From: a virus
Length of the DNA stretch: 64,000 nt
IMG/VR virus record: IMGVR_UViG_3300030108_005626
Location: 1-64,000 of that record
Direction: 5' to 3' (one strand)
This document shows positions 1 to 64,000 of this stretch, piece by piece. A program made the position numbers and the translations under genes. The notes under the pieces were generated by a model. The model was not told the origin of the DNA and searched no databases. It worked only from the letters and a program-made list of their open reading frames with translations. Position 1 is the stretch's first letter, and each line of letters begins with the position of its first letter.

Positions 1-33
1 TATGTTATAATAAAACCTCATTTGGAGGGTTTT

Positions 34-1032
34 ATGATTTCAGATATTGTTGTAGATTTGCAATATGGTGATTGTGGAAAAGGAAAGGTCACGCATCATC
101 TTTGTAGAACAGGAGAGTATACACATGTTATCAGATATAATGGCGGTTGTAACGCCGGCCACACTATCTTTCATAGAGGGAAAAAATTTATTACTCATCA
201 CATACCTGCCGGTGTATTTTTTGGCATTCGGTCCATTATTGGTCCGGGGTGTGTCGTCAACGTGGAACAGTTTTTCAAAGAGATTGAAGAACTAAAAGCA
301 GGCGGTATTGATACAGATGGTCTTGTATTTATCGCTAAAAATGCTCACATTATTACGCAAAATCATATTGAAGAAGAAGCAAGAGAAACAAAGATAGGCA
401 CGACTAAACGAGGTAATGGTCCTGCTTACCGCGATAAGTTTGCTAGAACCGGTGTTCGAGCTGAAGATGTTCCTGAACTTCGTCCTTATTTAATGGACCT
501 TTACGAAGAATTACATGAGCGTTGTGGCAATCCAATTATTCTTTTTGAAGGAGCACAGGGTTTTGGATTAGATATTGATTGGGGATCTTATCCGTATGTC
601 ACTTCATCTAACTGCATTTCTGCTGCTGCTCTTATGAATGGTGTACCCCCTCAAACTGTAAGAAACATTTATGGCGTTGCCAAATCTTATGAAACTTATG
701 TTGGATCTAAAAAATTTCAACCTCAAGGATCTGTATTTACAAAAATACAAGAAGAGGGTCAAGAATATGGTGCTACAACAGGAAGAAAAAGACAAGTCAA
801 TTGGATGAATTTAAACTTTCTACAAAAAGCAATTAATATTAACGGAGCAACACATGTTGTTTTTAATAAAATGGATATTCTAGAAAATGTCGGTCAATTT
901 GCTATTAATGAAAATAACATTCTCAAACGTTTCATTGATGCTAAACACATGGAAGAGTATATTAGACAAAGATTGGACAATGTACCTTTTGTTAAGTCTG
1001 TTATTTTTTCTCGGTCCCCTCATGAGATCTAA
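34..1032 (+). CDS. Adenylosuccinate synthetase family protein (PurA/PurZ-like, short form)
   Basis: The protein (332 aa) belongs to the family that condenses aspartate with a 6-oxopurine nucleotide using GTP or ATP. Visible motifs are GDCGKGK (residues 12-18), which keeps the Asp equivalent to the E. coli PurA catalytic Asp13; NAGHT with the catalytic His; IGTTKRGNGPAY; EGAQG; VTSSN; and GATTGRKR, whose arginines bind aspartate in PurA. It lacks roughly 100 residues relative to bacterial PurA (about 430 aa), mostly in the helical region before EGAQG. Short forms of this size are known in archaeal PurA and in phage PurZ/PurZ0, which make 2-aminoadenine precursors. ATG at 34 is chosen because GGAGGG lies 4 bases upstream; an in-frame TTG at 22 would overlap that site. 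No purB, datZ or mazZ is in the window, so PurA versus PurZ-type activity is open. Confidence 0.85.
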   Translation: MISDIVVDLQYGDCGKGKVTHHLCRTGEYTHVIRYNGGCNAGHTIFHRGKKFITHHIPAGVFFGIRSIIGPGCVVNVEQFFKEIEELKAGGIDTDGLVFIAKNAHIITQNHIEEEARETKIGTTKRGNGPAYRDKFARTGVRAEDVPELRPYLMDLYEELHERCGNPIILFEGAQGFGLDIDWGSYPYVTSSNCISAAALMNGVPPQTVRNIYGVAKSYETYVGSKKFQPQGSVFTKIQEEGQEYGATTGRKRQVNWMNLNFLQKAININGATHVVFNKMDILENVGQFAINENNILKRFIDAKHMEEYIRQRLDNVPFVKSVIFSRSPHEI

Positions 1033-1055
1033 AATACAAACATACTAATTAAAAT

Positions 1056-1790
1056 ATGAACAATATTCGTACATATGCTAATGATTTAGTAGAGTTTTTT
1101 CATCAACGATATAAACTTCAAAACAAACCCACTATATTTTTTACGCAAGATAAGAAAAATAGCATGAAACCTTTTGGTAAAACTGCTTTCTATGATCCAG
1201 TGGAAAAGTCGATTACAGTTTACACAACCGGTAGACACATGAAAGATTGCCTTCGCTCACTTGCTCATGAGTTAGTTCATCACCTGCAAAACGAAAGAGG
1301 TGATTTAATGGGCATGGGCGCTGCCACCCCAGGTTATGCCCAAAAAGATCCGCATATGCGTGAAATGGAAAGAGAGGCATATGAAAAAGGAAATATGTGT
1401 TTTCGTGATTTTGAGGATCGTTTGAAGAATCGACTTGAAGAAACTAATTATAAAGATAAAGACACCAAAGGAGAACAGAAAATGTCTTACAAAAACTGGA
1501 GAGATAAAGAATTTGGCGAGATGCTAATGGATAAATGGGGATATAAACCAAAAGATAAATCGTTTTTAAATGAAGCGCAAGGAACTGCCAGTTTAACAAA
1601 AGCAGATTACGCTACCGCTCAACTAGAAGAAGCACCAGAAGAACTCGATGAAGAAGAAAAAGAAGATGCTTTGGCGGAAGATCATCCAATGTCACCAGAA
1701 TATAGAATGGAAGAACAAGAGGATTTAGATGAGTCTGCACTTCGTGATGCCGTTCGTGATATTCTCGCTGAAATGTCTAAGGGCAACTAA
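1056..1790 (+). CDS. HExxH zinc metallopeptidase-like protein with acidic tail
   Basis: The protein (244 aa) has an HELVH motif at residues 71-75 in a predicted helix, followed about 30 residues later by EREAYEKGN (E107 region), a plausible third zinc ligand. That pattern is typical of gluzincin-type peptidases. After about residue 120 the chain becomes charged and low in complexity (Glu/Asp-rich at 190-225). It ends in LRDAVRDIL (229-237), a motif also found twice in the protein encoded at 4087. No signal peptide or membrane segment is visible, so it is probably an intracellular or virion-associated protein. It overlaps the next gene as TAATG. The peptidase activity is inferred from the motif; the substrate is unknown. 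A role in head maturation is possible but unproven. No good ribosome site precedes the ATG. Confidence 0.6.
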   Translation: MNNIRTYANDLVEFFHQRYKLQNKPTIFFTQDKKNSMKPFGKTAFYDPVEKSITVYTTGRHMKDCLRSLAHELVHHLQNERGDLMGMGAATPGYAQKDPHMREMEREAYEKGNMCFRDFEDRLKNRLEETNYKDKDTKGEQKMSYKNWRDKEFGEMLMDKWGYKPKDKSFLNEAQGTASLTKADYATAQLEEAPEELDEEEKEDALAEDHPMSPEYRMEEQEDLDESALRDAVRDILAEMSKGN

Positions 1791-2041
1791 TGAAAACTGA
1801 TCTAAGAAAAATGACCAGAGACTTTTTGATAGGAGAAGTAAAAAACAATCCTACTGCTCGTGCTTACGTCGAGTCTGTTCTTCGTATCTTAGACGAAGTA
1901 CGACCAAAAAGTCAAAGGGAAAGTAGGCAACTATCAGTTGCTCGTAAAAACTTACTTGAAATAAAAAGAGTTGTTAGAACTCTTGAAAATAAAATATCGC
2001 TTCTAGAAGAACAAGTAAGAATACTAGAAGAAGGAAAATAA
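1790..2041 (+). CDS. Small coiled-coil protein, unknown function
   Basis: This 83-residue highly charged protein starts within the stop of the previous gene (TAATG), which suggests translational coupling. The second half (about residues 45-80) has a leucine/isoleucine heptad pattern (LLEIKRVVRTLENKISLLEE), so it probably forms a coiled coil. Nothing identifies a family. Its position between the metallopeptidase-like gene and the ligase/nucleotidyltransferase fusion, with tight spacing on both sides, suggests co-expression with them. Confidence 0.6.
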   Translation: MKTDLRKMTRDFLIGEVKNNPTARAYVESVLRILDEVRPKSQRESRQLSVARKNLLEIKRVVRTLENKISLLEEQVRILEEGK

Positions 2042-2045
2042 ATTT

Positions 2046-4082
2046 ATGGGCGGTGTAGCAGGACATCTAGCGCATCTTTACGATAATCGCGATCTTACCT
2101 TTAATAAAATGGCAGAGATCCTACAAAAAGCTGCAAAAGGCGAACTTGTAGGAACAGAAAAAACTGACGGTTATAATATTTTTCTTGGATATGTAGATGG
2201 TAAACCTCGTGCTGCTCGTAATAAGGGTGATATGTCCCGTGGTGGAATGACCTTTGAGGATTTAATCAATCGTGAATTTCGTGGTGGCGAAGAATCAAAA
2301 CGTGCTTATGTTACTGCTTTTAATGCTTATGTTGCCGCACTAGATTCACTTTCAGAAAAAGAAAAATCTCAAATATTTGGACCTAATGGTGAAATCTTCT
2401 ATAACACCGAAATACAAGGTCCAGTTGCTCCAAATGTTGTAAACTATGACGAAAATGTCGTAAATATTCACCGCATGGGTCATAAAAAATATAATAAAGA
2501 AGATAATACCCTAGAAGTTGTGGCAAATGAAAAGCAATCAGCAATGTTAGATAGTGTTATTGATAAGTTTGAAGAGGCAACAGCAGATGAGGATTTTAGC
2601 GTTAGAAGAACTGCTTTTCTCACACTTAATAAAATTACAGATGAGACATTTGTAGAAAAAACTTTAGAACGTATACAAGCTACGGGTTATTCTGGTAATA
2701 TGACCTTAAATGATTATCTTCGTGATAAACTAACACCATTTACAGAAAAATCACTTCCAGAACTAAATGATGAAAGGGTAAATCTTCTTGTCAGAAGAAT
2801 GCTTGGCGATAAAACTGCTCCGACCACCTCGCAAATAACAAAGGGCATGGATAAAGAAACTAGAGCAAAAGTATCCGCATTTAACAAAAACTCTAAAATT
2901 TTATCAAAAAAATTAATTGAACCAATTGAAATGGCAATACATGATTTTGCTGTAGAACTTCTTCGAGGTCTTAAAAGTTCTTACATTTTGGACAACCAAG
3001 CGGAGGTTGAAAGACTAAAAAAAGAAACAGAGCAGGCAATTCGTGCCATTCAGGATTACGAGGGACCAGAGCAAGAAGGCGCACAAGATATTTTGGTAAG
3101 ACAACTTACTAAACTCAAACATCATGACAATATCGATACCGTCGTAGAAGGTTTCGTTTTCCAATATGATGGTCAGATGTATAAGTTTACGGGAAATTTT
3201 GCCCCAATGAACCAACTTTTAGGGTTGTTTCGCTATGGAAGAGGTAAAATACCACAAATGGTAAAGGAAATGATTATGGAGCAAAATAAAGGCGAAACTG
3301 TTGCTATTTTACCGGGAAAATTTAAACCTGCTCACAGGGGTCATCTAGACATGATCAAACACTATTCTAAAATTGCTGATAGAGTCGTTGTTTTGGTTAG
3401 TCCAAAACCGAGAGATGGGGTTACAGCCAAAACTGCTGAAGTGATTTTGAATCTTTATTTAGATGACGCTAACCTTACTAACGTTGATGTTGAAATTCCA
3501 GACGCTCCTTCACCCGTGGGTGCCGCAATGAACTATGGAAAAAGACCGGAGATGAAAGGAACAAAAATTATTCTTGGCGCCTCAACAAAAGATGGTGATG
3601 CTGCTGAACGTTTCGCTGGTAACGTTCAAAAGTATGCTGAAGACGCGGAAGTTCTAAATCCTCTCGACTATGCTTTCAAACCTGTAGGTGAAGTTTTACA
3701 TGCTAGTAAATTTAGAGATGCCATAGCAGATGGTAGTGATATTGATAAATATTTACCAGATACATCAAAAGATAGAGTAGATTACATAGTGGATATGGTA
3801 AAGAAGGAACTTAAGTTAGAACCAAAAACAACCCAAAAGGAGGCAAACGACCCATTCTTGGGTATCTTTCGTGGGTTAGTTGATGAAATAATGTTAGAAG
3901 AAGAAGAATTAGAAGAAATGTCTATGATGTCTGGTCCAGCACCAGCAGTGCATGGATATGCTCTACCTTTAGGCGCAAAACCTAAACGATTCAAAAAGAA
4001 AAAAAACAAGAAACGTAAAAAAGTTTCTGAAAATGAAGTTAATGAGGCGTTAAACTATTTATTACAGAAACTTGGAGTTTAA
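2046..4082 (+). CDS. Fusion: RNA-ligase-like nucleotidyltransferase plus HxGH adenylyl/cytidylyltransferase
   Basis: The protein (678 aa) has two catalytic-looking domains. Residues 1 to about 400 carry covalent nucleotidyltransferase motifs in order: K39-T-D-G42 (motif I, KxDG), FYNTEIQG (like motif III), VEGFVF (motif IV) and MYKFTG (motif V lysine), the pattern of ATP-dependent RNA and DNA ligases. Residues from about 419 to 600 begin GKFKPAHRGHL, containing the HxGH signature of NMN adenylyltransferases and cytidylyltransferases, and include SKFRD, which resembles the ISxTxxR-type loop. The tail has a lysine/arginine block (KPKRFKKKKNKKRKK) and a terminal amphipathic helix. All four ligase motifs are intact, so both domains could be active. 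A link to RNA end repair or NAD/nucleotide-capped ends is inference; the substrate is unknown. The next gene's ribosome site lies inside its 3' end. Confidence 0.72.
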   Translation: MGGVAGHLAHLYDNRDLTFNKMAEILQKAAKGELVGTEKTDGYNIFLGYVDGKPRAARNKGDMSRGGMTFEDLINREFRGGEESKRAYVTAFNAYVAALDSLSEKEKSQIFGPNGEIFYNTEIQGPVAPNVVNYDENVVNIHRMGHKKYNKEDNTLEVVANEKQSAMLDSVIDKFEEATADEDFSVRRTAFLTLNKITDETFVEKTLERIQATGYSGNMTLNDYLRDKLTPFTEKSLPELNDERVNLLVRRMLGDKTAPTTSQITKGMDKETRAKVSAFNKNSKILSKKLIEPIEMAIHDFAVELLRGLKSSYILDNQAEVERLKKETEQAIRAIQDYEGPEQEGAQDILVRQLTKLKHHDNIDTVVEGFVFQYDGQMYKFTGNFAPMNQLLGLFRYGRGKIPQMVKEMIMEQNKGETVAILPGKFKPAHRGHLDMIKHYSKIADRVVVLVSPKPRDGVTAKTAEVILNLYLDDANLTNVDVEIPDAPSPVGAAMNYGKRPEMKGTKIILGASTKDGDAAERFAGNVQKYAEDAEVLNPLDYAFKPVGEVLHASKFRDAIADGSDIDKYLPDTSKDRVDYIVDMVKKELKLEPKTTQKEANDPFLGIFRGLVDEIMLEEEELEEMSMMSGPAPAVHGYALPLGAKPKRFKKKKNKKRKKVSENEVNEALNYLLQKLGV

Positions 4083-4086
4083 TTTA

Positions 4087-4809
4087 ATGATTGATCGCGA
4101 TGAATTTTTAAAAGAACTAAAAGAAGAAAAGCGACTTCGCAAAGCAGTTCGCAGTCTTCTAGAAAATTATCTTGCTGAAAAGAAAGAAAAAGTAATGCTT
4201 GAAGAAAATAGACTTCGCGGCGTCATTCGTTCTTTAATACAAGAGGTAAGCGCTGACGTGCCAGATGAACAACCTCAAAGAGCGACGGGGATAAACGTTC
4301 TAGAGGACACTTTAAAAGTTATCATTCCAATTGTTGAGGATGCTTACAAAGGACTCACAACTTCTAAGTCTCAAAGAGATTCTTTTAGAGCACACATTCT
4401 TAATGCTGTGGAAAACTCTTTGGCACCAGTTGATCTTACAGCAGGCGCTGGAGAAAGTCAAGAAGAAAATGAACTCGAAGAAGAGGTAACGCTAGATATT
4501 GATGTAGAGGATGATAAATTCATTCCAGTTCGCGATCAAGATATGCCAGAAGATCCAGTTGAACCTCAAGAACCAGAATCATTCCAAGATTTGCAGGGTA
4601 TGAATATAACCGGTCGTAATTTTGCCTCAACTACTTTTAATAAAGTTGAAAATCAAATTCAAGATGCTTATGAAAGTCTTGCTGATGAAGAAGATAGGAA
4701 ACTTTACAAAGAATATATGCTAACTAATCTTAAACTTTACTTCGATAGATTTGAAGAAGAGTTGCAACCAACACTACCAGAACCAGAATCACCAGATTAT
4801 AATAAATAA
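4087..4809 (+). CDS. Acidic protein with repeated LRxxVRxLL motif, possibly scaffold- or head-associated
   Basis: The protein (240 aa) starts at ATG 4087, nine bases after GGAG at 4074-4077; an in-frame TTG at 4072 would sit before that site. Two near-copies of a nine-residue motif occur near the N-terminus: LRKAVRSLL (17-25) and LRGVIRSLI (43-51). The same motif ends the protein encoded at 1056. A longer internal duplication is also visible: VEDAYKGL followed by about 18 residues to a helix ending LNAV, and IQDAYESL followed by a similar helix ending LTNL. The middle is very Glu/Asp/Pro-rich. No enzyme motif is seen. Acidic, helical, internally repeated proteins of this kind are compatible with a scaffolding or internal head protein, but this is inference. 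Confidence 0.6.
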   Translation: MIDRDEFLKELKEEKRLRKAVRSLLENYLAEKKEKVMLEENRLRGVIRSLIQEVSADVPDEQPQRATGINVLEDTLKVIIPIVEDAYKGLTTSKSQRDSFRAHILNAVENSLAPVDLTAGAGESQEENELEEEVTLDIDVEDDKFIPVRDQDMPEDPVEPQEPESFQDLQGMNITGRNFASTTFNKVENQIQDAYESLADEEDRKLYKEYMLTNLKLYFDRFEEELQPTLPEPESPDYNK

Positions 4810-4842
4810 TATAAATTAAATTATATCATTACTTATATTATT
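4805..4842. repeat. AT-only inverted repeat between gene blocks
   Basis: AATAATATAA (4805-4814) is perfectly complementary to TTATATTATT (4833-4842), giving a 10-bp stem with an 18-base loop. It begins inside the stop codon of the upstream gene and fills most of the 42-base gap before the gene at 4852. It could act as a weak terminator, an RNA processing or stability hairpin, or simply reflect AT richness. Confidence 0.35.
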
Positions 4843-4851
4843 ATTTAATCT

Positions 4852-5229
4852 ATGTCATGGAAAAATAAAAAAAAGAAAAATACTGTTGCAAAATATTCAA
4901 AATATAGTATAATAAATAAATTAAAATCTGAAAATAAAATTACAGATGATATATTAAATAATATTAATAATATATCTTTAGAAGATTTAATAGCAATAAA
5001 GTTAGAATTATCAACCAGATATCTTTGTGGTAAGTTTTATGGTATACCTATCTGGAGACTGACTCGTCATGCAGTTACAGATGCCTTATTAAAAACAGCA
5101 TTGAGTATTGCAAGAACAAAAAAAGAAGCAGCTAGGTTTTTAGGGGTTGACTATATGGAATTTAATCGTTATATTAAAAAGTATAATACTATTTCATTTT
5201 TTGAAGAAGAAGTAAAAGAGGAAGTATGA
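4852..5229 (+). CDS. Fis-type helix-turn-helix protein, putative DNA-binding
   Basis: The protein (125 aa) has a lysine/asparagine-rich N-terminus and a C-terminal segment (about residues 80-112) that reads as a Fis-family helix-turn-helix. A helix (LLKTALSIARTKKEAARFLGV) is followed by a turn and a second helix (DYMEFNRYIKKY), matching the common Fis/NtrC pattern of a helix, KxxAAxxLG and then a recognition helix. It may be a small transcription or nucleoid factor. It is the first gene after the inverted repeat at 4805 and overlaps the next gene as ATGA. The target is unknown. Confidence 0.55.
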   Translation: MSWKNKKKKNTVAKYSKYSIINKLKSENKITDDILNNINNISLEDLIAIKLELSTRYLCGKFYGIPIWRLTRHAVTDALLKTALSIARTKKEAARFLGVDYMEFNRYIKKYNTISFFEEEVKEEV

Positions 5230-5456
5230 ATAACAAATTATTTAATGCAGCAAAAATAAAATATGAAGCAAAAGCAGAAGAGGCAAGAGCAATGTTAGAT
5301 ATGCTATTCACTCAGACTGTTATGGTTGGAGAACATACTGATATCTTAAAAGAAGTTGATAAATGGACTACAATACTAGCAGAAGCATTGGATTGTGCTG
5401 ACGCATTAGATGATTTTGCAATGCATCGAAGAGAAGAGGGGTCGCAAACCCCTTAG
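5226..5456 (+). CDS. Small helical protein, unknown function
   Basis: A 76-residue, mostly helical, alanine- and glutamate-rich protein that starts in an ATGA overlap with the helix-turn-helix gene, so it is translationally coupled to it. No motif is recognised. Its last codons form one arm of a small GC hairpin (5437-5453). Confidence 0.55.
   Translation: MNNKLFNAAKIKYEAKAEEARAMLDMLFTQTVMVGEHTDILKEVDKWTTILAEALDCADALDDFAMHRREEGSQTP
5437..5453 (+). other. Small GC hairpin overlapping a stop region
   Basis: AGGGG (5437-5441) pairs with CCCCT (5449-5453) around a 7-base loop, in an otherwise AT-rich region. It sits just before the strong ribosome site AAGGAGG (5457-5463) of the next gene, so it might tune re-initiation. 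There is no U-tract, so it is not a classical terminator. Confidence 0.3.
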
Positions 5457-5470
5457 AAGGAGGTTTGAAA

Positions 5471-5677
5471 ATGTCGACAACAAGATTCACTTTAGATGGA
5501 AATGGAAGAAGAGCATATATTGGTTCACCAGTCTATTATAAAAATAAAGTTTGGTTGTTAGAAGATATTCAATATCTCCAATGGAATTCAGAGCAATACC
5601 TAACCCTACAAGATCCAAAAAATAAAAATAAAAAAGTTGAGTTTGTAAAAGCAAGTTTAATATCGGCAGTTGATTAA
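5471..5677 (+). CDS. Small protein, unknown function
   Basis: This 68-residue protein starts at ATG 5471, seven bases after a near-perfect AAGGAGG. An in-frame TTG at 5465 is less likely. The composition (alternating hydrophobic and charged residues, with segments such as VYYKNKVWLLEDIQYL) suggests a small beta-rich, SH3-like fold. No family is recognised. Its stop overlaps the next start (TAATG). Confidence 0.55.
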   Translation: MSTTRFTLDGNGRRAYIGSPVYYKNKVWLLEDIQYLQWNSEQYLTLQDPKNKNKKVEFVKASLISAVD

Positions 5678-6060
5678 TGGCATCTAAATATGGCAAAAAA
5701 AGAAAGCAACGAAGTTTTGAAAAAGAGCATTGGTATGTAACCAATGTTGATCATGTTAGTTTAAAGATTCAAATGACAACTGGAAGATTATTAATAACAG
5801 TTGTTCATGACAAAACAGACTATTCATTTACTTTACCTGATACAACTTGTTCGATAGCAAAAAATAGAAAAGAAATTGATAACAAGGTAGCGCTCTACTT
5901 TCAGACGTTTTTTCAAGTAGACGAATTTAGTTTTATGCAAATTCACACTGATGAAGAAAATTATACGGATTATATGAATTTGTATACAGACCTAATTTGG
6001 ATTAAAAACAAACTAGGTCTGACCATTTGGAATAGAAAAAAGTTTACTTATAAATATTAA
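5677..6060 (+). CDS. Unknown protein, last gene of the first plus-strand block
   Basis: A 127-residue protein with a basic N-terminus (KYGKKRKQR), a probable beta-rich middle and an aromatic-rich C-terminus. No motif is recognised. It runs tail to tail with the minus-strand protease gene, and their stop codons overlap by four bases (6057-6060). Its 3' end contains an 8-bp inverted repeat (5987-6021). Confidence 0.5.
   Translation: MASKYGKKRKQRSFEKEHWYVTNVDHVSLKIQMTTGRLLITVVHDKTDYSFTLPDTTCSIAKNRKEIDNKVALYFQTFFQVDEFSFMQIHTDEENYTDYMNLYTDLIWIKNKLGLTIWNRKKFTYKY
5987..6021. repeat. Inverted repeat near the convergent gene ends
   Basis: CAGACCTA (5987-5994) is perfectly complementary to TAGGTCTG (6014-6021), with a 19-base loop. 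It lies inside the coding sequence, about 40 bases before the point where the plus and minus genes converge. It could slow or process transcripts from either side, but it lacks a U-tract. Confidence 0.3.
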
Positions 6061-6812
6061 TTATCATTACACTCGTCTGGAATGCAGACCCATTCTGCTA
6101 GTTCAGCTTTAGATAAACCACTTCTAATAAATTCCATGAGTTTTTCATAAGGTGAAGAAATAGCAATATTTCTAAACTTTACTAAAACAGAGTGAACCAT
6201 TCCTACTAACTCACCTTTAGAATTAAGAATCATAGACCCAGAAGAACCAAAAGTAGCAGCAAGAGAATATACGTCTTGTCCGTTTTCCTCACCAGCATAC
6301 CTGCCTTCAAATACCGGCACCATGTCATAATCAAACATACCCAAAGGAGCAGCTATGTTATAAACCTTTTCGCCTCTTTTCGGAGGTTTCATTGCCAGAG
6401 GTATAACTTCAACTCCCTCAGTTAAACCCTCTGCAAAAAGTAAACAAGCATCAATTGATTGATCTTTTTTTAGAACAACTGCATCATATCTTTTTAATGA
6501 TAGTGTTGAAACTTTCATGTGAATAGTTTGCTCGACTGACTCTAACAAACCTTTTTCGCCATCACAAACATGCGCGGCAGTGACTATATATGCGCCTTTG
6601 TCGGAAAGTCTAACGACATAACCAGAACCTGAAGATCTTAAATCCATTGTCGCGCATTTACCTTCACCAAAACATCTTTTTAATTGAACTGTTTTGCTAA
6701 TAAACGCAAATCCTTCTCTTGGAAAATCATTTTTTACACTTGAATTCATCGTGCCGCAAGAGAAAGTAAACAGCATAACGAACGCGAGGGCACTAACCAT
6801 AACCCTACTCAT
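6057..6812 (-). CDS. Trypsin-like serine protease, putative lipoprotein
   Basis: The protein (251 aa) starts at 6812, where CGGAGGA lies eight bases upstream; an in-frame ATG at 6851 lacks a ribosome site. It begins with a basic residue, a hydrophobic segment (residues 4-18) and FTFSC19G, a signal peptide with an imperfect lipobox, so secretion with lipidation at C19 is plausible. The S1-family triad is visible: H81 in VTAAHVC, D121 in SIDACLL and S191 in FGSSGS. The fold resembles small HtrA/trypsin-like proteases without a PDZ domain. It is the only minus-strand gene in the window. An outer-membrane or periplasmic protease made by a phage might alter the infected cell's envelope or process an incoming factor; this is inference. 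Confidence 0.75.
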   Translation of the reverse strand: MSRVMVSALAFVMLFTFSCGTMNSSVKNDFPREGFAFISKTVQLKRCFGEGKCATMDLRSSGSGYVVRLSDKGAYIVTAAHVCDGEKGLLESVEQTIHMKVSTLSLKRYDAVVLKKDQSIDACLLFAEGLTEGVEVIPLAMKPPKRGEKVYNIAAPLGMFDYDMVPVFEGRYAGEENGQDVYSLAATFGSSGSMILNSKGELVGMVHSVLVKFRNIAISSPYEKLMEFIRSGLSKAELAEWVCIPDECNDN

Positions 6813-6850
6813 TTTTTTATCCTCCGATGTCTCTGAGATTTTTACTCTCA

Positions 6851-6858
6851 TATAAATA
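6851..6858 (+). promoter_or_regulatory. T4-type late promoter-like site, rightward
   Basis: An exact TATAAATA, the T4 late -10 consensus, lies 135 bases before the PhoH start. A gp55-like sigma factor is encoded at 30858, so such promoters are expected. In AT-rich DNA the match alone is weak evidence; the intergenic location helps. Confidence 0.4.
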
Positions 6859-6904
6859 AATAAGGGTGCCGCATTGCTTTTTACTTTTTTATAAACAAAA
6901 AGAC

Positions 6905-6912
6905 TATTTATA
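6905..6912 (-). promoter_or_regulatory. T4-type late promoter-like site, leftward
   Basis: TATTTATA on the plus strand reads TATAAATA on the minus strand, about 93 bases before the protease start at 6812. It faces the rightward copy at 6851 across about 46 bases, so transcripts from the two would overlap. The plus-strand context, ACTATTTATAA, recurs at 40112 before the gp25-like gene, so an unrelated rightward signal is also possible. Confidence 0.35.
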
Positions 6913-6945
6913 ATGACTGCTTCTTTAATTCAAATTAACTCTAAA

Positions 6946-6983
6946 TGAGTGTTTTAATAAAGAAGATTGAGTGTTTAACAAAG
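6946..6983 (+). repeat. Two direct repeats upstream of the PhoH gene
   Basis: TGAGTGTTTTAATAAAG (6946-6962) and TGAGTGTTTAACAAAG (6968-6983) are near-identical and spaced 22 bases apart, about two helical turns. A partial third copy (TGAGTTAAC) runs into the PhoH start region. CTTCTTTA (6920-6927) and TAAAGAAG (6958-6965) also form an inverted repeat here. This may be an operator-like array. No strong ribosome site is visible before the ATG at 6993. Confidence 0.35.
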
Positions 6984-6992
6984 TGAGTTAAC

Positions 6993-8306
6993 ATGGCTAA
7001 AAAAATTTATATTCTTGATACAAGCGTTTGTTTGACAGACGCTAATTGTATTCGATCTTATGGTAATAACGATATTGTCCTCCCCCTTAAAGTTCTTGAA
7101 GAAATAGACAACAACAAAAAAAGACAAGACGGCGCAGGAACAAATGCTAGAATGCTTATTCGCGATCTTGATGCGCTTCGTGAAAAAGGTAGTTTGTCTA
7201 AAGGAGTGAGAATTGATAAAGGTAAAGGTGTTATATGCGTGAAGATGGTTAAACGAGAGGGTATACCAGATGATTTAGATCTTTCTGTCCCTGATAATGA
7301 GATCATTAGCGTTGCGTTAAACCAAAAAAATGAAAACCCAAAAAGAAAAGTAATCGTGGTCACACGAGACATTAACATGCGTGTTAAATGCGATTCTCTG
7401 GGTCTTCCGACTGAGGATTATAATTCAGATCAAGTTATAAAAGATACAGATAATATATACACTGGTTTTGTCGAACACTTGGTTGATGAACCTGTCCTTG
7501 ATAGGTTTTACAATGGAGAAGAAGTCTACATTGATGAAGAGGAATTAGAATTAAATCCAAATCAGTTTTTAATGCTGATATCGAATCAAAATGAAAAAAA
7601 GACTGCTCTCGGAAAGTTTGAATCTTATGAGAAACCCCTGAAGTTGATCAACCCCGGTAATAAAAAAAGACTTTGGGGTTTGAAATCTAGAAACAAAGAG
7701 CAAATTTTTGCCATGGATTTATTAGAAGATAAAAAAATAAATGTTGTCACACTAGTGGGTAAGGCCGGTTGCGGTAAAACATTAATGGCAATCGCTGCCG
7801 GTCTTAGTCAAGTTGTAGAAAAAGAAACGTATAGTCGTTTAGTTGTATCTAGACCCATTCAACCAATGGGTAGAGATATTGGTTTCTTACCAGGAACTAT
7901 GGAAGAAAAAATGTCTCCTTGGGTTGCTCCTATTCGTGATAATTTAGAATATCTAATGGCAAACGACAAAGCAACGTTAGAGACATATCTAGACCGTGGA
8001 AAAATAGAGGTGGAAGCGCTAACTTATATAAGAGGTAGGTCAATTGCCAATGCTTTTATTATTATAGATGAAGCACAAAACCTTACTGCTCATGAACTTA
8101 AAACCATTCTCACTCGCGTTGGCGAGGGTACAAAAATAGTTTTGACCGGAGATATTGAGCAAATTGATAATGTATATTTAGATGAAACCTCTAACGGACT
8201 AACTCACGCAGTTGAAAAATTTAAAACTTTTGAAATTTCTGGGCACGTAACGCTTAGAAAGGGTGAACGTTCTAAAGTTGCAACAATAGCGTCTAAAATA
8301 CTTTAA
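6993..8306 (+). CDS. phoH: PIN domain-PhoH family ATPase
   Basis: The protein (437 aa) has an N-terminal PIN-type nuclease domain (YILDTS at 6-11, with conserved acidic residues through about 140). A C-terminal PhoH-type P-loop ATPase follows, with Walker A GKAGCGKT at 256-263 and Walker B FIIIDEAQ ending at 362. This PIN-PhoH arrangement matches bacterial PhoH2, shown in mycobacteria to be an RNA helicase/ribonuclease; phoH is also a common marker gene of marine phages. The protein probably acts on RNA in the cytoplasm, although the phage function is not established. It follows the longest intergenic region, with late-promoter-like and repeat elements, so it probably starts a transcription unit. 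Confidence 0.9.
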   Translation: MAKKIYILDTSVCLTDANCIRSYGNNDIVLPLKVLEEIDNNKKRQDGAGTNARMLIRDLDALREKGSLSKGVRIDKGKGVICVKMVKREGIPDDLDLSVPDNEIISVALNQKNENPKRKVIVVTRDINMRVKCDSLGLPTEDYNSDQVIKDTDNIYTGFVEHLVDEPVLDRFYNGEEVYIDEEELELNPNQFLMLISNQNEKKTALGKFESYEKPLKLINPGNKKRLWGLKSRNKEQIFAMDLLEDKKINVVTLVGKAGCGKTLMAIAAGLSQVVEKETYSRLVVSRPIQPMGRDIGFLPGTMEEKMSPWVAPIRDNLEYLMANDKATLETYLDRGKIEVEALTYIRGRSIANAFIIIDEAQNLTAHELKTILTRVGEGTKIVLTGDIEQIDNVYLDETSNGLTHAVEKFKTFEISGHVTLRKGERSKVATIASKIL

Positions 8307-8348
8307 ACTATGTCAAATATCTGATATATTTACCAAAAGGAGAGTGTT

Positions 8349-8597
8349 ATGAGTACACAAATCGAAAATACAGATTTATTTGAACCGGTGCAACCGGTAA
8401 ATGAAATGAAAAAATGGCTTGTTGGTTATGTTGGCAATAAATTAAATCCTGAAAATGATGAGGTTAATGTTGAGATGATTATACAGGTAATGGCGGAGGA
8501 GTTTCCAGAGTTTTTAATGCCTTTGGCAGAAGAAAATTTTATTCGAGGGTATCGTCAAGCTCTGGCAGATGTAGATTCAGGTGAAATACAAAAGTGA
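8349..8597 (+). CDS. Small acidic protein, unknown function
   Basis: This 82-residue acidic, mostly helical protein is preceded by AAAGGAGAG eight bases before its ATG. No motif is recognised. Its last bases overlap the GTG start of the next gene, so the two are probably translated together. Confidence 0.6.
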   Translation: MSTQIENTDLFEPVQPVNEMKKWLVGYVGNKLNPENDEVNVEMIIQVMAEEFPEFLMPLAEENFIRGYRQALADVDSGEIQK

Positions 8598-9262
8598 AAG
8601 AATACATAATAGAGGGCATGAAAAAATCACAAAAAAAACTAAAACAATATAAAATTTATGGAAAACCTTTTATTTTTTCTAAAAATTTTGAAAACGATAT
8701 AAATTTAGATTACGTAAAAAATAAAATTGAGACTTTGATACCAGAGTATTTTTTAGATAATGTAGATGGTTTTTTTGTCGGTTATGTTAAGGAATTTTTT
8801 AAAGATGGCAGAGAGTATAACGCGATGTTCAAAGACGGCGCAATATATCTATCTCCAGATCAAGATGACAATAGAGATCTACTAGACGACATTTTGCACG
8901 AAATTGCACACGCAGTTGAAGAAAAACACGAAGATAAAATATATGGTGATGGTCGCCTTGAGCGTGAATTTTTGGCGAAGCGGAAACATCTATATTATCT
9001 TTTAGGTGATAAAGAATATGATATAGATGATTATGACAATCCAAAGTATGATTATAAATTTGATCAGCATTTGTATAAAAATATTGGTTATGACAAACTA
9101 AGAGGTGTTTCTGCGGAATTATTTTATTCACCATATGCCATCACTGCTTTGAGAGAATATTGGGCAAACGGATTTGAAAACTACTTATTAGGAAGTAGAG
9201 GAAAATTAAAAGAAATTAGTCCAGTGCTTTATCAAAAAGTAGATTCTTTTTTTGACTTTTAA
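8594..9262 (+). CDS. HExxH metallopeptidase-like protein
   Basis: The protein (222 aa) starts with GTG in a GTGA overlap with the previous stop. HEIAH at residues 102-106 sits in a predicted helix (LLDDILHEIAHAVEE). A downstream helix, LREYWANGFENYLLG (186-200), supplies a likely third ligand at E188. This resembles the anthrax-lethal-factor-like/ATLF class of zincins, where a final E is followed by an FExYL-like helix. The segment between is rich in Asp and Tyr. No export signal is seen. It is the second metallopeptidase-like gene of the window and is not obviously a paralogue of the one at 1056. The substrate is unknown. Confidence 0.6.
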   Translation: MKEYIIEGMKKSQKKLKQYKIYGKPFIFSKNFENDINLDYVKNKIETLIPEYFLDNVDGFFVGYVKEFFKDGREYNAMFKDGAIYLSPDQDDNRDLLDDILHEIAHAVEEKHEDKIYGDGRLEREFLAKRKHLYYLLGDKEYDIDDYDNPKYDYKFDQHLYKNIGYDKLRGVSAELFYSPYAITALREYWANGFENYLLGSRGKLKEISPVLYQKVDSFFDF

Positions 9263-9281
9263 AACTTAGGAGAATTTTATT

Positions 9282-9695
9282 GTGGATATATCAATTGATA
9301 AAAGAAAAGAGGATAATGAAAAAGTTTATTTCTTTGTAAGCGCTGAAATAGGCACACAAAGATCAAGATCGGTTTCTTTCAAGACGAGCGGTATAGTTTT
9401 TTCGTCTGATGATATCATAAATGTAATAAAACACACTAATGATTTAGAAAATTTAGAATTTTTACCAAATGAAAGTATTAGTAATCTCAAATTGAACAAT
9501 CATAAAGGTGTTTGCGTTTTTCGAAAGAAAAACGTTGACAGTTTAATAAATAATGTTATAATAAGCGATGAAAAGATTGAAGTTGAGTCTCCGAACCGGA
9601 GACAAAAGAAAGATACTTCGTTGCCCAATGGTCTTAAAAAAATCACAAAGACCAAAAGAAAAAGGGCGACAAAAAAGAAAACAACAGAGGAATAA
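9282..9695 (+). CDS. Unknown protein with lysine-rich C-terminal tail
   Basis: The protein (137 aa) uses a GTG start nine bases after TTAGGAGA. Residues 1-95 look like a small mixed alpha/beta domain. Residues from about 103 to 137 are strongly basic (RRQKK, KKITKTKRKRATKKK), suggesting nucleic-acid binding. No family is recognised. Its stop abuts the ATG of the Cas4-like nuclease gene, so it could be a partner of that enzyme; this is inference from position. Confidence 0.55.
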   Translation: MDISIDKRKEDNEKVYFFVSAEIGTQRSRSVSFKTSGIVFSSDDIINVIKHTNDLENLEFLPNESISNLKLNNHKGVCVFRKKNVDSLINNVIISDEKIEVESPNRRQKKDTSLPNGLKKITKTKRKRATKKKTTEE

Positions 9696-10502
9696 ATGTC
9701 TCACATATCCTACTCCGAACTTAAAGAGTGGACGACTTGCCCTTGGAAACATAAATTAAATTACATTGACAAAATTAAACAGTTCAAGGGAAACGAACAT
9801 ACTGCTTTTGGTTCTGCATTACACACTGTTTGTGAAGTTATAGTAGAAAATTATGATGAAAATAAAGAGTCTACAAATCTTGAGCAATTATTTGAAACAG
9901 AGTTTTTACAGAATTTACAAAAAATAAAAACTCTAGATTCTAAAATAGAATATTCTGCAGAACTTTTAAACTCCATGCGTCGACAAGGCAAGCATTTAAT
10001 ACAGTTTATCCTACCTGCTCTAAAAAAATATTTTGGTAATTTTGAAATGGTTTCTGTTGAGGAACAAATATATCAAAATATTGAAAACGAAAAAATTGAT
10101 AAAAAATTTAAAGGTTTTATTGACCTTGTTATCTACACTCCTGATACAAAAAAATACCATATCATTGATTGGAAAACTTGTTCTTGGGGTTGGGACAGCA
10201 GAAAAAAAACTGATAAGATGATAACCTATCAATTAAGTCTATATAAACATTTCTGGGCGAAAAAGCACGATAAAAATATTAAAGATATTACAACTCATTT
10301 TGCCTTACTAAAAAGAACGGCAAATAAAAATAACGTAGAAATATTCAAAGTGACAAATGGTGAAAAGAAAATCGGTAATGCTCTTAAACTATTAAACAAA
10401 GCGGTGTATAATATCAATAAATGTAACTACGTCAAAAACAGACTTTCCTGCTACGGTAAATATGGCGTGTGTGAATATTATAAAACAAAACACTGTTCGT
10501 GA
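9696..10502 (+). CDS. PD-(D/E)XK nuclease, Cas4/RecB-type with cysteine cluster
   Basis: The protein (268 aa) opens with YSELKEWTTCPWKHKL, the typical start of RecB-family PD-(D/E)XK nucleases. H43 (ALHTV), D143 (GFIDLV) and the IIDWKT core (D158, K160) form the active-site set, followed by a QLSLY motif near 179-183. One cysteine near the N-terminus (C15) and three near the C-terminus (C252, C259, C267) match the spacing of the Fe-S cluster in Cas4, AddB and related exonucleases. It is therefore probably a single-strand or end-processing exonuclease in recombination, replication or host-DNA degradation. No CRISPR or Cas1 gene is present, so a Cas4 adaptation role is not indicated. Confidence 0.82.
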   Translation: MSHISYSELKEWTTCPWKHKLNYIDKIKQFKGNEHTAFGSALHTVCEVIVENYDENKESTNLEQLFETEFLQNLQKIKTLDSKIEYSAELLNSMRRQGKHLIQFILPALKKYFGNFEMVSVEEQIYQNIENEKIDKKFKGFIDLVIYTPDTKKYHIIDWKTCSWGWDSRKKTDKMITYQLSLYKHFWAKKHDKNIKDITTHFALLKRTANKNNVEIFKVTNGEKKIGNALKLLNKAVYNINKCNYVKNRLSCYGKYGVCEYYKTKHCS

Positions 10503-10509
10503 GGTTTAA

Positions 10510-11778
10510 ATGAGTAAAAAAATAAAAGTCTTGACCCTTAGCGACATGCCGCTTAGTCCAAGCGGTGTAGGCACTCAAACTAGATATATTTGTGAGGCAT
10601 TACTTAAAACAGGTAAGTTCCAGATCCGTTCTTTTGGTGGAGCTATTAAGCACCCTAAGTATGATCCAATAAAAACAGAGCAATATGGAGATGATTGGAT
10701 TATGTATCCTGTTGATGGATACGGTAATAAAGAAATGGTGAGATCCATTGTTAGACAAGAAAAACCAGACATTATGTGGTTCATGACAGATCCACGTTTC
10801 TGGGGTTGGTTGTGGGAAATGGAAAATGAGATTAGACCTTTAATGCCTATGGTTTACTATCATGTTTGGGATAACTATCCATATCCAACTTTTAATAAAA
10901 CGTTTTATGAATCTAATGACTTTATTGCAACAATCTCAAAAGTAACAGACGACATTGTAAAAACAGTTGCCCCTAGTGTGAAATCTCAATATATCCCACA
11001 TGCTGTAAATGCAGATATATTTAAACCATGTGAATATGATGAACTAGTGGAAGAATTCAAGAAATCAACTTTCGGTGAATTTTACGATCCTGATAAGTTT
11101 ATATTTTTCTGGAACAATAGAAACGCAAGAAGAAAACAATCTGGGTCCTTAATTTTTTGGTTTAATGAATTTTTAGACCGAGTTGGTCGTGATAAAGCAT
11201 GTTTAATAATGCACACTGAGGTTAAAGATCCAAATGGTCAAGATCTGCAACAAATTATAAATCACTTAAATTTGACAAACGGAGAAGTTTTGTTTAGTCA
11301 AGAAAAAGTAGACTTGCGGAAATTATCTCTAATGTATAACATGGCAGACTGCACAATAAATATTTCAGATGCAGAGGGTTTTGGTCTTGCCACTCTAGAG
11401 TCTCTTTCGTGTGGAACCCCAATAATTGTAAATATGACTGGAGGTTTACAAGAACAAATTGTAGATGGAGATGAAAAGTTTGGAATCCCTCTATATCCAG
11501 CATCAAAAGCAATTATTGGATCTCAGACAATTCCATGGATTTATGAAGACAGATTAAATGAAGAAGATGTTATCAATGCGCTTGAAGAAATTTTTAACAT
11601 GACAGAAGATGATCGTAAAAAAATGGGAGAGCGCGGCAGGCAACATGTTATGAAAAATTATAATTTTGAAAACTTTAATAAAACATGGGTAGATGTTATG
11701 ACTAATTTACATGAAGAGCAGGGATCGTGGGATACTAGAAAATACAACAATAGATGGACTCTAAAGGAGGTGTGCTAA
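10510..11778 (+). CDS. Glycosyltransferase, GT4-like (GT-B fold)
   Basis: The protein (422 aa) begins VLTLSDMPLSPSGVGTQTRYI, the glycine-rich acceptor-side loop of GT-B enzymes. It has the donor-binding EGFGLATLESLSCGTPIIV signature near residues 290-310, with the two glutamates of the EX7E motif. It is the first gene of the sugar island and overlaps the next glycosyltransferase gene by one base. The sugar and acceptor cannot be told from sequence. GAGG lies just before the ATG. Confidence 0.85.
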   Translation: MSKKIKVLTLSDMPLSPSGVGTQTRYICEALLKTGKFQIRSFGGAIKHPKYDPIKTEQYGDDWIMYPVDGYGNKEMVRSIVRQEKPDIMWFMTDPRFWGWLWEMENEIRPLMPMVYYHVWDNYPYPTFNKTFYESNDFIATISKVTDDIVKTVAPSVKSQYIPHAVNADIFKPCEYDELVEEFKKSTFGEFYDPDKFIFFWNNRNARRKQSGSLIFWFNEFLDRVGRDKACLIMHTEVKDPNGQDLQQIINHLNLTNGEVLFSQEKVDLRKLSLMYNMADCTINISDAEGFGLATLESLSCGTPIIVNMTGGLQEQIVDGDEKFGIPLYPASKAIIGSQTIPWIYEDRLNEEDVINALEEIFNMTEDDRKKMGERGRQHVMKNYNFENFNKTWVDVMTNLHEEQGSWDTRKYNNRWTLKEVC

Positions 11779-13040
11779 TGAAAGTCTTAGTGAGAGGTCC
11801 TGCTTTAACTAGAACTGGATACGGTGAACACTGCCGCTTTGTATTACGCTCTCTTCGCAAAGTTCAAGGATTAGATATTTATTTACTACCGGTAAACTGG
11901 GGTAATTCTGCTTGGGTTTGGGAAAGCAACGAAGAGAGGGTTTGGTTAGACGAAATAATTAAAAAAACTGCATTATACGGTCAACAGAATGGTCAATACG
12001 ACATGTCAATTCAAGTTACTATCCCTAATGAATGGCAGCGCATGGCGCCAGTGAATATTGGTGTAACTGCTGGAATAGAAACTACAAAAGTTGCACCTAT
12101 TTGGATACAAAAGTGTAATGAAATGGATAAAGTTATAACCATATCAGAACACTCGAAAAAAAGTTTCATAAATACAATTTATGAGGGTGTAGATCAAAGA
12201 ACAGGACAAAAAGCAATACTAAAGTGTTCAAATGATATAGATGTCGTTCATTACCCTGTAAAAACTTTTGACTCTTTACCTGATTTAGATCTACAACTTA
12301 GTACTAACTTTAACTTTTTATCTGTAGCTCAGTGGGGTCCAAGAAAGAATTTAGGGTCTACTCTTAAGTGGTTCGTAGAAGAATTTTTTGACAACCCCGA
12401 CGTAGGATTAATATTAAAAACCTTTGTGAGCGGCGGTTCTGTTCTCGATAGGCAGGCGATATATCAAGAACTTCAAAATACACTAAAAAAATATAAAGAT
12501 AGAGAGTGTAAAGTTTACCTACTTCATGGGGATTTTAGTGATGAAGAAATGCACTCTCTCTATAAGCATAAAAAAGTAAAAGCACTTGTAAGTTTAACTC
12601 ATGGTGAGGGATTTGGATTACCTCTCTTTGAGTCTGCTTATTGCGGACTTCCAGTGGTAGCTACTGATTGGTCAGGTCATTTAGATTTTCTTTACAAACC
12701 AACAAAAAGTAAAAATGGAAAAAGCAAAACTAAACCACATTTTGCTCGTATTGAATATTCTTTGCAACCAATTCACCCTTCTGCTGTATGGAAAGGTGTG
12801 TTACAAGCGGATTCAATGTGGGCGTATCCCCAACAGGGATCATATAAAATGAAGTTAAGACAAGTGTATAAAGATTATGGTAGATTTAAATCTCAAGCAA
12901 AAAAACTCCAAACGTGGATAGTTAAAAATTTTGAAGAACAGAAACAATATGATTGTTTTAATAATGCTATTGATGACTTTTTACCATCAAAAGAAGACAG
13001 CGAGTGGATGCAGACATTAAGTGAGATAGAAATAGTTTAA
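11778..13040 (+). CDS. Glycosyltransferase, GT4-like (GT-B fold)
   Basis: The protein (420 aa) starts at ATG 11778, eight bases after AAGGAGGT, inside the previous stop; an in-frame ATG at 11754 is less likely. The N-terminal Rossmann half starts VLVRGPALTRTGYGEH. The donor half has a GPRKNLG segment and THGEGFGLPLFESAYCGLPVVATDWSGH, a clear EX7E-type nucleotide-sugar site. It is adjacent and similar in type to the gene at 10510. The pair may act one after the other on the same acceptor. Confidence 0.85.
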   Translation: MKVLVRGPALTRTGYGEHCRFVLRSLRKVQGLDIYLLPVNWGNSAWVWESNEERVWLDEIIKKTALYGQQNGQYDMSIQVTIPNEWQRMAPVNIGVTAGIETTKVAPIWIQKCNEMDKVITISEHSKKSFINTIYEGVDQRTGQKAILKCSNDIDVVHYPVKTFDSLPDLDLQLSTNFNFLSVAQWGPRKNLGSTLKWFVEEFFDNPDVGLILKTFVSGGSVLDRQAIYQELQNTLKKYKDRECKVYLLHGDFSDEEMHSLYKHKKVKALVSLTHGEGFGLPLFESAYCGLPVVATDWSGHLDFLYKPTKSKNGKSKTKPHFARIEYSLQPIHPSAVWKGVLQADSMWAYPQQGSYKMKLRQVYKDYGRFKSQAKKLQTWIVKNFEEQKQYDCFNNAIDDFLPSKEDSEWMQTLSEIEIV

Positions 13041-13041
13041 G

Positions 13042-13905
13042 ATGAACAGTGTAATTTTTGTTGCCGATTTTTTCAAAAAAGACTTACTTGGCGGTGGCGA
13101 ATCTAATGATAATGTCTTAATTAATCATTTATTATCTAACGGTTATAAAGTAGATTGTAAAAGATGCACAGAGATTACCTCAAGAGATTTTGGTAAAAAT
13201 AAACTTTTTATAATAAGTAATTTTATATCTCTAACCGAAGAGAATAAGCAAAATTTAAAAAATGAAAATTACATTATTTATGAACATGACCATAAATATG
13301 TAAAAACTCGCGATCCAAGTAAATACAAAAATTTTTTAGCAACAGAAAAAAACATAGTTAATAGTTCTTTTTACCACAACGCATATGCCGTTGTAGTGTT
13401 AAGCAAAATATGTAAAGAAGTAATAGAAAAAAATCTTAATATAAAAAATGTTTATAATATAGGTTGCAGTTTATGGAGCGAAGAAAAATTTAATTATTTA
13501 TCTACATTGACTTCTGCAAAAAAGAAAAATAAATTTGTTGTATTAAATTCTTCAAACCCAACAAAAAACACAAACGAAGCGATAAATTTTTGTAAAAAAA
13601 ATAACATTGATTTTGACTTACTTGATCCATGTGACGAGAGAAAACTTTTACAAGAATTATCTAAATATCAAGGTTTGGTTTTCTTACCTAGCGTCTTAGA
13701 GACATTTTCAAGAATATCTGCTGAAGCAAAAATGTTAAATTGTAAATTATTAACAAAACCAAAGTTGCTAGGATTTGCATCTGAAAAAGATATTTTCACA
13801 CTAAATGGAGAGAAGTTGATTGAGCAGTTAAAATTGAGAAATAAAAAAGCTTTGCAATTATTTTTAAAACTATTAAGCGACATGAAGGTAAATAACGATG
13901 AATAG
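13042..13905 (+). CDS. Putative glycosyltransferase, compact GT-B type
   Basis: The protein (287 aa) starts VIFVADFFKKDLLGGGESND, resembling the GGxE acceptor loop of GT4 enzymes. It later has FLPSVLETFSRISAEAKMLNC, an EX7E-like donor segment with S in place of the usual glycine. It is shorter than the two GT4 genes before it. The composition is more lysine- and asparagine-rich and more AT-rich than theirs. It overlaps the next gene by eight bases. Confidence 0.65.
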   Translation: MNSVIFVADFFKKDLLGGGESNDNVLINHLLSNGYKVDCKRCTEITSRDFGKNKLFIISNFISLTEENKQNLKNENYIIYEHDHKYVKTRDPSKYKNFLATEKNIVNSSFYHNAYAVVVLSKICKEVIEKNLNIKNVYNIGCSLWSEEKFNYLSTLTSAKKKNKFVVLNSSNPTKNTNEAINFCKKNNIDFDLLDPCDERKLLQELSKYQGLVFLPSVLETFSRISAEAKMLNCKLLTKPKLLGFASEKDIFTLNGEKLIEQLKLRNKKALQLFLKLLSDMKVNNDE

Positions 13906-14767
13906 TATGGCAATTGCCTCTGACCATAACGGAGTGCAACTTAAAGAAAAAGTTAAAAAATTTCTTAAAGAGCAAGGCATATTGGTAGTTGATTTAGGTC
14001 CATATGATCCAAATAACAAAGTTGATTATGTTGATTACGCAAACCAGTTAGGTAAGATTGTTTCAAATAATGATGTTGACAGTGGTATCTTGATTTGTGG
14101 AACAGGTGTCGGCATGAGCATTGCTGCAAATAGAAACAACAATGTTAGAGCGGCATTGGTACACAATCACTTTACTGCACCAAAATGTAGAGAACATAAT
14201 GATGCTAATGTTCTTTGTTTGGGTAGTTGGATAACTGATGAAACAGAAACGATAAAAATTGTTTCTACATGGATAGGCACTGATTTTGGACAAGGACGCC
14301 ATGTGAAGCGAGTAGAAAAGTTGGACACCAGCGCAAAAGTTAATAAAATAATCTTTACCAATGGAGTTTTTGACATATTACATTCGGGGCACATAGAATT
14401 ATTAAGATTTGCAAAAAGTTTGGGTGATAAATTAATAGTTGCAATTAATTCAGACAGTAGTGTAAAGAAAATAAAAGGCGAAAACAGACCGATAAACTGT
14501 GAAAAAGATAGAAAAAGTGTATTAGAATCAATAAGTTTTATTGATGAAGTTTTTGTTTTTGAAGAAAGCAATACAATAGAGATATTAGATAAAATTAAAC
14601 CGAATATCATTGTTAAAGGAGGCGAGTGGACAAAAGATCAGGTAAGGCAAAGAGATAAAATCCCAGATCAGATCGATATAAAAATATTTCCACTTGTAAA
14701 AAATTACTCAACTACTGAAACTATAAATAAAATAAAAGAAATAGAGTCATGGTTAAAAAAATATTAA
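13898..14767 (+). CDS. Fusion: RpiB-type sugar-phosphate isomerase plus HldE-type nucleotidyltransferase
   Basis: The protein (289 aa) has two domains. Residues 1 to about 140 are an RpiB/LacA-LacB isomerase: ASDHNG (7-12), ICGTGVGMSIAANR with the catalytic-type C67, LVHNHFTA, and REHNDANVLCLG. Residues 148-289 are an HldE C-terminal/RfaE2-type nucleotidyltransferase, with FTNGVFDILHSGH (HxGH at 162-165), INSDSSVKKIKG and VKGGEW. RpiB enzymes interconvert aldo- and keto-pentose or hexose phosphates; HldE2 joins AMP to heptose-1-phosphate. The fusion suggests that the isomerase product, after kinase steps, is nucleotide-activated by the same chain. The exact sugar is unknown. The start overlaps the preceding stop, and GAAGG lies nine bases upstream. 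Confidence 0.85.
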   Translation: MNSMAIASDHNGVQLKEKVKKFLKEQGILVVDLGPYDPNNKVDYVDYANQLGKIVSNNDVDSGILICGTGVGMSIAANRNNNVRAALVHNHFTAPKCREHNDANVLCLGSWITDETETIKIVSTWIGTDFGQGRHVKRVEKLDTSAKVNKIIFTNGVFDILHSGHIELLRFAKSLGDKLIVAINSDSSVKKIKGENRPINCEKDRKSVLESISFIDEVFVFEESNTIEILDKIKPNIIVKGGEWTKDQVRQRDKIPDQIDIKIFPLVKNYSTTETINKIKEIESWLKKY

Positions 14768-15519
14768 TAATTGGCGACACAATAATTGATGAGGATATTA
14801 ATTTAAAAGTTATTGGACTGTCCTTAGAATCTCCAACGTTTAAAACAAAGACATCAAGTAAAAAAATTAATTTTGGAGGCGCTGCTAATGTAGCGCGATA
14901 CGCTAGTAAATTTGGACTAGATGTTGATTTTTTAACTTGCATGAGTGTTGATAGTGAGAAGCACTTTAAAAATAAATATGATATTAATTTAATCAATATT
15001 GACAATAGTGTAGAAAATAGAAAAACCAGATTTTACATCGAGCATGGAGATTCAAAATACAAACACTTGCAGATAAATGAGACTAACTCAAAAAGTGTAT
15101 ACACAAACCTTCAAGAAAAAGGTTTACAAAAATATGATTTGATTGCTTTCTCTGATTACAGATGCGGATTAATTTCAAAACACATAATAGAAAAAGTAAA
15201 GAATAGTGGTAAAAAGACTTTCGGCGCATCACAAGTTTCAGGAAAAAAATCAAATTTAAATAACTATGAAAAATTAGATTATATTGTGTGTAATGAAAGT
15301 GAATCAGACACAGTAACCCGCAGACAAAACGTTCTAATCACCAAAGGCGATCAAGGGTGTGAAATGAACGGTACCCTATATCCAGCATATCCAGTAAAGA
15401 ATGTAGAAACAATTATTGGCGCTGGCGATTGTTTTTATGCTGCATTTTTAGCATACGAATGTCCATCAAAATCTAATGAACTTGCATCAAGGTACGTAAG
15501 TGGTGATTTGTTTTGTTGA
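14749..15519 (+). CDS. PfkB-family sugar kinase, HldE N-terminal-like
   Basis: The protein (256 aa) begins LIIGDTIIDEDI and has LSLESPTFKTK and GGAANVARYASKFG (43-56), the pattern of the HldE/RfaE kinase domain. The catalytic-base motif GAGDCFYAAF is at 224-233. It is about 50 residues shorter than typical HldE kinase domains and ends soon after GAGD, although the active-site motifs are intact. It probably phosphorylates C1 of a heptose- or pentose-phosphate for the nucleotidyltransferase encoded immediately upstream. The 19-base overlap with that gene supports tight coupling. A second such kinase is at 17919. Confidence 0.82.
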   Translation: MVKKILIIGDTIIDEDINLKVIGLSLESPTFKTKTSSKKINFGGAANVARYASKFGLDVDFLTCMSVDSEKHFKNKYDINLINIDNSVENRKTRFYIEHGDSKYKHLQINETNSKSVYTNLQEKGLQKYDLIAFSDYRCGLISKHIIEKVKNSGKKTFGASQVSGKKSNLNNYEKLDYIVCNESESDTVTRRQNVLITKGDQGCEMNGTLYPAYPVKNVETIIGAGDCFYAAFLAYECPSKSNELASRYVSGDLFC

Positions 15520-16187
15520 TTAATGAATTAATACAATGTAACCAATCTTTGCAAAAAGAAAACTTGGTAATCTATACATGGGGTAATGTTAGCTGCCGTG
15601 AGGGTAAATATATTCTTATAAAACCCTCTGGCGTTAAGTTTGATGATCTGTCAAAAGAAAATATTTCAAAAATTGATATATCCTCTGAAGATTTGATATC
15701 CGGATATAAACCATCTGTTGATACTCCTACACACATCCATTTATATAAAAACTTTAGAAACATCAACGCTGTAGTGCATACTCATTCAAAGTATGCTACA
15801 ATATTCGCACAAGCAAAAAAACCAATACCGTGTTTAGGTACAACACATGCAGATTATTTCTATGGAGATATTCCTCTAGTCGATGATTTATCTTACGATG
15901 AGATTGAAAACAACTATGAGCAAAACACTGGAAAAAAGATAGTTCAATACTTTAAAAAAAATTCAATTGATCCGTTGAACATGGGCGCAGCATTGTGTCC
16001 ATCTCATGGAGTTTTTACATGGGGAAAAGATTTAAGTTCTGCTTTAAAAAATGCTATAGTATTAGAATATATAGCAGAAGTTGCCTACAAAACTTTAGTT
16101 TTAAACCCAGAACCTAATTTCAATAATGAATTATTAGATAAACATTTTTTGAGGAAGCACGGAAAAAAAAGTTATTATGGACAATGA
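15513..16187 (+). CDS. araD: L-ribulose-5-phosphate 4-epimerase family (class II aldolase fold)
   Basis: The protein (224 aa) aligns by eye along its whole length with AraD/UlaF. It has TWGNVSCR (22-29), the phosphate-site LIKPSGV, SVDTPTH (D70), VVHTHSKYA with metal ligands H89 and H91, TTHADYFYGDIP, PSHG with H165, and the family-typical ending KHGKKSYYGQ. AraD interconverts L-ribulose-5-phosphate and D-xylulose-5-phosphate, linking L-sugars to the pentose phosphate pathway. The only start consistent with the domain is TTG at 15513 or 15516, overlapping the kinase stop. It sits between the kinase and a cupin, suggesting that it feeds or trims the activated-sugar route. Confidence 0.88.
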   Translation: MLINELIQCNQSLQKENLVIYTWGNVSCREGKYILIKPSGVKFDDLSKENISKIDISSEDLISGYKPSVDTPTHIHLYKNFRNINAVVHTHSKYATIFAQAKKPIPCLGTTHADYFYGDIPLVDDLSYDEIENNYEQNTGKKIVQYFKKNSIDPLNMGAALCPSHGVFTWGKDLSSALKNAIVLEYIAEVAYKTLVLNPEPNFNNELLDKHFLRKHGKKSYYGQ

Positions 16188-16590
16188 AAATATAAAATAT
16201 GGACGTCAATCTCTCCCACCAATAGATAGCGTGGTAAAAAGCGTTGAAAAATATTGGGGAGATATGAAAACTCTCTTTGAAAATGATCAATATACCGTAA
16301 AAAGAATATTTATGAAAAAAAATACTCAAAGCAGTATGGAGTATCATGTCAAGAAGAAAGAATCATATTATATTGAAAAGGGTAAACTAAAGATTGGAAC
16401 TAGGATAGGTAGAGCAAAAAATACATCTTTGATATTAAATCAAGGAGATGTATTTCACATACCAGTTGGTTTTATGCATATGAGAATAGCGTTAGAGGAT
16501 ACGGTAATTATAGAATTTTCCACACTAGATGATGACGCTGATTCTCACATTGTAGAAGATGGAAAAACTTATATTCACAAGGAGGACTAA
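16177..16590 (+). CDS. Cupin, mannose-6-phosphate-isomerase-like
   Basis: The protein (137 aa) is a single cupin domain with the KYWGDMKTLFE-type entry strand seen in type II phosphomannose isomerase and ManC C-terminal domains. The second motif, GDVFHIPVGFMHM, is complete. The first motif has EYHVKKKESYYIEKG, with one His instead of HxH. It could be a sugar-phosphate isomerase or a nucleotide-sugar epimerase. A second cupin gene (18708) closes the neighbouring module in the same relative place. It overlaps the AraD gene by 11 bases. Confidence 0.75.
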   Translation: MDNENIKYGRQSLPPIDSVVKSVEKYWGDMKTLFENDQYTVKRIFMKKNTQSSMEYHVKKKESYYIEKGKLKIGTRIGRAKNTSLILNQGDVFHIPVGFMHMRIALEDTVIIEFSTLDDDADSHIVEDGKTYIHKED

Positions 16591-17259
16591 ATGAAACTTT
16601 TTTTAGACACTGCTAATTTATCTCAAATACAAGATGCTATGGATAAAGGGGTAATTCAAGGAGTCACCACCAATCCATCACTTTTGGCAAAGGAACCAAA
16701 AACTGATTTTTACAAACATATCAAGAAAATAGTTGATTTGTGCAAAAATTATAATAATGGTGTGCCTTTAAGTGTTGAAGTTTTTTCCATGAATCCTGAC
16801 GAAATGATTAATCAAGCAAAAGAAATAACAAAAGAACTTGACTATGATAAACTAAACATAAAAGTTCCAGTGGGTTTTGAAGAACTAAGAGTGATAAAAG
16901 AACTGTCTCAACAGAATATAAAAGTTAATTGTACTTGCTGCTTCACTGCTACTCAAATGCAACTAGCCGCTCTGGCAGGCGCCAGATACGTTTCTCTTTT
17001 CTATAACAGACTATATGATGCTAGTGGAGATCCGCTAAAAACTCTAAAAAGAGTAAGAACATTTATTGATAACAATAATTTAAATTGTGAAATCATTGCT
17101 GGAAGTATTAGAAATGGTTATGATTTAGAGGATGCATGGGATAGCGGAGCACACATAGTTACCGCTGGGTATGGAGTAGTAAAAAAGTCTACTCAGCATC
17201 CAAAAACAGATGAATCTGTAGATGGATTTTTAAAAGATTTTAAAGATTGGATAAATTAA
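16591..17259 (+). CDS. talC: Transaldolase/fructose-6-phosphate aldolase family (TalC type)
   Basis: The protein (222 aa) has the small transaldolase pattern: FLDTANL at 4-10, GVTTNPSLLAKE (24-35), Schiff-base lysine K91 in NIKVPV, CTCCFTATQMQLAALAGARYVSLFYNRL, and IAGSIRN. TalC-type transaldolases are well-known auxiliary metabolic genes in cyanophages, where they push carbon through the pentose phosphate pathway. Here the gene lies inside a sugar-activation cluster, so production of sedoheptulose-7-phosphate or other precursors for that cluster is a reasonable inference. A strong AAGGAGG lies six bases before the ATG. The stop overlaps the next start (TAATG). Confidence 0.9.
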   Translation: MKLFLDTANLSQIQDAMDKGVIQGVTTNPSLLAKEPKTDFYKHIKKIVDLCKNYNNGVPLSVEVFSMNPDEMINQAKEITKELDYDKLNIKVPVGFEELRVIKELSQQNIKVNCTCCFTATQMQLAALAGARYVSLFYNRLYDASGDPLKTLKRVRTFIDNNNLNCEIIAGSIRNGYDLEDAWDSGAHIVTAGYGVVKKSTQHPKTDESVDGFLKDFKDWIN

Positions 17260-17588
17260 TGGTTTACGTGTTTGACATAGATGGCACAATTTGCACTAAT
17301 ACATATGGCGATTATGAAAAATCTAAACCGTTTTTAACTAGGATAGAGTATGTAAATAAATTGTATGATGAAGGAAACACAATAATATTCAATACTGCAA
17401 GAGGCATGGGAAGAAATAAAAATAATGCAGGTTTAGCGCATTTAGACTTTTATGATTTTACAAAAAACCAACTTGACGCATGGGGTGTTAAGTACCATCA
17501 ATTATTTTTAGGAAAACCAGCAGGGGATATTTATGTTGATGATAAAGGTTCTTTTGACAAAGATTTCTTTAAAGTTGTCGAGAGTTGA
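17259..17588 (+). CDS. Small HAD-superfamily phosphatase, capsule-cluster type
   Basis: The protein (109 aa) starts VYVFDIDGTIC, the HAD nucleophile motif with the Asp pair. It has FNTARG as the motif-II threonine region and GKPAGDIYVDDKGSF carrying the motif-III lysine and motif-IV aspartates. This compact form, without a cap domain, is common in bacterial capsule and O-antigen clusters. By position it could remove a phosphate from a sugar bisphosphate, as GmhB does in ADP-heptose synthesis, but it is not a GmhB orthologue by length. ATG 17259 overlaps the transaldolase stop. Confidence 0.8.
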   Translation: MVYVFDIDGTICTNTYGDYEKSKPFLTRIEYVNKLYDEGNTIIFNTARGMGRNKNNAGLAHLDFYDFTKNQLDAWGVKYHQLFLGKPAGDIYVDDKGSFDKDFFKVVES

Positions 17589-17971
17589 AAGTGTTCACGA
17601 ACGGATGTTTCGATATAATACATCGAGGACACTTAGAATTATTAAAATATTGTAAAACTTTAGGTTATGTTGTTGTCGGATTAAACAGTGATAACAGCGT
17701 TAAAAGGTTAAAGGGACAAGAAAGACCAATAAATAATCAATCCGATAGAAAACATTTACTTGAGTGTTTAAAGTTCGTAGATGAAGTTATCATTTTCGAT
17801 GAAGATACTCCTATAAATTTGATTAATCAGATCCAACCGGATGTTGTGGTAAAAGGTGGAGATTATAAAGCAGAGGAAGTTATCGGATCAAACGTATGTG
17901 AGGTAAAAATATTTAATTATGTCAATGGATATTCAACAACACAAACAATTGAACGTATTAATAATAGGTGA
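17585..17971 (+). CDS. HldE/RfaE2-type sugar nucleotidyltransferase, stand-alone
   Basis: The protein (128 aa) is a single HldE C-terminal-like domain: VFTNGCFDIIHRGH (HxGH at 13-16), GLNSDNSVKRLKG, RPINNQSDRK and VVKGGDY. It is a clear relative of the C-terminal half of the protein encoded at 13898, but without the RpiB domain. It starts at TTG inside the HAD gene's stop; a GTG two codons later is an alternative. The likely reaction joins a nucleotide (AMP or CMP) to a sugar-1-phosphate. It is followed by its own kinase gene, so the kinase/transferase pair occurs twice in 4 kb. Confidence 0.85.
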   Translation: MKVFTNGCFDIIHRGHLELLKYCKTLGYVVVGLNSDNSVKRLKGQERPINNQSDRKHLLECLKFVDEVIIFDEDTPINLINQIQPDVVVKGGDYKAEEVIGSNVCEVKIFNYVNGYSTTQTIERINNR

Positions 17972-18704
17972 TAGTTGTATTGATATCTATCACTATGGCA
18001 CTTGTGATAGATTAAGTCTAGAAGCACCAGTGCCAGTTCTAAAGCATATAGAAACCAAAGAAAAATCTGGGATGGCAATAAATGTAAAAGATAACTTTTC
18101 TTCTTTAGGTGTTGATACGTCTATAATAACTAATAATAAACAAGTAAAAAAAGAAAGGTTTGTCGATATAAAAAGTAAAAATCATTTATTGAGATTTGAT
18201 TCTGGTGAGATAAAAAAATTACCGTCGATAGAAAAAGAACAAATATTAGATTATGAAATTGATTTTTTTGATGCTGTTGTTTTAGTAGACTATGATAAAG
18301 GTAGTTTGTCTGATGAAATATGCAGATTTATTTCAAAAAAGTGCTTTGAATTAAAAGTGCCATTGTTTGTCGACAGTAAAAAGACAGATCTGTCTTGTTT
18401 TGAAAATTCATTTATAAAAATTAATGACTTAGAATACTCAAAAGCATTTAAATTTCCAAAAAACTATGATTTAATAGTTACTATGGGTTCTCGTGGTGCG
18501 CTTTTTCAAGAAGTGATATATGAAACTGAACCTATTTCTGTTCACGATGTATGTGGAGCTGGTGATACCTTTTTTGCAGGTCTTGTTTACAAGTATCTTT
18601 TGACAAATGATATTGTTGAGTCTATAAAATTTGCAAACAAATGTGCTAGAATAACTGTAACAAAAGAAGGAACTTACGCTCCAAAACTATCTGAGATCGA
18701 GTGA
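17919..18704 (+). CDS. PfkB-family sugar kinase, HldE N-terminal-like (second copy)
   Basis: The protein (261 aa from ATG 17919) has LIIGDSCIDIYHYG, LSLEAPVPVLK (33-42) close to the HldE signature, and CGAGDTFFAGL with GAGD at 213-216. The usual GGAANVA is replaced by SGMAINVKDNF, which may alter substrate recognition. The ATG start overlaps the upstream nucleotidyltransferase gene by 53 bases. A TTG at 17949, just before the first strand, is an alternative, and neither has a clear ribosome site. Split kinase and transferase chains correspond to the two domains of bifunctional HldE. Confidence 0.82.
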   Translation: MSMDIQQHKQLNVLIIGDSCIDIYHYGTCDRLSLEAPVPVLKHIETKEKSGMAINVKDNFSSLGVDTSIITNNKQVKKERFVDIKSKNHLLRFDSGEIKKLPSIEKEQILDYEIDFFDAVVLVDYDKGSLSDEICRFISKKCFELKVPLFVDSKKTDLSCFENSFIKINDLEYSKAFKFPKNYDLIVTMGSRGALFQEVIYETEPISVHDVCGAGDTFFAGLVYKYLLTNDIVESIKFANKCARITVTKEGTYAPKLSEIE

Positions 18705-18707
18705 TAT

Positions 18708-19070
18708 ATGACATTAAAAAGTTTAAACATAAAATTTGTACCCAAAGGATGGGGATATGAAAGATGGATTGTAAACAAAGAGGAATATTGTGGAAAACTA
18801 CTATTTTTTGTTAAAGATAAAAGATGCTCTTGGCATTATCACAAACTAAAAGATGAAGTTTTTTATATACAATCTGGTAAAGTTTTGGTAAAATATTCAG
18901 ATGATGATGACATAACTAAAGCAAGTGAAGTTGTTTTATCGAAAGGAGACAACTTTCATGTATACAGAGGGTTGAGACACCAGATGATTGCCATAGAAGA
19001 TACTGAATTATTTGAATTTTCAACTCAACATTTTGATGAAGATAGTTATAGGGTTATAAAAGGAGATTAA
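18708..19070 (+). CDS. Cupin, sugar-isomerase/epimerase-like (second copy)
   Basis: The protein (120 aa) has complete cupin motifs: WHYHKLKDEVFYIQSG, with the HxH and Glu metal ligands, and GDNFHVYRGLRHQM. The opening KGWGYERWIVNKEEYCGKLL resembles cupins found beside HldE-type genes. It ends the second nucleotidyltransferase-kinase-cupin module, as the cupin at 16177 follows the first. The likely role is isomerising or epimerising a sugar phosphate or nucleotide sugar; the substrate is unknown. Confidence 0.75.
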   Translation: MTLKSLNIKFVPKGWGYERWIVNKEEYCGKLLFFVKDKRCSWHYHKLKDEVFYIQSGKVLVKYSDDDDITKASEVVLSKGDNFHVYRGLRHQMIAIEDTELFEFSTQHFDEDSYRVIKGD

Positions 19071-19934
19071 ATGTCTTTTATATACGAAAACAGAAAACCA
19101 CCGTATAAAAAAGTTTATTTTGGAATCAATGGTCAGTTTGGTGATATTATAATGCAGATACCTGCCTTAGATCAACTGATAAAAGATAATCCAGAAACAA
19201 AAATTGTATTTGGAATGTCAAAAAAATATGAACAAATATTACCTCTTTTTAAAGATTACCACCCTAATATAGTAGATTATAAAATATGGGAAGGGTATGA
19301 TGATTGGCCAACACAATCTGATTTGGAGTATATAAAGTCACAAAATTTTGATGCCATGTTCCCTTGCCAGATTCCGAAACACGATGATCCGTTTTTTGCA
19401 AAACATCGGCACATTAACACGGAAACTGCTTTAATGTTGGGAATAGAAACCGATATAGTTGATATAAAGTTACCATACCCAAAAGATATTATAAAGGAAC
19501 CAAAAACTGTTGCTCTACATCTATTTTCTAGTAAGTGGCCAGGTGGTATTCGATCAATTGATATTGCGAAACAAAACTTTATTGTAAATTATCTAAGGAA
19601 AAGAGGATATAAAATTTATCAATTATCAGGTCCAGGTCAACCGCATATAAAAAATACAACTTTTTTTAGAGGAACATATTTTGAAAGTTGCATGAAAATG
19701 CTAACGACTGACTTCTTAGTGACGTGTGATTCTGGAATGCCGTGGATTGCATCTGCCTATAGTCACCATATGATAGGATTATACTCTTGGGGTTATAATC
19801 CTGAAATTGGAACAACTAAAAATTGGCAACCTGTAAATAAAAATGCAATTTTTGTAGAAAACTTTAGCGCAAACGATATTCAAATTAGTAAAATATTTAA
19901 ACTTATAGATAAAAAAATAAGAGAGACGTCATGA
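19071..19934 (+). CDS. GT9-like (heptosyltransferase-type) glycosyltransferase
   Basis: The protein (287 aa) has NGQFGDIIMQIPALDQLI, the N-terminal signature of the ADP-heptose:LPS heptosyltransferase family GT9, and LVTCDSGMPWIASAYSHHMIGLYS, the matching donor-side signature. It is shorter than WaaC/WaaF (about 320-350 aa). Placed directly after two HldE-like modules, it is the natural candidate to transfer the sugar they activate. AAAGGAGAT precedes the ATG, and it overlaps the next gene as ATGA. Confidence 0.78.
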   Translation: MSFIYENRKPPYKKVYFGINGQFGDIIMQIPALDQLIKDNPETKIVFGMSKKYEQILPLFKDYHPNIVDYKIWEGYDDWPTQSDLEYIKSQNFDAMFPCQIPKHDDPFFAKHRHINTETALMLGIETDIVDIKLPYPKDIIKEPKTVALHLFSSKWPGGIRSIDIAKQNFIVNYLRKRGYKIYQLSGPGQPHIKNTTFFRGTYFESCMKMLTTDFLVTCDSGMPWIASAYSHHMIGLYSWGYNPEIGTTKNWQPVNKNAIFVENFSANDIQISKIFKLIDKKIRETS

Positions 19935-20794
19935 TAGTATCCTACATTACACCACCTTCAGCAAATGCTGAACCATTTTATCCTATGATGGAAAAAAAGG
20001 GAGTTAAAGTTTATTTTAATTCCATTCATCCTGATTGTGACTTTATCATTAGTACAATGCCCACTGGTTATTTTCATTTATTAAAAATGTTTCATGAAAC
20101 GTTCCCGGAAAAACCTATAATTATATACTTATGGGATATGTATAAAACAATTCACAAACCTCCATTTAAATATGATTGGCAAGCGCACATTGATATACTG
20201 CATAAGGCAAAAGAAATTTGGTGTCCATCAAATGAAGTTATAAAAAGAGTTGCAGAAGAAGGAGTGGATAACTCTAAGTGTAGATTAATTAAGACTTGGG
20301 CAAGATTCTTTGATTATGATGGTGAAATAGTTGACAAAAGATATATATTACAACCATTGCGAGCATACACTAATGATAAAAACTATGGTTGGTTGAAGAA
20401 AGCTGCTGAAGAATTAAATATACCAGTGTTTGAATCAAAAAATAGATTGTCAGAAGAGGAATTTCAAAGGGCAATAGCGGAATGTAGTTTTATGTGTTGT
20501 GAGTATCACGAAACATCAACTGGTGGTTTAACATTGATAGAGGGATATAATCTAGGTAAAGTTTCGGTTGTGAGTAATTCACCATATGAGGGAGTCAGAG
20601 ATTATTTAGGTGATAAAGCAATATACTTTAATGACGACAGTTATGAAGATTTTAAATCTGTGATAAAGGAAACGTGGGAAAACACTCCGGTGCTAGATTT
20701 GCAGGAATGTAGAGAGTTTTGTAGAAATCATCCGAGTTTAGATGACATGGTTGACGCTATGGTTAAAAGATTATATGCTTTGAGTGAAGAATGA
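19931..20794 (+). CDS. Putative glycosyltransferase, GT-B type
   Basis: The protein (287 aa) has IIYLWDMYKTIHKPPFKYDW, WCPSNEVIKRVAEEG, a typical GT-B inter-domain segment, and STGGLTLIEGYNLGKVSVVSNSPYEGV, a GT4-like donor region with a single clear Glu. It is coupled by ATGA overlaps on both sides. The acceptor and donor are unknown. Confidence 0.7.
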   Translation: MIVSYITPPSANAEPFYPMMEKKGVKVYFNSIHPDCDFIISTMPTGYFHLLKMFHETFPEKPIIIYLWDMYKTIHKPPFKYDWQAHIDILHKAKEIWCPSNEVIKRVAEEGVDNSKCRLIKTWARFFDYDGEIVDKRYILQPLRAYTNDKNYGWLKKAAEELNIPVFESKNRLSEEEFQRAIAECSFMCCEYHETSTGGLTLIEGYNLGKVSVVSNSPYEGVRDYLGDKAIYFNDDSYEDFKSVIKETWENTPVLDLQECREFCRNHPSLDDMVDAMVKRLYALSEE

Positions 20795-21390
20795 CAAAAG
20801 TTCATATTGCAACCGCAAGACCTGTGGGTTTAAAATGTATTGAATGGGCAAAAGATAACTGCCCTTCTGGTTTTGAACTAACGGAAAATATTAATGAATG
20901 TGATATAATTATATCCGTATTATATGATAAAATATTTAAACCAGGTATTGTTAATAATAAAAAATGTTACAACATACATCCAGGCATATTACCTGATTAC
21001 AAAGGAGTTGGGATATGTAGTTGGGTGATATTAAATGAAGAAGACTACATGGGTGCAACTTTACATGTGATAAATGAAGGAGTAGACACTGGAAACATAA
21101 TACACATTGAAAAATTTTTAGTAAAAGATCAAGATACTGCGTATTGTTTGTTTAATAAAGTTGAAAAATTGATTTATAATATGTTTAAAGAGTGGTTTGT
21201 GGACTTGTTAAATGAAAATTTTATTAGCACACCTCAAACTAATACAAATAACGTAACGTATAAAAGAAAAGACTTACAGTCAGCAATGGATCTTACTAAG
21301 TTTGTAAAAGCATTTTATTTTCCCGGTAAACCCGCTGCTTATTATTTTGACAGAAACGGTGAAAAAAAACATATAGATTTTGATTATTAA
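20791..21390 (+). CDS. Sugar N-formyltransferase-like protein
   Basis: The protein (199 aa) carries the formyltransferase catalytic triad: N61 and H63 in CYNIHPGILPDYKG, and D99 in NEGVDTGNI. These residues use N10-formyl-tetrahydrofolate in methionyl-tRNA, GAR and sugar formyltransferases. The short length and nearby aminotransferase genes favour a nucleotide-amino-sugar substrate (as in ArnA N-terminal, VioF or QdtF) rather than tRNA. The C-terminus (YYFDRNGEKKHIDFDY) resembles that of sugar formyltransferases. The amino sugar may come from the aminotransferases at 22366 or 27340. Confidence 0.78.
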   Translation: MTKVHIATARPVGLKCIEWAKDNCPSGFELTENINECDIIISVLYDKIFKPGIVNNKKCYNIHPGILPDYKGVGICSWVILNEEDYMGATLHVINEGVDTGNIIHIEKFLVKDQDTAYCLFNKVEKLIYNMFKEWFVDLLNENFISTPQTNTNNVTYKRKDLQSAMDLTKFVKAFYFPGKPAAYYFDRNGEKKHIDFDY

Positions 21391-21402
21391 AGAGGTTAAA
21401 GA

Positions 21403-22356
21403 ATGAGAGATATTAGGAATTGTAATGTGTGCGTAATCGGCGGCGCCGGTTTTTTAGGATCGCACTTGGTTGATCACTTGATAAAAGATAGAAATTGTCA
21501 AGTGCTTGTTCTGGATAATTTGATAACAGGACTAAAAAAATATGTTAATAAAAGCGCAAAGTTTTTGTGGTTTGATATACGCGATGACGAAAACCAGTTA
21601 GCAAAAATTTTTAGTGAGCATGACATAGACTATGTATTCAATTACGCTGCAGAACCTTATATTCCGGAATGTTTTGAAAGACCAATGCACTTTTTTGATA
21701 TTAATGCAACATCTGTCCTGAGAGTTTTAAATGCCTGTCAAAAATCAAAAATAAAAGGATTACTACAAGTATCATCAGCAGAAATATATGGAGATATGAA
21801 AGGAAAGATAACAGAAAATGATCCGGTAATACCTCATTCAACTTATGGGGTTTCAAAAGTTGCTGCAGATGGATTGGTGCAAGTACGCTGGCGAGAAGGA
21901 AACGTACCAGCGATTGCCATGCGACAGTTTAATTGTGTTGGCGAAAGAGAAACCCATCCTTATGTGATACCTGAAATAATTTCTCAGTTATCAGAAAATA
22001 CCACAATCAAACTAGGTAATAATTCATTTAGAGATTTTCAATATGCAGGTGATGCTGTTCGAATGGCGGTAGAACTTTTAGAAAAAGGTGACTTTGGTGA
22101 AGTATATAACATGGGTAGTGAGTCTGGAATTAAAATTTATGATCTAGCGCACATGATTGGTAGATTAATGGGTCATGAAAGTATAGATATTGTCGTTGAC
22201 GAGAAAAGAGTTCGCCCATGGGAAATATGGCATCTACAATCAGACAATACTAAACTTTATAGTGCTATAGGAAGGCGCACGCCAACTAGTCTGGAAGAGT
22301 CTTTAAGAAGAACTATTGATTATTACTATGAAAATAATAAAAACTGGGATTGGTAG
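21403..22356 (+). CDS. NAD-dependent nucleotide-sugar epimerase/dehydratase (extended SDR)
   Basis: The protein (317 aa) has the NAD-binding GGAGFLGS at 13-20, DNLITG, NYAAEPY, the catalytic SSAEIYG and YGVSK (Tyr-x-x-x-Lys), and late SDR features such as YNMGSESGI. It could be a 4-epimerase, a decarboxylase of UronA/UXS type or a 4,6-dehydratase; the sequence does not decide between them. AGAGG lies nine bases before the ATG. In the heptose hypothesis it would occupy the HldD-like position. Confidence 0.85.
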   Translation: MRDIRNCNVCVIGGAGFLGSHLVDHLIKDRNCQVLVLDNLITGLKKYVNKSAKFLWFDIRDDENQLAKIFSEHDIDYVFNYAAEPYIPECFERPMHFFDINATSVLRVLNACQKSKIKGLLQVSSAEIYGDMKGKITENDPVIPHSTYGVSKVAADGLVQVRWREGNVPAIAMRQFNCVGERETHPYVIPEIISQLSENTTIKLGNNSFRDFQYAGDAVRMAVELLEKGDFGEVYNMGSESGIKIYDLAHMIGRLMGHESIDIVVDEKRVRPWEIWHLQSDNTKLYSAIGRRTPTSLEESLRRTIDYYYENNKNWDW

Positions 22357-22365
22357 GTAAGTGTT

Positions 22366-22953
22366 ATGAGTTTTGAACCAATTAGAATATTTGAAAATTC
22401 AATTGCTGATTTTTTTGGCGCACCATACGCAGTAGCTACCGACTGTTGCACACATGCTTTGGAACTTTGTTTAAGATATAAAGAATCAAAAAAAATATCT
22501 GTGCCCAAACATACCTATATTTCCGTTCCTATGCTGTCTATAAAATTAAACATAGACCTAGAATGGACAGAAGATGATTGGTTAGATTATTATTATGTAA
22601 CTGATGAAATCATTGATGCTGCTGTCTTATGGAAACCCGATAGTTATATTCCTAACAAATTTATGTGCGTTAGTTTTCAATTTAAAAAACATCTTAGTCT
22701 AGGAAGAGGGGGCGCTATTCTACTGGACAATAAGGATGATGCATTAGAATTGAAAAAAATGTCATACGATGGTAGAACTCCAGATAGTCCATGGGCAACG
22801 CAAAACATAAGCACTATGGGTTATCACTATTATATGACACCAGAAACTGCACAATTAGGTTTAGATAAATTACCTCTTGCGATAAAAAATAAACCAAAAC
22901 AATGGACAATAAATGACTGGCCAGATCTAACAAAAATGGAGATATTTAAATGA
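22366..22953 (+). CDS. Mini DegT/DnrJ/EryC1-like aminotransferase
   Basis: The protein (195 aa) is about half the length of sugar aminotransferases. It keeps the recognisable core: ATDCCTHALELCLR (the PLP phosphate-binding region), VPKHTYISVP, DAAVLW (the Asp-containing segment) and SFQFKKHLSLGRGGAI, in which K108 is the expected PLP lysine. The C-terminal small domain is missing. It overlaps its downstream neighbour as ATGA, so truncation by accident is unlikely; it may be a deliberately compact enzyme or a binding protein. The substrate would be a keto-sugar from one of the flanking SDR enzymes. Confidence 0.72.
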   Translation: MSFEPIRIFENSIADFFGAPYAVATDCCTHALELCLRYKESKKISVPKHTYISVPMLSIKLNIDLEWTEDDWLDYYYVTDEIIDAAVLWKPDSYIPNKFMCVSFQFKKHLSLGRGGAILLDNKDDALELKKMSYDGRTPDSPWATQNISTMGYHYYMTPETAQLGLDKLPLAIKNKPKQWTINDWPDLTKMEIFK

Positions 22954-23930
22954 GATATTTAGTTACAGGTGCTACTGGGTTTGCTGGACCCCATATGATA
23001 AACAAAATTCTTGAAGACCCAAGCAATGAAGTTGTAGCTATGGTTAGAAATTTAGAAACTTGTAGAGGAATTGTTAACATTGTTAAAGATAACATTGATA
23101 AAATTGAATTCGTCTATGGAGATCTAGAAGACTTAGATTCAATAACAAAAATATTTACAGAAGATGTTTTTGATGGTGTGTTTCACTTGGGTGCATTTGC
23201 CCATCCTCCTTCATCTTTTGAAACTCCACTTTTGGCATCTCAAACTAATCTTTTAGGTACTGCTAGAATTTGTGATGAAATTATTGAGAACATGCCTCTT
23301 TGTGTTCTTATGCATTGCTCAACTCCAGAAGTATATGGTATATGCCCAGCAAATTCAAAGATAGATGAATCAACACCATATAATCCCAATAATCCATATG
23401 GTGTATCAAAAGCGGCATCAGATATGTATGTTCTAGAAAGAACAAACAATACAGACCTAAGAGCGTTTTTGACTAGAGCATTTTCTCATACCGGTCCACG
23501 AAGGGGTAGTAATTTTTCAATATCTTCGGATGCTATCCAAATTGCTAAGATAATTAAGGGACAACAAGAACCAGTAATAAAAATAGGCAATATGACATCT
23601 CAAAGAATTGTTGCCGATGTGCGAGATGTTGTTGATGCTTATTATCAATTAATGGTTAAATTCCAACAAGATGAAATAAAGTGTGGAGAGATATTTCACA
23701 TAGCAGGAGATGATTTACATCCTATGCAGCACTATTTAGATTTAATGCTACAAATGCATAATCTTGAAGATACAAAATTAGAAATTGAACCAAAGTATTT
23801 TAGGAAAGTAGATATTCCAATACAAATTCCAGATGATTCAAAAGTTAGAAATTTTTTAAACTGGAAACCATCAATACCTATTGAAAAAACTTTAAGAGAT
23901 CTTGTAGACTATTGGTTGGAGGAAGTGTAA
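22950..23930 (+). CDS. GDP-mannose-4,6-dehydratase-like SDR
   Basis: The protein (326 aa) has GATGFAGPH (7-15), HLGAFAHPP, HCSTPEVYG, NPYGVSKAASDMY with the Tyr/Lys pair, and TRAFSHTGPRRGSNF, features of the GMD/RMD branch of extended SDRs. GMD makes GDP-4-keto-6-deoxymannose; relatives act on GDP- or CDP-heptoses in Campylobacter and Yersinia. With two cupins and HldE-like modules upstream, a 6-deoxy-sugar product is plausible. It is coupled by ATGA to the mini-aminotransferase gene. Confidence 0.83.
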   Translation: MRYLVTGATGFAGPHMINKILEDPSNEVVAMVRNLETCRGIVNIVKDNIDKIEFVYGDLEDLDSITKIFTEDVFDGVFHLGAFAHPPSSFETPLLASQTNLLGTARICDEIIENMPLCVLMHCSTPEVYGICPANSKIDESTPYNPNNPYGVSKAASDMYVLERTNNTDLRAFLTRAFSHTGPRRGSNFSISSDAIQIAKIIKGQQEPVIKIGNMTSQRIVADVRDVVDAYYQLMVKFQQDEIKCGEIFHIAGDDLHPMQHYLDLMLQMHNLEDTKLEIEPKYFRKVDIPIQIPDDSKVRNFLNWKPSIPIEKTLRDLVDYWLEEV

Positions 23931-25001
23931 ATGGGAATTAAAGATGTTGATGGACATAAACTCATGTATTATCCAGAGGAGGTGGCAACGTGGAAAAAAA
24001 CCGGCGCTGCGACCCCACTGCATGTAGAGATTGGACCCACGAATAGGTGTCAACATCATTGTAGTTTTTGCAGTGTTGACTGGATTACTCATGGCGTTGT
24101 AAGAATAGATAAGGACGTTTTAGTTAGAGCTATTGAGTCTATGGGCGATGTTGGAGTAAGATCCATATATTTTGCAGGAGAGGGAGAACCTTTGCTGCAC
24201 CCAGGAATGGAAGACTTTGTTCAAACAGCGCACAAAAGAGGAATAAAAACATCAATGGCAACAAATGGAGGACTTTTAAATCAAAGAAGACTTCCAGGTC
24301 TTTTGCCTTATTTTTCTTGGATTAGGTTCAGTATTGATGCTGCAACTCCAGAAACACATCAAAGTATACATAAATCTAAAGATTTTAATAGAATTATCAA
24401 AAATATAAGACTAGCGTGTGAATATAAAAAAGAACATAAATTACCAGTTGAACTAGGAGTTCAGTTTATTGTATTGGAAGAGAATTTAGAAGAAATGGAA
24501 ATGTTTGCTGATCTGATGAAAGATGTCGGTGTTGATAATATTCAATATAAACCGCACCACAATCACCCTAAAAGCGCATCCAATCCCACTTTGTATAGTT
24601 TAACTGATGAAGCTTTGCGATTAAGACTAATCAATCGTACAACAGATGATTTTCAAGTTATGGTACGCAGTAGAAATCTTGAAGAGATGCCACTTATTCC
24701 TGGTCAAGATCACAACTATTGTTACAAGAAATGTCATGCATATAACTTTCTAACGTTAATCGACGCCAAGGGTGGTTGTTATGGTTGCAACATCTTTTAT
24801 GATCAAAAAGATTATAGTTTTGGAAACATTTATGAACAATCTTTTGAAGAGATACATACAAGTGGTCAAGTTCAAGAAATCATAGAAAAGGTTGCAAAAT
24901 TGAACCATTCACAATGCGGGAATTATAAGTGTAGACCTCATGTATTAAATGAGTATTTAAATAGAATTGCAAATCCCGAACTCAATGATGAATTTATTTA
25001 G
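23931..25001 (+). CDS. Radical SAM protein with C-terminal cysteine-rich (SPASM-like) domain
   Basis: The protein (356 aa) has NRCQHHCSFC, with C40, C44 and C47 forming the CxxxCxxC radical SAM cluster. FAGEGEPLLHP (a GGE-like SAM-binding motif) and SIDAATPETHQ follow. Cysteines further on (CYKKCHAYNF, GGCYGC, SQCGNYKC) suggest one auxiliary Fe-S cluster, as in SPASM proteins. Such enzymes occur in bacterial O-antigen and amino-sugar clusters; the reaction here is unknown. GGAGG lies eight bases before the ATG. Confidence 0.85.
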   Translation: MGIKDVDGHKLMYYPEEVATWKKTGAATPLHVEIGPTNRCQHHCSFCSVDWITHGVVRIDKDVLVRAIESMGDVGVRSIYFAGEGEPLLHPGMEDFVQTAHKRGIKTSMATNGGLLNQRRLPGLLPYFSWIRFSIDAATPETHQSIHKSKDFNRIIKNIRLACEYKKEHKLPVELGVQFIVLEENLEEMEMFADLMKDVGVDNIQYKPHHNHPKSASNPTLYSLTDEALRLRLINRTTDDFQVMVRSRNLEEMPLIPGQDHNYCYKKCHAYNFLTLIDAKGGCYGCNIFYDQKDYSFGNIYEQSFEEIHTSGQVQEIIEKVAKLNHSQCGNYKCRPHVLNEYLNRIANPELNDEFI

Positions 25002-25019
25002 TTAATTATAGAGGTTATT

Positions 25020-25895
25020 ATGAAGATGTTGTTTGTCGGAGTTTTTGATAAACTCGGAAGATCTACTAATGTATCACAAATTTTAGCGTTAAAAAAAATA
25101 GGTTGTGAAGTTTATGGATATAACTTCAAGCAAAAAGAGTTGCAAATAGGATCTGCGGAGAGAGACAAACATCTTGTTGAGTATGTTAAACAAAACAATT
25201 TCGATCTAGTATTATACAGCAAAAGCACTGGAATCTCATTTGATTGTTTTAAAAAAATAAATTTGATTACAACCACTTGTTTGTGGTGGATGGACCCATT
25301 GTCAACATTGGGACAACATCCAGAGATACTTGAAAAGAGTAGCGAAGTAGATTTTGTTGTAACTGGTGTAAAAAACACAATACCGATATTTTACGAAAAA
25401 AACAAAAATACATTTTTTGCAATTGAGGGTTTTGATGAGAACGTTGATCAACCTCATGATTTAAAAAAACAATATGATGTTACATTCATCGGGTCGCTGC
25501 ACTCTCAAAGACAAAAGTTAATGAATCAAATAGTCCACCCAGTCAATCATGTAACAAATGCATATTCTAGAAAGCACGCTGAGATAGTTTCAAAAAGTAA
25601 AATATGTTTAAATTTTTCTACTGCTGGAGGTGCTTCTGATAGAGTTTTTAAGACGTTAGCGGCAGGCGGTTTTCTTTTAACTTCTGATTGGCAAGGTAGA
25701 GATGAATTGTTTTCTGATGGAGAACATTTAATAATTTATGATGATATTCAAGATTTAAATGATAAAATATCTTATTATTTAAATAATCAGCAACTTAGAG
25801 ATAAAATATCTATGCAGGGAAACAAAAAAGTCCAAGAATATGGACGTATCGGTTGGGCACAAGAAATATTAAACTTTTATGAAGGAATCAAATGA
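25020..25895 (+). CDS. CgeB-like glycosyltransferase
   Basis: The protein (291 aa) begins MLFVGVFDKLGRSTNVSQILALKKIG. It has YDVTFIGSLHSQRQKLMNQI (a typical linker) and a donor half with FSTAGGASDRVFKTLAAGGFLLTSDWQG, as in the CgeB/Glyco_trans_1_2 family. GAGG precedes the start. ATGA coupling to the next gene is present. Donor and acceptor are unknown. Confidence 0.75.
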   Translation: MKMLFVGVFDKLGRSTNVSQILALKKIGCEVYGYNFKQKELQIGSAERDKHLVEYVKQNNFDLVLYSKSTGISFDCFKKINLITTTCLWWMDPLSTLGQHPEILEKSSEVDFVVTGVKNTIPIFYEKNKNTFFAIEGFDENVDQPHDLKKQYDVTFIGSLHSQRQKLMNQIVHPVNHVTNAYSRKHAEIVSKSKICLNFSTAGGASDRVFKTLAAGGFLLTSDWQGRDELFSDGEHLIIYDDIQDLNDKISYYLNNQQLRDKISMQGNKKVQEYGRIGWAQEILNFYEGIK

Positions 25896-26863
25896 ATAAC
25901 AAAATTAAAATTGGATTAATTGGAGTTGGGTACTGGGGTAAAAATATTCTTAGGAACATCGTTACATCTGAAAAAACACAGATTGCCTGCGTATGCGATA
26001 AAAATGTCAAACTCGCAAGACAAAGACTGAAAGAGCACAATCTTCTTGATAAAGTGAGGGTTTACGATAGTTTAATTAACTTTTATAATCACGAAGATAT
26101 GGACGCAGTTGCCATCGCAACACCAGCTGGAACACATTATGAATTGTCAAAATTGTCTTTGGAAAACAATAAACACGTATTAGTTGAAAAACCTATGTGT
26201 TTTACCACAGCAGAAGCAAGAAAAATGGTAAATTTAGCAAATAAAAACAATTTAACTTTAATGTGTGATCATACATTTTGCTTTTCTGGAACTACAAATG
26301 CCGTCAAAAAAATAGTCAACAGTGGTGAACTTGGGAACATCATTAGCATTAATTCATCTAGGTTGAATCTTGGTTTATTTCAAAAAGACACTAACGTTAT
26401 ATGGGATTTAGCACCTCACGATTTTTCTATCCTGCAACACATTTTAGGTAATTTTGAAGTAAAGTCTCAAAACGTTCATGTAACGAAATCACCGGTATCA
26501 GAGTTTGCAGCGGAGTCTCATGTATTTCTACAAACAAAATCAAACATTCAAGTTACAGTTTATAGCAGTTGGATTAGTCCAGTTAAGGAACGAAAACTTG
26601 TTGTAGTTGGCGATAAAAAAATGTTAGTTTGGGATGACCTAGCAGAAGATAAAATAAAAGTTTATGATAAAAATGTCAAAAAAGTAAATAATAAGATAGA
26701 GTATTATGATAATGGATTTGAAGTGGTAAATTTTGATAAAACTGAACCTTTATTGAACATGATTAATCACTTTGCAGACTGCATTGCCAATGGTAAAGAA
26801 AGTATATCCAGCGGTGAAAAGTCTTATCAAATAGTAAAAATTTTAAGTGAAGCGAATGAATGA
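25892..26863 (+). CDS. Gfo/Idh/MocA-family oxidoreductase, WbpB/WlbA-like
   Basis: The protein (323 aa) begins with the NAD-binding LIGVGYWGKNILRN and has ATPAGTHYEL, VEKPM (the family EKP motif with the catalytic lysine) and WDLAPHDFSIL. WbpB/WlbA oxidise the 3-hydroxyl of UDP-GlcNAc uronic acid. The immediate downstream genes are an acetyltransferase and a DegT aminotransferase, the same order as wlbA-wlbB-wlbC, which raises confidence in this specific role. It overlaps the acetyltransferase gene. Confidence 0.85.
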   Translation: MNNKIKIGLIGVGYWGKNILRNIVTSEKTQIACVCDKNVKLARQRLKEHNLLDKVRVYDSLINFYNHEDMDAVAIATPAGTHYELSKLSLENNKHVLVEKPMCFTTAEARKMVNLANKNNLTLMCDHTFCFSGTTNAVKKIVNSGELGNIISINSSRLNLGLFQKDTNVIWDLAPHDFSILQHILGNFEVKSQNVHVTKSPVSEFAAESHVFLQTKSNIQVTVYSSWISPVKERKLVVVGDKKMLVWDDLAEDKIKVYDKNVKKVNNKIEYYDNGFEVVNFDKTEPLLNMINHFADCIANGKESISSGEKSYQIVKILSEANE

Positions 26864-27338
26864 CATATCAGATCATGCAATCGTATCAGAAGACGTAAAG
26901 ATTGGAAAAAATACAGTTATATATCATTGGTGCAATTTATACGGATGTGTAATAGGTGAAAACACTAAGATAGGAACGTTTGTTGAGGTACAAAAAAATG
27001 TACGTATTGGAAATAATTGCAAAATATCTAGTCATTCTTTTATTTGCGAGGGTGTTTCAATAGGTAATAATTGTTTTATTGGTCATGGAGTTATGTTTAT
27101 AAACGACAGACATCCTAAGTCTATCAATGAAAATGGAACATTAGCAACAGGTGAAGATTGGATACTAGAAAAAACAAATATATCTGATAATGTTAGCATA
27201 GGAACTGGTGCAATAATAATGTGTGGTGTGAATATTGGTCCTAACGCCACCATAGGCGCAGGCGCCGTAGTAACAAAAGACGTTGAAGCAAACAAAACTG
27301 TTGTTGGAATCCCAGCAAGAGTTGTTAATAAGGATTAA
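26856..27338 (+). CDS. Left-handed beta-helix acetyltransferase, WbpD/WlbB-like
   Basis: The protein (160 aa from ATG 26856; GTG at 26847 is possible) is built of hexapeptide repeats (VKIGKN, VIGENT, VRIGNN, VSIGNN, VSIGTG, ATIGAG) interrupted by a loop with FINDRHP, which holds the acetyl-CoA-site His. It ends GAGAVVTKDVEANKTVVGIPARVV, standard for the family. WbpD acetylates the 3-amino group of UDP-GlcNAc3NA. Its position between WbpB-like and WbpE-like genes supports that assignment. Confidence 0.85.
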   Translation: MNDISDHAIVSEDVKIGKNTVIYHWCNLYGCVIGENTKIGTFVEVQKNVRIGNNCKISSHSFICEGVSIGNNCFIGHGVMFINDRHPKSINENGTLATGEDWILEKTNISDNVSIGTGAIIMCGVNIGPNATIGAGAVVTKDVEANKTVVGIPARVVNKD

Positions 27339-27339
27339 A

Positions 27340-28470
27340 ATGAAACAAATTACAGTGCCTTTTTTAGATTTAAAAAAACAGCATAAAAAAATAAAAAAAC
27401 AAATTTTAAAAAATTGGGAAGACATACTTGTTAACGCATCTTTTGTTGGAGGAAGTTGGGTTGAAAAGTTTGAAGACCAGTTTAAAAGTTTTTGTGAGAC
27501 TGACGCCTGTGCCGCAGTTGATAGTGGAACTGACGCCCTAGAGGTTGCTCTAAGATCGCTAGGTGTAAAACCTGGTGATGAAATATTAGCACCCGCAAAT
27601 ACTTTTTATGCAACAGTTGAGGCAATTCTTCTTATTGGTGCTATTCCTGTTTTAGTTGATTGTAAGCATGGAACATGGAATATTAACGAAGATCTTATTG
27701 AAGAAAAATTAAATTCAAAAACTGTTGGAATTATTGGTGTTCATTTATACGGAAATCCTTGTGAGATGGACACCATAAATAAGATTGCAGAAAGACACAA
27801 CCTTTGGGTTTTAGAGGATAGCGCACAAGCACACGGCGCAACTTACAAAGGGAGAAAGTGTGGTTCTCTTGGTAACGCAGCTGCGTTTTCATTTTATCCT
27901 GGTAAAAACTTAGGATCAACCGGTGAAGGTGGAGCAATAACATCAAACAACAAAGAGTTTATTGACAGGTGCAAGCAAGTAAGAAATCATGGATGCAAAG
28001 TAAAATATGTTCATGAAATTCTTGGAAAGAATTCAAAAATGCCAACACTAATTGCATCAGCGTTGTCTGTAAAGATGAATTACATTGAAGAGTGGACTGA
28101 AAAACGTAGAAGAAATGCAGCATATTATTATAAATATTTAAGTAATGTTAAACAAATAGAATTACCTGAAATAAAAGATTACAGCAACCCCGTTTGGCAT
28201 TTGTTTGTTGTTCATGATAAAACAAACAACAGAGATAAACTTCACGAGTATCTAAAGAGTCAAAACATAAGTACGGGATTTCACTATCCAGTACCAGTGC
28301 ATATGCAAAATCATTTTAAAAATATATACAAACCAGATGATTTCCCAGTTGCTAAGTATAACGCAAGTCAATCTTTAAGTTTGCCTATGTATCCAGAATT
28401 AACAAAAAAACAAATTAAATTTGTTTGCGACAAAGTAAAAGAGTTTTATAAACAACATGAAAAAAGATAA
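27340..28470 (+). CDS. DegT/DnrJ/EryC1/StrS aminotransferase, WbpE/WlbC-like
   Basis: The protein (376 aa) is full length. The ATG at 27340 has AAGGAT six bases upstream; an in-frame TTG at 27283 is rejected. Motifs are VPFLDLKKQH, VDSGTDALEVALRSLGV (PLP phosphate), PANTFYATVEA, EDSAQAHGA (PLP ring Asp) and FSFYPGKNLGSTGEGG (PLP lysine). It would transaminate the 3-keto-sugar made by the WbpB-like enzyme. The C-terminal domain is intact, unlike that of the mini-aminotransferase at 22366. It overlaps the next gene by 14 bases. Confidence 0.88.
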   Translation: MKQITVPFLDLKKQHKKIKKQILKNWEDILVNASFVGGSWVEKFEDQFKSFCETDACAAVDSGTDALEVALRSLGVKPGDEILAPANTFYATVEAILLIGAIPVLVDCKHGTWNINEDLIEEKLNSKTVGIIGVHLYGNPCEMDTINKIAERHNLWVLEDSAQAHGATYKGRKCGSLGNAAAFSFYPGKNLGSTGEGGAITSNNKEFIDRCKQVRNHGCKVKYVHEILGKNSKMPTLIASALSVKMNYIEEWTEKRRRNAAYYYKYLSNVKQIELPEIKDYSNPVWHLFVVHDKTNNRDKLHEYLKSQNISTGFHYPVPVHMQNHFKNIYKPDDFPVAKYNASQSLSLPMYPELTKKQIKFVCDKVKEFYKQHEKR

Positions 28471-29305
28471 ACTATTAATCGCTGGTCCTTGGATTGGAGA
28501 ATTTGGATGGGAATTGTTCGCTTGGCAAGGATATGTGCGAGCGCTATCGGAAAAATTTGATCAAACAATTTGTATATCCTCACCTCATTCTAAATTTATT
28601 TATGAAGATTTTTGTGATGAGTTTTTAAGTTTCACACCGATGGACAAAGGTGGGTATAAAGATTCTTTTTTTAGAACTGATTTTAAGATGAATAAAAAAA
28701 TTCTTTTAGATATTTTGAAGCAAAGTAAAATTGACATAAAACAAAAAAACACAACACTGTTTGTGCCAAAAAGAATTGGAGATCCGCCGAGAACTCACTT
28801 TTCCGAACCTATGAATTTAGCGCAGTATAGTTTGTCACCAAAATATGTCAAATTTGCAGACAATAAAAACAAAGAGAAAACAGTTCTTGTTCATGCTAGA
28901 AATAGAAAACTAAGATCAAAAGACAATTGGTCTGTAGAGAAATGGAAAGAATTAGTTTCTTTATTAAAAGAGATAGATCTATCAGTTATATCAATTGGAT
29001 TAAAAAAAGAAGCAATGCATATTCCAGGGACAGAGGATAAAAGAGAGTGTGATCAAGAAGAACTTTTAAAAATAATATCCTCATCTGAATGCATATTTGG
29101 ACAATCATCAGGTGCCATGCACTTATCAACTTTATGTGGATGCCCTCAAGTTGTTTGGTCAGATATGTATAATTTTGATAGATACACAAAAAACTGGAAT
29201 CCATTTGATGTTGATGTTTTATTTTTAGCAGAACAAGAATGGCAACCTGAAGTTAAATACATTTTCGAAAAATTTGTAGAATGGAGAAAAACTAATGGAG
29301 CATAA
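28457..29305 (+). CDS. GT9-like glycosyltransferase (second GT9-type)
   Basis: The protein (282 aa) starts LLIAGPWIGEFGWELFAWQGYVRAL, an acceptor-side loop. It has VLVHARNRKLRSKDNWSVEKWKELV and FGQSSGAMHLSTLCGCPQVVWS, the donor-side glycine/serine signature similar to GT9 heptosyltransferases. It has no extended homology by eye with the gene at 19071 beyond these motifs. It overlaps the aminotransferase gene upstream and the dehydrogenase gene downstream. Confidence 0.68.
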   Translation: MKKDKLLIAGPWIGEFGWELFAWQGYVRALSEKFDQTICISSPHSKFIYEDFCDEFLSFTPMDKGGYKDSFFRTDFKMNKKILLDILKQSKIDIKQKNTTLFVPKRIGDPPRTHFSEPMNLAQYSLSPKYVKFADNKNKEKTVLVHARNRKLRSKDNWSVEKWKELVSLLKEIDLSVISIGLKKEAMHIPGTEDKRECDQEELLKIISSSECIFGQSSGAMHLSTLCGCPQVVWSDMYNFDRYTKNWNPFDVDVLFLAEQEWQPEVKYIFEKFVEWRKTNGA

Positions 29306-30119
29306 TAACGTAGGAGTTGTTGGTTTTGGATTTGTTGGGAAAGCAGTTAGTCAAATTTCAACAATTAGATCTCTAGATATATACGATCCAAATAATGAAG
29401 ATTACAATTCTGTTGATCAAAAAATTAGAGCATATAACTGCGATATTATATTTATAAATGTCCCAACAAATTTAAAAAATGGAAGATTAGATTTATCAAT
29501 TTTAAATGAGTGTTTATTTTCATATAGGGCGCACAATTTAAATAAAAATTCAACAATTGTTATAAAATCTACCGTACCAGTTGGAACGTGTAGGGACCTT
29601 TCTGAAAAACATAATATTGAAAGTCTTGTATTCAATCCAGAGTTTTTATCCGAAAGAACCGCAATGGAAGACTTTATAAATGAAAAAGAATTATATTTAG
29701 CTGGTGAAAAAAGACATACAGAAAAAGTTAAAGAACTGTATGTTGAATTTTATAAAAAATGTGAGAATGGTGAATTACAAATATTTGAAACTGAATCTTG
29801 GGAAGAAATTGAATTATTAAAACTAGCGAGAAACACTTTTTATGGATTGAAGGTTTCTTATTGTAATAACATTTATAATCTGTGTAAATCAAAGAATATT
29901 GACTATGATAAATTTAGAAAACACTTCTCTAGAGGAATATGGGTTGGAGATCAACATACTCATGTACCAGGACCAGACGGAAAGTTTGGATATGGTGGAA
30001 AGTGTTTGCCAAAAGATTCTACAGAATTATTAAACTTTTGTAAAAAACAAGGTATAATATTTGAAATGCTTGAAAAATCAATATTATTTAACGCAGAACA
30101 AAGGAGTAAGCATGAGTGA
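29295..30119 (+). CDS. UDP-sugar 6-dehydrogenase, C-terminally short (WbpA/UGD-like)
   Basis: The protein (274 aa) has the NAD-binding VGVVGFGFVGKAV, FINVPTN, STVPVGT (92-98), NPEFLSERTA and LLKLARNTFYG. The catalytic cysteine is C237 in GYGGKCLPKDS. It oxidises C6 of UDP-glucose or UDP-GlcNAc to the uronic acid in characterised relatives. The UDP-binding C-terminal Rossmann domain (usually to about 390-440 aa) is absent. The stop codon overlaps the next gene, so the short form is probably genuine. It completes a WbpA-B-D-E set. Confidence 0.85.
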   Translation: MEHNNVGVVGFGFVGKAVSQISTIRSLDIYDPNNEDYNSVDQKIRAYNCDIIFINVPTNLKNGRLDLSILNECLFSYRAHNLNKNSTIVIKSTVPVGTCRDLSEKHNIESLVFNPEFLSERTAMEDFINEKELYLAGEKRHTEKVKELYVEFYKKCENGELQIFETESWEEIELLKLARNTFYGLKVSYCNNIYNLCKSKNIDYDKFRKHFSRGIWVGDQHTHVPGPDGKFGYGGKCLPKDSTELLNFCKKQGIIFEMLEKSILFNAEQRSKHE

Positions 30120-30333
30120 AATTGAACATACAAATTTATCAAAACAGGCGATTGGAGCACTTATGATGGCGCTGCAAAAGTCTTTATTGGAACAATCTGA
30201 CATTGTACCAGTTTTGGAAAATTTTAAAATGACAAACTCACCAAATGGTTTAGTTGTATTAAACCCGCCATTGGTTAAATTTAACGAAGAAACATCTCAT
30301 AACTGGGATGTGGTTGGTGATCAACCAGATTAA
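30112..30333 (+). CDS. Small conserved-looking protein, unknown function
   Basis: This 73-residue protein starts at ATG 30112 after AAGGAG, overlapping the dehydrogenase stop. An in-frame ATG at 30061 lacks a ribosome site and would overlap by 59 bases. It has a helical N-terminal half and a C-terminus ending in acidic/aromatic residues. No motif is recognised. It is the first gene after the sugar island. Confidence 0.55.
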   Translation: MSEIEHTNLSKQAIGALMMALQKSLLEQSDIVPVLENFKMTNSPNGLVVLNPPLVKFNEETSHNWDVVGDQPD

Positions 30334-30344
30334 GGAGAAATAAA

Positions 30345-30593
30345 TTGCCGATATATGTTTATCAGTGTGGAGATTGCTTAGGTGAGTGGAAAGAGAATCA
30401 CCTAATGGGTGAATCAATAGAAGAATGTCCTTGGTGTTCTTCTGAAAATATTGGACGAAAACCCAGTAATTTTTCATACGGATCAAAAAAACAACAAAAA
30501 ACAAGTAAAGTTGGCGATTTGACTAATGAATTTATTGAAAATTCAAAACAGGATTTAAAAAATCAAAAAAAGGAACTAGATAATAGCAGATGA
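30345..30593 (+). CDS. FmdB-like zinc-ribbon protein
   Basis: The protein (82 aa) starts with TTG after AAGGAGA. It begins MPIYVYQCGDC and has ECPWCSS, so two CxxC knuckles form a zinc ribbon of the FmdB regulatory-protein type. The C-terminal half is charged and low in complexity. The function in phage is unknown; a role in transcription is possible given the sigma factor gene two genes downstream. ATGA overlap with the next gene. Confidence 0.7.
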   Translation: MPIYVYQCGDCLGEWKENHLMGESIEECPWCSSENIGRKPSNFSYGSKKQQKTSKVGDLTNEFIENSKQDLKNQKKELDNSR

Positions 30594-30877
30594 CACACCT
30601 TCTTTTGGCTCTCTCAACAATTCTTAATATCGTTTTTATTTGGTATATTGTTCAACTTTTAAAAAGATTTTTAACCTTTCAAGAGGAATTGGACAATTTT
30701 AGTGAAACACTAGAGCAATACAGAGATCACATTGACATCGTTAATGGACTTGAACGTTTTTATGGCGATGAAACTCTAGGTAATTTACTTCGCCATTCTA
30801 AAGCACTTGTTGAAGAATGTCAAAGTTTCCAGCGTGTTTTAAGACAAGAGGAAGATTATGGCGAGGAAGAGAACTAA
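30590..30877 (+). CDS. Small membrane-anchored coiled-coil protein
   Basis: The protein (95 aa) has an N-terminal hydrophobic helix (about residues 3-24) followed by a charged, leucine-patterned region (30-90) likely to form a coiled coil. It could be an inner-membrane anchor facing the cytoplasm. No family is recognised. It overlaps the sigma factor gene by 20 bases. Confidence 0.6.
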   Translation: MTHLLLALSTILNIVFIWYIVQLLKRFLTFQEELDNFSETLEQYRDHIDIVNGLERFYGDETLGNLLRHSKALVEECQSFQRVLRQEEDYGEEEN

Positions 30878-31556
30878 AAATCATTATTTTAGAAGAGAGC
30901 ACCAAGACGCAATAGTTGAATATTGCCAAACTCAAGATCCAAAACGTAGAAACGAACTCTATAAAGATTTTATTGGACCTGTCTTTGATGAGATGGTAGA
31001 TAAAATTGTTTACACTTACAAGTTTACTTCTCTCCCTAATATCGATTCTTTAAAAGATGATTGTAAAAATTGGTTAATCACCGTATTGAACAATTTTGAT
31101 CCAGAGAAGGGATCTAAAGCATTCACTTATTTTAGTGTTGTTTCAAAGAATTGGTTTATTGCCGAAGTGAAAAAGACATCTAAAAAAGCAAAAAGAGAAA
31201 CCCACCTAGAAGAATATTTTTTAACACAATCAGATCGTTCAAATACTCCATCAATACAGCAGTTAGTTGTTCATAACACCTACATTGAAGATAGAAATAA
31301 AAAAGAATTTTTCTTACATCTCAGTAAAGAAATACAATCTTGGAAAAAAATGCCCCTACGAGAGAATGAGGTTAAGACTATTCAAGCAATTGAGATTCTT
31401 TTTAGCGAGGCAAACAATATAGATATTTTTAATAAAAAAGCTATTTACTTGTATATTAGAGAGATTACTGGTCTTAATACAAAGCAAGTTGTAAGCTCTC
31501 TTAACAAAGTAAGAAAACGTTATGCGGAGTTTAAAAAAGAATGGGACGATCAGTAA
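30858..31556 (+). CDS. 55: Late-transcription sigma factor, T4 gp55-like
   Basis: The protein (232 aa) has a sigma-70 region-2-like core around residues 65-110: KNWLITVLNNFDPEKGSKAF, then TYFSVVSKNWFIAEVKK, the pattern used for core-polymerase binding and -10 recognition in T4-type late sigma factors. T4 gp55 (185 aa) directs RNA polymerase to TATAAATA late promoters and contacts the sliding clamp. The basic N-terminus and a C-terminal helix-rich part (about 170-232) extend it. It overlaps both neighbours. Confidence 0.68.
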   Translation: MARKRTKNHYFRREHQDAIVEYCQTQDPKRRNELYKDFIGPVFDEMVDKIVYTYKFTSLPNIDSLKDDCKNWLITVLNNFDPEKGSKAFTYFSVVSKNWFIAEVKKTSKKAKRETHLEEYFLTQSDRSNTPSIQQLVVHNTYIEDRNKKEFFLHLSKEIQSWKKMPLRENEVKTIQAIEILFSEANNIDIFNKKAIYLYIREITGLNTKQVVSSLNKVRKRYAEFKKEWDDQ

Positions 31557-31837
31557 AAGAGTTAGAAAACTACATCCAAGAAGCAATTAAAAACATTCGT
31601 GATGATCGTGACGTTACATCTACTTTGCTCACGCAAGTTTTTGCCGAAATTACTAATGGTCAAGAAACTCACAAAGATCTTGGACTAATTGCTGCCAAGT
31701 ATGTAGAGACTTTACAAAGATCCAATGAACAATTAGTAAAACTTACGTCCATTATGGCGAAGAAAACTGATACGAGTGTCGAACTATCGGAAGAAGATAA
31801 AAAGTCTCTTTTTGATGTAATTCAAGGAGAAAAGTAA
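31541..31837 (+). CDS. Small helical protein, possible clamp-binding late co-factor
   Basis: The protein (98 aa) starts inside the sigma factor gene (16-base overlap). It is mostly helical and ends KKSLFDVIQGEK. The SLFDVI ending resembles hydrophobic clamp-binding tails such as SLDFL in T4 gp55. T4 late transcription also needs a small co-activator, gp33, with a similar tail, so this protein is a candidate for an equivalent. No sequence similarity to gp33 can be claimed. Confidence 0.5.
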   Translation: MGRSVKELENYIQEAIKNIRDDRDVTSTLLTQVFAEITNGQETHKDLGLIAAKYVETLQRSNEQLVKLTSIMAKKTDTSVELSEEDKKSLFDVIQGEK

Positions 31838-31838
31838 G

Positions 31839-33494
31839 TTGGGAAATTTTCTCAAAAATACAACATTACTTTCTCCGGATACAGTGTTTTACGACGCAGA
31901 ATTTGACACTGGCGCCGGTCATGCTAAAAAACTATTAGAAGAGCGATCAGTACCAAACTCTTTCAGAACTAAAAAATATTATTACGGTGAATTCATACAA
32001 CAAGGATTTCCAGATGGTATAGGTGCAGTGTCGGGCGACTGCATGTTTGATCCATTTTTATCATCTTTAAGACTAAATTCTCAGGGAGGTACCGAAGACG
32101 CCGATTTTAAACCTTTTATATGCGTTGTGAATGTACCTGAACTTTCTGGAGTACAGACCCCCCCTTTAGATGATCCGGATAGGATGTTTATCATAGAAAA
32201 ACTAATGACAAATGGTTTTATTTTTAAATCATATGATTACGTGGGAGAGACACCGGAACCAGGACAAGAAGTTTGTGTATCTTTTGTTAATGCTGAGACT
32301 CGTGAAGACGCGATTTTTGAATTTCCATTAAAAGGATCTGGCAATGCTAGTTTAATGCAAAAAATGGCAAATTCAGGTGGTAATCAATCACCACATTCAG
32401 CAGGAGGCAAAAGTCGCAGTGCAAAAAAATTCTATGGTAGTTGTGGCGGCAAAGGTGGTTCAGATGGTGAAGATCCACGTAAATTTAAAAGAAAGAAGAA
32501 AAAACCAAAGAACGCCGGGTACCCACCAGGAGGCGCCGCAGTCCCAGGAACACCAAAACCTGAACCGTCAAAACCACCGGCAAATAAAAGTAAACCAAAA
32601 AAACCATCAAACAAACAAAAAAACAAAGAATTGCCCTCTAGTAAAAAAGGTAAAAAAGGGTTGCCAAAATGTAATAGCAGAGGAAAAACAATTTTTTGGA
32701 AACCATCTGGCAAATCTGATTTACCTCAAGTTGAGGCGTTTGGCAAAGATGCTCTTTTTGGTTTAGACATATCAGGTTGGAATGCGCCAAGAAAAATAGA
32801 TGCATCTGTGTTTAAAAACAATGGAGTCGATTTTATAATCATAAAATTATCTCAAGGTACAAGCACTTCAAATAAATTTATTATTGATCACATGGCGAAA
32901 CTTAAAAATTCTGGTATATTATTAGCGCCATATCACTTTAGTGCTGCACAAAAATCTACAGAAACTAATTTTAAAAAAAGGGCGCAGAGGGAAATAGATG
33001 TTTTCTCTAGAGAAATAGACAAGCACTTTGATGGTAAACCAGACTTAGTTCCCTCAATTGACTTTGAAAGTGGACATGGAGGCAGAAGACATCCAACACC
33101 ATATGGAAATACTGTCAAAGGTCATAACTTAAATGTGCAATTTCACTTAGAGTTAGCAAAAATACTTAGAAAAAGATACGGCAAACGACCTTTGGTATAC
33201 ACTGCAGCTTGGGCAAGAGGTGCCTATTTTAAAAAAGCAGATTCTGGTTTACTAGCAGAATTTGGATCAGAGACTTTTGTATGGTGGGCGGAATATGCTA
33301 GAGGTGGCAATGGATATTTGACAAGTGGACCTATAGGTGGATCTAAATCCAGATCTTTTAAACCTTGGTCGACCACGCATATATGGCAGTTTTCAGGCGC
33401 AGGACAGTTTCAAGATTTTTATAAGCAAGGTGTGAAAGCAACGTTTGATTTTAACGCGATGAGGCGAAGCACACTATCAAAACTAAAATTATAA
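31839..33494 (+). CDS. Baseplate hub with GH25 lysozyme domain (gp5-like)
   Basis: The protein (551 aa) starts with TTG eight bases after AAGGAGA. Residues 1 to about 190 resemble the OB-fold-containing front of hub proteins. Residues from about 190 to 300 form a Lys/Pro/Gly linker. Residues from about 305 onward are a GH25 muramidase: FGLDISGWN, DFIIIKLSQGT, APYHFS, PSIDFE with D408 and E410 as the likely catalytic pair, and HIWQFSGAG. T4 gp5 carries a different lysozyme (GH24 type), so the wall-cutting module is replaced here. It would open peptidoglycan during injection. It is followed by the spike gene. Confidence 0.82.
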   Translation: MGNFLKNTTLLSPDTVFYDAEFDTGAGHAKKLLEERSVPNSFRTKKYYYGEFIQQGFPDGIGAVSGDCMFDPFLSSLRLNSQGGTEDADFKPFICVVNVPELSGVQTPPLDDPDRMFIIEKLMTNGFIFKSYDYVGETPEPGQEVCVSFVNAETREDAIFEFPLKGSGNASLMQKMANSGGNQSPHSAGGKSRSAKKFYGSCGGKGGSDGEDPRKFKRKKKKPKNAGYPPGGAAVPGTPKPEPSKPPANKSKPKKPSNKQKNKELPSSKKGKKGLPKCNSRGKTIFWKPSGKSDLPQVEAFGKDALFGLDISGWNAPRKIDASVFKNNGVDFIIIKLSQGTSTSNKFIIDHMAKLKNSGILLAPYHFSAAQKSTETNFKKRAQREIDVFSREIDKHFDGKPDLVPSIDFESGHGGRRHPTPYGNTVKGHNLNVQFHLELAKILRKRYGKRPLVYTAAWARGAYFKKADSGLLAEFGSETFVWWAEYARGGNGYLTSGPIGGSKSRSFKPWSTTHIWQFSGAGQFQDFYKQGVKATFDFNAMRRSTLSKLKL

Positions 33495-33506
33495 GGTAAA
33501 TATAAC

Positions 33507-34490
33507 ATGGCACTTATAGACGCATTTAATACATCTGCACTTTCAGAGACACAAAAAAGAGATTTAAATCTTTTACCCACAGAGGCATCAGTTACTAAAA
33601 GAGGAATACAGGGGGATGTATTAATTGAACCAAAACCTAATCCGATAAAAAGAAAGGGTAGTAAATTAATACAAGGAACAAACAATGCTGATATTACCAT
33701 TGGAACTGATCAACCAGGTGAGATTGGAAGTGGTTATGGTAGTCAAACAGGAGCAGGCGCAATTGATTTGGTTGCTGGCAGAATGTCATCAGATATCAGA
33801 ACTCAAATAGAAAACAAAAGGGGAATAAAAAGTACCCCTTTATATGTGGACAATAACTTATCTTTAGATGCATCAAGAATAACAATTGCACAGAAAACAG
33901 ATGTCGATGCAAATTTTGCTCTAGCAGATGGTATGTCAGGCGATACTAAGGCAAAAGCAGCGATTGCATTGAAGTCTGATAGCATTAGAATTATGTCTAG
34001 AGATGGTGGCGTAAAAATTCTTACTCGCACTGATAAAACTAATTCTTTGGGCAGCAAATCTATATCAATCCCAAGGATTGAAATGATAGCAGGAAATCAA
34101 GACAGGAACATTCAAGCATCAACAAAGTCTAGTAAAAACAATGTGGTCGTTAGAGATGTGTTAAATAGATTAGATGAGTTGAATAGTTCTTTAGATAGTT
34201 TTATTACTTCGCAGATTGAGTTTAATAACCAAGTAGCATCACATACGCATTCATCGCCCATGTCTATGGCAATTGGCACCGCAGCAGGAGGCGGTCCAGG
34301 AATGATTAACGGTGGCAAGGTATTGCCAAGTGGCGGTCTAATGTCTGGGGGTAGTAAAGTTTATGGCATGGAAATGATATCAAAGTTTGATTCTATAATA
34401 AATAAACTTAAAGTGTCTATCTTACAACTTAACGGCACTGAAGTCTTTGGTGAAAAACAAAGCGGAAGCAAAAGCACATTCACCACTTAA
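33507..34490 (+). CDS. Baseplate central spike protein with HxH apex motif
   Basis: The protein (327 aa) has a glycine- and serine-rich N-terminal half. It then has repeating beta segments (LDASRITIAQKTDVDANF, KAAIALKSDSIRIMSRDGGVKI) like the triple-stranded beta-helix of gp5-type needles. ASHTHSS, with H246 and H248, matches the HxH motif that binds a metal ion at the tip of P2 gpV-like spikes. It is then glycine-rich to the end. In T4 the needle is part of gp5; here it is a separate gene just after the hub. Confidence 0.7.
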   Translation: MALIDAFNTSALSETQKRDLNLLPTEASVTKRGIQGDVLIEPKPNPIKRKGSKLIQGTNNADITIGTDQPGEIGSGYGSQTGAGAIDLVAGRMSSDIRTQIENKRGIKSTPLYVDNNLSLDASRITIAQKTDVDANFALADGMSGDTKAKAAIALKSDSIRIMSRDGGVKILTRTDKTNSLGSKSISIPRIEMIAGNQDRNIQASTKSSKNNVVVRDVLNRLDELNSSLDSFITSQIEFNNQVASHTHSSPMSMAIGTAAGGGPGMINGGKVLPSGGLMSGGSKVYGMEMISKFDSIINKLKVSILQLNGTEVFGEKQSGSKSTFTT

Positions 34491-34499
34491 GGAAAAAAA

Positions 34500-37400
34500 A
34501 TGGCAAATATTTCAAGATGGTATACGGAAGATTTAATAGTTGAATTAACTGAAAAAGAGACACAAACGGCGCTCAATAAATCAACAAGAGACAATATTGA
34601 TCTTGCTTCTCTTGCAGATTGGTTCAGCAATCCAAATGATGAATATTATCAATTAAATCTTTCTTTTCCTATAAATTATAGCGACGATTCTATTTCTTTT
34701 TTGAAGGATGGAAAATTTAATGATATTGAAAAATTTTCTGATCTTGATTTTATAGGAGAATTGCAAGAAAAGGGCGCTGAAACTTATGTAAAAAATGGTT
34801 TGCCAAAAGATTTAAGAGAATATATTATTTTTACATTAGAGAGCGCCACCACTATAAGTGAAAATCAAGAAAAATTAATTGAGATATATAACACTCTTGT
34901 GGATGATTGCTTTATAACCGGAAGATTTTTCATTGATACTGGTAAAAAAGAAACCGGATCATTAATTTATTTTCAAGTAATACTTCGCCTTCGAGAAGAA
35001 TCAGTAGACTTCTTTGCAGATGTATCATCGACCATACCAACTTCTTCCGACTTACAATCCTCAATTACAGTAGGACCATTCAACTTTCTTGATCATGCTG
35101 GGTATTACTATAACAATATTTCTAGTAACGGCAATGTCTCTTTTGATCACTTCCGCAGCGCAGATAAAGCTTTAAGATACTGTAAGGATTTAAATTTTAA
35201 AAACAGAGGTGCTGGAAATGCAAGTTATATTGTTGATTTTAACAGACTAAGCGCTCAAATATATGATTTATATTCTAGAGTCGCGACACTGTTTGGCAAA
35301 GATGGCGTAAAAGATTTAACAGATAAAAAAATATCACTAAAAGATGTTGATATAGTTTATTATTTACAGTACATTGAAGATCCAGAAGGTAATGTAACTA
35401 ATATAAATTTTGTGTCATATGATATGTATATCAATTCCAACGCGCCAAATAAGTATTCTGGCGCTGAAGAAATATTAACTGTTATCACTGCCGACACATC
35501 TTTAGAATTTGCTGACCGAGCTTTTTCAGACAACGTTTTACATATATTAGCAAACTTGCCCAAGATACATGCATATTTTAAAAAGACTAAAAAGTCAGAC
35601 TTTGATTTAGATTTTTTTGTAAAAGAATTTATTTTTAGATACAAAAAAAGACCAGAAGTGAAAGAGTCCACTAAAGTTTTTAATAATGGAAAGTCAAACT
35701 ATAAAACAAAAGATGATGTTGATTTAGAAAGAACTGGAATGACTCCTGCTCAAAAAAATGAAATATTTAACCAAACAAGAAAAAAAGTTGTGCAGGTTGG
35801 CGATCAAGCATTTTTAAATGTCCTTGCAAAAGGCAAGCAATTGACAACAGAAAAACAAATCTTTGATGTTGTGCTCAATGTTATACCACTATCAGAATTA
35901 ATTTTAACTGCCGCAACTTGTTTATCTAAGTTTATTCAAGAATCCCCAGTAAAAAAAGTTTGTCGAACTGTAATAAGAAATTTAAATCTTGAACAAGTTG
36001 ATGAATTGCTTTCGTATATAAACACAAGCACCACAAATGAGACAAATAAGTTAAGGCAACTTATTCTAGATAGTGCAATAGATACAAACGATAGGCAGTC
36101 GTTTAAAAACTTTTTATTAGAATTGGCAGACTCCCAGATATCTGATGATGATTTTTTATGCATAGTCATATTTGCAGCGATACCTGCCGCAATCGGAATG
36201 TTGAGTACATTTGGAAAAGAAGAGGTGCAGGGATTTATAAACCAAGTAGAAAGAACCATAGAAGGCGAAATAGATAAACTATCTAGACAAGTAGTAGATG
36301 AAATAAATGATAATATAGATAAAGGTGCAAATTTTTTAAGAGAGGAACTTATCAACCCGGCAGCAGAAGTATTTACAGCAATTGAAGATTCTCTTGCAAA
36401 CCATCCATTTCTTAGTTTCACCGGTGATTGGAAAACACAAATTCAACAATTGATATTGGAACTTGTAAGAAATTTAATTGTTAATTTGACAGGTCGTTTG
36501 ATACAAGAGATTGCTTATATGTGCGAGGGTTCAAGTAAGTCTGATTTTGCGAACATGAATTCTTTAATACCGAATGATGCAAACTTTCCTAATTTATCTG
36601 GACCAGTTGTGCCTTTTGAGTTAGATAATATTGGAATGCAAGAACTCATCCCAGATGAAAGCGCTTATGGTGATTTAAAAGAGTTTCTAGACGATTTTGG
36701 GGATGGAGATGAGATATCATCTGATTTGATTGAAAGTTTTATTGAATCTATGGCAGAAATACTAACAATATCTGAGATGTGTACCTTAGTTGCAGATGAT
36801 GCGAGTGACGTTAATTATTCCTTTATTTTAAACAAAGTTTGGAGTGGTCTGTTAAGTTTAGAGAAGTTTGCAATAATAAAACAAAGATTAAAAACGATAG
36901 GAAACTTAGATTTATTCTTTTCTATTTTAGCAGACAAAATAGATAAAAGTTTTTGCGCTCGAAAACTTCAAGACTTGGAAAATACAAAAAAAATTCTTTC
37001 AGAAATTTGTGATCCCGTTTCAAATTCTGCTTTGATAGACGACTTAAAGAAAAAAGCAAGTGATTCTGCAATTCAAAATCTATTAAATCAAGAAGATGAA
37101 ATTGTTAATGATTTACTTGATGCGATTTACAATTTAAACAATCCACAAAAACCAGTTGCGTTTTGCGGTCCAGAGGCGGATCGTAAAGGTGTTGAACCAC
37201 TATTTTCATCATTACAACACCCAAGTATGACATACCTAGATCAACAATATTTAAAATCTATCTTAAGTGGAACAGTGTCAATATTCGAATCAAACTTAGC
37301 ATCATTCAAATCAATAATGTTAAACTTAGAAGGGATATCAAACCCTTCTGATGTGATGAATAAAATAAATAATGCTTCTAATAACGTCGTAGGCACAATG

Positions 37401-40082
37401 GCCTCCGCGTATGGTTTTGATAATGAAAACTCTGGCGAGGTCAGTTTAAATGACACAGTATATAATAAATTATCAAAAAACGATTTGTCGAGCAAGGTTA
37501 AAAATAACGCTTTTGTTGCTAGACAAGTTAATCAACAATTGTTATCATTTTCTGACATAGGATTAGTTAATTCAAATGAGCAAAATAAAACAGTGTCTCT
37601 TGGTATAGATTTTTCCAATAACAGCATCATCGATGAGAGAATTTTATTAAATTTTAATTTTGATAACTCACCTCACAATGTTTTTGGAAATGCAGAAACT
37701 CCTGAAAATTCTGTGGACTTTTTGATACAAAATCCAACTGTTAATCAAGATAGAAGATATACTAACTCTTTAGGCGGTAACGATTATCTTAATTTTAAAG
37801 ATATAGTAAACACTTTTGATAACACAAATTCAATTGATAACATAATTAAATCTAATTTTTTAGAAAATATAGGATTTTATTCCAATTTAACATCTCAAAT
37901 TATAAAAGAACACGCCGAATACATAACAAAGCAAGATCTATTTAAAGCAGAAAATTTTAAAGATCTTAAGTTGAATAGAAGTAATCTGTGTGAACAATCT
38001 ATACTAATAATACAAGACATACTTTCTGAATTGTCAAGCAATATAGGCGATGTAGAGTGTAAATTTGGTCTTGGATCTATTCCCTCTGCTAGAGAGTTGG
38101 GTCAGATTTATGCACTGTTGACTGCTTATATAAGAGTCATTACTATTAGCGAAATGCTAAAAAGTTTTTTCGTCTTTTCGTCTTTTAGTATTGATGCTTT
38201 GTTGCCATCTGGAAGCGAAAACGATTCTTCATCTTTTTATTTTCAATACTTAGTAGATCAAGTATCAGAGAGGATTACATCTGACAATCAAAATGAGTTT
38301 ATAAACACAGATTCAATGACTGATTATTTAATTACAGTGTATGCAGGAAAAAATAACTTAGAAAAAAATCAAGTTGTTATACTGGATGTATTTAAAGAGA
38401 TTATTGGAAGTTCTATTGTTTTAATGCAAAACAAGTTTAAACAAAAATTACAAAAAGCAGGGTATAATTCTAACATAGGTGAGTTTACAGATGAATATTC
38501 TAATCAAAACACTCCCTATTATCAAGTGTACTCAAATTTAAAATCTACAGGTTTTGGGGGTGGGGATTTAACTCCTGCATCGGCAAACTACTCTGTCAAT
38601 CACGAAGACGCTTATTATACGATATCCAGTAACTATGGATCGATATACGGTGATATTCCAGGGTCAAGGTTAATAAATGGCGGATTTTTTACAGAAAGGG
38701 GTGTTGACATCAGAAGAATATATAAAGGAGATCCTGAATTACTATACACAGAAGAATTACATCAATTAATAATGGATGAATTAAATACAAAATCGGAAAC
38801 TATGTCACAGTCAATCTATACCGCACTAAAAGCCTTAGGAGCATCTATAGGGAATATTCCCTCAAACTGGGAGCGCCCACCAGCCCAAATAATACCGTCC
38901 ATTGGCGGAACTTTAGCAATAATCAACATAGGAGAAGTATATAATCTAAACATAAAAAATGGAGCATTGAAAAATTTATTTGGGAGCAGGATGTATGGGG
39001 GAACACTTAAATCTGCTTTCCAAATAGATAATACGTTCGCGGCAGCAACTCCAGAGGAACTTCGAACGTTGTCATTATTTGAAGGTTTAATGGGAAACCC
39101 ACCATTCGACGTAAATGAAATGTTAAACTCGATTGGTGAATTAAGAAAATTTTTGGATGATTATTTGGACCATGATGGAGAAGCTTATCAAGCATATATT
39201 ACTCTTACAGGTAAGTTCTATTTAAATACATTCTTTAAAAGGTTTAACTATTACGCATCGCATAACCTTTTATTGAAAGTTGATGGAAATCCCTTGCTAG
39301 AGAATTTATACAATACAGTAAAAGATAGTATGTTTCCTACTCACTTTCCCGGATTATCAATTTTATCTAAAAAAGCATTTGTTGAATCTGCTGTGTTTAA
39401 TAAAAAATACTTTCAAAAAGATTCAGATACGCTGTATTTTAAATTACCCCTTCTTTATTTCAGAAGAGGTTTTAACGCATCTTTGTCGTCGCAACCAGTG
39501 TCTGCAGAACCATATGCGATGGAATCAAATTATCTACCTGGGCAACCTTTAGATGCTCTAGGTCAAGCATTCACTGCATCTAATTTTTCTAGTACTCCGC
39601 AAGGTTTAAAAAATATTATAGCAAGTAGTTCAGAATATAAATCACTCATAGATAACATACAATATAAAAATGTTCTCTCTTTTGTGTCTATTTTGGTAAC
39701 AGAATTGATTCAGAAAAATTATCCTTTAGTCAATAGTATGTTTGATAGCACACTGGCAAACATAAGATCAAACTTAGCTCAATTGTTAAACATTGCAAAT
39801 AGAGGCAACGATCCTGATTTTTATAAAAACAATCCATTCCAAGAACTACCTTCGGTGGAATATGATATGGATTTGGTTTCTCTTGTGCTTCAAGCGCTGC
39901 TACAAGCTATAGCAAATATATCAGATCCTACCTGGGTAACTCCCTGGTTTGCACCTGGACCACTATCTCCAATTGGAATTATTGCTAAAATTCTAGATGG
40001 AGCAGGAGATTCAAATCCAAATGACAATCGAGATAAAGCGAAGGGTGCTATAGATAATGATTTGTTATGTGAAGATGACTAA
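34500..40082 (+). CDS. Giant baseplate-region virion protein, unknown function (1,860 aa)
   Basis: The N-terminus (MANISRWYTEDLIVELTEKE) is soluble-looking, with no signal peptide. Most of the chain is mixed helical with many Asn/Ser/Asp residues. A region around residues 560-680 contains a hydrophobic stretch (DDDFLCIVIFAAIPAAIGML) and heptad-like helices. The C-terminus is Pro/Gly/Asp-rich. It lies between the spike and gp25-like genes, so it is probably a baseplate or hub-associated structural protein. No enzymatic motif or recognised family was found. GGAA precedes the ATG. Confidence 0.7.
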   Translation: MANISRWYTEDLIVELTEKETQTALNKSTRDNIDLASLADWFSNPNDEYYQLNLSFPINYSDDSISFLKDGKFNDIEKFSDLDFIGELQEKGAETYVKNGLPKDLREYIIFTLESATTISENQEKLIEIYNTLVDDCFITGRFFIDTGKKETGSLIYFQVILRLREESVDFFADVSSTIPTSSDLQSSITVGPFNFLDHAGYYYNNISSNGNVSFDHFRSADKALRYCKDLNFKNRGAGNASYIVDFNRLSAQIYDLYSRVATLFGKDGVKDLTDKKISLKDVDIVYYLQYIEDPEGNVTNINFVSYDMYINSNAPNKYSGAEEILTVITADTSLEFADRAFSDNVLHILANLPKIHAYFKKTKKSDFDLDFFVKEFIFRYKKRPEVKESTKVFNNGKSNYKTKDDVDLERTGMTPAQKNEIFNQTRKKVVQVGDQAFLNVLAKGKQLTTEKQIFDVVLNVIPLSELILTAATCLSKFIQESPVKKVCRTVIRNLNLEQVDELLSYINTSTTNETNKLRQLILDSAIDTNDRQSFKNFLLELADSQISDDDFLCIVIFAAIPAAIGMLSTFGKEEVQGFINQVERTIEGEIDKLSRQVVDEINDNIDKGANFLREELINPAAEVFTAIEDSLANHPFLSFTGDWKTQIQQLILELVRNLIVNLTGRLIQEIAYMCEGSSKSDFANMNSLIPNDANFPNLSGPVVPFELDNIGMQELIPDESAYGDLKEFLDDFGDGDEISSDLIESFIESMAEILTISEMCTLVADDASDVNYSFILNKVWSGLLSLEKFAIIKQRLKTIGNLDLFFSILADKIDKSFCARKLQDLENTKKILSEICDPVSNSALIDDLKKKASDSAIQNLLNQEDEIVNDLLDAIYNLNNPQKPVAFCGPEADRKGVEPLFSSLQHPSMTYLDQQYLKSILSGTVSIFESNLASFKSIMLNLEGISNPSDVMNKINNASNNVVGTMASAYGFDNENSGEVSLNDTVYNKLSKNDLSSKVKNNAFVARQVNQQLLSFSDIGLVNSNEQNKTVSLGIDFSNNSIIDERILLNFNFDNSPHNVFGNAETPENSVDFLIQNPTVNQDRRYTNSLGGNDYLNFKDIVNTFDNTNSIDNIIKSNFLENIGFYSNLTSQIIKEHAEYITKQDLFKAENFKDLKLNRSNLCEQSILIIQDILSELSSNIGDVECKFGLGSIPSARELGQIYALLTAYIRVITISEMLKSFFVFSSFSIDALLPSGSENDSSSFYFQYLVDQVSERITSDNQNEFINTDSMTDYLITVYAGKNNLEKNQVVILDVFKEIIGSSIVLMQNKFKQKLQKAGYNSNIGEFTDEYSNQNTPYYQVYSNLKSTGFGGGDLTPASANYSVNHEDAYYTISSNYGSIYGDIPGSRLINGGFFTERGVDIRRIYKGDPELLYTEELHQLIMDELNTKSETMSQSIYTALKALGASIGNIPSNWERPPAQIIPSIGGTLAIINIGEVYNLNIKNGALKNLFGSRMYGGTLKSAFQIDNTFAAATPEELRTLSLFEGLMGNPPFDVNEMLNSIGELRKFLDDYLDHDGEAYQAYITLTGKFYLNTFFKRFNYYASHNLLLKVDGNPLLENLYNTVKDSMFPTHFPGLSILSKKAFVESAVFNKKYFQKDSDTLYFKLPLLYFRRGFNASLSSQPVSAEPYAMESNYLPGQPLDALGQAFTASNFSSTPQGLKNIIASSSEYKSLIDNIQYKNVLSFVSILVTELIQKNYPLVNSMFDSTLANIRSNLAQLLNIANRGNDPDFYKNNPFQELPSVEYDMDLVSLVLQALLQAIANISDPTWVTPWFAPGPLSPIGIIAKILDGAGDSNPNDNRDKAKGAIDNDLLCEDD

Positions 40083-40113
40083 AATCAAAATGGTTAGTAA
40101 TTTTCAATAAAAC

Positions 40114-40121
40114 TATTTATA
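40114..40121 (+). promoter_or_regulatory. Candidate AT-rich promoter element before the gp25-like gene
   Basis: AACTATTTATAAAA (40111-40124) lies in the 55-base gap before the gp25-like gene, just ahead of AAGGAG. The 9-base core ACTATTTAT recurs at 6903 upstream of the PhoH gene. On the minus strand it reads TATAAATA. It may be a late-promoter variant or chance; orientation is uncertain. Confidence 0.25.
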
Positions 40122-40137
40122 AAAAAGGAGTATAGGG

Positions 40138-40536
40138 ATGCCTGTTGGATTAGATGCCGCTTTACCTTTAACAAAAGATAATGATGATGCGTTTTACACT
40201 CTAACAAAAACTTTAAAAGAGAACACTCAACAAAAAGTAAAAATGCTAATGCTAACTGCTCCTGGTGAAAGAATTATGATACCGGAATATGGAGTTGGAC
40301 TAAAAAACTTTTTATTTGAAAATACACCCGAGTTTGATATATTCTCTAGAATTAAAGAACAAGTTAGAACTTTTTTACCTGAAATAACAATTGTATCTTT
40401 ACAAATATCTCAAGCGGACGAAAAACTAGTTTCCAAGACTGGGCAAAGAAACAGTTTATCAATATATTTTTCATACTTAATAGACGGAATTAACTTACAA
40501 GACAGTGTAAACATTGTCGAGACAATTGATACATAG
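40138..40536 (+). CDS. 25: Baseplate wedge subunit, gp25-like
   Basis: The protein (132 aa) has the gp25/W/GpW-lysozyme-like family pattern: VKMLMLTAPGERIMIPEYGVGLKNFLFENT, followed by IKEQVRTFLPEI. gp25 joins the wedge core with gp6 and gp53 in T4 and is a sheath-priming element. AAGGAG lies seven bases before the ATG. The gp6-like gene follows directly, the usual order. Confidence 0.88.
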   Translation: MPVGLDAALPLTKDNDDAFYTLTKTLKENTQQKVKMLMLTAPGERIMIPEYGVGLKNFLFENTPEFDIFSRIKEQVRTFLPEITIVSLQISQADEKLVSKTGQRNSLSIYFSYLIDGINLQDSVNIVETIDT

Positions 40537-40548
40537 GGAAAATAATAT

Positions 40549-42345
40549 ATGCCTGAAAGAAAACCAGCAATAAATTATACGAGTAGAGATTTTACAACCA
40601 TAAAGAGTGACTTGGTTAATTATGCGAGAAGGTACTATCCTGATTCATTTAAAGATTTTACTGTAAATTCATTTGGTTCCTTAATGTTAGATACCGTGTC
40701 TTACGTTGGTGACATTCTTTCTTTTTACTTAGATTATCAAGTTAATGAGACTTTTCTTTCAACTGCTACAGATTATGATAACGTGTTGAAAATATCTCGA
40801 CAACTTGGATTAAAACCAAATCTAGCACCGGCATCTTTCGGTTTTTTAACTTTTTTTATATTAGTACCGGCAACAAACAACGGCGGTCCAGATTTTGATT
40901 ACGCCCCAATATTAAAATCAAATAGTCAATTTAGAAGCGCAGGCGGTAAAACGTTTACCTTGTTAGAAGATGTAAACTTTAAAGATTCCCAATCAAATGA
41001 AATAGTTGTCGGTGAAGTTGACAATGATACAGGGGTACCAATTTCTTTTGCAGTTAGAGCTAGAGGTCAGGCAATATCAGGAGAACTTGCAGTACATCAG
41101 GCAAGAATTGGAGAGTTTGCAAAGTTTCAAAAAATCGAGGTACCGGGACAAAACATAACAGAAATTGTTTCTGTTATAGATTCAGATGGAAATCCTTATT
41201 TTGAGGTTGATTACTTATCTCAAAACACAATATACGTACCAGTAATAAATTCTGGTGAAGATAGTTCTACAGTGCCGAATATACTTAAACCGGTTGCAGT
41301 TCCAAGAAGATTTACAGTTATACAAGAAAGAGATAGTGTATTTTTACAATTCGGTTTTGGAAAAAATGAAGGGGTCGAAGAGGTTTTAGATCCTAGTAAC
41401 ATCTTAACGAAGACGCATGGAAAAAACTATATAACAGATGACTCTTTTGATCCTGCTTCTCTCATAAAAACAGATAGTTTGGGTATATCCCCAAACAACA
41501 CGCTACTGACAATTGTTTATAGAATAAACGATTCTACTGCAACTAACACGGGTATTGGAACAATTACTAGCGTCGTAGATCCAATATTTTCTTTTGAAAG
41601 TCAAACTAGTTTAAACGCCAGTTCAGTATCTTCAGTTAGGAATAGTCTGGAAGTTATAAATGAGGAACCGTTTGTTGGAGGTGATGCACTGCCCACTTCT
41701 GATGAATTAAAGCAGAGAGCTTATGGTGTGTACTCAATGCAAAATCGAATTGTTACGAAAGAAGATTTCATAACGGCAGCATACAACATGCCACCAAGTT
41801 TCGGTTCCATAAAGAAAGTCAATGTGTATCAAGATTCAGACAGTTTTAACCAAAGAAACATAAATCTATTTGTTTTATCACAAGATAATTTAGGTAATTT
41901 ACAAAAAGCAAATAGCACTGTAAAAAGTAACTTAAAAACTTATCTAAGTAGACTTAAAATGATGAATGACACAATTGACATTTTAGATGCTAATATAATA
42001 AATTTACAAATAAACTATAAAGTTGTTGGGTTTTCAGACGCAAGTAAATATTCTGTTTTAGATTCAGCAAAAGAAAGTTTAGCGAATTTCTTTCAAAGCA
42101 GAAAAAACTTTGATATTGGTGAACCATTTAGTATTACAGATGTGTTTTCAGTTTTAAAAAATTCACCTTTGGTTTTAGATGTTTTAGAAGTAGATGTAAC
42201 TGTGCAAAGTGGACCTGATTATTCTAGTAGTAATTTTTCTACTATTTTAAACAAAACTAGAGACGGAAGAAAAATAAATTGTCCACCAGACTCTATCTTT
42301 GAAATTAAATTTCCAAATACGGACATTGTAGGGACTATTCAATAA
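40549..42345 (+). CDS. 6: Baseplate wedge subunit, gp6-like
   Basis: The protein (598 aa) opens with INYTSRDFTTIKSDLVNYARRYY and NSFGSLMLDTVSYVGDILSFYLDYQ, a strongly conserved N-terminus of marine T4-like gp6 proteins. The later part has a gpJ/baseplate-J-like core (DELKQRAYGVYSMQNRIVTKEDFITAAY) with a typical end-domain. gp6 forms the inner baseplate ring that holds the wedges together. It overlaps the next gene by one base. Confidence 0.88.
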   Translation: MPERKPAINYTSRDFTTIKSDLVNYARRYYPDSFKDFTVNSFGSLMLDTVSYVGDILSFYLDYQVNETFLSTATDYDNVLKISRQLGLKPNLAPASFGFLTFFILVPATNNGGPDFDYAPILKSNSQFRSAGGKTFTLLEDVNFKDSQSNEIVVGEVDNDTGVPISFAVRARGQAISGELAVHQARIGEFAKFQKIEVPGQNITEIVSVIDSDGNPYFEVDYLSQNTIYVPVINSGEDSSTVPNILKPVAVPRRFTVIQERDSVFLQFGFGKNEGVEEVLDPSNILTKTHGKNYITDDSFDPASLIKTDSLGISPNNTLLTIVYRINDSTATNTGIGTITSVVDPIFSFESQTSLNASSVSSVRNSLEVINEEPFVGGDALPTSDELKQRAYGVYSMQNRIVTKEDFITAAYNMPPSFGSIKKVNVYQDSDSFNQRNINLFVLSQDNLGNLQKANSTVKSNLKTYLSRLKMMNDTIDILDANIINLQINYKVVGFSDASKYSVLDSAKESLANFFQSRKNFDIGEPFSITDVFSVLKNSPLVLDVLEVDVTVQSGPDYSSSNFSTILNKTRDGRKINCPPDSIFEIKFPNTDIVGTIQ

Positions 42346-44177
42346 TGGCTATTAAAAGATATTATGCTACAAAAGACAATACAATAACAAATGCATTCAA
42401 ATCAAATCTATCCATTCGCGGCGTCAGCGGTAACATGGGTCAATCTGATATTCTTGAAGTTTTTAGTATTTATGGACAGGTAAGTTCAAGTTCTGGACTG
42501 TCCTCTGAACTCGCACGTTTATTGATACAATTTGATACTACAGCAATAAATAGTGATAGAACTAGTGGTGTTATACCTGCTTCTGGAAATGTTAATTTCT
42601 TTTTAACCATGTATGATGCAGAGCACACACAAACTACACCAAGAAACTACACATTGGTAGTTCAACCAATATCTCAATCTTGGAATGAAGGTCTTGGTTT
42701 GGATATGGAGGAATACACAGATTTAGATGCGTCAAACTATCTTTCTGCTTCCAGCGGTGTCCCTTGGGCAGAAAATCCAGGAAGGTCAACCGCTCTGATA
42801 ACGGTGACAAGTCACGGATCGGTAGGTAATAACGAAACCTTCGTCTTGGTAGATGCCGCTGGGGTTTCTACAACATACCAATTTAAATCTGCTGTACCTT
42901 TCGGTTCACAACCAGGAGGCGCTGCAGGAGGAACCGTAGAACTGGGATTTGGAGGCGCAAGCAGTAATGCAAACATTGCATCAGCAATCTCTGCGTCAAT
43001 TGCTGCAACTACAAACGCAGGGTTCACTGCTGTAGTAACTGACAGTACCAAAGTCACAGTCACTCAAACAACTGCTGGTACAGTAGGAAATAGAGATAAT
43101 ACAGATGGCGTTAACGGCGTTACAGTAGGTAATTTCACAGGCGGCGCCAATGTTGAAGGTGGTAGTTATGTTGACAGCAGTGAGTATACTTTCACCCAAT
43201 CGTTTGATACGGGATTTGAAAATTTAGAAGTTGATGTTAGTCACTTGGTTGAAGATTGGATCAAGGGAGATTTAACCAATTACGGTTTTGGGGTTCGTCT
43301 TACGGGATCTAATGAGACAGCAACAGAATCTTTTTATACTAAAATGTTTTTTGCTCGTGGATCTGAATTTTTTCATAAAAGACCGGTCCTTGAAGCAAGA
43401 TTTGACGATAGTAAAAAAGATAATCGTGGAGATTTTTTCCTTAGTTCATCACTTGTTCCTGCGTCCGATAACTTAATGAATCTTTATTTGTATAATGTTG
43501 TTAGAGGACAATTAACTGATATACCGGCAGTAGGCGCCAATGAGATGGAGGTCAGCATATATAGCGGAACAACAGCACCTACAGGTGACAAACTATTCTT
43601 GCCTAAAGGTGGAGGCGTAAAAGCAACCGGTCATATAAATATAACTGCATCACATGTCGAAACTGGTATATATTCTTGCTCATTTGCGTATGTTTCATCA
43701 AGCATAACTAGTATATTTGATGTTTGGCACAGCGGAGGTATAGAGTACCACACTGGATCTGAGGTAAGTGTTAAAACTTTCGATAGTCAAGATTATAATT
43801 TTGATCAAAGATATGTTTCTAAAGTTATTAATTTACGTGCAATCTACGGTAGAGGTGAAAAGGTAAGATTTAGACTCTATACTCGTCAAAAAGATTGGTC
43901 CCCAACTATTTATACAGTAGCGAATAGCAAAATAGAAACAAGTATAATTGATAATACTTACTATCGTTTTACTCGCGTGAGCGATAATTTAAATGTTATT
44001 CCTTTTGGGACTGGTTCCCTAAACCACACTCGGTTGTCTTATGATACGAGTGGTAGTTACTTTGATCTAGAAATGGACTTATTTGATACTGACACAGTTT
44101 ACGAATTAAGTTTTGCATATCTAATCAATGGAAGTTATGTTGAACAACCAGAAAGGTTTAGGTTTAGAGTAGAGTAA
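42345..44177 (+). CDS. DNRLRE-like virion protein with inserted glycine/threonine-rich domain
   Basis: The protein (610 aa) has a DNRLRE-like N-terminal domain (LLIQFDTTAI, TLVVQPISQSWNEGLG, and EVDVSHLVEDWIKG later). That domain is interrupted at about residues 148-268 by a segment rich in Gly, Thr, Ala and Val (VTSHGSVGNNETFVLVD, TQTTAGTVGNRDN, NFTGG). The insert is visibly more GC-rich than its surroundings. A similar segment occurs in the next protein. The C-terminal half is beta-rich. It probably forms a baseplate or fibre-attachment component next to the wedge genes. Confidence 0.68.
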   Translation: MAIKRYYATKDNTITNAFKSNLSIRGVSGNMGQSDILEVFSIYGQVSSSSGLSSELARLLIQFDTTAINSDRTSGVIPASGNVNFFLTMYDAEHTQTTPRNYTLVVQPISQSWNEGLGLDMEEYTDLDASNYLSASSGVPWAENPGRSTALITVTSHGSVGNNETFVLVDAAGVSTTYQFKSAVPFGSQPGGAAGGTVELGFGGASSNANIASAISASIAATTNAGFTAVVTDSTKVTVTQTTAGTVGNRDNTDGVNGVTVGNFTGGANVEGGSYVDSSEYTFTQSFDTGFENLEVDVSHLVEDWIKGDLTNYGFGVRLTGSNETATESFYTKMFFARGSEFFHKRPVLEARFDDSKKDNRGDFFLSSSLVPASDNLMNLYLYNVVRGQLTDIPAVGANEMEVSIYSGTTAPTGDKLFLPKGGGVKATGHINITASHVETGIYSCSFAYVSSSITSIFDVWHSGGIEYHTGSEVSVKTFDSQDYNFDQRYVSKVINLRAIYGRGEKVRFRLYTRQKDWSPTIYTVANSKIETSIIDNTYYRFTRVSDNLNVIPFGTGSLNHTRLSYDTSGSYFDLEMDLFDTDTVYELSFAYLINGSYVEQPERFRFRVE

Positions 44178-44178
44178 T

Positions 44179-47100
44179 ATGTCCTTAAAAGATTTATTTA
44201 AAGAACAAAAATATAAATTCTTATCAAATGAAACTGCTAATTCTTTAACAGGTAGCGGCATTGAGTCTGCTGAGTATGTTTCTACTTTTTTAGAAGACGA
44301 AAATCGTTTTATACCATTAGTAGATTATTCAAAACCAGAAAACTTCGCCAGATTTGGTTCTGCAGAAAAATACTATTATGATTCTATAACAAGAGTTTAC
44401 AACACTTATCCTTATGATGGTTCCAAAAAAGAAAAAATACTTTGGGAACTTTCCTCTTCAGGAATAGATCTTTACCTTTTTGAAAATGGATATCCAAGAA
44501 CAACCGGATATGCAGTATTTTCAACAGCTAGTCTATCAGCAACAGATACTTCAACAAATTATTCAGTTTGGGGTTCGTATGGTGCTGCTGGAACTGGAAC
44601 TTATGAATACGTATCCTTTAACGGAGGTCCCCACGCAGGCATTGGTTCTAAGATATATTTAGATCCGGAGTCTGGAGAGGCAAAATATAGAGAAAAAGCA
44701 AACGTATTTGATACATCTAAAAATAGAGAATGCAACTTAAAAATAGGTGGAGTTGATGGCAACACCGTAGAGTTTTGGTTAAAAAAGGAAGATTTTAACC
44801 CTGCAGCAACCCAAACCGAAGTTGTATTTGATATCTTTACCACATCCTCGATATCATCTAGCGCAGGTTATGGTCGTTTAACAATTGAAATGTCTGGTCA
44901 CGGCGCAACGACTAATACGCGCTCTCCCTTTTATGTAACGTACATGTCAGGAACATCTGGTATATCTAAGCAGAATATTGGTTCTTCGCTAACCACTTCA
45001 TCAATCGCTGATGATCAATGGCATCATTATTCTTTTAGATTTAAAAATGTTGCTGATGACGTATCAGTGGATCTTTTTGTTGATGGAATATTTAACCACA
45101 ATGTAACAACCGGTACTCCGATAAATTATGTTAGTGGCACTTTGGTTGGTAATATTGGCGCACTTGCGACACATCCATCTGGTAATATTTCCGGAGCACC
45201 ACGCGCAGAAAAAGGTTGGGGAAAATTATCAGGTTCACTGGATGAGTTTAGATTTTGGAAAGTTTGGAGAAATTCACAACAAGTTCAAACTCGATGGTTT
45301 GATCAAGTCGGCGGCGGAACGAACACGGAAGATGCAAACACCACTTTAGGTTTATACTATAAATTTAACGAAGGTATAACTTTAACTTCATCAATAGATT
45401 CTACAGTGTTGGATTACTCCGGAAGACTGAGTAATGGATCTTGGACGGGATATTCTTCTGTTCACTCTAGAAAGACGGGATCTGCTATAAACGAATCTCA
45501 ATCTCTACTTACTAACTTTTCTGGTAGTGAGTTTAAAGATCCGATAATATATTCATTTCACCCTGATGTTGTTACATATCTAGATACTAAAAGAAAGGAG
45601 GGTCGCTCATACGATTACAAAAACCCATCCTCCATATATTACACAATGCCGGGATGGATTTTAGATGCCCACGACACTGCAGATTTAAGTAACGATGGAA
45701 TAATAAATAATTCACTCTGGAATTTAACTCAGATTATGAGTAGTTATTTTGACAATGCCGCTAATATGATGAAATCAATGCCATCTTTGGCGCAAAATGA
45801 TTACTTTAGTGGGTCACAAAAACCAGTTCCATTTATGGGAAGAATTCTAGAATCTAAAGGATTTGTTGCTCCAGAGTTATTCAACGCGATTGAATCTTTA
45901 GAATATTTTGAAGACAGAGATAAAAACACATTATACACAGAAAAAGTATCTGATATTAAAAATATTATTTATAAAAATATCTATAACAATTTAACCTTTA
46001 TAAACAAATCAAAAGGAACTGAAAAATCATTTAGAAATTTAATACGTTGTTTTGGAATTGATGATAACATTTATAAGTTAAACATTTACTCTAACAATGT
46101 TGATTTTGTTTTAGAAAATAATTTTAGATCTGTGGCACAGCGTCATAGAATGGTTAACTTTAATGTTACTGGTAATATTGATGCAACTGTATTTCAATAT
46201 TCAAGTAGTTTAAATTCGAACTCAACAACTTTTATTTCAGCAAGTAAGAATTTTACACCTGAGACATCACAAGAGTCTAGTATGCCATTTAGTGTAGAAT
46301 CAAACATTGTTTTTCCAAATAGAGTAAGGCAAGGTGAGTACCACACGATTAGATATGACGATCCGAAAGTAAGAAATAATTATCCACTAATACTAACTTC
46401 TAGTTTGTTTGGTATGCATACTGCGGTAGACACAACCCCTGCAAAAACAACATGGAACACGAATGATTATGCAAACTTTATTGTTTTTGCTGAAAAACCT
46501 TCGACTTTTTCTAGTGATGCTAAATTTATTCTTACTGGAACGCTGGGCGGGTTTATACCGGAATTAAGTTCAACAGTCTATACGGATGTATATAAAGATA
46601 CAAATTGGAGTTTCTTAGTTTCATTATATCCGGAGGCATATCCAAATGCAAATGAAGTATCAGGAACACTAACCAACACAAACGCAGTTGGTACTAATAT
46701 ATTACTAAGTTTCACTGGTCAGGCACAAAACGATAGATTTAAAATTAATGTGCCTGTGGCAGCAGGGGGAACTGGAAATGACATCACCATTAGATTACTT
46801 GAAGCTGCCACGCCATCTGCCGGTACAGCAAATGAGATACAAGTTAAAGGTTCGGCACCACTAGCAGTTAACTCAACTGCCACTAGAATTGTAGCAGCAA
46901 TTAATGGAAGCAGCGATACATCAATTATTCAGTACGGCGCCGGTTCTGGTGATGCCACAAACGGTATTGCAGGAATTACTGCTGCTATTGGTTCCACACC
47001 AGATGATATAACGATTACAGCAGATATCACCGGTTCTATAGGAAATTCTATTACATTAACTGACATTGAAGGAACTTTTGTTGAAGACGGTGCAACTGGT

Positions 47101-50100
47101 GCATCTCCTGCAACTCTCGTAGGCGGCAAACTTTTAAATACAAGATATGTAGTTGAATTTTCAGGTATCAGTAAAGTGCTCGATACTACCATGCATCAGT
47201 TTACTGTAACGGGATCTATAACACACCAAAATGCGGTCAACTTCTTGGCATCCCCAAAGAGGATGTTTGTTGGATCACACAGAACAAATTTCTCTGGAGG
47301 GTTGTTAACCCCAACTGATGTTAAGTTTAACACCTTAAGAGTTTGGCAAAATAAGTTGACCATGGACGATTTGAGCATTCATGCGTCTGATCCAAATAAC
47401 TACAGTATAAAAAATCCAGCTCAAAATGCATACTTATTTAATCGATCAATTAATCATGTCTATGTTCCCAACAAAGAGACACTTTTGTTACATTGGAACT
47501 TTGATAATGTTACAGGTTCAGATTCAAGTGGAGAGTTTATTGTAGAAGATTTAACATCAGGTTCCGCAAATCAGATGCCTAGATATGGATTTTTATCTAA
47601 TATAGTTAATAAGCAATTTACAGGGTTAGGTGTTCAGTTTAATCAAAGTAGCACCGATGCGATTATTATAGATGAAATCGTCTCTGCTAAACCAAGTATA
47701 CCAGAAGTGTTAAGTTCTGAAGATACTATTAAAATATTAGAAAATGATGATAAGTATTTTCAAAGAGATTCTAGACCAACGTTTTTTGATTTATATATAG
47801 AGAAAAGTCCTTATCAAAACATATCTGACGAAATGCTTAAGTTCATGTCTACTGTCGTAGATTTTAACAATTTGATAGGTCAAGGTGTTGATAGATATCG
47901 TAGTGAATATAAATTATTAAACATATTAAGACAGTTGTTTTTTCAGAGAATGGACGCACCGAACATAGATAAATATATTGAATACTTTAAATGGTTTGAT
48001 CTTGCGGTAGGTGCCATGATCCAAAAATTAGCACCTATGTCTTCTGGTCTAGATGAAAGACCGCTAAAGAATATAATAGAATCACACATTCTAGAAAGAA
48101 ACAAATATCAGTCTAAATTTCCAACTTATGAATTTAAACAAACTGATCCTGAAGGTCGACTACTTGGTGTTAATGAGATGTTGTATCCTTGGAAAGAGGG
48201 TCACGCCCCGTTGAACGCATCAGCCGGCGACCAGAGTGAAAATTGTCAGTGGTTTAAAGAACGAGCAGAAAGAAATGATATCGTTAGCAGTGGCGACACA
48301 GATATAGATTCAGATAGACAAGAAATATTAGATTTAATAAATAATTTAAACAATGCATCTGCTCCAAACTTTAGTGACGGTAGCACTACGTATCAAGGGT
48401 CAACATTTGCTTTGCGAAGATTTGCAAGACCATATAAAGTTCGTGCTAATAATGTGTCTGCTATTCACGGCGGCGGCAATGCACATGAAAATAAAAAAGT
48501 TGGATTTTGGGATTCAATTAGAAAGCGTCCGACCACATCTACTCCTGGCGAGGGAGCTTTAATATCTATCGAACCACCTGATTCACAATTAGAATCATTC
48601 AAAGATTGCGATGACAATTTAGAGTTGAATAGAGGCAAAAGAAAATACAAGTTTTCAGTAGGTACTGCTAATGACGGTGCAGAAGAATTTACTGATATAT
48701 TTAAAGGCGATTTGGTTTTCCCATTTAGTATATACAGTTCCTCTGTTACTTCTAATCCTGCCATGGCTGACGTCATAGACGATTTTCAAACAAATCTTGC
48801 AATTACAAATTTACATCACGATAATTACGGACCTTTCAATGATGTTCCCATGCAGGGACCGTTTACAGAAAAATACGTAGGTGGTAGACCTTATCGCCAC
48901 GTTATGACAAACTTTACACCTGATAATCAGCAACCGGATGACGAAGGTGAAAGACTAGAGGGTTGGAGACTTACAGGATCGTATACTGCTTTGGATTTGG
49001 TTAACGTGTCCGTTCACAATCCAAAATCTGTTTATTTTAGAGAAGAATATGCAAAAAGACCAGTAAACATTAAGAACATCAGACAATTAACTGGTGCGGC
49101 AGAAACAGAAGACCAGTTTACCGACGCATCTGCTGTTACAAAAATAGGAAATTACACAAAAGATTATGAAATTGTAATGACTAATGATCGCTTAACAAAT
49201 AATAGATATTTTGTAAAGTCCGAGGGAGAGTTACCAACAACAACTTTTCAGTCTACATATGTTTCTGGGGTAATAGACTTTGTAATACCAAGAAGAGATC
49301 TAACTGGTTCAAATAAATTTGTCATCGTTAATAGATTTTCCGCACCAGGAGATGTTGCAACTATGTGTGAGGGTATGTTAGATGTAACATCAGGTCAATA
49401 TAGTGTTCACAATGCATTGTCATTTAGAAATCTTTCTGTGAGAATGCCGTTAAACGAATTACATTCAAATCATGCAAACCAATTTGGGTTATATAGTGAT
49501 CAGTTTACTGTTTCTGCATTTGAAATAGCGGGAGAAACTTTTCTTAGAGGATCGTCATCGATTAACGATCCTAATGCGGATTTACTTTATATTGGAACCG
49601 GGTCATTTCACAAAGTTAATAGAAACACTAGACCACGACCAAACTTTTCAAACGAGTTAAGCACTTATGAAAATTTAGGAATTGTTTCTGATTCCTCATC
49701 TTTTGATAACTTTTTTGTGCAACATCAGATACCCCAAACAGACACTCAGTATGCTTGGATTACGGCGAGTTTAATCGAGAACTATGACGGTTCTGCTCTT
49801 TTCGGATTTGAGCAACCAGACTTTAAAAATGCTAGTCTCGCCTCTACCGATTTAACTTTTGCGACCGCTTCTAATTCTGGTAGTCAAAATATAAAAGTAG
49901 ATTTTGTTGGATTGAATACTTTAGTAATTGATAATATTTTTTCAACATCTAATACCATATCTAGCTCTGATTATTATAACGACGCAATTGAGAGTTTAGA
50001 TGATGCGCTCACCACCAATGCGATACTCTCTCACAGAGGAGGTCCTGCGGGCGCCGCCAGCTGGAAGCTTTATAAAAAAGACAATCACCCAATTGTAAGA

Positions 50101-53100
50101 ACACACAGAAGCGAAAATAGATTAAGTTATCTTCAAGATGACGGTTCACCAACCTTAACTTTAACTTCTACAATCGAACCGGTAATTACGAGCAAGCACA
50201 AACCGTTAACACATACACTTATGGTTAAACAAGGCATAACTACTAATCCAGAAAACTTAAAGTTGGAAGAGTTAACTGTTCAACACACTTATCTAAACAA
50301 TATTAAGTTTTTTACAAATCACGCACAAGATGGTTTTACTTTGGATAATAAAATTTTATCTAATCAAAACATTAAAGCAAATCAAGAAATGTTAGATGTT
50401 ATCAATTATTATCTTTATAGAGCAGGTGATTTTGCGGGTGTACCAGAACTTAACCCTATAAGTGAATTGATAAGTTACACTGTTAAAGAAACAGTTTTTC
50501 CGAAAGAACAGTTTACGTACTTATCTAAAGTTAGAGATAGAGAAAACTTTGCTAGTGTATTTTGGAAAGGCGAATCATCAGATATTAAATCACAAAAGTT
50601 AAGACTGCAAGAAAATCCAACAAGTGCATTATCATTTACGATTCCAACACAAAGTATCTTTTCAATGGATGCAAGGTTTAATATTACTACTGCTGCACCA
50701 CAAACCGGTGGTTTTGATGGCGGTGGAGAACTTCAAAACAACGGTGTCGTGTTTTTAGATAAAAATGGAAACCACTTTGTAAGTCCTCTTTATGCCTTAC
50801 CAATGAGTAGTTCTGATGGCGTATTTATTGACACCGCATGGGATGCTGGACTTCAATCCGGTCTTAATCCCTCCTACACCACATATGCAGACTATGCAAA
50901 TGAAATAAGAAGAATAGGAAAAGATTATTCCATCTTACCAGAGTTTAGAATATCCGAATACATAGCAGATTATATTGAAAGTGGTTTTGATATTGATGCT
51001 AGGAATCCAAAAATTAACCCAACTAAACCTTTCTTGGATTTAACTGGGTCATCTGTGTTGGATGCGACAAATCCAGAATTCTATAAAATTTACAACACAA
51101 GCGACTTATTACAATTTTTCGATGTTAGACCCGAGACTAATGATGGCACAGCGATTGATAGTATCACTATGAAGTGTAGATCTTTAATAAAATTCTTGCC
51201 TTATGATGGTTTTTATCCTGCACAAAGAACAGTGCAACTGGCAAGTCTTTTTGATTCTTGTTTTCTCGGTAGTGCGGCGTCTGGATCGAAAAGAGCAGGG
51301 TTAACACCTTTCTTTGCACCGGGAATCATGTATAACTCGATTAAAGCAGGAATCGCAGTTGATTTCCCAATGCCTGCAAATACTTCTTATCTCACTGGAA
51401 CGAATAGCGGAAGACCATATTATCTCAACACACAAACATGGAAAAGAATACCATTTGAAGCGATTATAAATCCAGAAAGTAAATTGTCTGCGGGGGCAAC
51501 AACCTGGTATGATCTTTTTATAGAAGATCCCGGCAGAGAGGACCAAGATGGCGTAGGTCACACATCAAAATTACGATCGTCACTACAGTCATATACGTTT
51601 TCGAAATCGACCACGACTAGTCCCTTGCTATATACACTTGCTTCAAATAACTTTTTTGCTGAAACGATTAATTTCTTTTTGCCTCAAGGTAAAATGACCA
51701 CTTTAACTTCTTTGCCTTCGACCCATCCTTCATTTGGATTTAATTCGGATAAAATTATAAGTCAAGACGGCACTCCTTTTGAAGAATATCAAATGCAAAT
51801 TAGAATATCTGACAGTCCTAATTTCAAAAGTGAACCTCTTGCTTTTACAAATTACAATAAATTAAATGCATATGGTCTGTCAATTGGTGGTTTTGCAAGC
51901 GATTACTCAGCGTTTGTTCCACTTTACAGAAATTTTCGTTCGGACACTAACACCGGTGCAGGTACTTTAATATTGAAGTATCGACCTGTCGATCCTACAG
52001 TTATTGATTATTACGATATAGATGAAATTATGAACGGTTTAACCGCAAGTTTCGTACCGACTGGTCTTGGAGGAAATAACTTTTCACAGCACTTTACGTC
52101 TTCATTCAACATTGGCAAATCTAGAATTTTAGAAGTGGACTTCGACGCAATAACTGGTGAAGCAATAACTGTAAAGAAAACATCAAACACCGTTGAAGTT
52201 ATGCTTATTGAACCTAAGTGGGAATGCCCAATGTTGAACTTTGCTGACGTTACTCAAAGCACAGTAGCAGCGACTGGTGACACTGGTAGAGTTGGTATGT
52301 GGCACCAGTATGGCGGTATAGACGAAAACAATGGAGTTTTCTTGTCTATCGCTGACGGTAGTGCTGTCGATAATAAAACCATAGGATCTTTAGCAGACCT
52401 TCTCGGTTTTGATAAAACAGGCGGTAAAGATCCTAAACGTCTTGGCAAAATTGCTTCGAATAAAGAAATTAGCGAAGCTGTTGTTGCAATCCCGTTTAGA
52501 GTTGTTGGAGGAAATAAAGTAACATTTAAAATCGACAGAGGTAAAATTAGGATGGCAGAAATGCTCTTGAACGGGGCGGACCTCGGCGGCGCAGAGCATC
52601 CAGATCAAAGCATAATTGATATGGTTGACAAAATGAAAAGGTATATGATACCACCCCATATGGATTTTATGACATATCACGATATCGCCAAACCCGGCGA
52701 GATCATGGAACAAATTCCTGGTGGACCTTTTGCAATGTATATTTTTGAATTTAAACAGACGCTAACACAACAAGATTTAGCAAACATTTGGCAGAACTTA
52801 CCGCCAACTTCAATAGGTGCAGCGCCTTTCTATCATGAAAGCGATGAGGTAACAATATCTCACAAGGTATTTAATTCTCTAAAATTAAATTTAATAAACG
52901 GTAAAGAAATAATTGGCAACAAAGAACAGATTGCCAAATCACAACAGTATGTAGAAGACATTCAGTGGATGGTTTTCAAAGTTAAAAAGCGTGCAGCAAC
53001 TAATTATTTTGAAAAGACAACCGATTTAGATGATGGCGGTCAATTTGATTTTAAATTTGCAAACCAGGAAGAGTTTCCAAATATTACATACAACTGGCCA

Positions 53101-53529
53101 TATGATTTCTTTAGCATGGTTGAATTAGTTAAGTTGGATGCAGAGGTTACAATGGCCCCACAAGATGGATCAGTAAAGACACCGGTGCTGGAAATTCAAA
53201 AAAAATATGGTACTGAAAATGACGACAGTGGTGGTAATAGCGAAACACCACCACCACCGGAAACATCTGCTGACACACTACCAGGTGTAAATGAAGATGG
53301 ATCTACTGGTGGACCAGGAGCAATTGATCCCTTTGGTCAAGGTGGTTTTGGAAGTTCTACGGGCGCAGGTGTTATGACCCCAGATGGTGGACCTCCTGTG
53401 ACAATGGACGGCATCAGTATGACTAATCAGACGTCACAAACACAAAACACACTTGTTGGTGATCTTGGTACAAATCAAGCGCTTGAACAAATTGGTGGTC
53501 TTGGCGGGTCTGATCCGTTTGGACAATAG
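44179..53529 (+). CDS. Giant LamG-domain virion protein (3,116 aa)
   Basis: This is the largest gene of the window. A LamG/concanavalin-like domain spans about residues 184-385 (GNTVEFWLKKEDF, WHHYSFRF, VDLFVDGIFN, GSLDEFRFWKVWR). A second, at about 765-1080 (ending FNTLRVWQNKLT), is split by an insert at about 825-980 rich in Gly, Thr, Ile and Ala (DITITADITGSIGNSITL, VGGK). The middle looks like a helical T4 wedge-type architecture (DRYRSEYKLLNILRQLFFQRM). The C-terminus is Pro/Gly-rich, with DPFGQ twice. It is probably a long peripheral baseplate or fibre protein; LamG folds often bind carbohydrate. Confidence 0.75.
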   Translation: MSLKDLFKEQKYKFLSNETANSLTGSGIESAEYVSTFLEDENRFIPLVDYSKPENFARFGSAEKYYYDSITRVYNTYPYDGSKKEKILWELSSSGIDLYLFENGYPRTTGYAVFSTASLSATDTSTNYSVWGSYGAAGTGTYEYVSFNGGPHAGIGSKIYLDPESGEAKYREKANVFDTSKNRECNLKIGGVDGNTVEFWLKKEDFNPAATQTEVVFDIFTTSSISSSAGYGRLTIEMSGHGATTNTRSPFYVTYMSGTSGISKQNIGSSLTTSSIADDQWHHYSFRFKNVADDVSVDLFVDGIFNHNVTTGTPINYVSGTLVGNIGALATHPSGNISGAPRAEKGWGKLSGSLDEFRFWKVWRNSQQVQTRWFDQVGGGTNTEDANTTLGLYYKFNEGITLTSSIDSTVLDYSGRLSNGSWTGYSSVHSRKTGSAINESQSLLTNFSGSEFKDPIIYSFHPDVVTYLDTKRKEGRSYDYKNPSSIYYTMPGWILDAHDTADLSNDGIINNSLWNLTQIMSSYFDNAANMMKSMPSLAQNDYFSGSQKPVPFMGRILESKGFVAPELFNAIESLEYFEDRDKNTLYTEKVSDIKNIIYKNIYNNLTFINKSKGTEKSFRNLIRCFGIDDNIYKLNIYSNNVDFVLENNFRSVAQRHRMVNFNVTGNIDATVFQYSSSLNSNSTTFISASKNFTPETSQESSMPFSVESNIVFPNRVRQGEYHTIRYDDPKVRNNYPLILTSSLFGMHTAVDTTPAKTTWNTNDYANFIVFAEKPSTFSSDAKFILTGTLGGFIPELSSTVYTDVYKDTNWSFLVSLYPEAYPNANEVSGTLTNTNAVGTNILLSFTGQAQNDRFKINVPVAAGGTGNDITIRLLEAATPSAGTANEIQVKGSAPLAVNSTATRIVAAINGSSDTSIIQYGAGSGDATNGIAGITAAIGSTPDDITITADITGSIGNSITLTDIEGTFVEDGATGASPATLVGGKLLNTRYVVEFSGISKVLDTTMHQFTVTGSITHQNAVNFLASPKRMFVGSHRTNFSGGLLTPTDVKFNTLRVWQNKLTMDDLSIHASDPNNYSIKNPAQNAYLFNRSINHVYVPNKETLLLHWNFDNVTGSDSSGEFIVEDLTSGSANQMPRYGFLSNIVNKQFTGLGVQFNQSSTDAIIIDEIVSAKPSIPEVLSSEDTIKILENDDKYFQRDSRPTFFDLYIEKSPYQNISDEMLKFMSTVVDFNNLIGQGVDRYRSEYKLLNILRQLFFQRMDAPNIDKYIEYFKWFDLAVGAMIQKLAPMSSGLDERPLKNIIESHILERNKYQSKFPTYEFKQTDPEGRLLGVNEMLYPWKEGHAPLNASAGDQSENCQWFKERAERNDIVSSGDTDIDSDRQEILDLINNLNNASAPNFSDGSTTYQGSTFALRRFARPYKVRANNVSAIHGGGNAHENKKVGFWDSIRKRPTTSTPGEGALISIEPPDSQLESFKDCDDNLELNRGKRKYKFSVGTANDGAEEFTDIFKGDLVFPFSIYSSSVTSNPAMADVIDDFQTNLAITNLHHDNYGPFNDVPMQGPFTEKYVGGRPYRHVMTNFTPDNQQPDDEGERLEGWRLTGSYTALDLVNVSVHNPKSVYFREEYAKRPVNIKNIRQLTGAAETEDQFTDASAVTKIGNYTKDYEIVMTNDRLTNNRYFVKSEGELPTTTFQSTYVSGVIDFVIPRRDLTGSNKFVIVNRFSAPGDVATMCEGMLDVTSGQYSVHNALSFRNLSVRMPLNELHSNHANQFGLYSDQFTVSAFEIAGETFLRGSSSINDPNADLLYIGTGSFHKVNRNTRPRPNFSNELSTYENLGIVSDSSSFDNFFVQHQIPQTDTQYAWITASLIENYDGSALFGFEQPDFKNASLASTDLTFATASNSGSQNIKVDFVGLNTLVIDNIFSTSNTISSSDYYNDAIESLDDALTTNAILSHRGGPAGAASWKLYKKDNHPIVRTHRSENRLSYLQDDGSPTLTLTSTIEPVITSKHKPLTHTLMVKQGITTNPENLKLEELTVQHTYLNNIKFFTNHAQDGFTLDNKILSNQNIKANQEMLDVINYYLYRAGDFAGVPELNPISELISYTVKETVFPKEQFTYLSKVRDRENFASVFWKGESSDIKSQKLRLQENPTSALSFTIPTQSIFSMDARFNITTAAPQTGGFDGGGELQNNGVVFLDKNGNHFVSPLYALPMSSSDGVFIDTAWDAGLQSGLNPSYTTYADYANEIRRIGKDYSILPEFRISEYIADYIESGFDIDARNPKINPTKPFLDLTGSSVLDATNPEFYKIYNTSDLLQFFDVRPETNDGTAIDSITMKCRSLIKFLPYDGFYPAQRTVQLASLFDSCFLGSAASGSKRAGLTPFFAPGIMYNSIKAGIAVDFPMPANTSYLTGTNSGRPYYLNTQTWKRIPFEAIINPESKLSAGATTWYDLFIEDPGREDQDGVGHTSKLRSSLQSYTFSKSTTTSPLLYTLASNNFFAETINFFLPQGKMTTLTSLPSTHPSFGFNSDKIISQDGTPFEEYQMQIRISDSPNFKSEPLAFTNYNKLNAYGLSIGGFASDYSAFVPLYRNFRSDTNTGAGTLILKYRPVDPTVIDYYDIDEIMNGLTASFVPTGLGGNNFSQHFTSSFNIGKSRILEVDFDAITGEAITVKKTSNTVEVMLIEPKWECPMLNFADVTQSTVAATGDTGRVGMWHQYGGIDENNGVFLSIADGSAVDNKTIGSLADLLGFDKTGGKDPKRLGKIASNKEISEAVVAIPFRVVGGNKVTFKIDRGKIRMAEMLLNGADLGGAEHPDQSIIDMVDKMKRYMIPPHMDFMTYHDIAKPGEIMEQIPGGPFAMYIFEFKQTLTQQDLANIWQNLPPTSIGAAPFYHESDEVTISHKVFNSLKLNLINGKEIIGNKEQIAKSQQYVEDIQWMVFKVKKRAATNYFEKTTDLDDGGQFDFKFANQEEFPNITYNWPYDFFSMVELVKLDAEVTMAPQDGSVKTPVLEIQKKYGTENDDSGGNSETPPPPETSADTLPGVNEDGSTGGPGAIDPFGQGGFGSSTGAGVMTPDGGPPVTMDGISMTNQTSQTQNTLVGDLGTNQALEQIGGLGGSDPFGQ

Positions 53530-53539
53530 GAGTTATTAA

Positions 53540-54634
53540 TTGAGTTATTTAGATCCAAAAGAGCAAGTAATAGATTTAGAACTTACATCCTATGGTAAAT
53601 ATTTACTTTCCGTAGGGAAGTTAGATCCTGTTTATTATGCTTTTTTTGATGATGATATAATATATGATCTTGCACATGCTGGAGTAAGCACCGAAGCACA
53701 AAGCGAAACAGAACCTAGAATCCAAGAAGAAACTCCAAAATTTTCAGCACAATCTAGTTTTTCTAGTAAAGACGTAACTGTTTTCAATGCAGTGCCAGAT
53801 ATCGTAAACGACTTAATTATGGGTGGACAATTTATTAGTGAAGATAGCATATATGAAGCAGCGGTTGAAGAAGGTTCAATTAACGTTGATTTGAATCCAG
53901 AGCGAAAAGTTGAAATTTTGCAGAATCCAATTTCATTTTCCGATCCTTCAAAAATTTATGCACCTGCATGGAATGTATCTTTTTTAAAGGCACCACTATC
54001 CTCTTCTAAAGATTATTTACCAATCACAAGTTCTCTTGGTGGAAACTTGTTAAATATTCCTCAATTAAATGCTAATATTTCTTATCAGGTTATAAAAAAC
54101 AGTCGATCATACAATCAAATTAATAGCACTACTGGTATAAAAAAATTTGGAGAAATGGAAGATTTTGAAAGTCGCGCTGCCGGATTACGAGTTGGAGAAG
54201 ATGCTTTTACTTTGGAAGAAGAATCTCTTACATTCAAAAACGGCGCGACAGTTGATGTTGTTTCGGATGCTTTAATACTAAGAGTTGAAGAGTCAAATGT
54301 GTTTTTTGAAAAAGAAAATTTTGATGTTGAACTTTTTGAAATTAATGAAGTTAACGGAAAAGAGACTTTAACCCAAATAAAGTTTTACGAAAATTTGGCA
54401 ACTCTAACAGGAGATTTATTGAACAATAATTTAAATAAGATGAGTGCGGAACATTATTTTGACATTTCCATAGATGATGAAATACCAGAAACAATAATTT
54501 GCCCGATGATTCAAGATGATAAAACAAAGCAATTTCACGTTGGTAAAATATTTAATTGTGAAGATTTTATGGTTGAAAAAGATGCAAGAAATATTTACAC
54601 TGATATTGATGATACAAAGGATATTTGTAACTAA
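53540..54634 (+). CDS. Virion structural protein with shared N-terminal module (A)
   Basis: The protein (364 aa) starts with TTG seven bases after AGGAG. Its first 45 residues (LDPKEQVIDLELTSYGKYLL, YYAFFDDDIIYD) share a pattern with the protein encoded at 61802: LD, then an ID-LT-G-L-G series and a DD-I-Y ending. The rest is acidic and unrecognised. The shared module probably docks both proteins to the same tail or neck surface. It overlaps the next start by one base (TAATG). Confidence 0.62.
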   Translation: MSYLDPKEQVIDLELTSYGKYLLSVGKLDPVYYAFFDDDIIYDLAHAGVSTEAQSETEPRIQEETPKFSAQSSFSSKDVTVFNAVPDIVNDLIMGGQFISEDSIYEAAVEEGSINVDLNPERKVEILQNPISFSDPSKIYAPAWNVSFLKAPLSSSKDYLPITSSLGGNLLNIPQLNANISYQVIKNSRSYNQINSTTGIKKFGEMEDFESRAAGLRVGEDAFTLEEESLTFKNGATVDVVSDALILRVEESNVFFEKENFDVELFEINEVNGKETLTQIKFYENLATLTGDLLNNNLNKMSAEHYFDISIDDEIPETIICPMIQDDKTKQFHVGKIFNCEDFMVEKDARNIYTDIDDTKDICN

Positions 54635-57600
54635 TGATTTCTATTCAAAGTTTATCTGAAAATTTATTACCAAACTTGTATCTCAAAAGTGCCACTTTGA
54701 ATACAAAATTTTCAACTGTTGCATCTACACCAAAGAGTAATGGGTATGGTAGTTCTCAAAGTGCAGAGCAATTAAATGAATTAAAAGCAGATGAAAACTA
54801 TTCAACATCCAATGTTTCGTTGTCAATAAAATTTTTAAGAAATTTAAATCTACAATCTGAAATACTAAGATTATTTGATTCTGGTTTAGCGCAGAATATT
54901 GAAGTGTACGTGCATCAAATTGAAGATATAAGCACGTATCAAAGTGTTGTTCAAAATCCAGATAAATTAGTTCTGACTACAATCGACCCAGCGCCTGGAG
55001 TAAAAACAAGAAAAACAACCTTAGCTGAGGTGTCAAGTTTTACCAATTTATTTTATTTAAATCAGAATGCCGGAGTACAGCAAAGCAATTCAGTAAGATT
55101 ACCAGAACAAACATTACAAGATGGCACTTCTTTATTTGAAGTTGTGCTTGACTTTAATTTTGAATTTGATAAAGATGCACTGTTTTTAGGATATGTTTTT
55201 GTAACTGCGATTAAAAATGTCGGTGCTGCAAGTCCGGATCCGTCAGAAGTTTTTATTTCAAAACCCTCTAGTGAGATAGCAATACTTAATGGTAAAATTC
55301 AAAATACCGGTGCGTTATTCACAATAGCGCCACATCCAGCTGGTTCAACACCGGGACAAATAAAACAATTGGATTCTTTTGGTAAACCTGGAGATGTATG
55401 GGCAGGCGGCGTACACTATCATGAACCTTCTCAGAGGTTTATGGCGGGAAGTGAGCATGATCCAAATAAGACTCACCCATTTTTGGATTACTCTATTGTA
55501 CCGGTAAGAAAAATTGTAGACAATAGAATTAAAGATAAAGTAGAAAAAAATATAATTAATATAACCAAAGCAATTGAAACTTTAAATTCTGGATTTACTA
55601 GATATAAAAATAGTGCAAATTATTTAGATTTTGATCAATATAAAACAACACCTTATGTCAGTGATATATATTTATCTCAAGACAATTCAGGCAATGTAAA
55701 CGGAGCGTTTTCTGTAGATAAACTACAAATATTAAAGAAAAAAAGTGCCTTTAAGTTTTTATTTGAAAAGTTGCAATTAATAACTAATCCAATAATTTCA
55801 AGTGATGCAACTGATTTGTTGTTAAATCTATCTAGTTTACAAAAATTATCTTTGTATGAAAAAGTGTCTGTTGGGGGAAATTATTCTTCCGGTCCTGAGA
55901 CGCATCTATGCACCATAAATCAAGAATCCGAAAATGTAGAACAGTTTAGCACTAAAGTAAATTATAAAGGTCAATCTTCAACACAACCATATGATATTGA
56001 TGTAATTTTTATGAAAGATAATTTTAGTATCCAAGAGCAGTCTTATACGTTAAATTTCGCAGCTGGAAGTTTAACTATCAATACAGGATTGGGTATTGAA
56101 TATTTCTCTTTCAAGAGAATACAAAATGGAAATAATGTTGGCAAAAGACAGTATAGTGTTCTAGTTGAATATTCAGATCCAACAATTGAAATTGTGAGAG
56201 GTATTTCTGGAAATATCTCGCAAGTATTGAATGATTTAGATAATATTATAAGTGGTAATGCAAACGTTTATAACGTTGAATTAGTATCGAATGATGTTAT
56301 CGCCTCTGTTGAATCATTGGCAGAAGACCCTGGACTTGCACTATATTTTTATAATCCAAATTATGATTATGATGAGTTTAAGCAGTACTTAAAAACTCTA
56401 GGTACCTTTGATAAAAACTCGTATGCCAATGATTCTATAAAAAAACGAAACATAAATGAAAATCTTTCTTTACTGGTCCAGTTTTTAAATAATTTAAAAA
56501 ATACTATTGACCTATCACTTTCTAATATTGGATCTAAAACGTTAAAATCATTAGATGGAACAGCAGAATCTAATTCTTATGGAACTGCAGTGAGTAAAGT
56601 ATCATCGAAACAGACACCGACAGAACCAAATATTTCTCACAAATCAAAATCAAGTGAAATAGAAATATATAATTATGGTTATGATTTTACCGGATACCTA
56701 AAAAGAGTATTTAGAGAGAAACCCAGACAATCAGTTCTTGATGTTTTTGGAGATACTGTGAGTGGTAGAGATGATAATCAATATCTAACTATAACCACTG
56801 ATGACTATAAAGCAATTAGTGAGTATTTATTTAGTCTATTAATTAACAATAATGCCGATACGCAAAACGCCCTACAACAACCTTTTTCTGCTCTTGGTCT
56901 TGGCATAAACACGCCAAATGAATCAGCATATAGTTATTTAAACACGCCGGTACAATTTATCAGAGATTGTGTAGAATTACCATCGACTGTGCTTGATAAA
57001 AATATTTTATTTAATAGTTCAAAGTTCCCCGTAGAGTTTAGTCTTCAATTGCTGTTCTACAATATAATAAAATTTAAAAAACAAATTTTTGAAAATCATT
57101 TGAGCGGGTTAGACAGCAAAGGGATAGCTGCAGGCACCTATATTCAAGAGGAAATTACATCAATCTTAACTGACTTTGGATTTCGCGTGCCTAGTTTGGT
57201 AGATGTTGATTATACGAAAGAACTACCTTCTGTGCCAACAGATGATGGTAAAAAGTCTTCCAGTAAGAAACTAGATATCCAAGGCATCGAAAGTCCCATA
57301 TCTCCAGCATTTGCTTCAAAAGAGGTAGGACTAGGAATTGATGCTGCAAATTATCAATATAAAGTTCAAATAGACAATGCGGAACAATCAAATTTACCAG
57401 CATCAAACTTTTTCTTGGGAAGCGTTTTAGATAGAAAACTTTTTGAAGCGATAAGTTCTTTTAGATTAAACACATTTGATGATAGTTTTACCCCTTGGTC
57501 TGAAGAGGGGAGTGATGAGTATTTTTCTTATCATTTTCCTGACAACTCGGGTGTTATTCCCCCTTTGCAGGTTTTAAGTTTATCTATCAATACTAAATCT

Positions 57601-58032
57601 GCTATAAACAGCACTAATCCTTTTAGAAACTTTTTAACGTCAAATCAAGATTATATAAGAAACGGAGTTATTAACCCCTTTCTTTTGTCTATCTTTTGGT
57701 TTAAACATCAAAATATAGTAAGAGTAGAATACTTACAAGGATATGAAAATACAACAAGCCAATTGGTTGTAAAAAATGAAGATGGAACATTGTTTACTAC
57801 AGAAAATGGTTCTAATAGCGTTGAGGTAAAAACTAGAAATCTAGGAAAACCTATTTGGAAACCAATAAATAAAGATATCATTGATAATATGAGTGAGGGA
57901 ACAAAATATCTTTGTCGATTGTCAAGATATAACTATCCCTATTATGTAAACAAAAGATTGGTCAGTGAATTAAATTTACCTTTGTTGAGTAATTATTTTA
58001 TATTAGAGAAACCAATTAGGAGTTTTGATTAA
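54634..58032 (+). CDS. Large virion protein with histidine-rich patch, unknown function (1,132 aa)
   Basis: The N-terminal 200 residues look beta-rich. Around residues 255-285 a striking segment reads GDVWAGGVHYHEPSQRFMAG, then SEHDPNKTHPFLDY, with five His residues in about 30 positions, a possible metal-binding site. Later regions are long helical and beta segments without a recognised family. It has no signal peptide. Position suggests a tail or baseplate-associated protein. Confidence 0.65.
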   Translation: MISIQSLSENLLPNLYLKSATLNTKFSTVASTPKSNGYGSSQSAEQLNELKADENYSTSNVSLSIKFLRNLNLQSEILRLFDSGLAQNIEVYVHQIEDISTYQSVVQNPDKLVLTTIDPAPGVKTRKTTLAEVSSFTNLFYLNQNAGVQQSNSVRLPEQTLQDGTSLFEVVLDFNFEFDKDALFLGYVFVTAIKNVGAASPDPSEVFISKPSSEIAILNGKIQNTGALFTIAPHPAGSTPGQIKQLDSFGKPGDVWAGGVHYHEPSQRFMAGSEHDPNKTHPFLDYSIVPVRKIVDNRIKDKVEKNIINITKAIETLNSGFTRYKNSANYLDFDQYKTTPYVSDIYLSQDNSGNVNGAFSVDKLQILKKKSAFKFLFEKLQLITNPIISSDATDLLLNLSSLQKLSLYEKVSVGGNYSSGPETHLCTINQESENVEQFSTKVNYKGQSSTQPYDIDVIFMKDNFSIQEQSYTLNFAAGSLTINTGLGIEYFSFKRIQNGNNVGKRQYSVLVEYSDPTIEIVRGISGNISQVLNDLDNIISGNANVYNVELVSNDVIASVESLAEDPGLALYFYNPNYDYDEFKQYLKTLGTFDKNSYANDSIKKRNINENLSLLVQFLNNLKNTIDLSLSNIGSKTLKSLDGTAESNSYGTAVSKVSSKQTPTEPNISHKSKSSEIEIYNYGYDFTGYLKRVFREKPRQSVLDVFGDTVSGRDDNQYLTITTDDYKAISEYLFSLLINNNADTQNALQQPFSALGLGINTPNESAYSYLNTPVQFIRDCVELPSTVLDKNILFNSSKFPVEFSLQLLFYNIIKFKKQIFENHLSGLDSKGIAAGTYIQEEITSILTDFGFRVPSLVDVDYTKELPSVPTDDGKKSSSKKLDIQGIESPISPAFASKEVGLGIDAANYQYKVQIDNAEQSNLPASNFFLGSVLDRKLFEAISSFRLNTFDDSFTPWSEEGSDEYFSYHFPDNSGVIPPLQVLSLSINTKSAINSTNPFRNFLTSNQDYIRNGVINPFLLSIFWFKHQNIVRVEYLQGYENTTSQLVVKNEDGTLFTTENGSNSVEVKTRNLGKPIWKPINKDIIDNMSEGTKYLCRLSRYNYPYYVNKRLVSELNLPLLSNYFILEKPIRSFD

Positions 58033-58033
58033 A

Positions 58034-58252
58034 ATGGATGATTTTGTTACAACCGGATATAACATTATCATGTTTCAACTACAACAGCAAAGTATGCAAC
58101 AGGATATGCAGCAAAACGCCACACTACCAGGATCTACCTCTAGTACAATTGGTGGTGCGACCGGTCAAGATGTATTTAGCACTGAGCAGTCTACTGCAAC
58201 TACTAACCTTATCGGCGTTGGCGGTGCAGGAAATTCAGGTTACGGAACATAA
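58034..58252 (+). CDS. Small Gln/Gly/Ser/Thr-rich protein
   Basis: A 72-residue protein starting at ATG 58034 after AGGAG (58018-58022); a TTG at 58025 is less likely. The first third is hydrophobic and Gln-rich (FQLQQQSMQQDMQQN). The rest is Gly/Ser/Thr-rich and ends GGAGNSGYGT. Its style resembles the glycine-rich C-terminus of the 3,116-residue protein. No family is recognised. It could be a tail-tip or linker peptide. The overlapping frame 58038-58268 is a shadow. Confidence 0.5.
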   Translation: MDDFVTTGYNIIMFQLQQQSMQQDMQQNATLPGSTSSTIGGATGQDVFSTEQSTATTNLIGVGGAGNSGYGT

Positions 58253-58254
58253 TA

Positions 58255-61200
58255 ATGTCAAACAATAACTATCAAAATTTTATATATTTGTTTAATAATG
58301 AAAATGTTATTAACATAAAACAACAATATACGGTTCAGTTCGGCGGCGCACCTATGACCTCAAGTCCCTACGAACTAGGAGAAGATTTTAATTCAGCGAT
58401 TCTTATACCGAGTTTTGTATCTGAAGGCAGTTTAGTTTTTTCACCTGAATCTGCTATAAATTATAGAGATTATCCGAGAAAAAACACATCAACTCCCAGA
58501 GATAAAATGCAATCGATAGGAAGAACAATATTAAAAAACAAATCATTACCAGGACCTCCCCTGCCAATGATATCAAATGATCCGTTTCATAGCCCTTACA
58601 AAAGAGTTCTTTTTAATTTAGATAATAATTCGCTAACACTAGAGAGACTAAAACCTAACGGAACAGATAACGCGACACGATTCACTTTTAGATTTGCAAA
58701 TGATGATGCCAGTCCTTTTCAGGGATTAGCAATAAATTTACCAGTAATTTTAGAGGAAATTGTAGAAGAGACATTTGCACCTATTTTGGCGAATTATGGT
58801 ATTTATACTCCAGAAGGTTTTTCAAATTATTTAAATCCAGAACTATCCGTCGTAAACCCAAATGAGTTTTTATATACGCAAGAAATACCACTTGTTTTTG
58901 TTGCTGGAGGTGATTTGGAATCACAAAACATTGACACTACAGCAACATCTAATTTAGAACAGTTTCTTAATCATGGCAATTCACGACCAACTGATGATAA
59001 TTTATATTTAAAACCTTTTTCGGTTCAAGATATAAGCACTATGATTGGAGTTCCGTATGATTTTGATACGGTGTTAAAAAATCAAAACACAAAAAAAATT
59101 GGTATTACAACATTACAACCCAAATGTGAAAAAGTATATAACTATTACGATCCACAATATGAACCATTAACAATTGCTCTTCTTGATCAAGATGTTATTG
59201 ACGAAAGGTCACTGCCAAGCATATATGATTTTTTATTCCTTGAAGAAGAGTTTAACTCAGTTATGACATTTTTAGGATTACCAGGTTTAGATCCAGAAGA
59301 TATAAACTTCTCTAATATAAATCAATACTTGGATCATTTTGTAAACGTTTATGCAGAATATCTTGAATTAGAAGTTGATGGACTTACGATTGAAGGATTA
59401 ACTGGAGAAAATGGTTATTTTGACGAGAATAAAAATCTTACAATAACACCTGATTTCGCGACGACTACCGCAGAAGAACTTCCATCTATTAATAATCAAA
59501 TAATAGAAAATTCTAAAATTAATTGGACTGATATTACTCTTGTGTTGAAACAATCACCTCTTCTTGTTGAACTTATAACTGATATTAAACAGCAAGGCAC
59601 ACCTCTTTGGATGCAAACTTTAAAAACTGGAATTTATTTTTCAGAAAATTCAATTAAAACGTTTAATCAGACTTTAGATAAAGATTCAGTTTTTCCATTT
59701 TTAGTTAAAGTGAATATACCAACCGAGACTAGAGGCGTGTTAGGTGATTTATTTTCTGAATCTGATATATTAGATTCTTTTAATACGTATGCTGCCTCCT
59801 TAACGATACCTAATGATGCTACACCTTCCACTGTAGATGATTTTTACGGTGGTGTTGTGAATGGAGATGCAAATGAACATTACAATCTCTTCTCTGAGGC
59901 AAAGATGACAACGTTCAAAATGCATTTAGAAAACACCCCTCCGGTACCAAACCAAGAAGATGCTGATCAATTGAGTGAAATACTTAAGGAAGATAACGAA
60001 ACTAGTAAAAATATTTTTAAAGGAATTTCCGAATTAAACGATCTTAATATTGCTTCTACAGAATATGATAATAAACTTGATGATCTAATAGATGAAGGGA
60101 TTTTTATACCAAGTAATGAAGAAGATGGTGAGGAATCTCTTCAAAACCTTGTTCTGGAGGGCGCTGGACTGTTATTTCCAGCAGGTGGCGCCGGCACTGC
60201 CGCTTTTAAAGAAGAAATTAACAAGGTAATAGCTTTATTTCAAAAAATGTTAAAATATAAAAAAGACTATGGTGTTGATTTATATTTAGACAGTTTGTTT
60301 TCAGTTGGAGATGATACCTTAAAAAGTGTTTTCGAATACAAAACAAAAGACTTGGATGTGACTACGGAACTATCATCCCTTCTCTCACAATTAAAATCTA
60401 TCAACTTTAGAAACAAACTTAAAGATCTTTTAATCGAAAAAAAATTACTAAGAACCCCTGTTGATGTTCAAAATGGAAAATTTGCACATCAAGAGACTCT
60501 AATGTATGAAATTGCAAAATATGACTTTGATGAGGAAGGTAATGATCGGTTTATCCAAAGTGTGTTCTTGCCGATAACACAAGAACCAGAATTAACTTAC
60601 TATGACACCCAAGTCATACCTTACAAAGATTACCATTACAGAATTTTTGCACACAAGGTAATTGTGGGAACTGAGTATAAATTTGTAAAATACTCTAATG
60701 ATAATGTAATTGAATCTGCAGGCGGTGGATACGCAGCGGAGGTGGAGGGTGGAATTGTTAATTTCTATAAAGCAAAGTATGAAGTTAAACCTTATTTGCA
60801 GTTTGTAAGAGTTCCATACTACAATACTGCCTTGGTTAATACCTCAATTGACAAAATAGATATTACAAGGGTAGAAGATAGACCTCCGATACCTCCACAG
60901 GTTAACTTTGTGCCATATCGTGGAGTGAATAACAAAATATTAGTTCTTCTAAATAACTCTATGGGAGAATTAAAAGCGGCGCCCGTGGTTATGTTTGAAG
61001 AAGATAAAGAAATCATTAAAAATATAGCAACCGCTCAAGATAAACAAATAACGTTTAGAGATGTTTCTAATAGCGTTATAGGGTATAGTGCAACTATTGC
61101 CGAAGGCGATACATTAGAATATAAATCAGATGATCAAGAGGGCACATTTCAAGCATATAGGATAAATAATAAACCTAGATCATATGCTGATTTTGAGAGA

Positions 61201-61761
61201 GATTCTAGTTTGAAAGTTTTTGAACTGGACATACAGAGAAATTTTAAAAATGATTCTTTCTTGGACGACATTGCACCTAATACAGACTACTATTATACTT
61301 TTAGATTTGAAGATATACATGGTAAAATTTCAAATCCCACTTTAGTATATAAAGTTAGAATGGAACAACCGTCTGCAAATGCCCCTTACTTGAAAATAAG
61401 CATGATAGACTTACAAGATGAATTGGTTAAAACTTTAAATCAAAAATATGTTGATTCGAAAAAAATGCAAAAGTACATCATGATAAAACCAAGTGAAAAC
61501 CAAAATAATGTTGTTTATAAAACTAGTATTGTTGGCGAAGAACTAGATTATGATGAAGATGGTGCGCCTACAAACACAAATATAAATTATGAAAACGTAA
61601 ACGTTCAGATAGGCGCAAACGAAAGATCAGTGTTTGGAAGAAAATTTAAATTAAGAATGACTTCAAAACAAACTGGTAAAAAGATAGACGTTAATTTTAC
61701 AGTGGAACAACCAAAAGAAGTTGTAAACGAGACAGGAAATATACAATTCGAGAAAACATAA
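58255..61761 (+). CDS. Large virion protein with FN3/Ig-like C-terminal region, unknown function (1,168 aa)
   Basis: The protein has an N-terminal beta-rich part (QQYTVQFGGAPMTSS), a long mixed middle with coiled-coil-like stretches (around 560-720), and a C-terminal third with fibronectin-like strand order (PPIPPQVNFVPYRG, NTDYYYTFRFEDIHGKISNP). It has no signal peptide or catalytic motif. It follows a tail-protein block and precedes the module-B protein, so it is probably structural. The start follows the previous stop directly (TAATAATG). Confidence 0.62.
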   Translation: MSNNNYQNFIYLFNNENVINIKQQYTVQFGGAPMTSSPYELGEDFNSAILIPSFVSEGSLVFSPESAINYRDYPRKNTSTPRDKMQSIGRTILKNKSLPGPPLPMISNDPFHSPYKRVLFNLDNNSLTLERLKPNGTDNATRFTFRFANDDASPFQGLAINLPVILEEIVEETFAPILANYGIYTPEGFSNYLNPELSVVNPNEFLYTQEIPLVFVAGGDLESQNIDTTATSNLEQFLNHGNSRPTDDNLYLKPFSVQDISTMIGVPYDFDTVLKNQNTKKIGITTLQPKCEKVYNYYDPQYEPLTIALLDQDVIDERSLPSIYDFLFLEEEFNSVMTFLGLPGLDPEDINFSNINQYLDHFVNVYAEYLELEVDGLTIEGLTGENGYFDENKNLTITPDFATTTAEELPSINNQIIENSKINWTDITLVLKQSPLLVELITDIKQQGTPLWMQTLKTGIYFSENSIKTFNQTLDKDSVFPFLVKVNIPTETRGVLGDLFSESDILDSFNTYAASLTIPNDATPSTVDDFYGGVVNGDANEHYNLFSEAKMTTFKMHLENTPPVPNQEDADQLSEILKEDNETSKNIFKGISELNDLNIASTEYDNKLDDLIDEGIFIPSNEEDGEESLQNLVLEGAGLLFPAGGAGTAAFKEEINKVIALFQKMLKYKKDYGVDLYLDSLFSVGDDTLKSVFEYKTKDLDVTTELSSLLSQLKSINFRNKLKDLLIEKKLLRTPVDVQNGKFAHQETLMYEIAKYDFDEEGNDRFIQSVFLPITQEPELTYYDTQVIPYKDYHYRIFAHKVIVGTEYKFVKYSNDNVIESAGGGYAAEVEGGIVNFYKAKYEVKPYLQFVRVPYYNTALVNTSIDKIDITRVEDRPPIPPQVNFVPYRGVNNKILVLLNNSMGELKAAPVVMFEEDKEIIKNIATAQDKQITFRDVSNSVIGYSATIAEGDTLEYKSDDQEGTFQAYRINNKPRSYADFERDSSLKVFELDIQRNFKNDSFLDDIAPNTDYYYTFRFEDIHGKISNPTLVYKVRMEQPSANAPYLKISMIDLQDELVKTLNQKYVDSKKMQKYIMIKPSENQNNVVYKTSIVGEELDYDEDGAPTNTNINYENVNVQIGANERSVFGRKFKLRMTSKQTGKKIDVNFTVEQPKEVVNETGNIQFEKT

Positions 61762-61772
61762 TTAAATAATAC

Positions 61773-61786
61773 TTACTATTTAGTAA
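61773..61786. repeat. Short perfect inverted repeat before a tail gene
   Basis: TTACTA, two bases and TAGTAA form a 6-2-6 palindrome-like element in the 40-base gap, immediately before the ribosome site GAGGAG of the gene at 61802. It may be an operator or chance in AT-rich DNA. Confidence 0.25.
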
Positions 61787-61801
61787 AAGAGGAGATAATA
61801 A

Positions 61802-62782
61802 ATGGCTTTTTTAGATAATTCTGGTGATATCATTTTGGACGCCGTTTTAACAGACACCGGACGTGCCAGACTTGCACGGGGAGACGGTTCTTTTAAGATT
61901 GTTAAATTTGCTTTAGGGGATGATGAAATTGATTATGAATCCTACAATCCGACACACCCCTCCGGCACAGCGTACTATGATTTAGAGATACTACAAACAC
62001 CCATATTTGAAGCGTTCACCAATAACACTTCTAACATGAAGTCAAAACTTATAAGTTTGACAAATAATAATTTGCTTTACCTACCGATGCTGGTTTTAAA
62101 TAACACCAATGGTACCACCCTTAGTTCGGAAGGTGCAAATTTTGCTCCAACGTCCGCAGGCGCATTTGTTGGGTCAGGTTCACATGTTTTGATTGTTGAT
62201 AGTGATACTAATGATCAAGTTAATTCACGAGTTGGAAATCAAACAAGGGGTTACTTGAATGGTTTTACCCCTAGTCAGGGAAATCAAATTAGAGTTGACC
62301 AAGGACTAGATACAACTGAAATATCTCCTTCATTAATTCTAGATCCAGAGTTAAAAGAGACACAATATATTGTTGAATTAGATTCAAGATTTGCAAAAAT
62401 ATATGATCCAAGCACATCAGACACACCGGTTGCGCAACCATCTTTCATTGATGATGATTTAATAGCATCTTACTATTTTACTATCAATGTTGGTGGGTTT
62501 GTTGAAAATGCTACCGTTGGACCTACCTCTGGTGCTGGTCAGGTTGATGCCGCAAAAACTTCAGCAGAAGTTATAAAAGGTCCAAGAGGTACACATTTAA
62601 GATTGGGATTGTTGGCGTCTACTGACCTTGTTTCATCTGATTATCTATTTAATACACTAGGAAGTTCTTTCACTGACACCTCGAAGACATATGATTTTAT
62701 CGATACAACTGTTAGGGTCACTGGTGTCACCACTGGATATAGGTTAGATATCCCAATTAGAATATTAAAAGTAAGAGATTAA
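61802..62782 (+). CDS. Virion structural protein with shared N-terminal module (B)
   Basis: The protein (326 aa) begins MAFLDNSGDIILDAVLTDTGRARLA and has FALGDDEIDYESY, matching the N-terminal module of the protein encoded at 53540. The rest is beta-rich, with Gly/Thr-rich loops. It is a typical middle-size tail or neck protein of marine T4-like phages by context; the exact position in the virion is unknown. A strong GAGGAG precedes the ATG. Confidence 0.65.
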   Translation: MAFLDNSGDIILDAVLTDTGRARLARGDGSFKIVKFALGDDEIDYESYNPTHPSGTAYYDLEILQTPIFEAFTNNTSNMKSKLISLTNNNLLYLPMLVLNNTNGTTLSSEGANFAPTSAGAFVGSGSHVLIVDSDTNDQVNSRVGNQTRGYLNGFTPSQGNQIRVDQGLDTTEISPSLILDPELKETQYIVELDSRFAKIYDPSTSDTPVAQPSFIDDDLIASYYFTINVGGFVENATVGPTSGAGQVDAAKTSAEVIKGPRGTHLRLGLLASTDLVSSDYLFNTLGSSFTDTSKTYDFIDTTVRVTGVTTGYRLDIPIRILKVRD

Positions 62783-62797
62783 TATAAGGAAAAACAA

Positions 62798-63889
62798 ATG
62801 GCTACTACATTTAAAACTTTATTGAATAGCGATATCGCTAACACACGGACGCTTCTGCACGAGGCGATTCCGATTACGGGTACAATTGTTTCAGGTACCT
62901 ATCAAAACTCCGCAGCAGGTCCCGAAAAAAATATCAAGACTTTCGCTCACGGGATGTTCGAAGCGGTTTTTGATTATCCTTTTTTAAGTTCTTCTGCTAA
63001 TCATATTTTTGATATCACTGCTGGTTATGCTGCAGACAGTGTTTTGTCTGCAACAGCGAACACTCAAAATGCAAAAAAGATTAACATTTATAACCAGCAC
63101 GCGCAAGTTTTAGTGGGTTATGATTCTGCTGGGGGTATTCAGAATTTTGATACTGATGGTAATATTCTCGATGGCGGAACTAAAATGAAAGAGGTATTTT
63201 TTGTTAATTTTTCTAGGTTGTTGACCAAAGACGAAATTAAAAAAGACTCTTTTAGAATAAAACTGTATGCGACTTCTAGTGCCGTCACCGACGCGGATAA
63301 TAGAGATCATTTAGAAACTATTGGCGATTATGGCGCGACCACTGATTATAAAGTTAACTCTCCAGCGGGAGAGTACGGATTGCTTTATACTGCATCTACT
63401 GACATAGGAACAACTGTAAACCCAGTGCAGGGGCATGTTTATTATCAAGCAGGTATTGCTGTTATCACTGCGTCTTACTTTACCGGCGCCTTTGGCGATC
63501 CAAATGGACCCGGTGTTGGGTTAGACCATAAGATAAACGTAGGTCAGGTCAACGCACAGTTTACAGGTTCGACAATCACTCAAATGGCAAATGGTTTGCG
63601 ATACACAATTGATAATATTGACTTTAATAACACAACTGAATTAAATTCAACCATTTATTTCTGTCGTGCAAACACTCAAGATTACAATTACAGTTCGAAT
63701 CCAACTTATTTAAATGCTAGTAAGATTAGGGTTAAAAACGATAACCCAAAAGCAGAACCGGTTTCTTACATTAGTACTGTTGGTCTTTACTCTGCAGACA
63801 ATGAATTGTTGGCAGTTGCCAAGTTGTCAGAACCACTTAAGAAAAGTCCTTCGAATGAATTAACTTTGAGGGTTAGATTAGACTACTAA
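62798..63889 (+). CDS. Virion structural protein, unknown position
   Basis: The protein (363 aa) is beta-rich with Ser/Thr/Gly-rich loops. It ends with PVSYISTVGLYSADNELLAV, then AKLSEPLKKSPSNELTLRVR. This ending, a strand pair naming a time-line-like GLY motif followed by a KLS-P segment, is common in phage tail and baseplate proteins. No enzymatic motif was found. AAGGAAA lies nine bases upstream of the ATG. Confidence 0.62.
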   Translation: MATTFKTLLNSDIANTRTLLHEAIPITGTIVSGTYQNSAAGPEKNIKTFAHGMFEAVFDYPFLSSSANHIFDITAGYAADSVLSATANTQNAKKINIYNQHAQVLVGYDSAGGIQNFDTDGNILDGGTKMKEVFFVNFSRLLTKDEIKKDSFRIKLYATSSAVTDADNRDHLETIGDYGATTDYKVNSPAGEYGLLYTASTDIGTTVNPVQGHVYYQAGIAVITASYFTGAFGDPNGPGVGLDHKINVGQVNAQFTGSTITQMANGLRYTIDNIDFNNTTELNSTIYFCRANTQDYNYSSNPTYLNASKIRVKNDNPKAEPVSYISTVGLYSADNELLAVAKLSEPLKKSPSNELTLRVRLDY

Positions 63890-63890
63890 A

Positions 63891-64000
63891 ATGCCTTATT
63901 ACAAGTTCGGTCCAAAAGACATATTAAGAAACAGGATAAAAACCTATCCCGATAATACGTTTTTTGTTAATGATAATAAAGTCTATTATGGTAATAGAAA
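63891..64000 (+). CDS. Partial CDS, 5' end of a virion protein (runs off the window)
   Basis: ATG at 63891 starts one base after the previous stop and stays open to the last base (36 codons). The product begins MPYYKFGPKDILRNRIKTY and continues FFVNDNKVYYGNR. This short opening, with YYKF, NRIKT and a YY segment, is typical of structural proteins in marine T4-like phages, but the family cannot be named from so little. Confidence 0.6.
   Translation, partial: MPYYKFGPKDILRNRIKTYPDNTFFVNDNKVYYGNR

Follow-up and report, generated by a model that had tools for sequence, protein, structure and literature searches.

A protein that joins an RpiB-type isomerase to an HldC-type nucleotidyltransferase is, on balance, probably a bifunctional enzyme that acts at both the start and the end of a nucleotide-activated heptose pathway in a marine T4-like phage. 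Its gene lies in the window, by which we mean the whole stretch of 64,000 nucleotides analysed here (positions 1 to 64,000 of the IMG/VR virus record IMGVR_UViG_3300030108_005626, which has 67,303 bases). Since PhoH-like (identified by eye), baseplate-wedge and endolysin genes are present in the record, its source is consistent with a marine T4-like phage. The substrates and products named below for the cassette enzymes are all ones that we infer for them.

Domain architecture of the fusion protein

The fusion gene, its two domains and a codon of its isomerase pocket are located as follows:

13898..14767, + strand: RpiB-HldC fusion (ATG at 13898, stop codon ending at 14767, 289 aa, single intact frame)
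about 13898-14332, + strand: RpiB domain of the fusion (residues 1-145)
about 14333-14764, + strand: nucleotidyltransferase domain of the fusion (residues 146-289)
14228..14230, + strand: codon of Trp111 in the RpiB domain (the position of Arg113 in Mycobacterium tuberculosis RpiB and Arg110 in Escherichia coli RpiB)

Overlaps of a few bases join the gene to both of its neighbours (13905, 14749) in the manner of a tight operon. Pfam searches assigned the first half of the protein to LacAB_rpiB (170.6 bits, E 2e-50, residues 5-142) and the second half to CTP_transf_like (68.6 bits, residues 153-259). The NCBIfam model TIGR01120 (rpiB) was matched with 154.9 bits, which passes its cut-off of 138.65, and TIGR02199 (rfaE_dom_II) was matched over residues 151-281 with 153.3 bits, under its cut-off of 181.5. 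The catalytic Cys67 is retained, as is the HxGH nucleotidyltransferase motif in the form HSGH (His162-Ser-Gly-His165). The AlphaFold2 model consists of two well-folded domains (mean pLDDT 87, pTM 0.55) with a weak hinge between them at residues 131-150; using Foldseek, the first domain was matched to the RpiB structures 3he8 (TMt 0.87) and 2vvr, and the second had Burkholderia HldC (5xf2) as its best match.

The intact frame, the Pfam and NCBIfam matches and the structural comparisons agree on an RpiB isomerase fused to an HldE-type transferase, as the preliminary description had proposed, and the TIGR02199 and 5xf2 matches bear out its view that the isomerase is joined to the transferase (HldC) half rather than to the kinase half, with the key motifs in place. 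The first domain has the fold and every catalytic residue of RpiB, with about 40-46% identity to Cys-type bacterial RpiBs of known structure, and differs from it by a Trp at the position of M. tuberculosis Arg113 and by the C-terminal HldC domain. With HldC and the C-terminal domain of HldE the second domain shares the fold and the HxGH motif, 5xf2 being its best structural match, but it is fused to an isomerase and its score of 153 bits stays under the equivalog cut-off.

Distribution and origin of the fusion

Further fusion loci were collected by alignment-based scans of IMG/VR and GTDB genomes, and fused and unfused RpiBs were separated by BLAST-based sorting. The first IMG/VR scan returned three relatives of 58-62% identity; the full set comprises 59 loci (the window, 48 other IMG/VR loci and 10 cellular bins) with 46 distinct proteins. 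The cellular bins are labelled Acidobacteria, Longimicrobiales, Proteobacteria, Doudnabacteria, Taylorbacteria, Armatimonadetes, a Prochlorococcus single cell and 'archaeon'. The 58 loci beyond that of the window, the yield of a search for other fusions that the preliminary description had proposed, carry the same fusion and fall in one clade (bootstrap 95 / SH-aLRT 94), which rules out a chance joining or misassembly. Cellular copies are interleaved with viral ones in the tree, and the unfused RpiB of locus L133 is the sister of the fusion clade (99/92). Judged from the sequences, the fusion has a single origin and is old and conserved.

The possibility had also been raised that the fusion is common in cellular capsule clusters with a known product. 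Cellular copies do occur in surface-polysaccharide settings (by eye, flippase, polymerase and glycosyltransferase genes at L009 and capsule-type ABC export at L012), but they are rare, with the seed genome as the only carrier among 199 sampled genomes of the L009 phylum, 287 of the L013 phylum and 251 of the L008 family. Among 50,697 isolated phage records no full-length fusion was found. The copy of Prochlorococcus AG-347-M18 (L008 1-12858) is nested within the viral fusions with a support of 100/84; this position suggests that phages and a surface-glycan island of cyanobacteria have exchanged it.

Two sets of unfused relatives were identified. In virus G048 (loci L133 and L149) a single run holds the genes for AraD, RpiB, kinase, transaldolase and cupin, and the genes for HAD, for a free-standing HldC-like transferase and for another kinase are a few kilobases off. 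In the Acidobacteriota locus L148 (4781-6651) three adjacent separate genes encode an HldA-like kinase, an HldC-like transferase and an RpiB of the ordinary kind; this run lies close to DnaK-, GrpE- and HrcA-like genes. The unfused sets of G048 and L148 each support a functional link of RpiB to heptose-type activation that would predate the fusion. The prospect that the two domains are separate proteins with unlinked functions in relatives was not borne out, as the unfused Trp-signature RpiB of L133 lies in the same cassette. That the union is a chance one, in which RpiB would serve the nucleotide metabolism of the phage and the transferase would serve LPS synthesis, is extremely unlikely: both halves are common as separate proteins, but one old fusion persists in 59 loci (46 distinct proteins) of phages and several bacterial phyla, the unfused pair of L133 stays within one cluster and the HldA-HldC-RpiB run recurs unfused in L148.

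The isomerase pocket

Residue numbers refer to sequences of E. coli and M. tuberculosis RpiB, E. coli AraD and FsaA, which we take as rulers only. The catalytic residues of the RpiB domain are all kept (D9, H10, C67, T69, H100, N101, R134, H135, R138), and the D, H, C, T, H and N positions and the phosphate residues R133/H134/R137 (E. coli numbering) are invariant both in the fusions examined and in a 34-sequence alignment. At the position of M. tuberculosis Arg113 (E. coli Arg110) a Trp is found in 45 of 45 distinct fusions as against 1 of 81 separate RpiBs, the one being the unfused cassette copy of L133; the separate RpiBs came from scans seeded with fusion motifs and are not a random set, so that the contrast should be weighed accordingly.

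In M. tuberculosis RpiB, Arg113 partly covers the tunnel-shaped pocket and caps the pentose phosphate site (PMC3755991). LacAB galactose-6-phosphate isomerase takes a C6 phosphate, which goes together with the loss of the Arg113 contact to the phosphate, the contact in which it departs from RpiB (PMC3755991). The fusions resemble LacAB in the RpiB fold, in having no Arg113 at the phosphate site and, on the reading favoured here, in a sugar longer than C5 (PMC3755991), and differ from it in that LacAB is a two-subunit, catabolic hetero-oligomer with Arg39 in LacB and no transferase. Since the pentose-capping Arg is replaced by Trp in every fusion, the pocket appears to be unlike the one found in a ribose-5-phosphate isomerase, and this counts against a pentose phosphate as substrate. 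Trp111 may thus serve as a marker of this pathway, and it could reflect another non-pentose substrate rather than C7 in particular.

The most direct alternative would be an activated D-pentose made by standard RpiB chemistry (ribulose-5-P to ribose-5-P, ribose-1-P and NDP-ribose), for which the complete set of RpiB catalytic residues and the passed TIGR01120 cut-off would speak. We consider it very unlikely, given the Arg-to-Trp exchange at the phosphate site, the supply of ribose-5-P already provided by host RpiA/RpiB, and the AraD and transaldolase genes of the cassette, which would be pointless in such a route.

The six-gene cassette

In the window the fusion gene is followed, in this order, by the genes of five partners:

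14749..15519, + strand: PfkB/HldA-like sugar kinase, predicted C1 kinase (256 aa; GAGD motif conserved)
15513..16187, + strand: AraD-type ketose-phosphate 4-epimerase (224 aa; PRK08193 above cut-off)
16177..16590, + strand: cupin CUP1 (137 aa)
16591..17259, + strand: small transaldolase of the FSA/TalC type (222 aa; phrog_440 transaldolase)
17247..17588, + strand: small HAD phosphatase, EcbF/BcbF-like, predicted GmhB stand-in (113 aa)

Conservation was counted in those distinct viral fusion loci, 31 in number, that extend 3.8 kb or more downstream. The kinase, the cupin and the transaldolase occur in all 31, the HAD phosphatase in 29 and AraD in 28, and all five partners occur together in 26. 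Viral cassettes mostly keep one gene order; in cellular loci the parts are the same but their order is partly changed. The AraD gene is missing beside the cassettes of cellular L007, L009 and L014 and of viral L099, L101, L113 and L114, and for L099, L101 and L113 no copy was found anywhere else in the virus record; the AraD step is therefore optional.

The best family of the kinase is TIGR02198 (HldA), yet its score is 69.7 bits against a cut-off of 345. The AraD protein passes PRK08193 (283.8 against 257) and is below the cut-off of TIGR00760 (251.6 against 389.1). Its D76, D120, Y229, catalytic Arg and Zn-binding His residues are invariant in 39 of 39 copies, and E142 and H218 are present in 33 of 39; the active site is that of a pentulose-5-P epimerase in 33 of 39 copies, which counts against a heptose. 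CUP1 is among the best-conserved cassette proteins (59-89% identity in viral cassettes, the divergent L130-L132 excepted), and the sequence search found no solved relative for it.

An identity of the transaldolase as an FSA aldolase was rejected, since the FsaA residues Gln59 and Tyr131 are replaced and the nearest PDB entries are transaldolases. The Schiff-base Lys is conserved in 44 of 44 sequences, with Glu at the position of FsaA Gln59 in 43 of 44 and Phe at that of Tyr131 in 44 of 44, a combination which we take to be the transaldolase rather than the aldolase pattern. The protein is below the cut-off of TIGR00875 (fructose-6-phosphate aldolase; 173 against 246 bits), and its best PDB matches are the named transaldolases 3r8r and 1vpx (141.7 bits), compared with 87.6 bits for the best F6P aldolase in the PDB and about 60 for E. 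coli FSA. The small HAD protein scored 42.7 bits with TIGR01689, below the cut-off, and its HAD motifs are conserved in 37 sequences. The label 'phosphoheptose isomerase' (phrog_1238) attached to it was judged to be a naming error and discarded, as HAD motifs are present in the protein. P-TIM68 gp195, a small HAD protein of a phage LPS cluster, bears the same label in PHROGs and in the phage records, probably a misannotation that is spreading among small phage HADs.

An activated L-pentose would make use of these parts differently. AraD would convert D-xylulose-5-P to L-ribulose-5-P, RpiB would form an L-aldopentose-5-P, and kinase and HAD phosphatase would yield the 1-phosphate, from which the transferase would form NDP-L-arabinose or NDP-L-ribose for glycans or DNA modification. 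The fully conserved AraD active site of most copies fits this scheme, and phage DNA does carry pentose modifications, as arabinosyl-hmC in RB69 (PMC6024577) and as a pentose in Shewanella phage Thanatos (PMC12838424). Such a route is nonetheless unlikely, as it loses the capping Arg in every fusion RpiB, leaves the transaldolase of all 31 viral cassettes without a role, lacks AraD beside three cellular and several viral cassettes, has GT9 neighbours that fit a heptose, and has no base-modification gene seen in the cassette.

The second module and glycosyltransferase neighbours

Directly behind the fusion cassette lie a second kinase and HldC-like pair, a cupin and a GT9-like gene (17585-19934):

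17585..17971, + strand: second, stand-alone HldC-type nucleotidyltransferase (128 aa; 48% identical to the fused one)
17919..18704, + strand: second PfkB/HldA-like kinase, partner of the stand-alone transferase (261 aa)
18708..19070, + strand: second cupin CUP2 (120 aa)
19071..19934, + strand: GT9 (heptosyltransferase)-like protein, candidate user of the activated sugar (287 aa; identified by hhalign)

Given this position of the second module, two activated sugars of the heptose type may be made by the phage, or a single one along two routes. The module at 17585-19070 is of a kind known from cyanophages: like the rfaE-type modules of P-TIM68, S-SSM7 and Sf-CH8 it combines an HldC-like transferase and a PfkB kinase with a cupin and a small HAD in an LPS-type cluster, and those modules, unlike the window, hold neither RpiB nor the fusion.

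The GT9-like gene sits 1.5 kb behind the cassette, and its product was matched to the GT9 profile in a profile-profile comparison by hhalign (95.9%, E 5e-9); the window search gave it no Pfam family, and no relatives were recovered by phage tblastn or the IMG/VR scan. At L115 a GT9-like relative also follows the fusion cassette, with a single cupin of the CUP2 type intervening. GT9 heptosyltransferase genes assigned by Pfam adjoin the cassette in five of the 10 cellular loci (L007, L013, L014, L015, L016) and in viral L133, while only 13 of the 39 virus records, which are mostly fragments, gave a PF01075 hit, a point against the heptose reading. A transketolase gene lies near the cassette of L013.

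The GmhA family (SIS_2) was found in none of the 39 virus records, and TIGR00441 gave no GmhA match in five of the 10 cellular genomes. The cellular genomes L009, L011 and L014 have a GmhA-like gene as well as the cassette, so the cassette need not make the heptose of the GmhA route.

Three further regions of the window were recorded. The protein encoded at 22-1032 matches phrog_1211 (2-aminooxy adenylosuccinate synthetase, 243 bits), is of the PurZ type and might point to a modified adenine in the phage DNA. A run at 20791-24998 encodes a formyltransferase, a 195-aa DegT-type aminotransferase, two sugar epimerase/dehydratases and a radical SAM/SPASM protein, and suggests one more product, an N-formyl amino sugar or a glycan of an unusual kind. 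The structural region holds a 3116-aa open reading frame (44179-53529), which is probably a tail or adhesin protein.

Proposed pathway

Sedoheptulose-7-P is a transaldolase product and the start of ADP-heptose synthesis, which is treated as GmhA-dependent. In the pathway proposed here the transaldolase, as predicted from its residues, would form sedoheptulose-7-P from fructose-6-P and erythrose-4-P, after which the AraD-type enzyme could epimerise the ketose phosphate at C4 in an optional step. By carbohydrate logic, AraD acting on sedoheptulose-7-P would give manno-heptulose-7-P, and the corresponding aldoses would be D-glycero-D-galacto- or -talo-heptose. The RpiB domain would then convert the 2-ketose-7-P to the aldose-7-P, doing the job of GmhA with an unrelated fold, a role suggested by its altered pocket together with the absence of GmhA. 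The HldA-like kinase would phosphorylate C1 to the aldose-1,7-bisphosphate, the HAD phosphatase would remove the C7 phosphate to leave the aldose-1-P, and the HldC-type domain would transfer a nucleotide, probably AMP, to give the NDP-heptose. GT9-type glycosyltransferases would finally add the heptose to a surface glycan, probably host LPS, and so alter receptors during infection. Fusing the first dedicated step with the last activation step would fit co-regulation or clustering rather than direct channelling, since the intermediates must pass the kinase and the phosphatase in between.

The transaldolase residues, the Arg-to-Trp exchange, the GT9 neighbours and the missing GmhA in 39 virus records favour a heptose, or in any event a sugar of more than five carbons, over a pentose; the heptose reading also draws on the kinase and the transferase being closest to HldA (TIGR02198) and HldC (TIGR02199). 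Kinase, transferase and HAD phosphatase all score under the equivalog cut-offs of true heptose enzymes, which counts against a heptose. The preliminary description, whose interpretation is partly supported, had left pentose and heptose side by side: transaldolase residues and GT9 genes strengthen the heptose, the Trp in place of the capping Arg weakens the pentose, and what had been called an entry would be a whole pathway, the fusion being the head of a six-gene cassette.

Transaldolases can accept several aldose-P acceptors, so that transaldolase and AraD might instead deliver a ketose phosphate of another length, such as a 4-epimerised fructose-6-P in the style of LacAB and galactose-6-P, or an octulose-8-P, and an activated hexose or octose would result. 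RpiB relatives do handle C6 phosphates (LacAB, PMC3755991; AlsI, PMC3212906). This outcome is decidedly unlikely, however, since UDP- or GDP-sugars are a simpler way to activated hexoses and the HldA/HldC-like partners and GT9 genes are a better fit to a heptose.

The heptose pathway proposed above follows the logic of ADP-heptose synthesis (GmhA, HldE or HldA plus HldC, GmhB) from isomerase and C1 kinase to HAD phosphatase and nucleotidyltransferase, and it shares with it an HldA-like kinase and HldC-like transferase and GT9 enzymes nearby. It differs in its isomerase, which has the RpiB fold where GmhA has the SIS fold and forms one protein with the transferase, in its EcbF/BcbF-like phosphatase, and in the addition of a transaldolase, an AraD-type epimerase and a cupin.

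Implications for phage and host glycans

The most likely use of the sugar, by analogy, is an alteration of host LPS or capsule, as has been argued for the LPS genes of pelagimyophages in the passages of PMC7029224 that deal with them. Those phages are likewise T4-like and marine and carry rfaE with many glycosyltransferases in a hypervariable region of the tail module; the same passages describe rfaE only, and neither an RpiB fusion nor a six-gene cassette (PMC7029224). Pentose glycosylation of phage DNA, as in RB69, would be the main alternative use (PMC6024577). In the literature we found no description of an RpiB-HldE fusion, of a role of RpiB in heptose synthesis or of a transaldolase-containing heptose cassette in phages; an ADP-heptose-like activation pathway with a different isomerase, an arrangement not found described, is what is new here.

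In its broadest form, which we put forward tentatively as a possibility, the cassette would be a second independent route to activated heptoses, in which an RpiB fold replaces GmhA, AraD epimerises sedoheptulose-7-P at C4 to reach a stereoisomer beyond GmhA (of the D-glycero-D-galacto type, for example), and marine phages are the main means of spread. Surveys of viral 'auxiliary metabolic genes' should not annotate such genes as ribose-5-phosphate isomerase. If the product is an activated heptose, a core glycan pathway would have undergone non-orthologous replacement in a widespread phage cassette, Trp111 and the fusion would together be a sequence marker for finding the pathway, and marine phages would bring a complete sugar-activation pathway with them and remodel the surfaces of their hosts.
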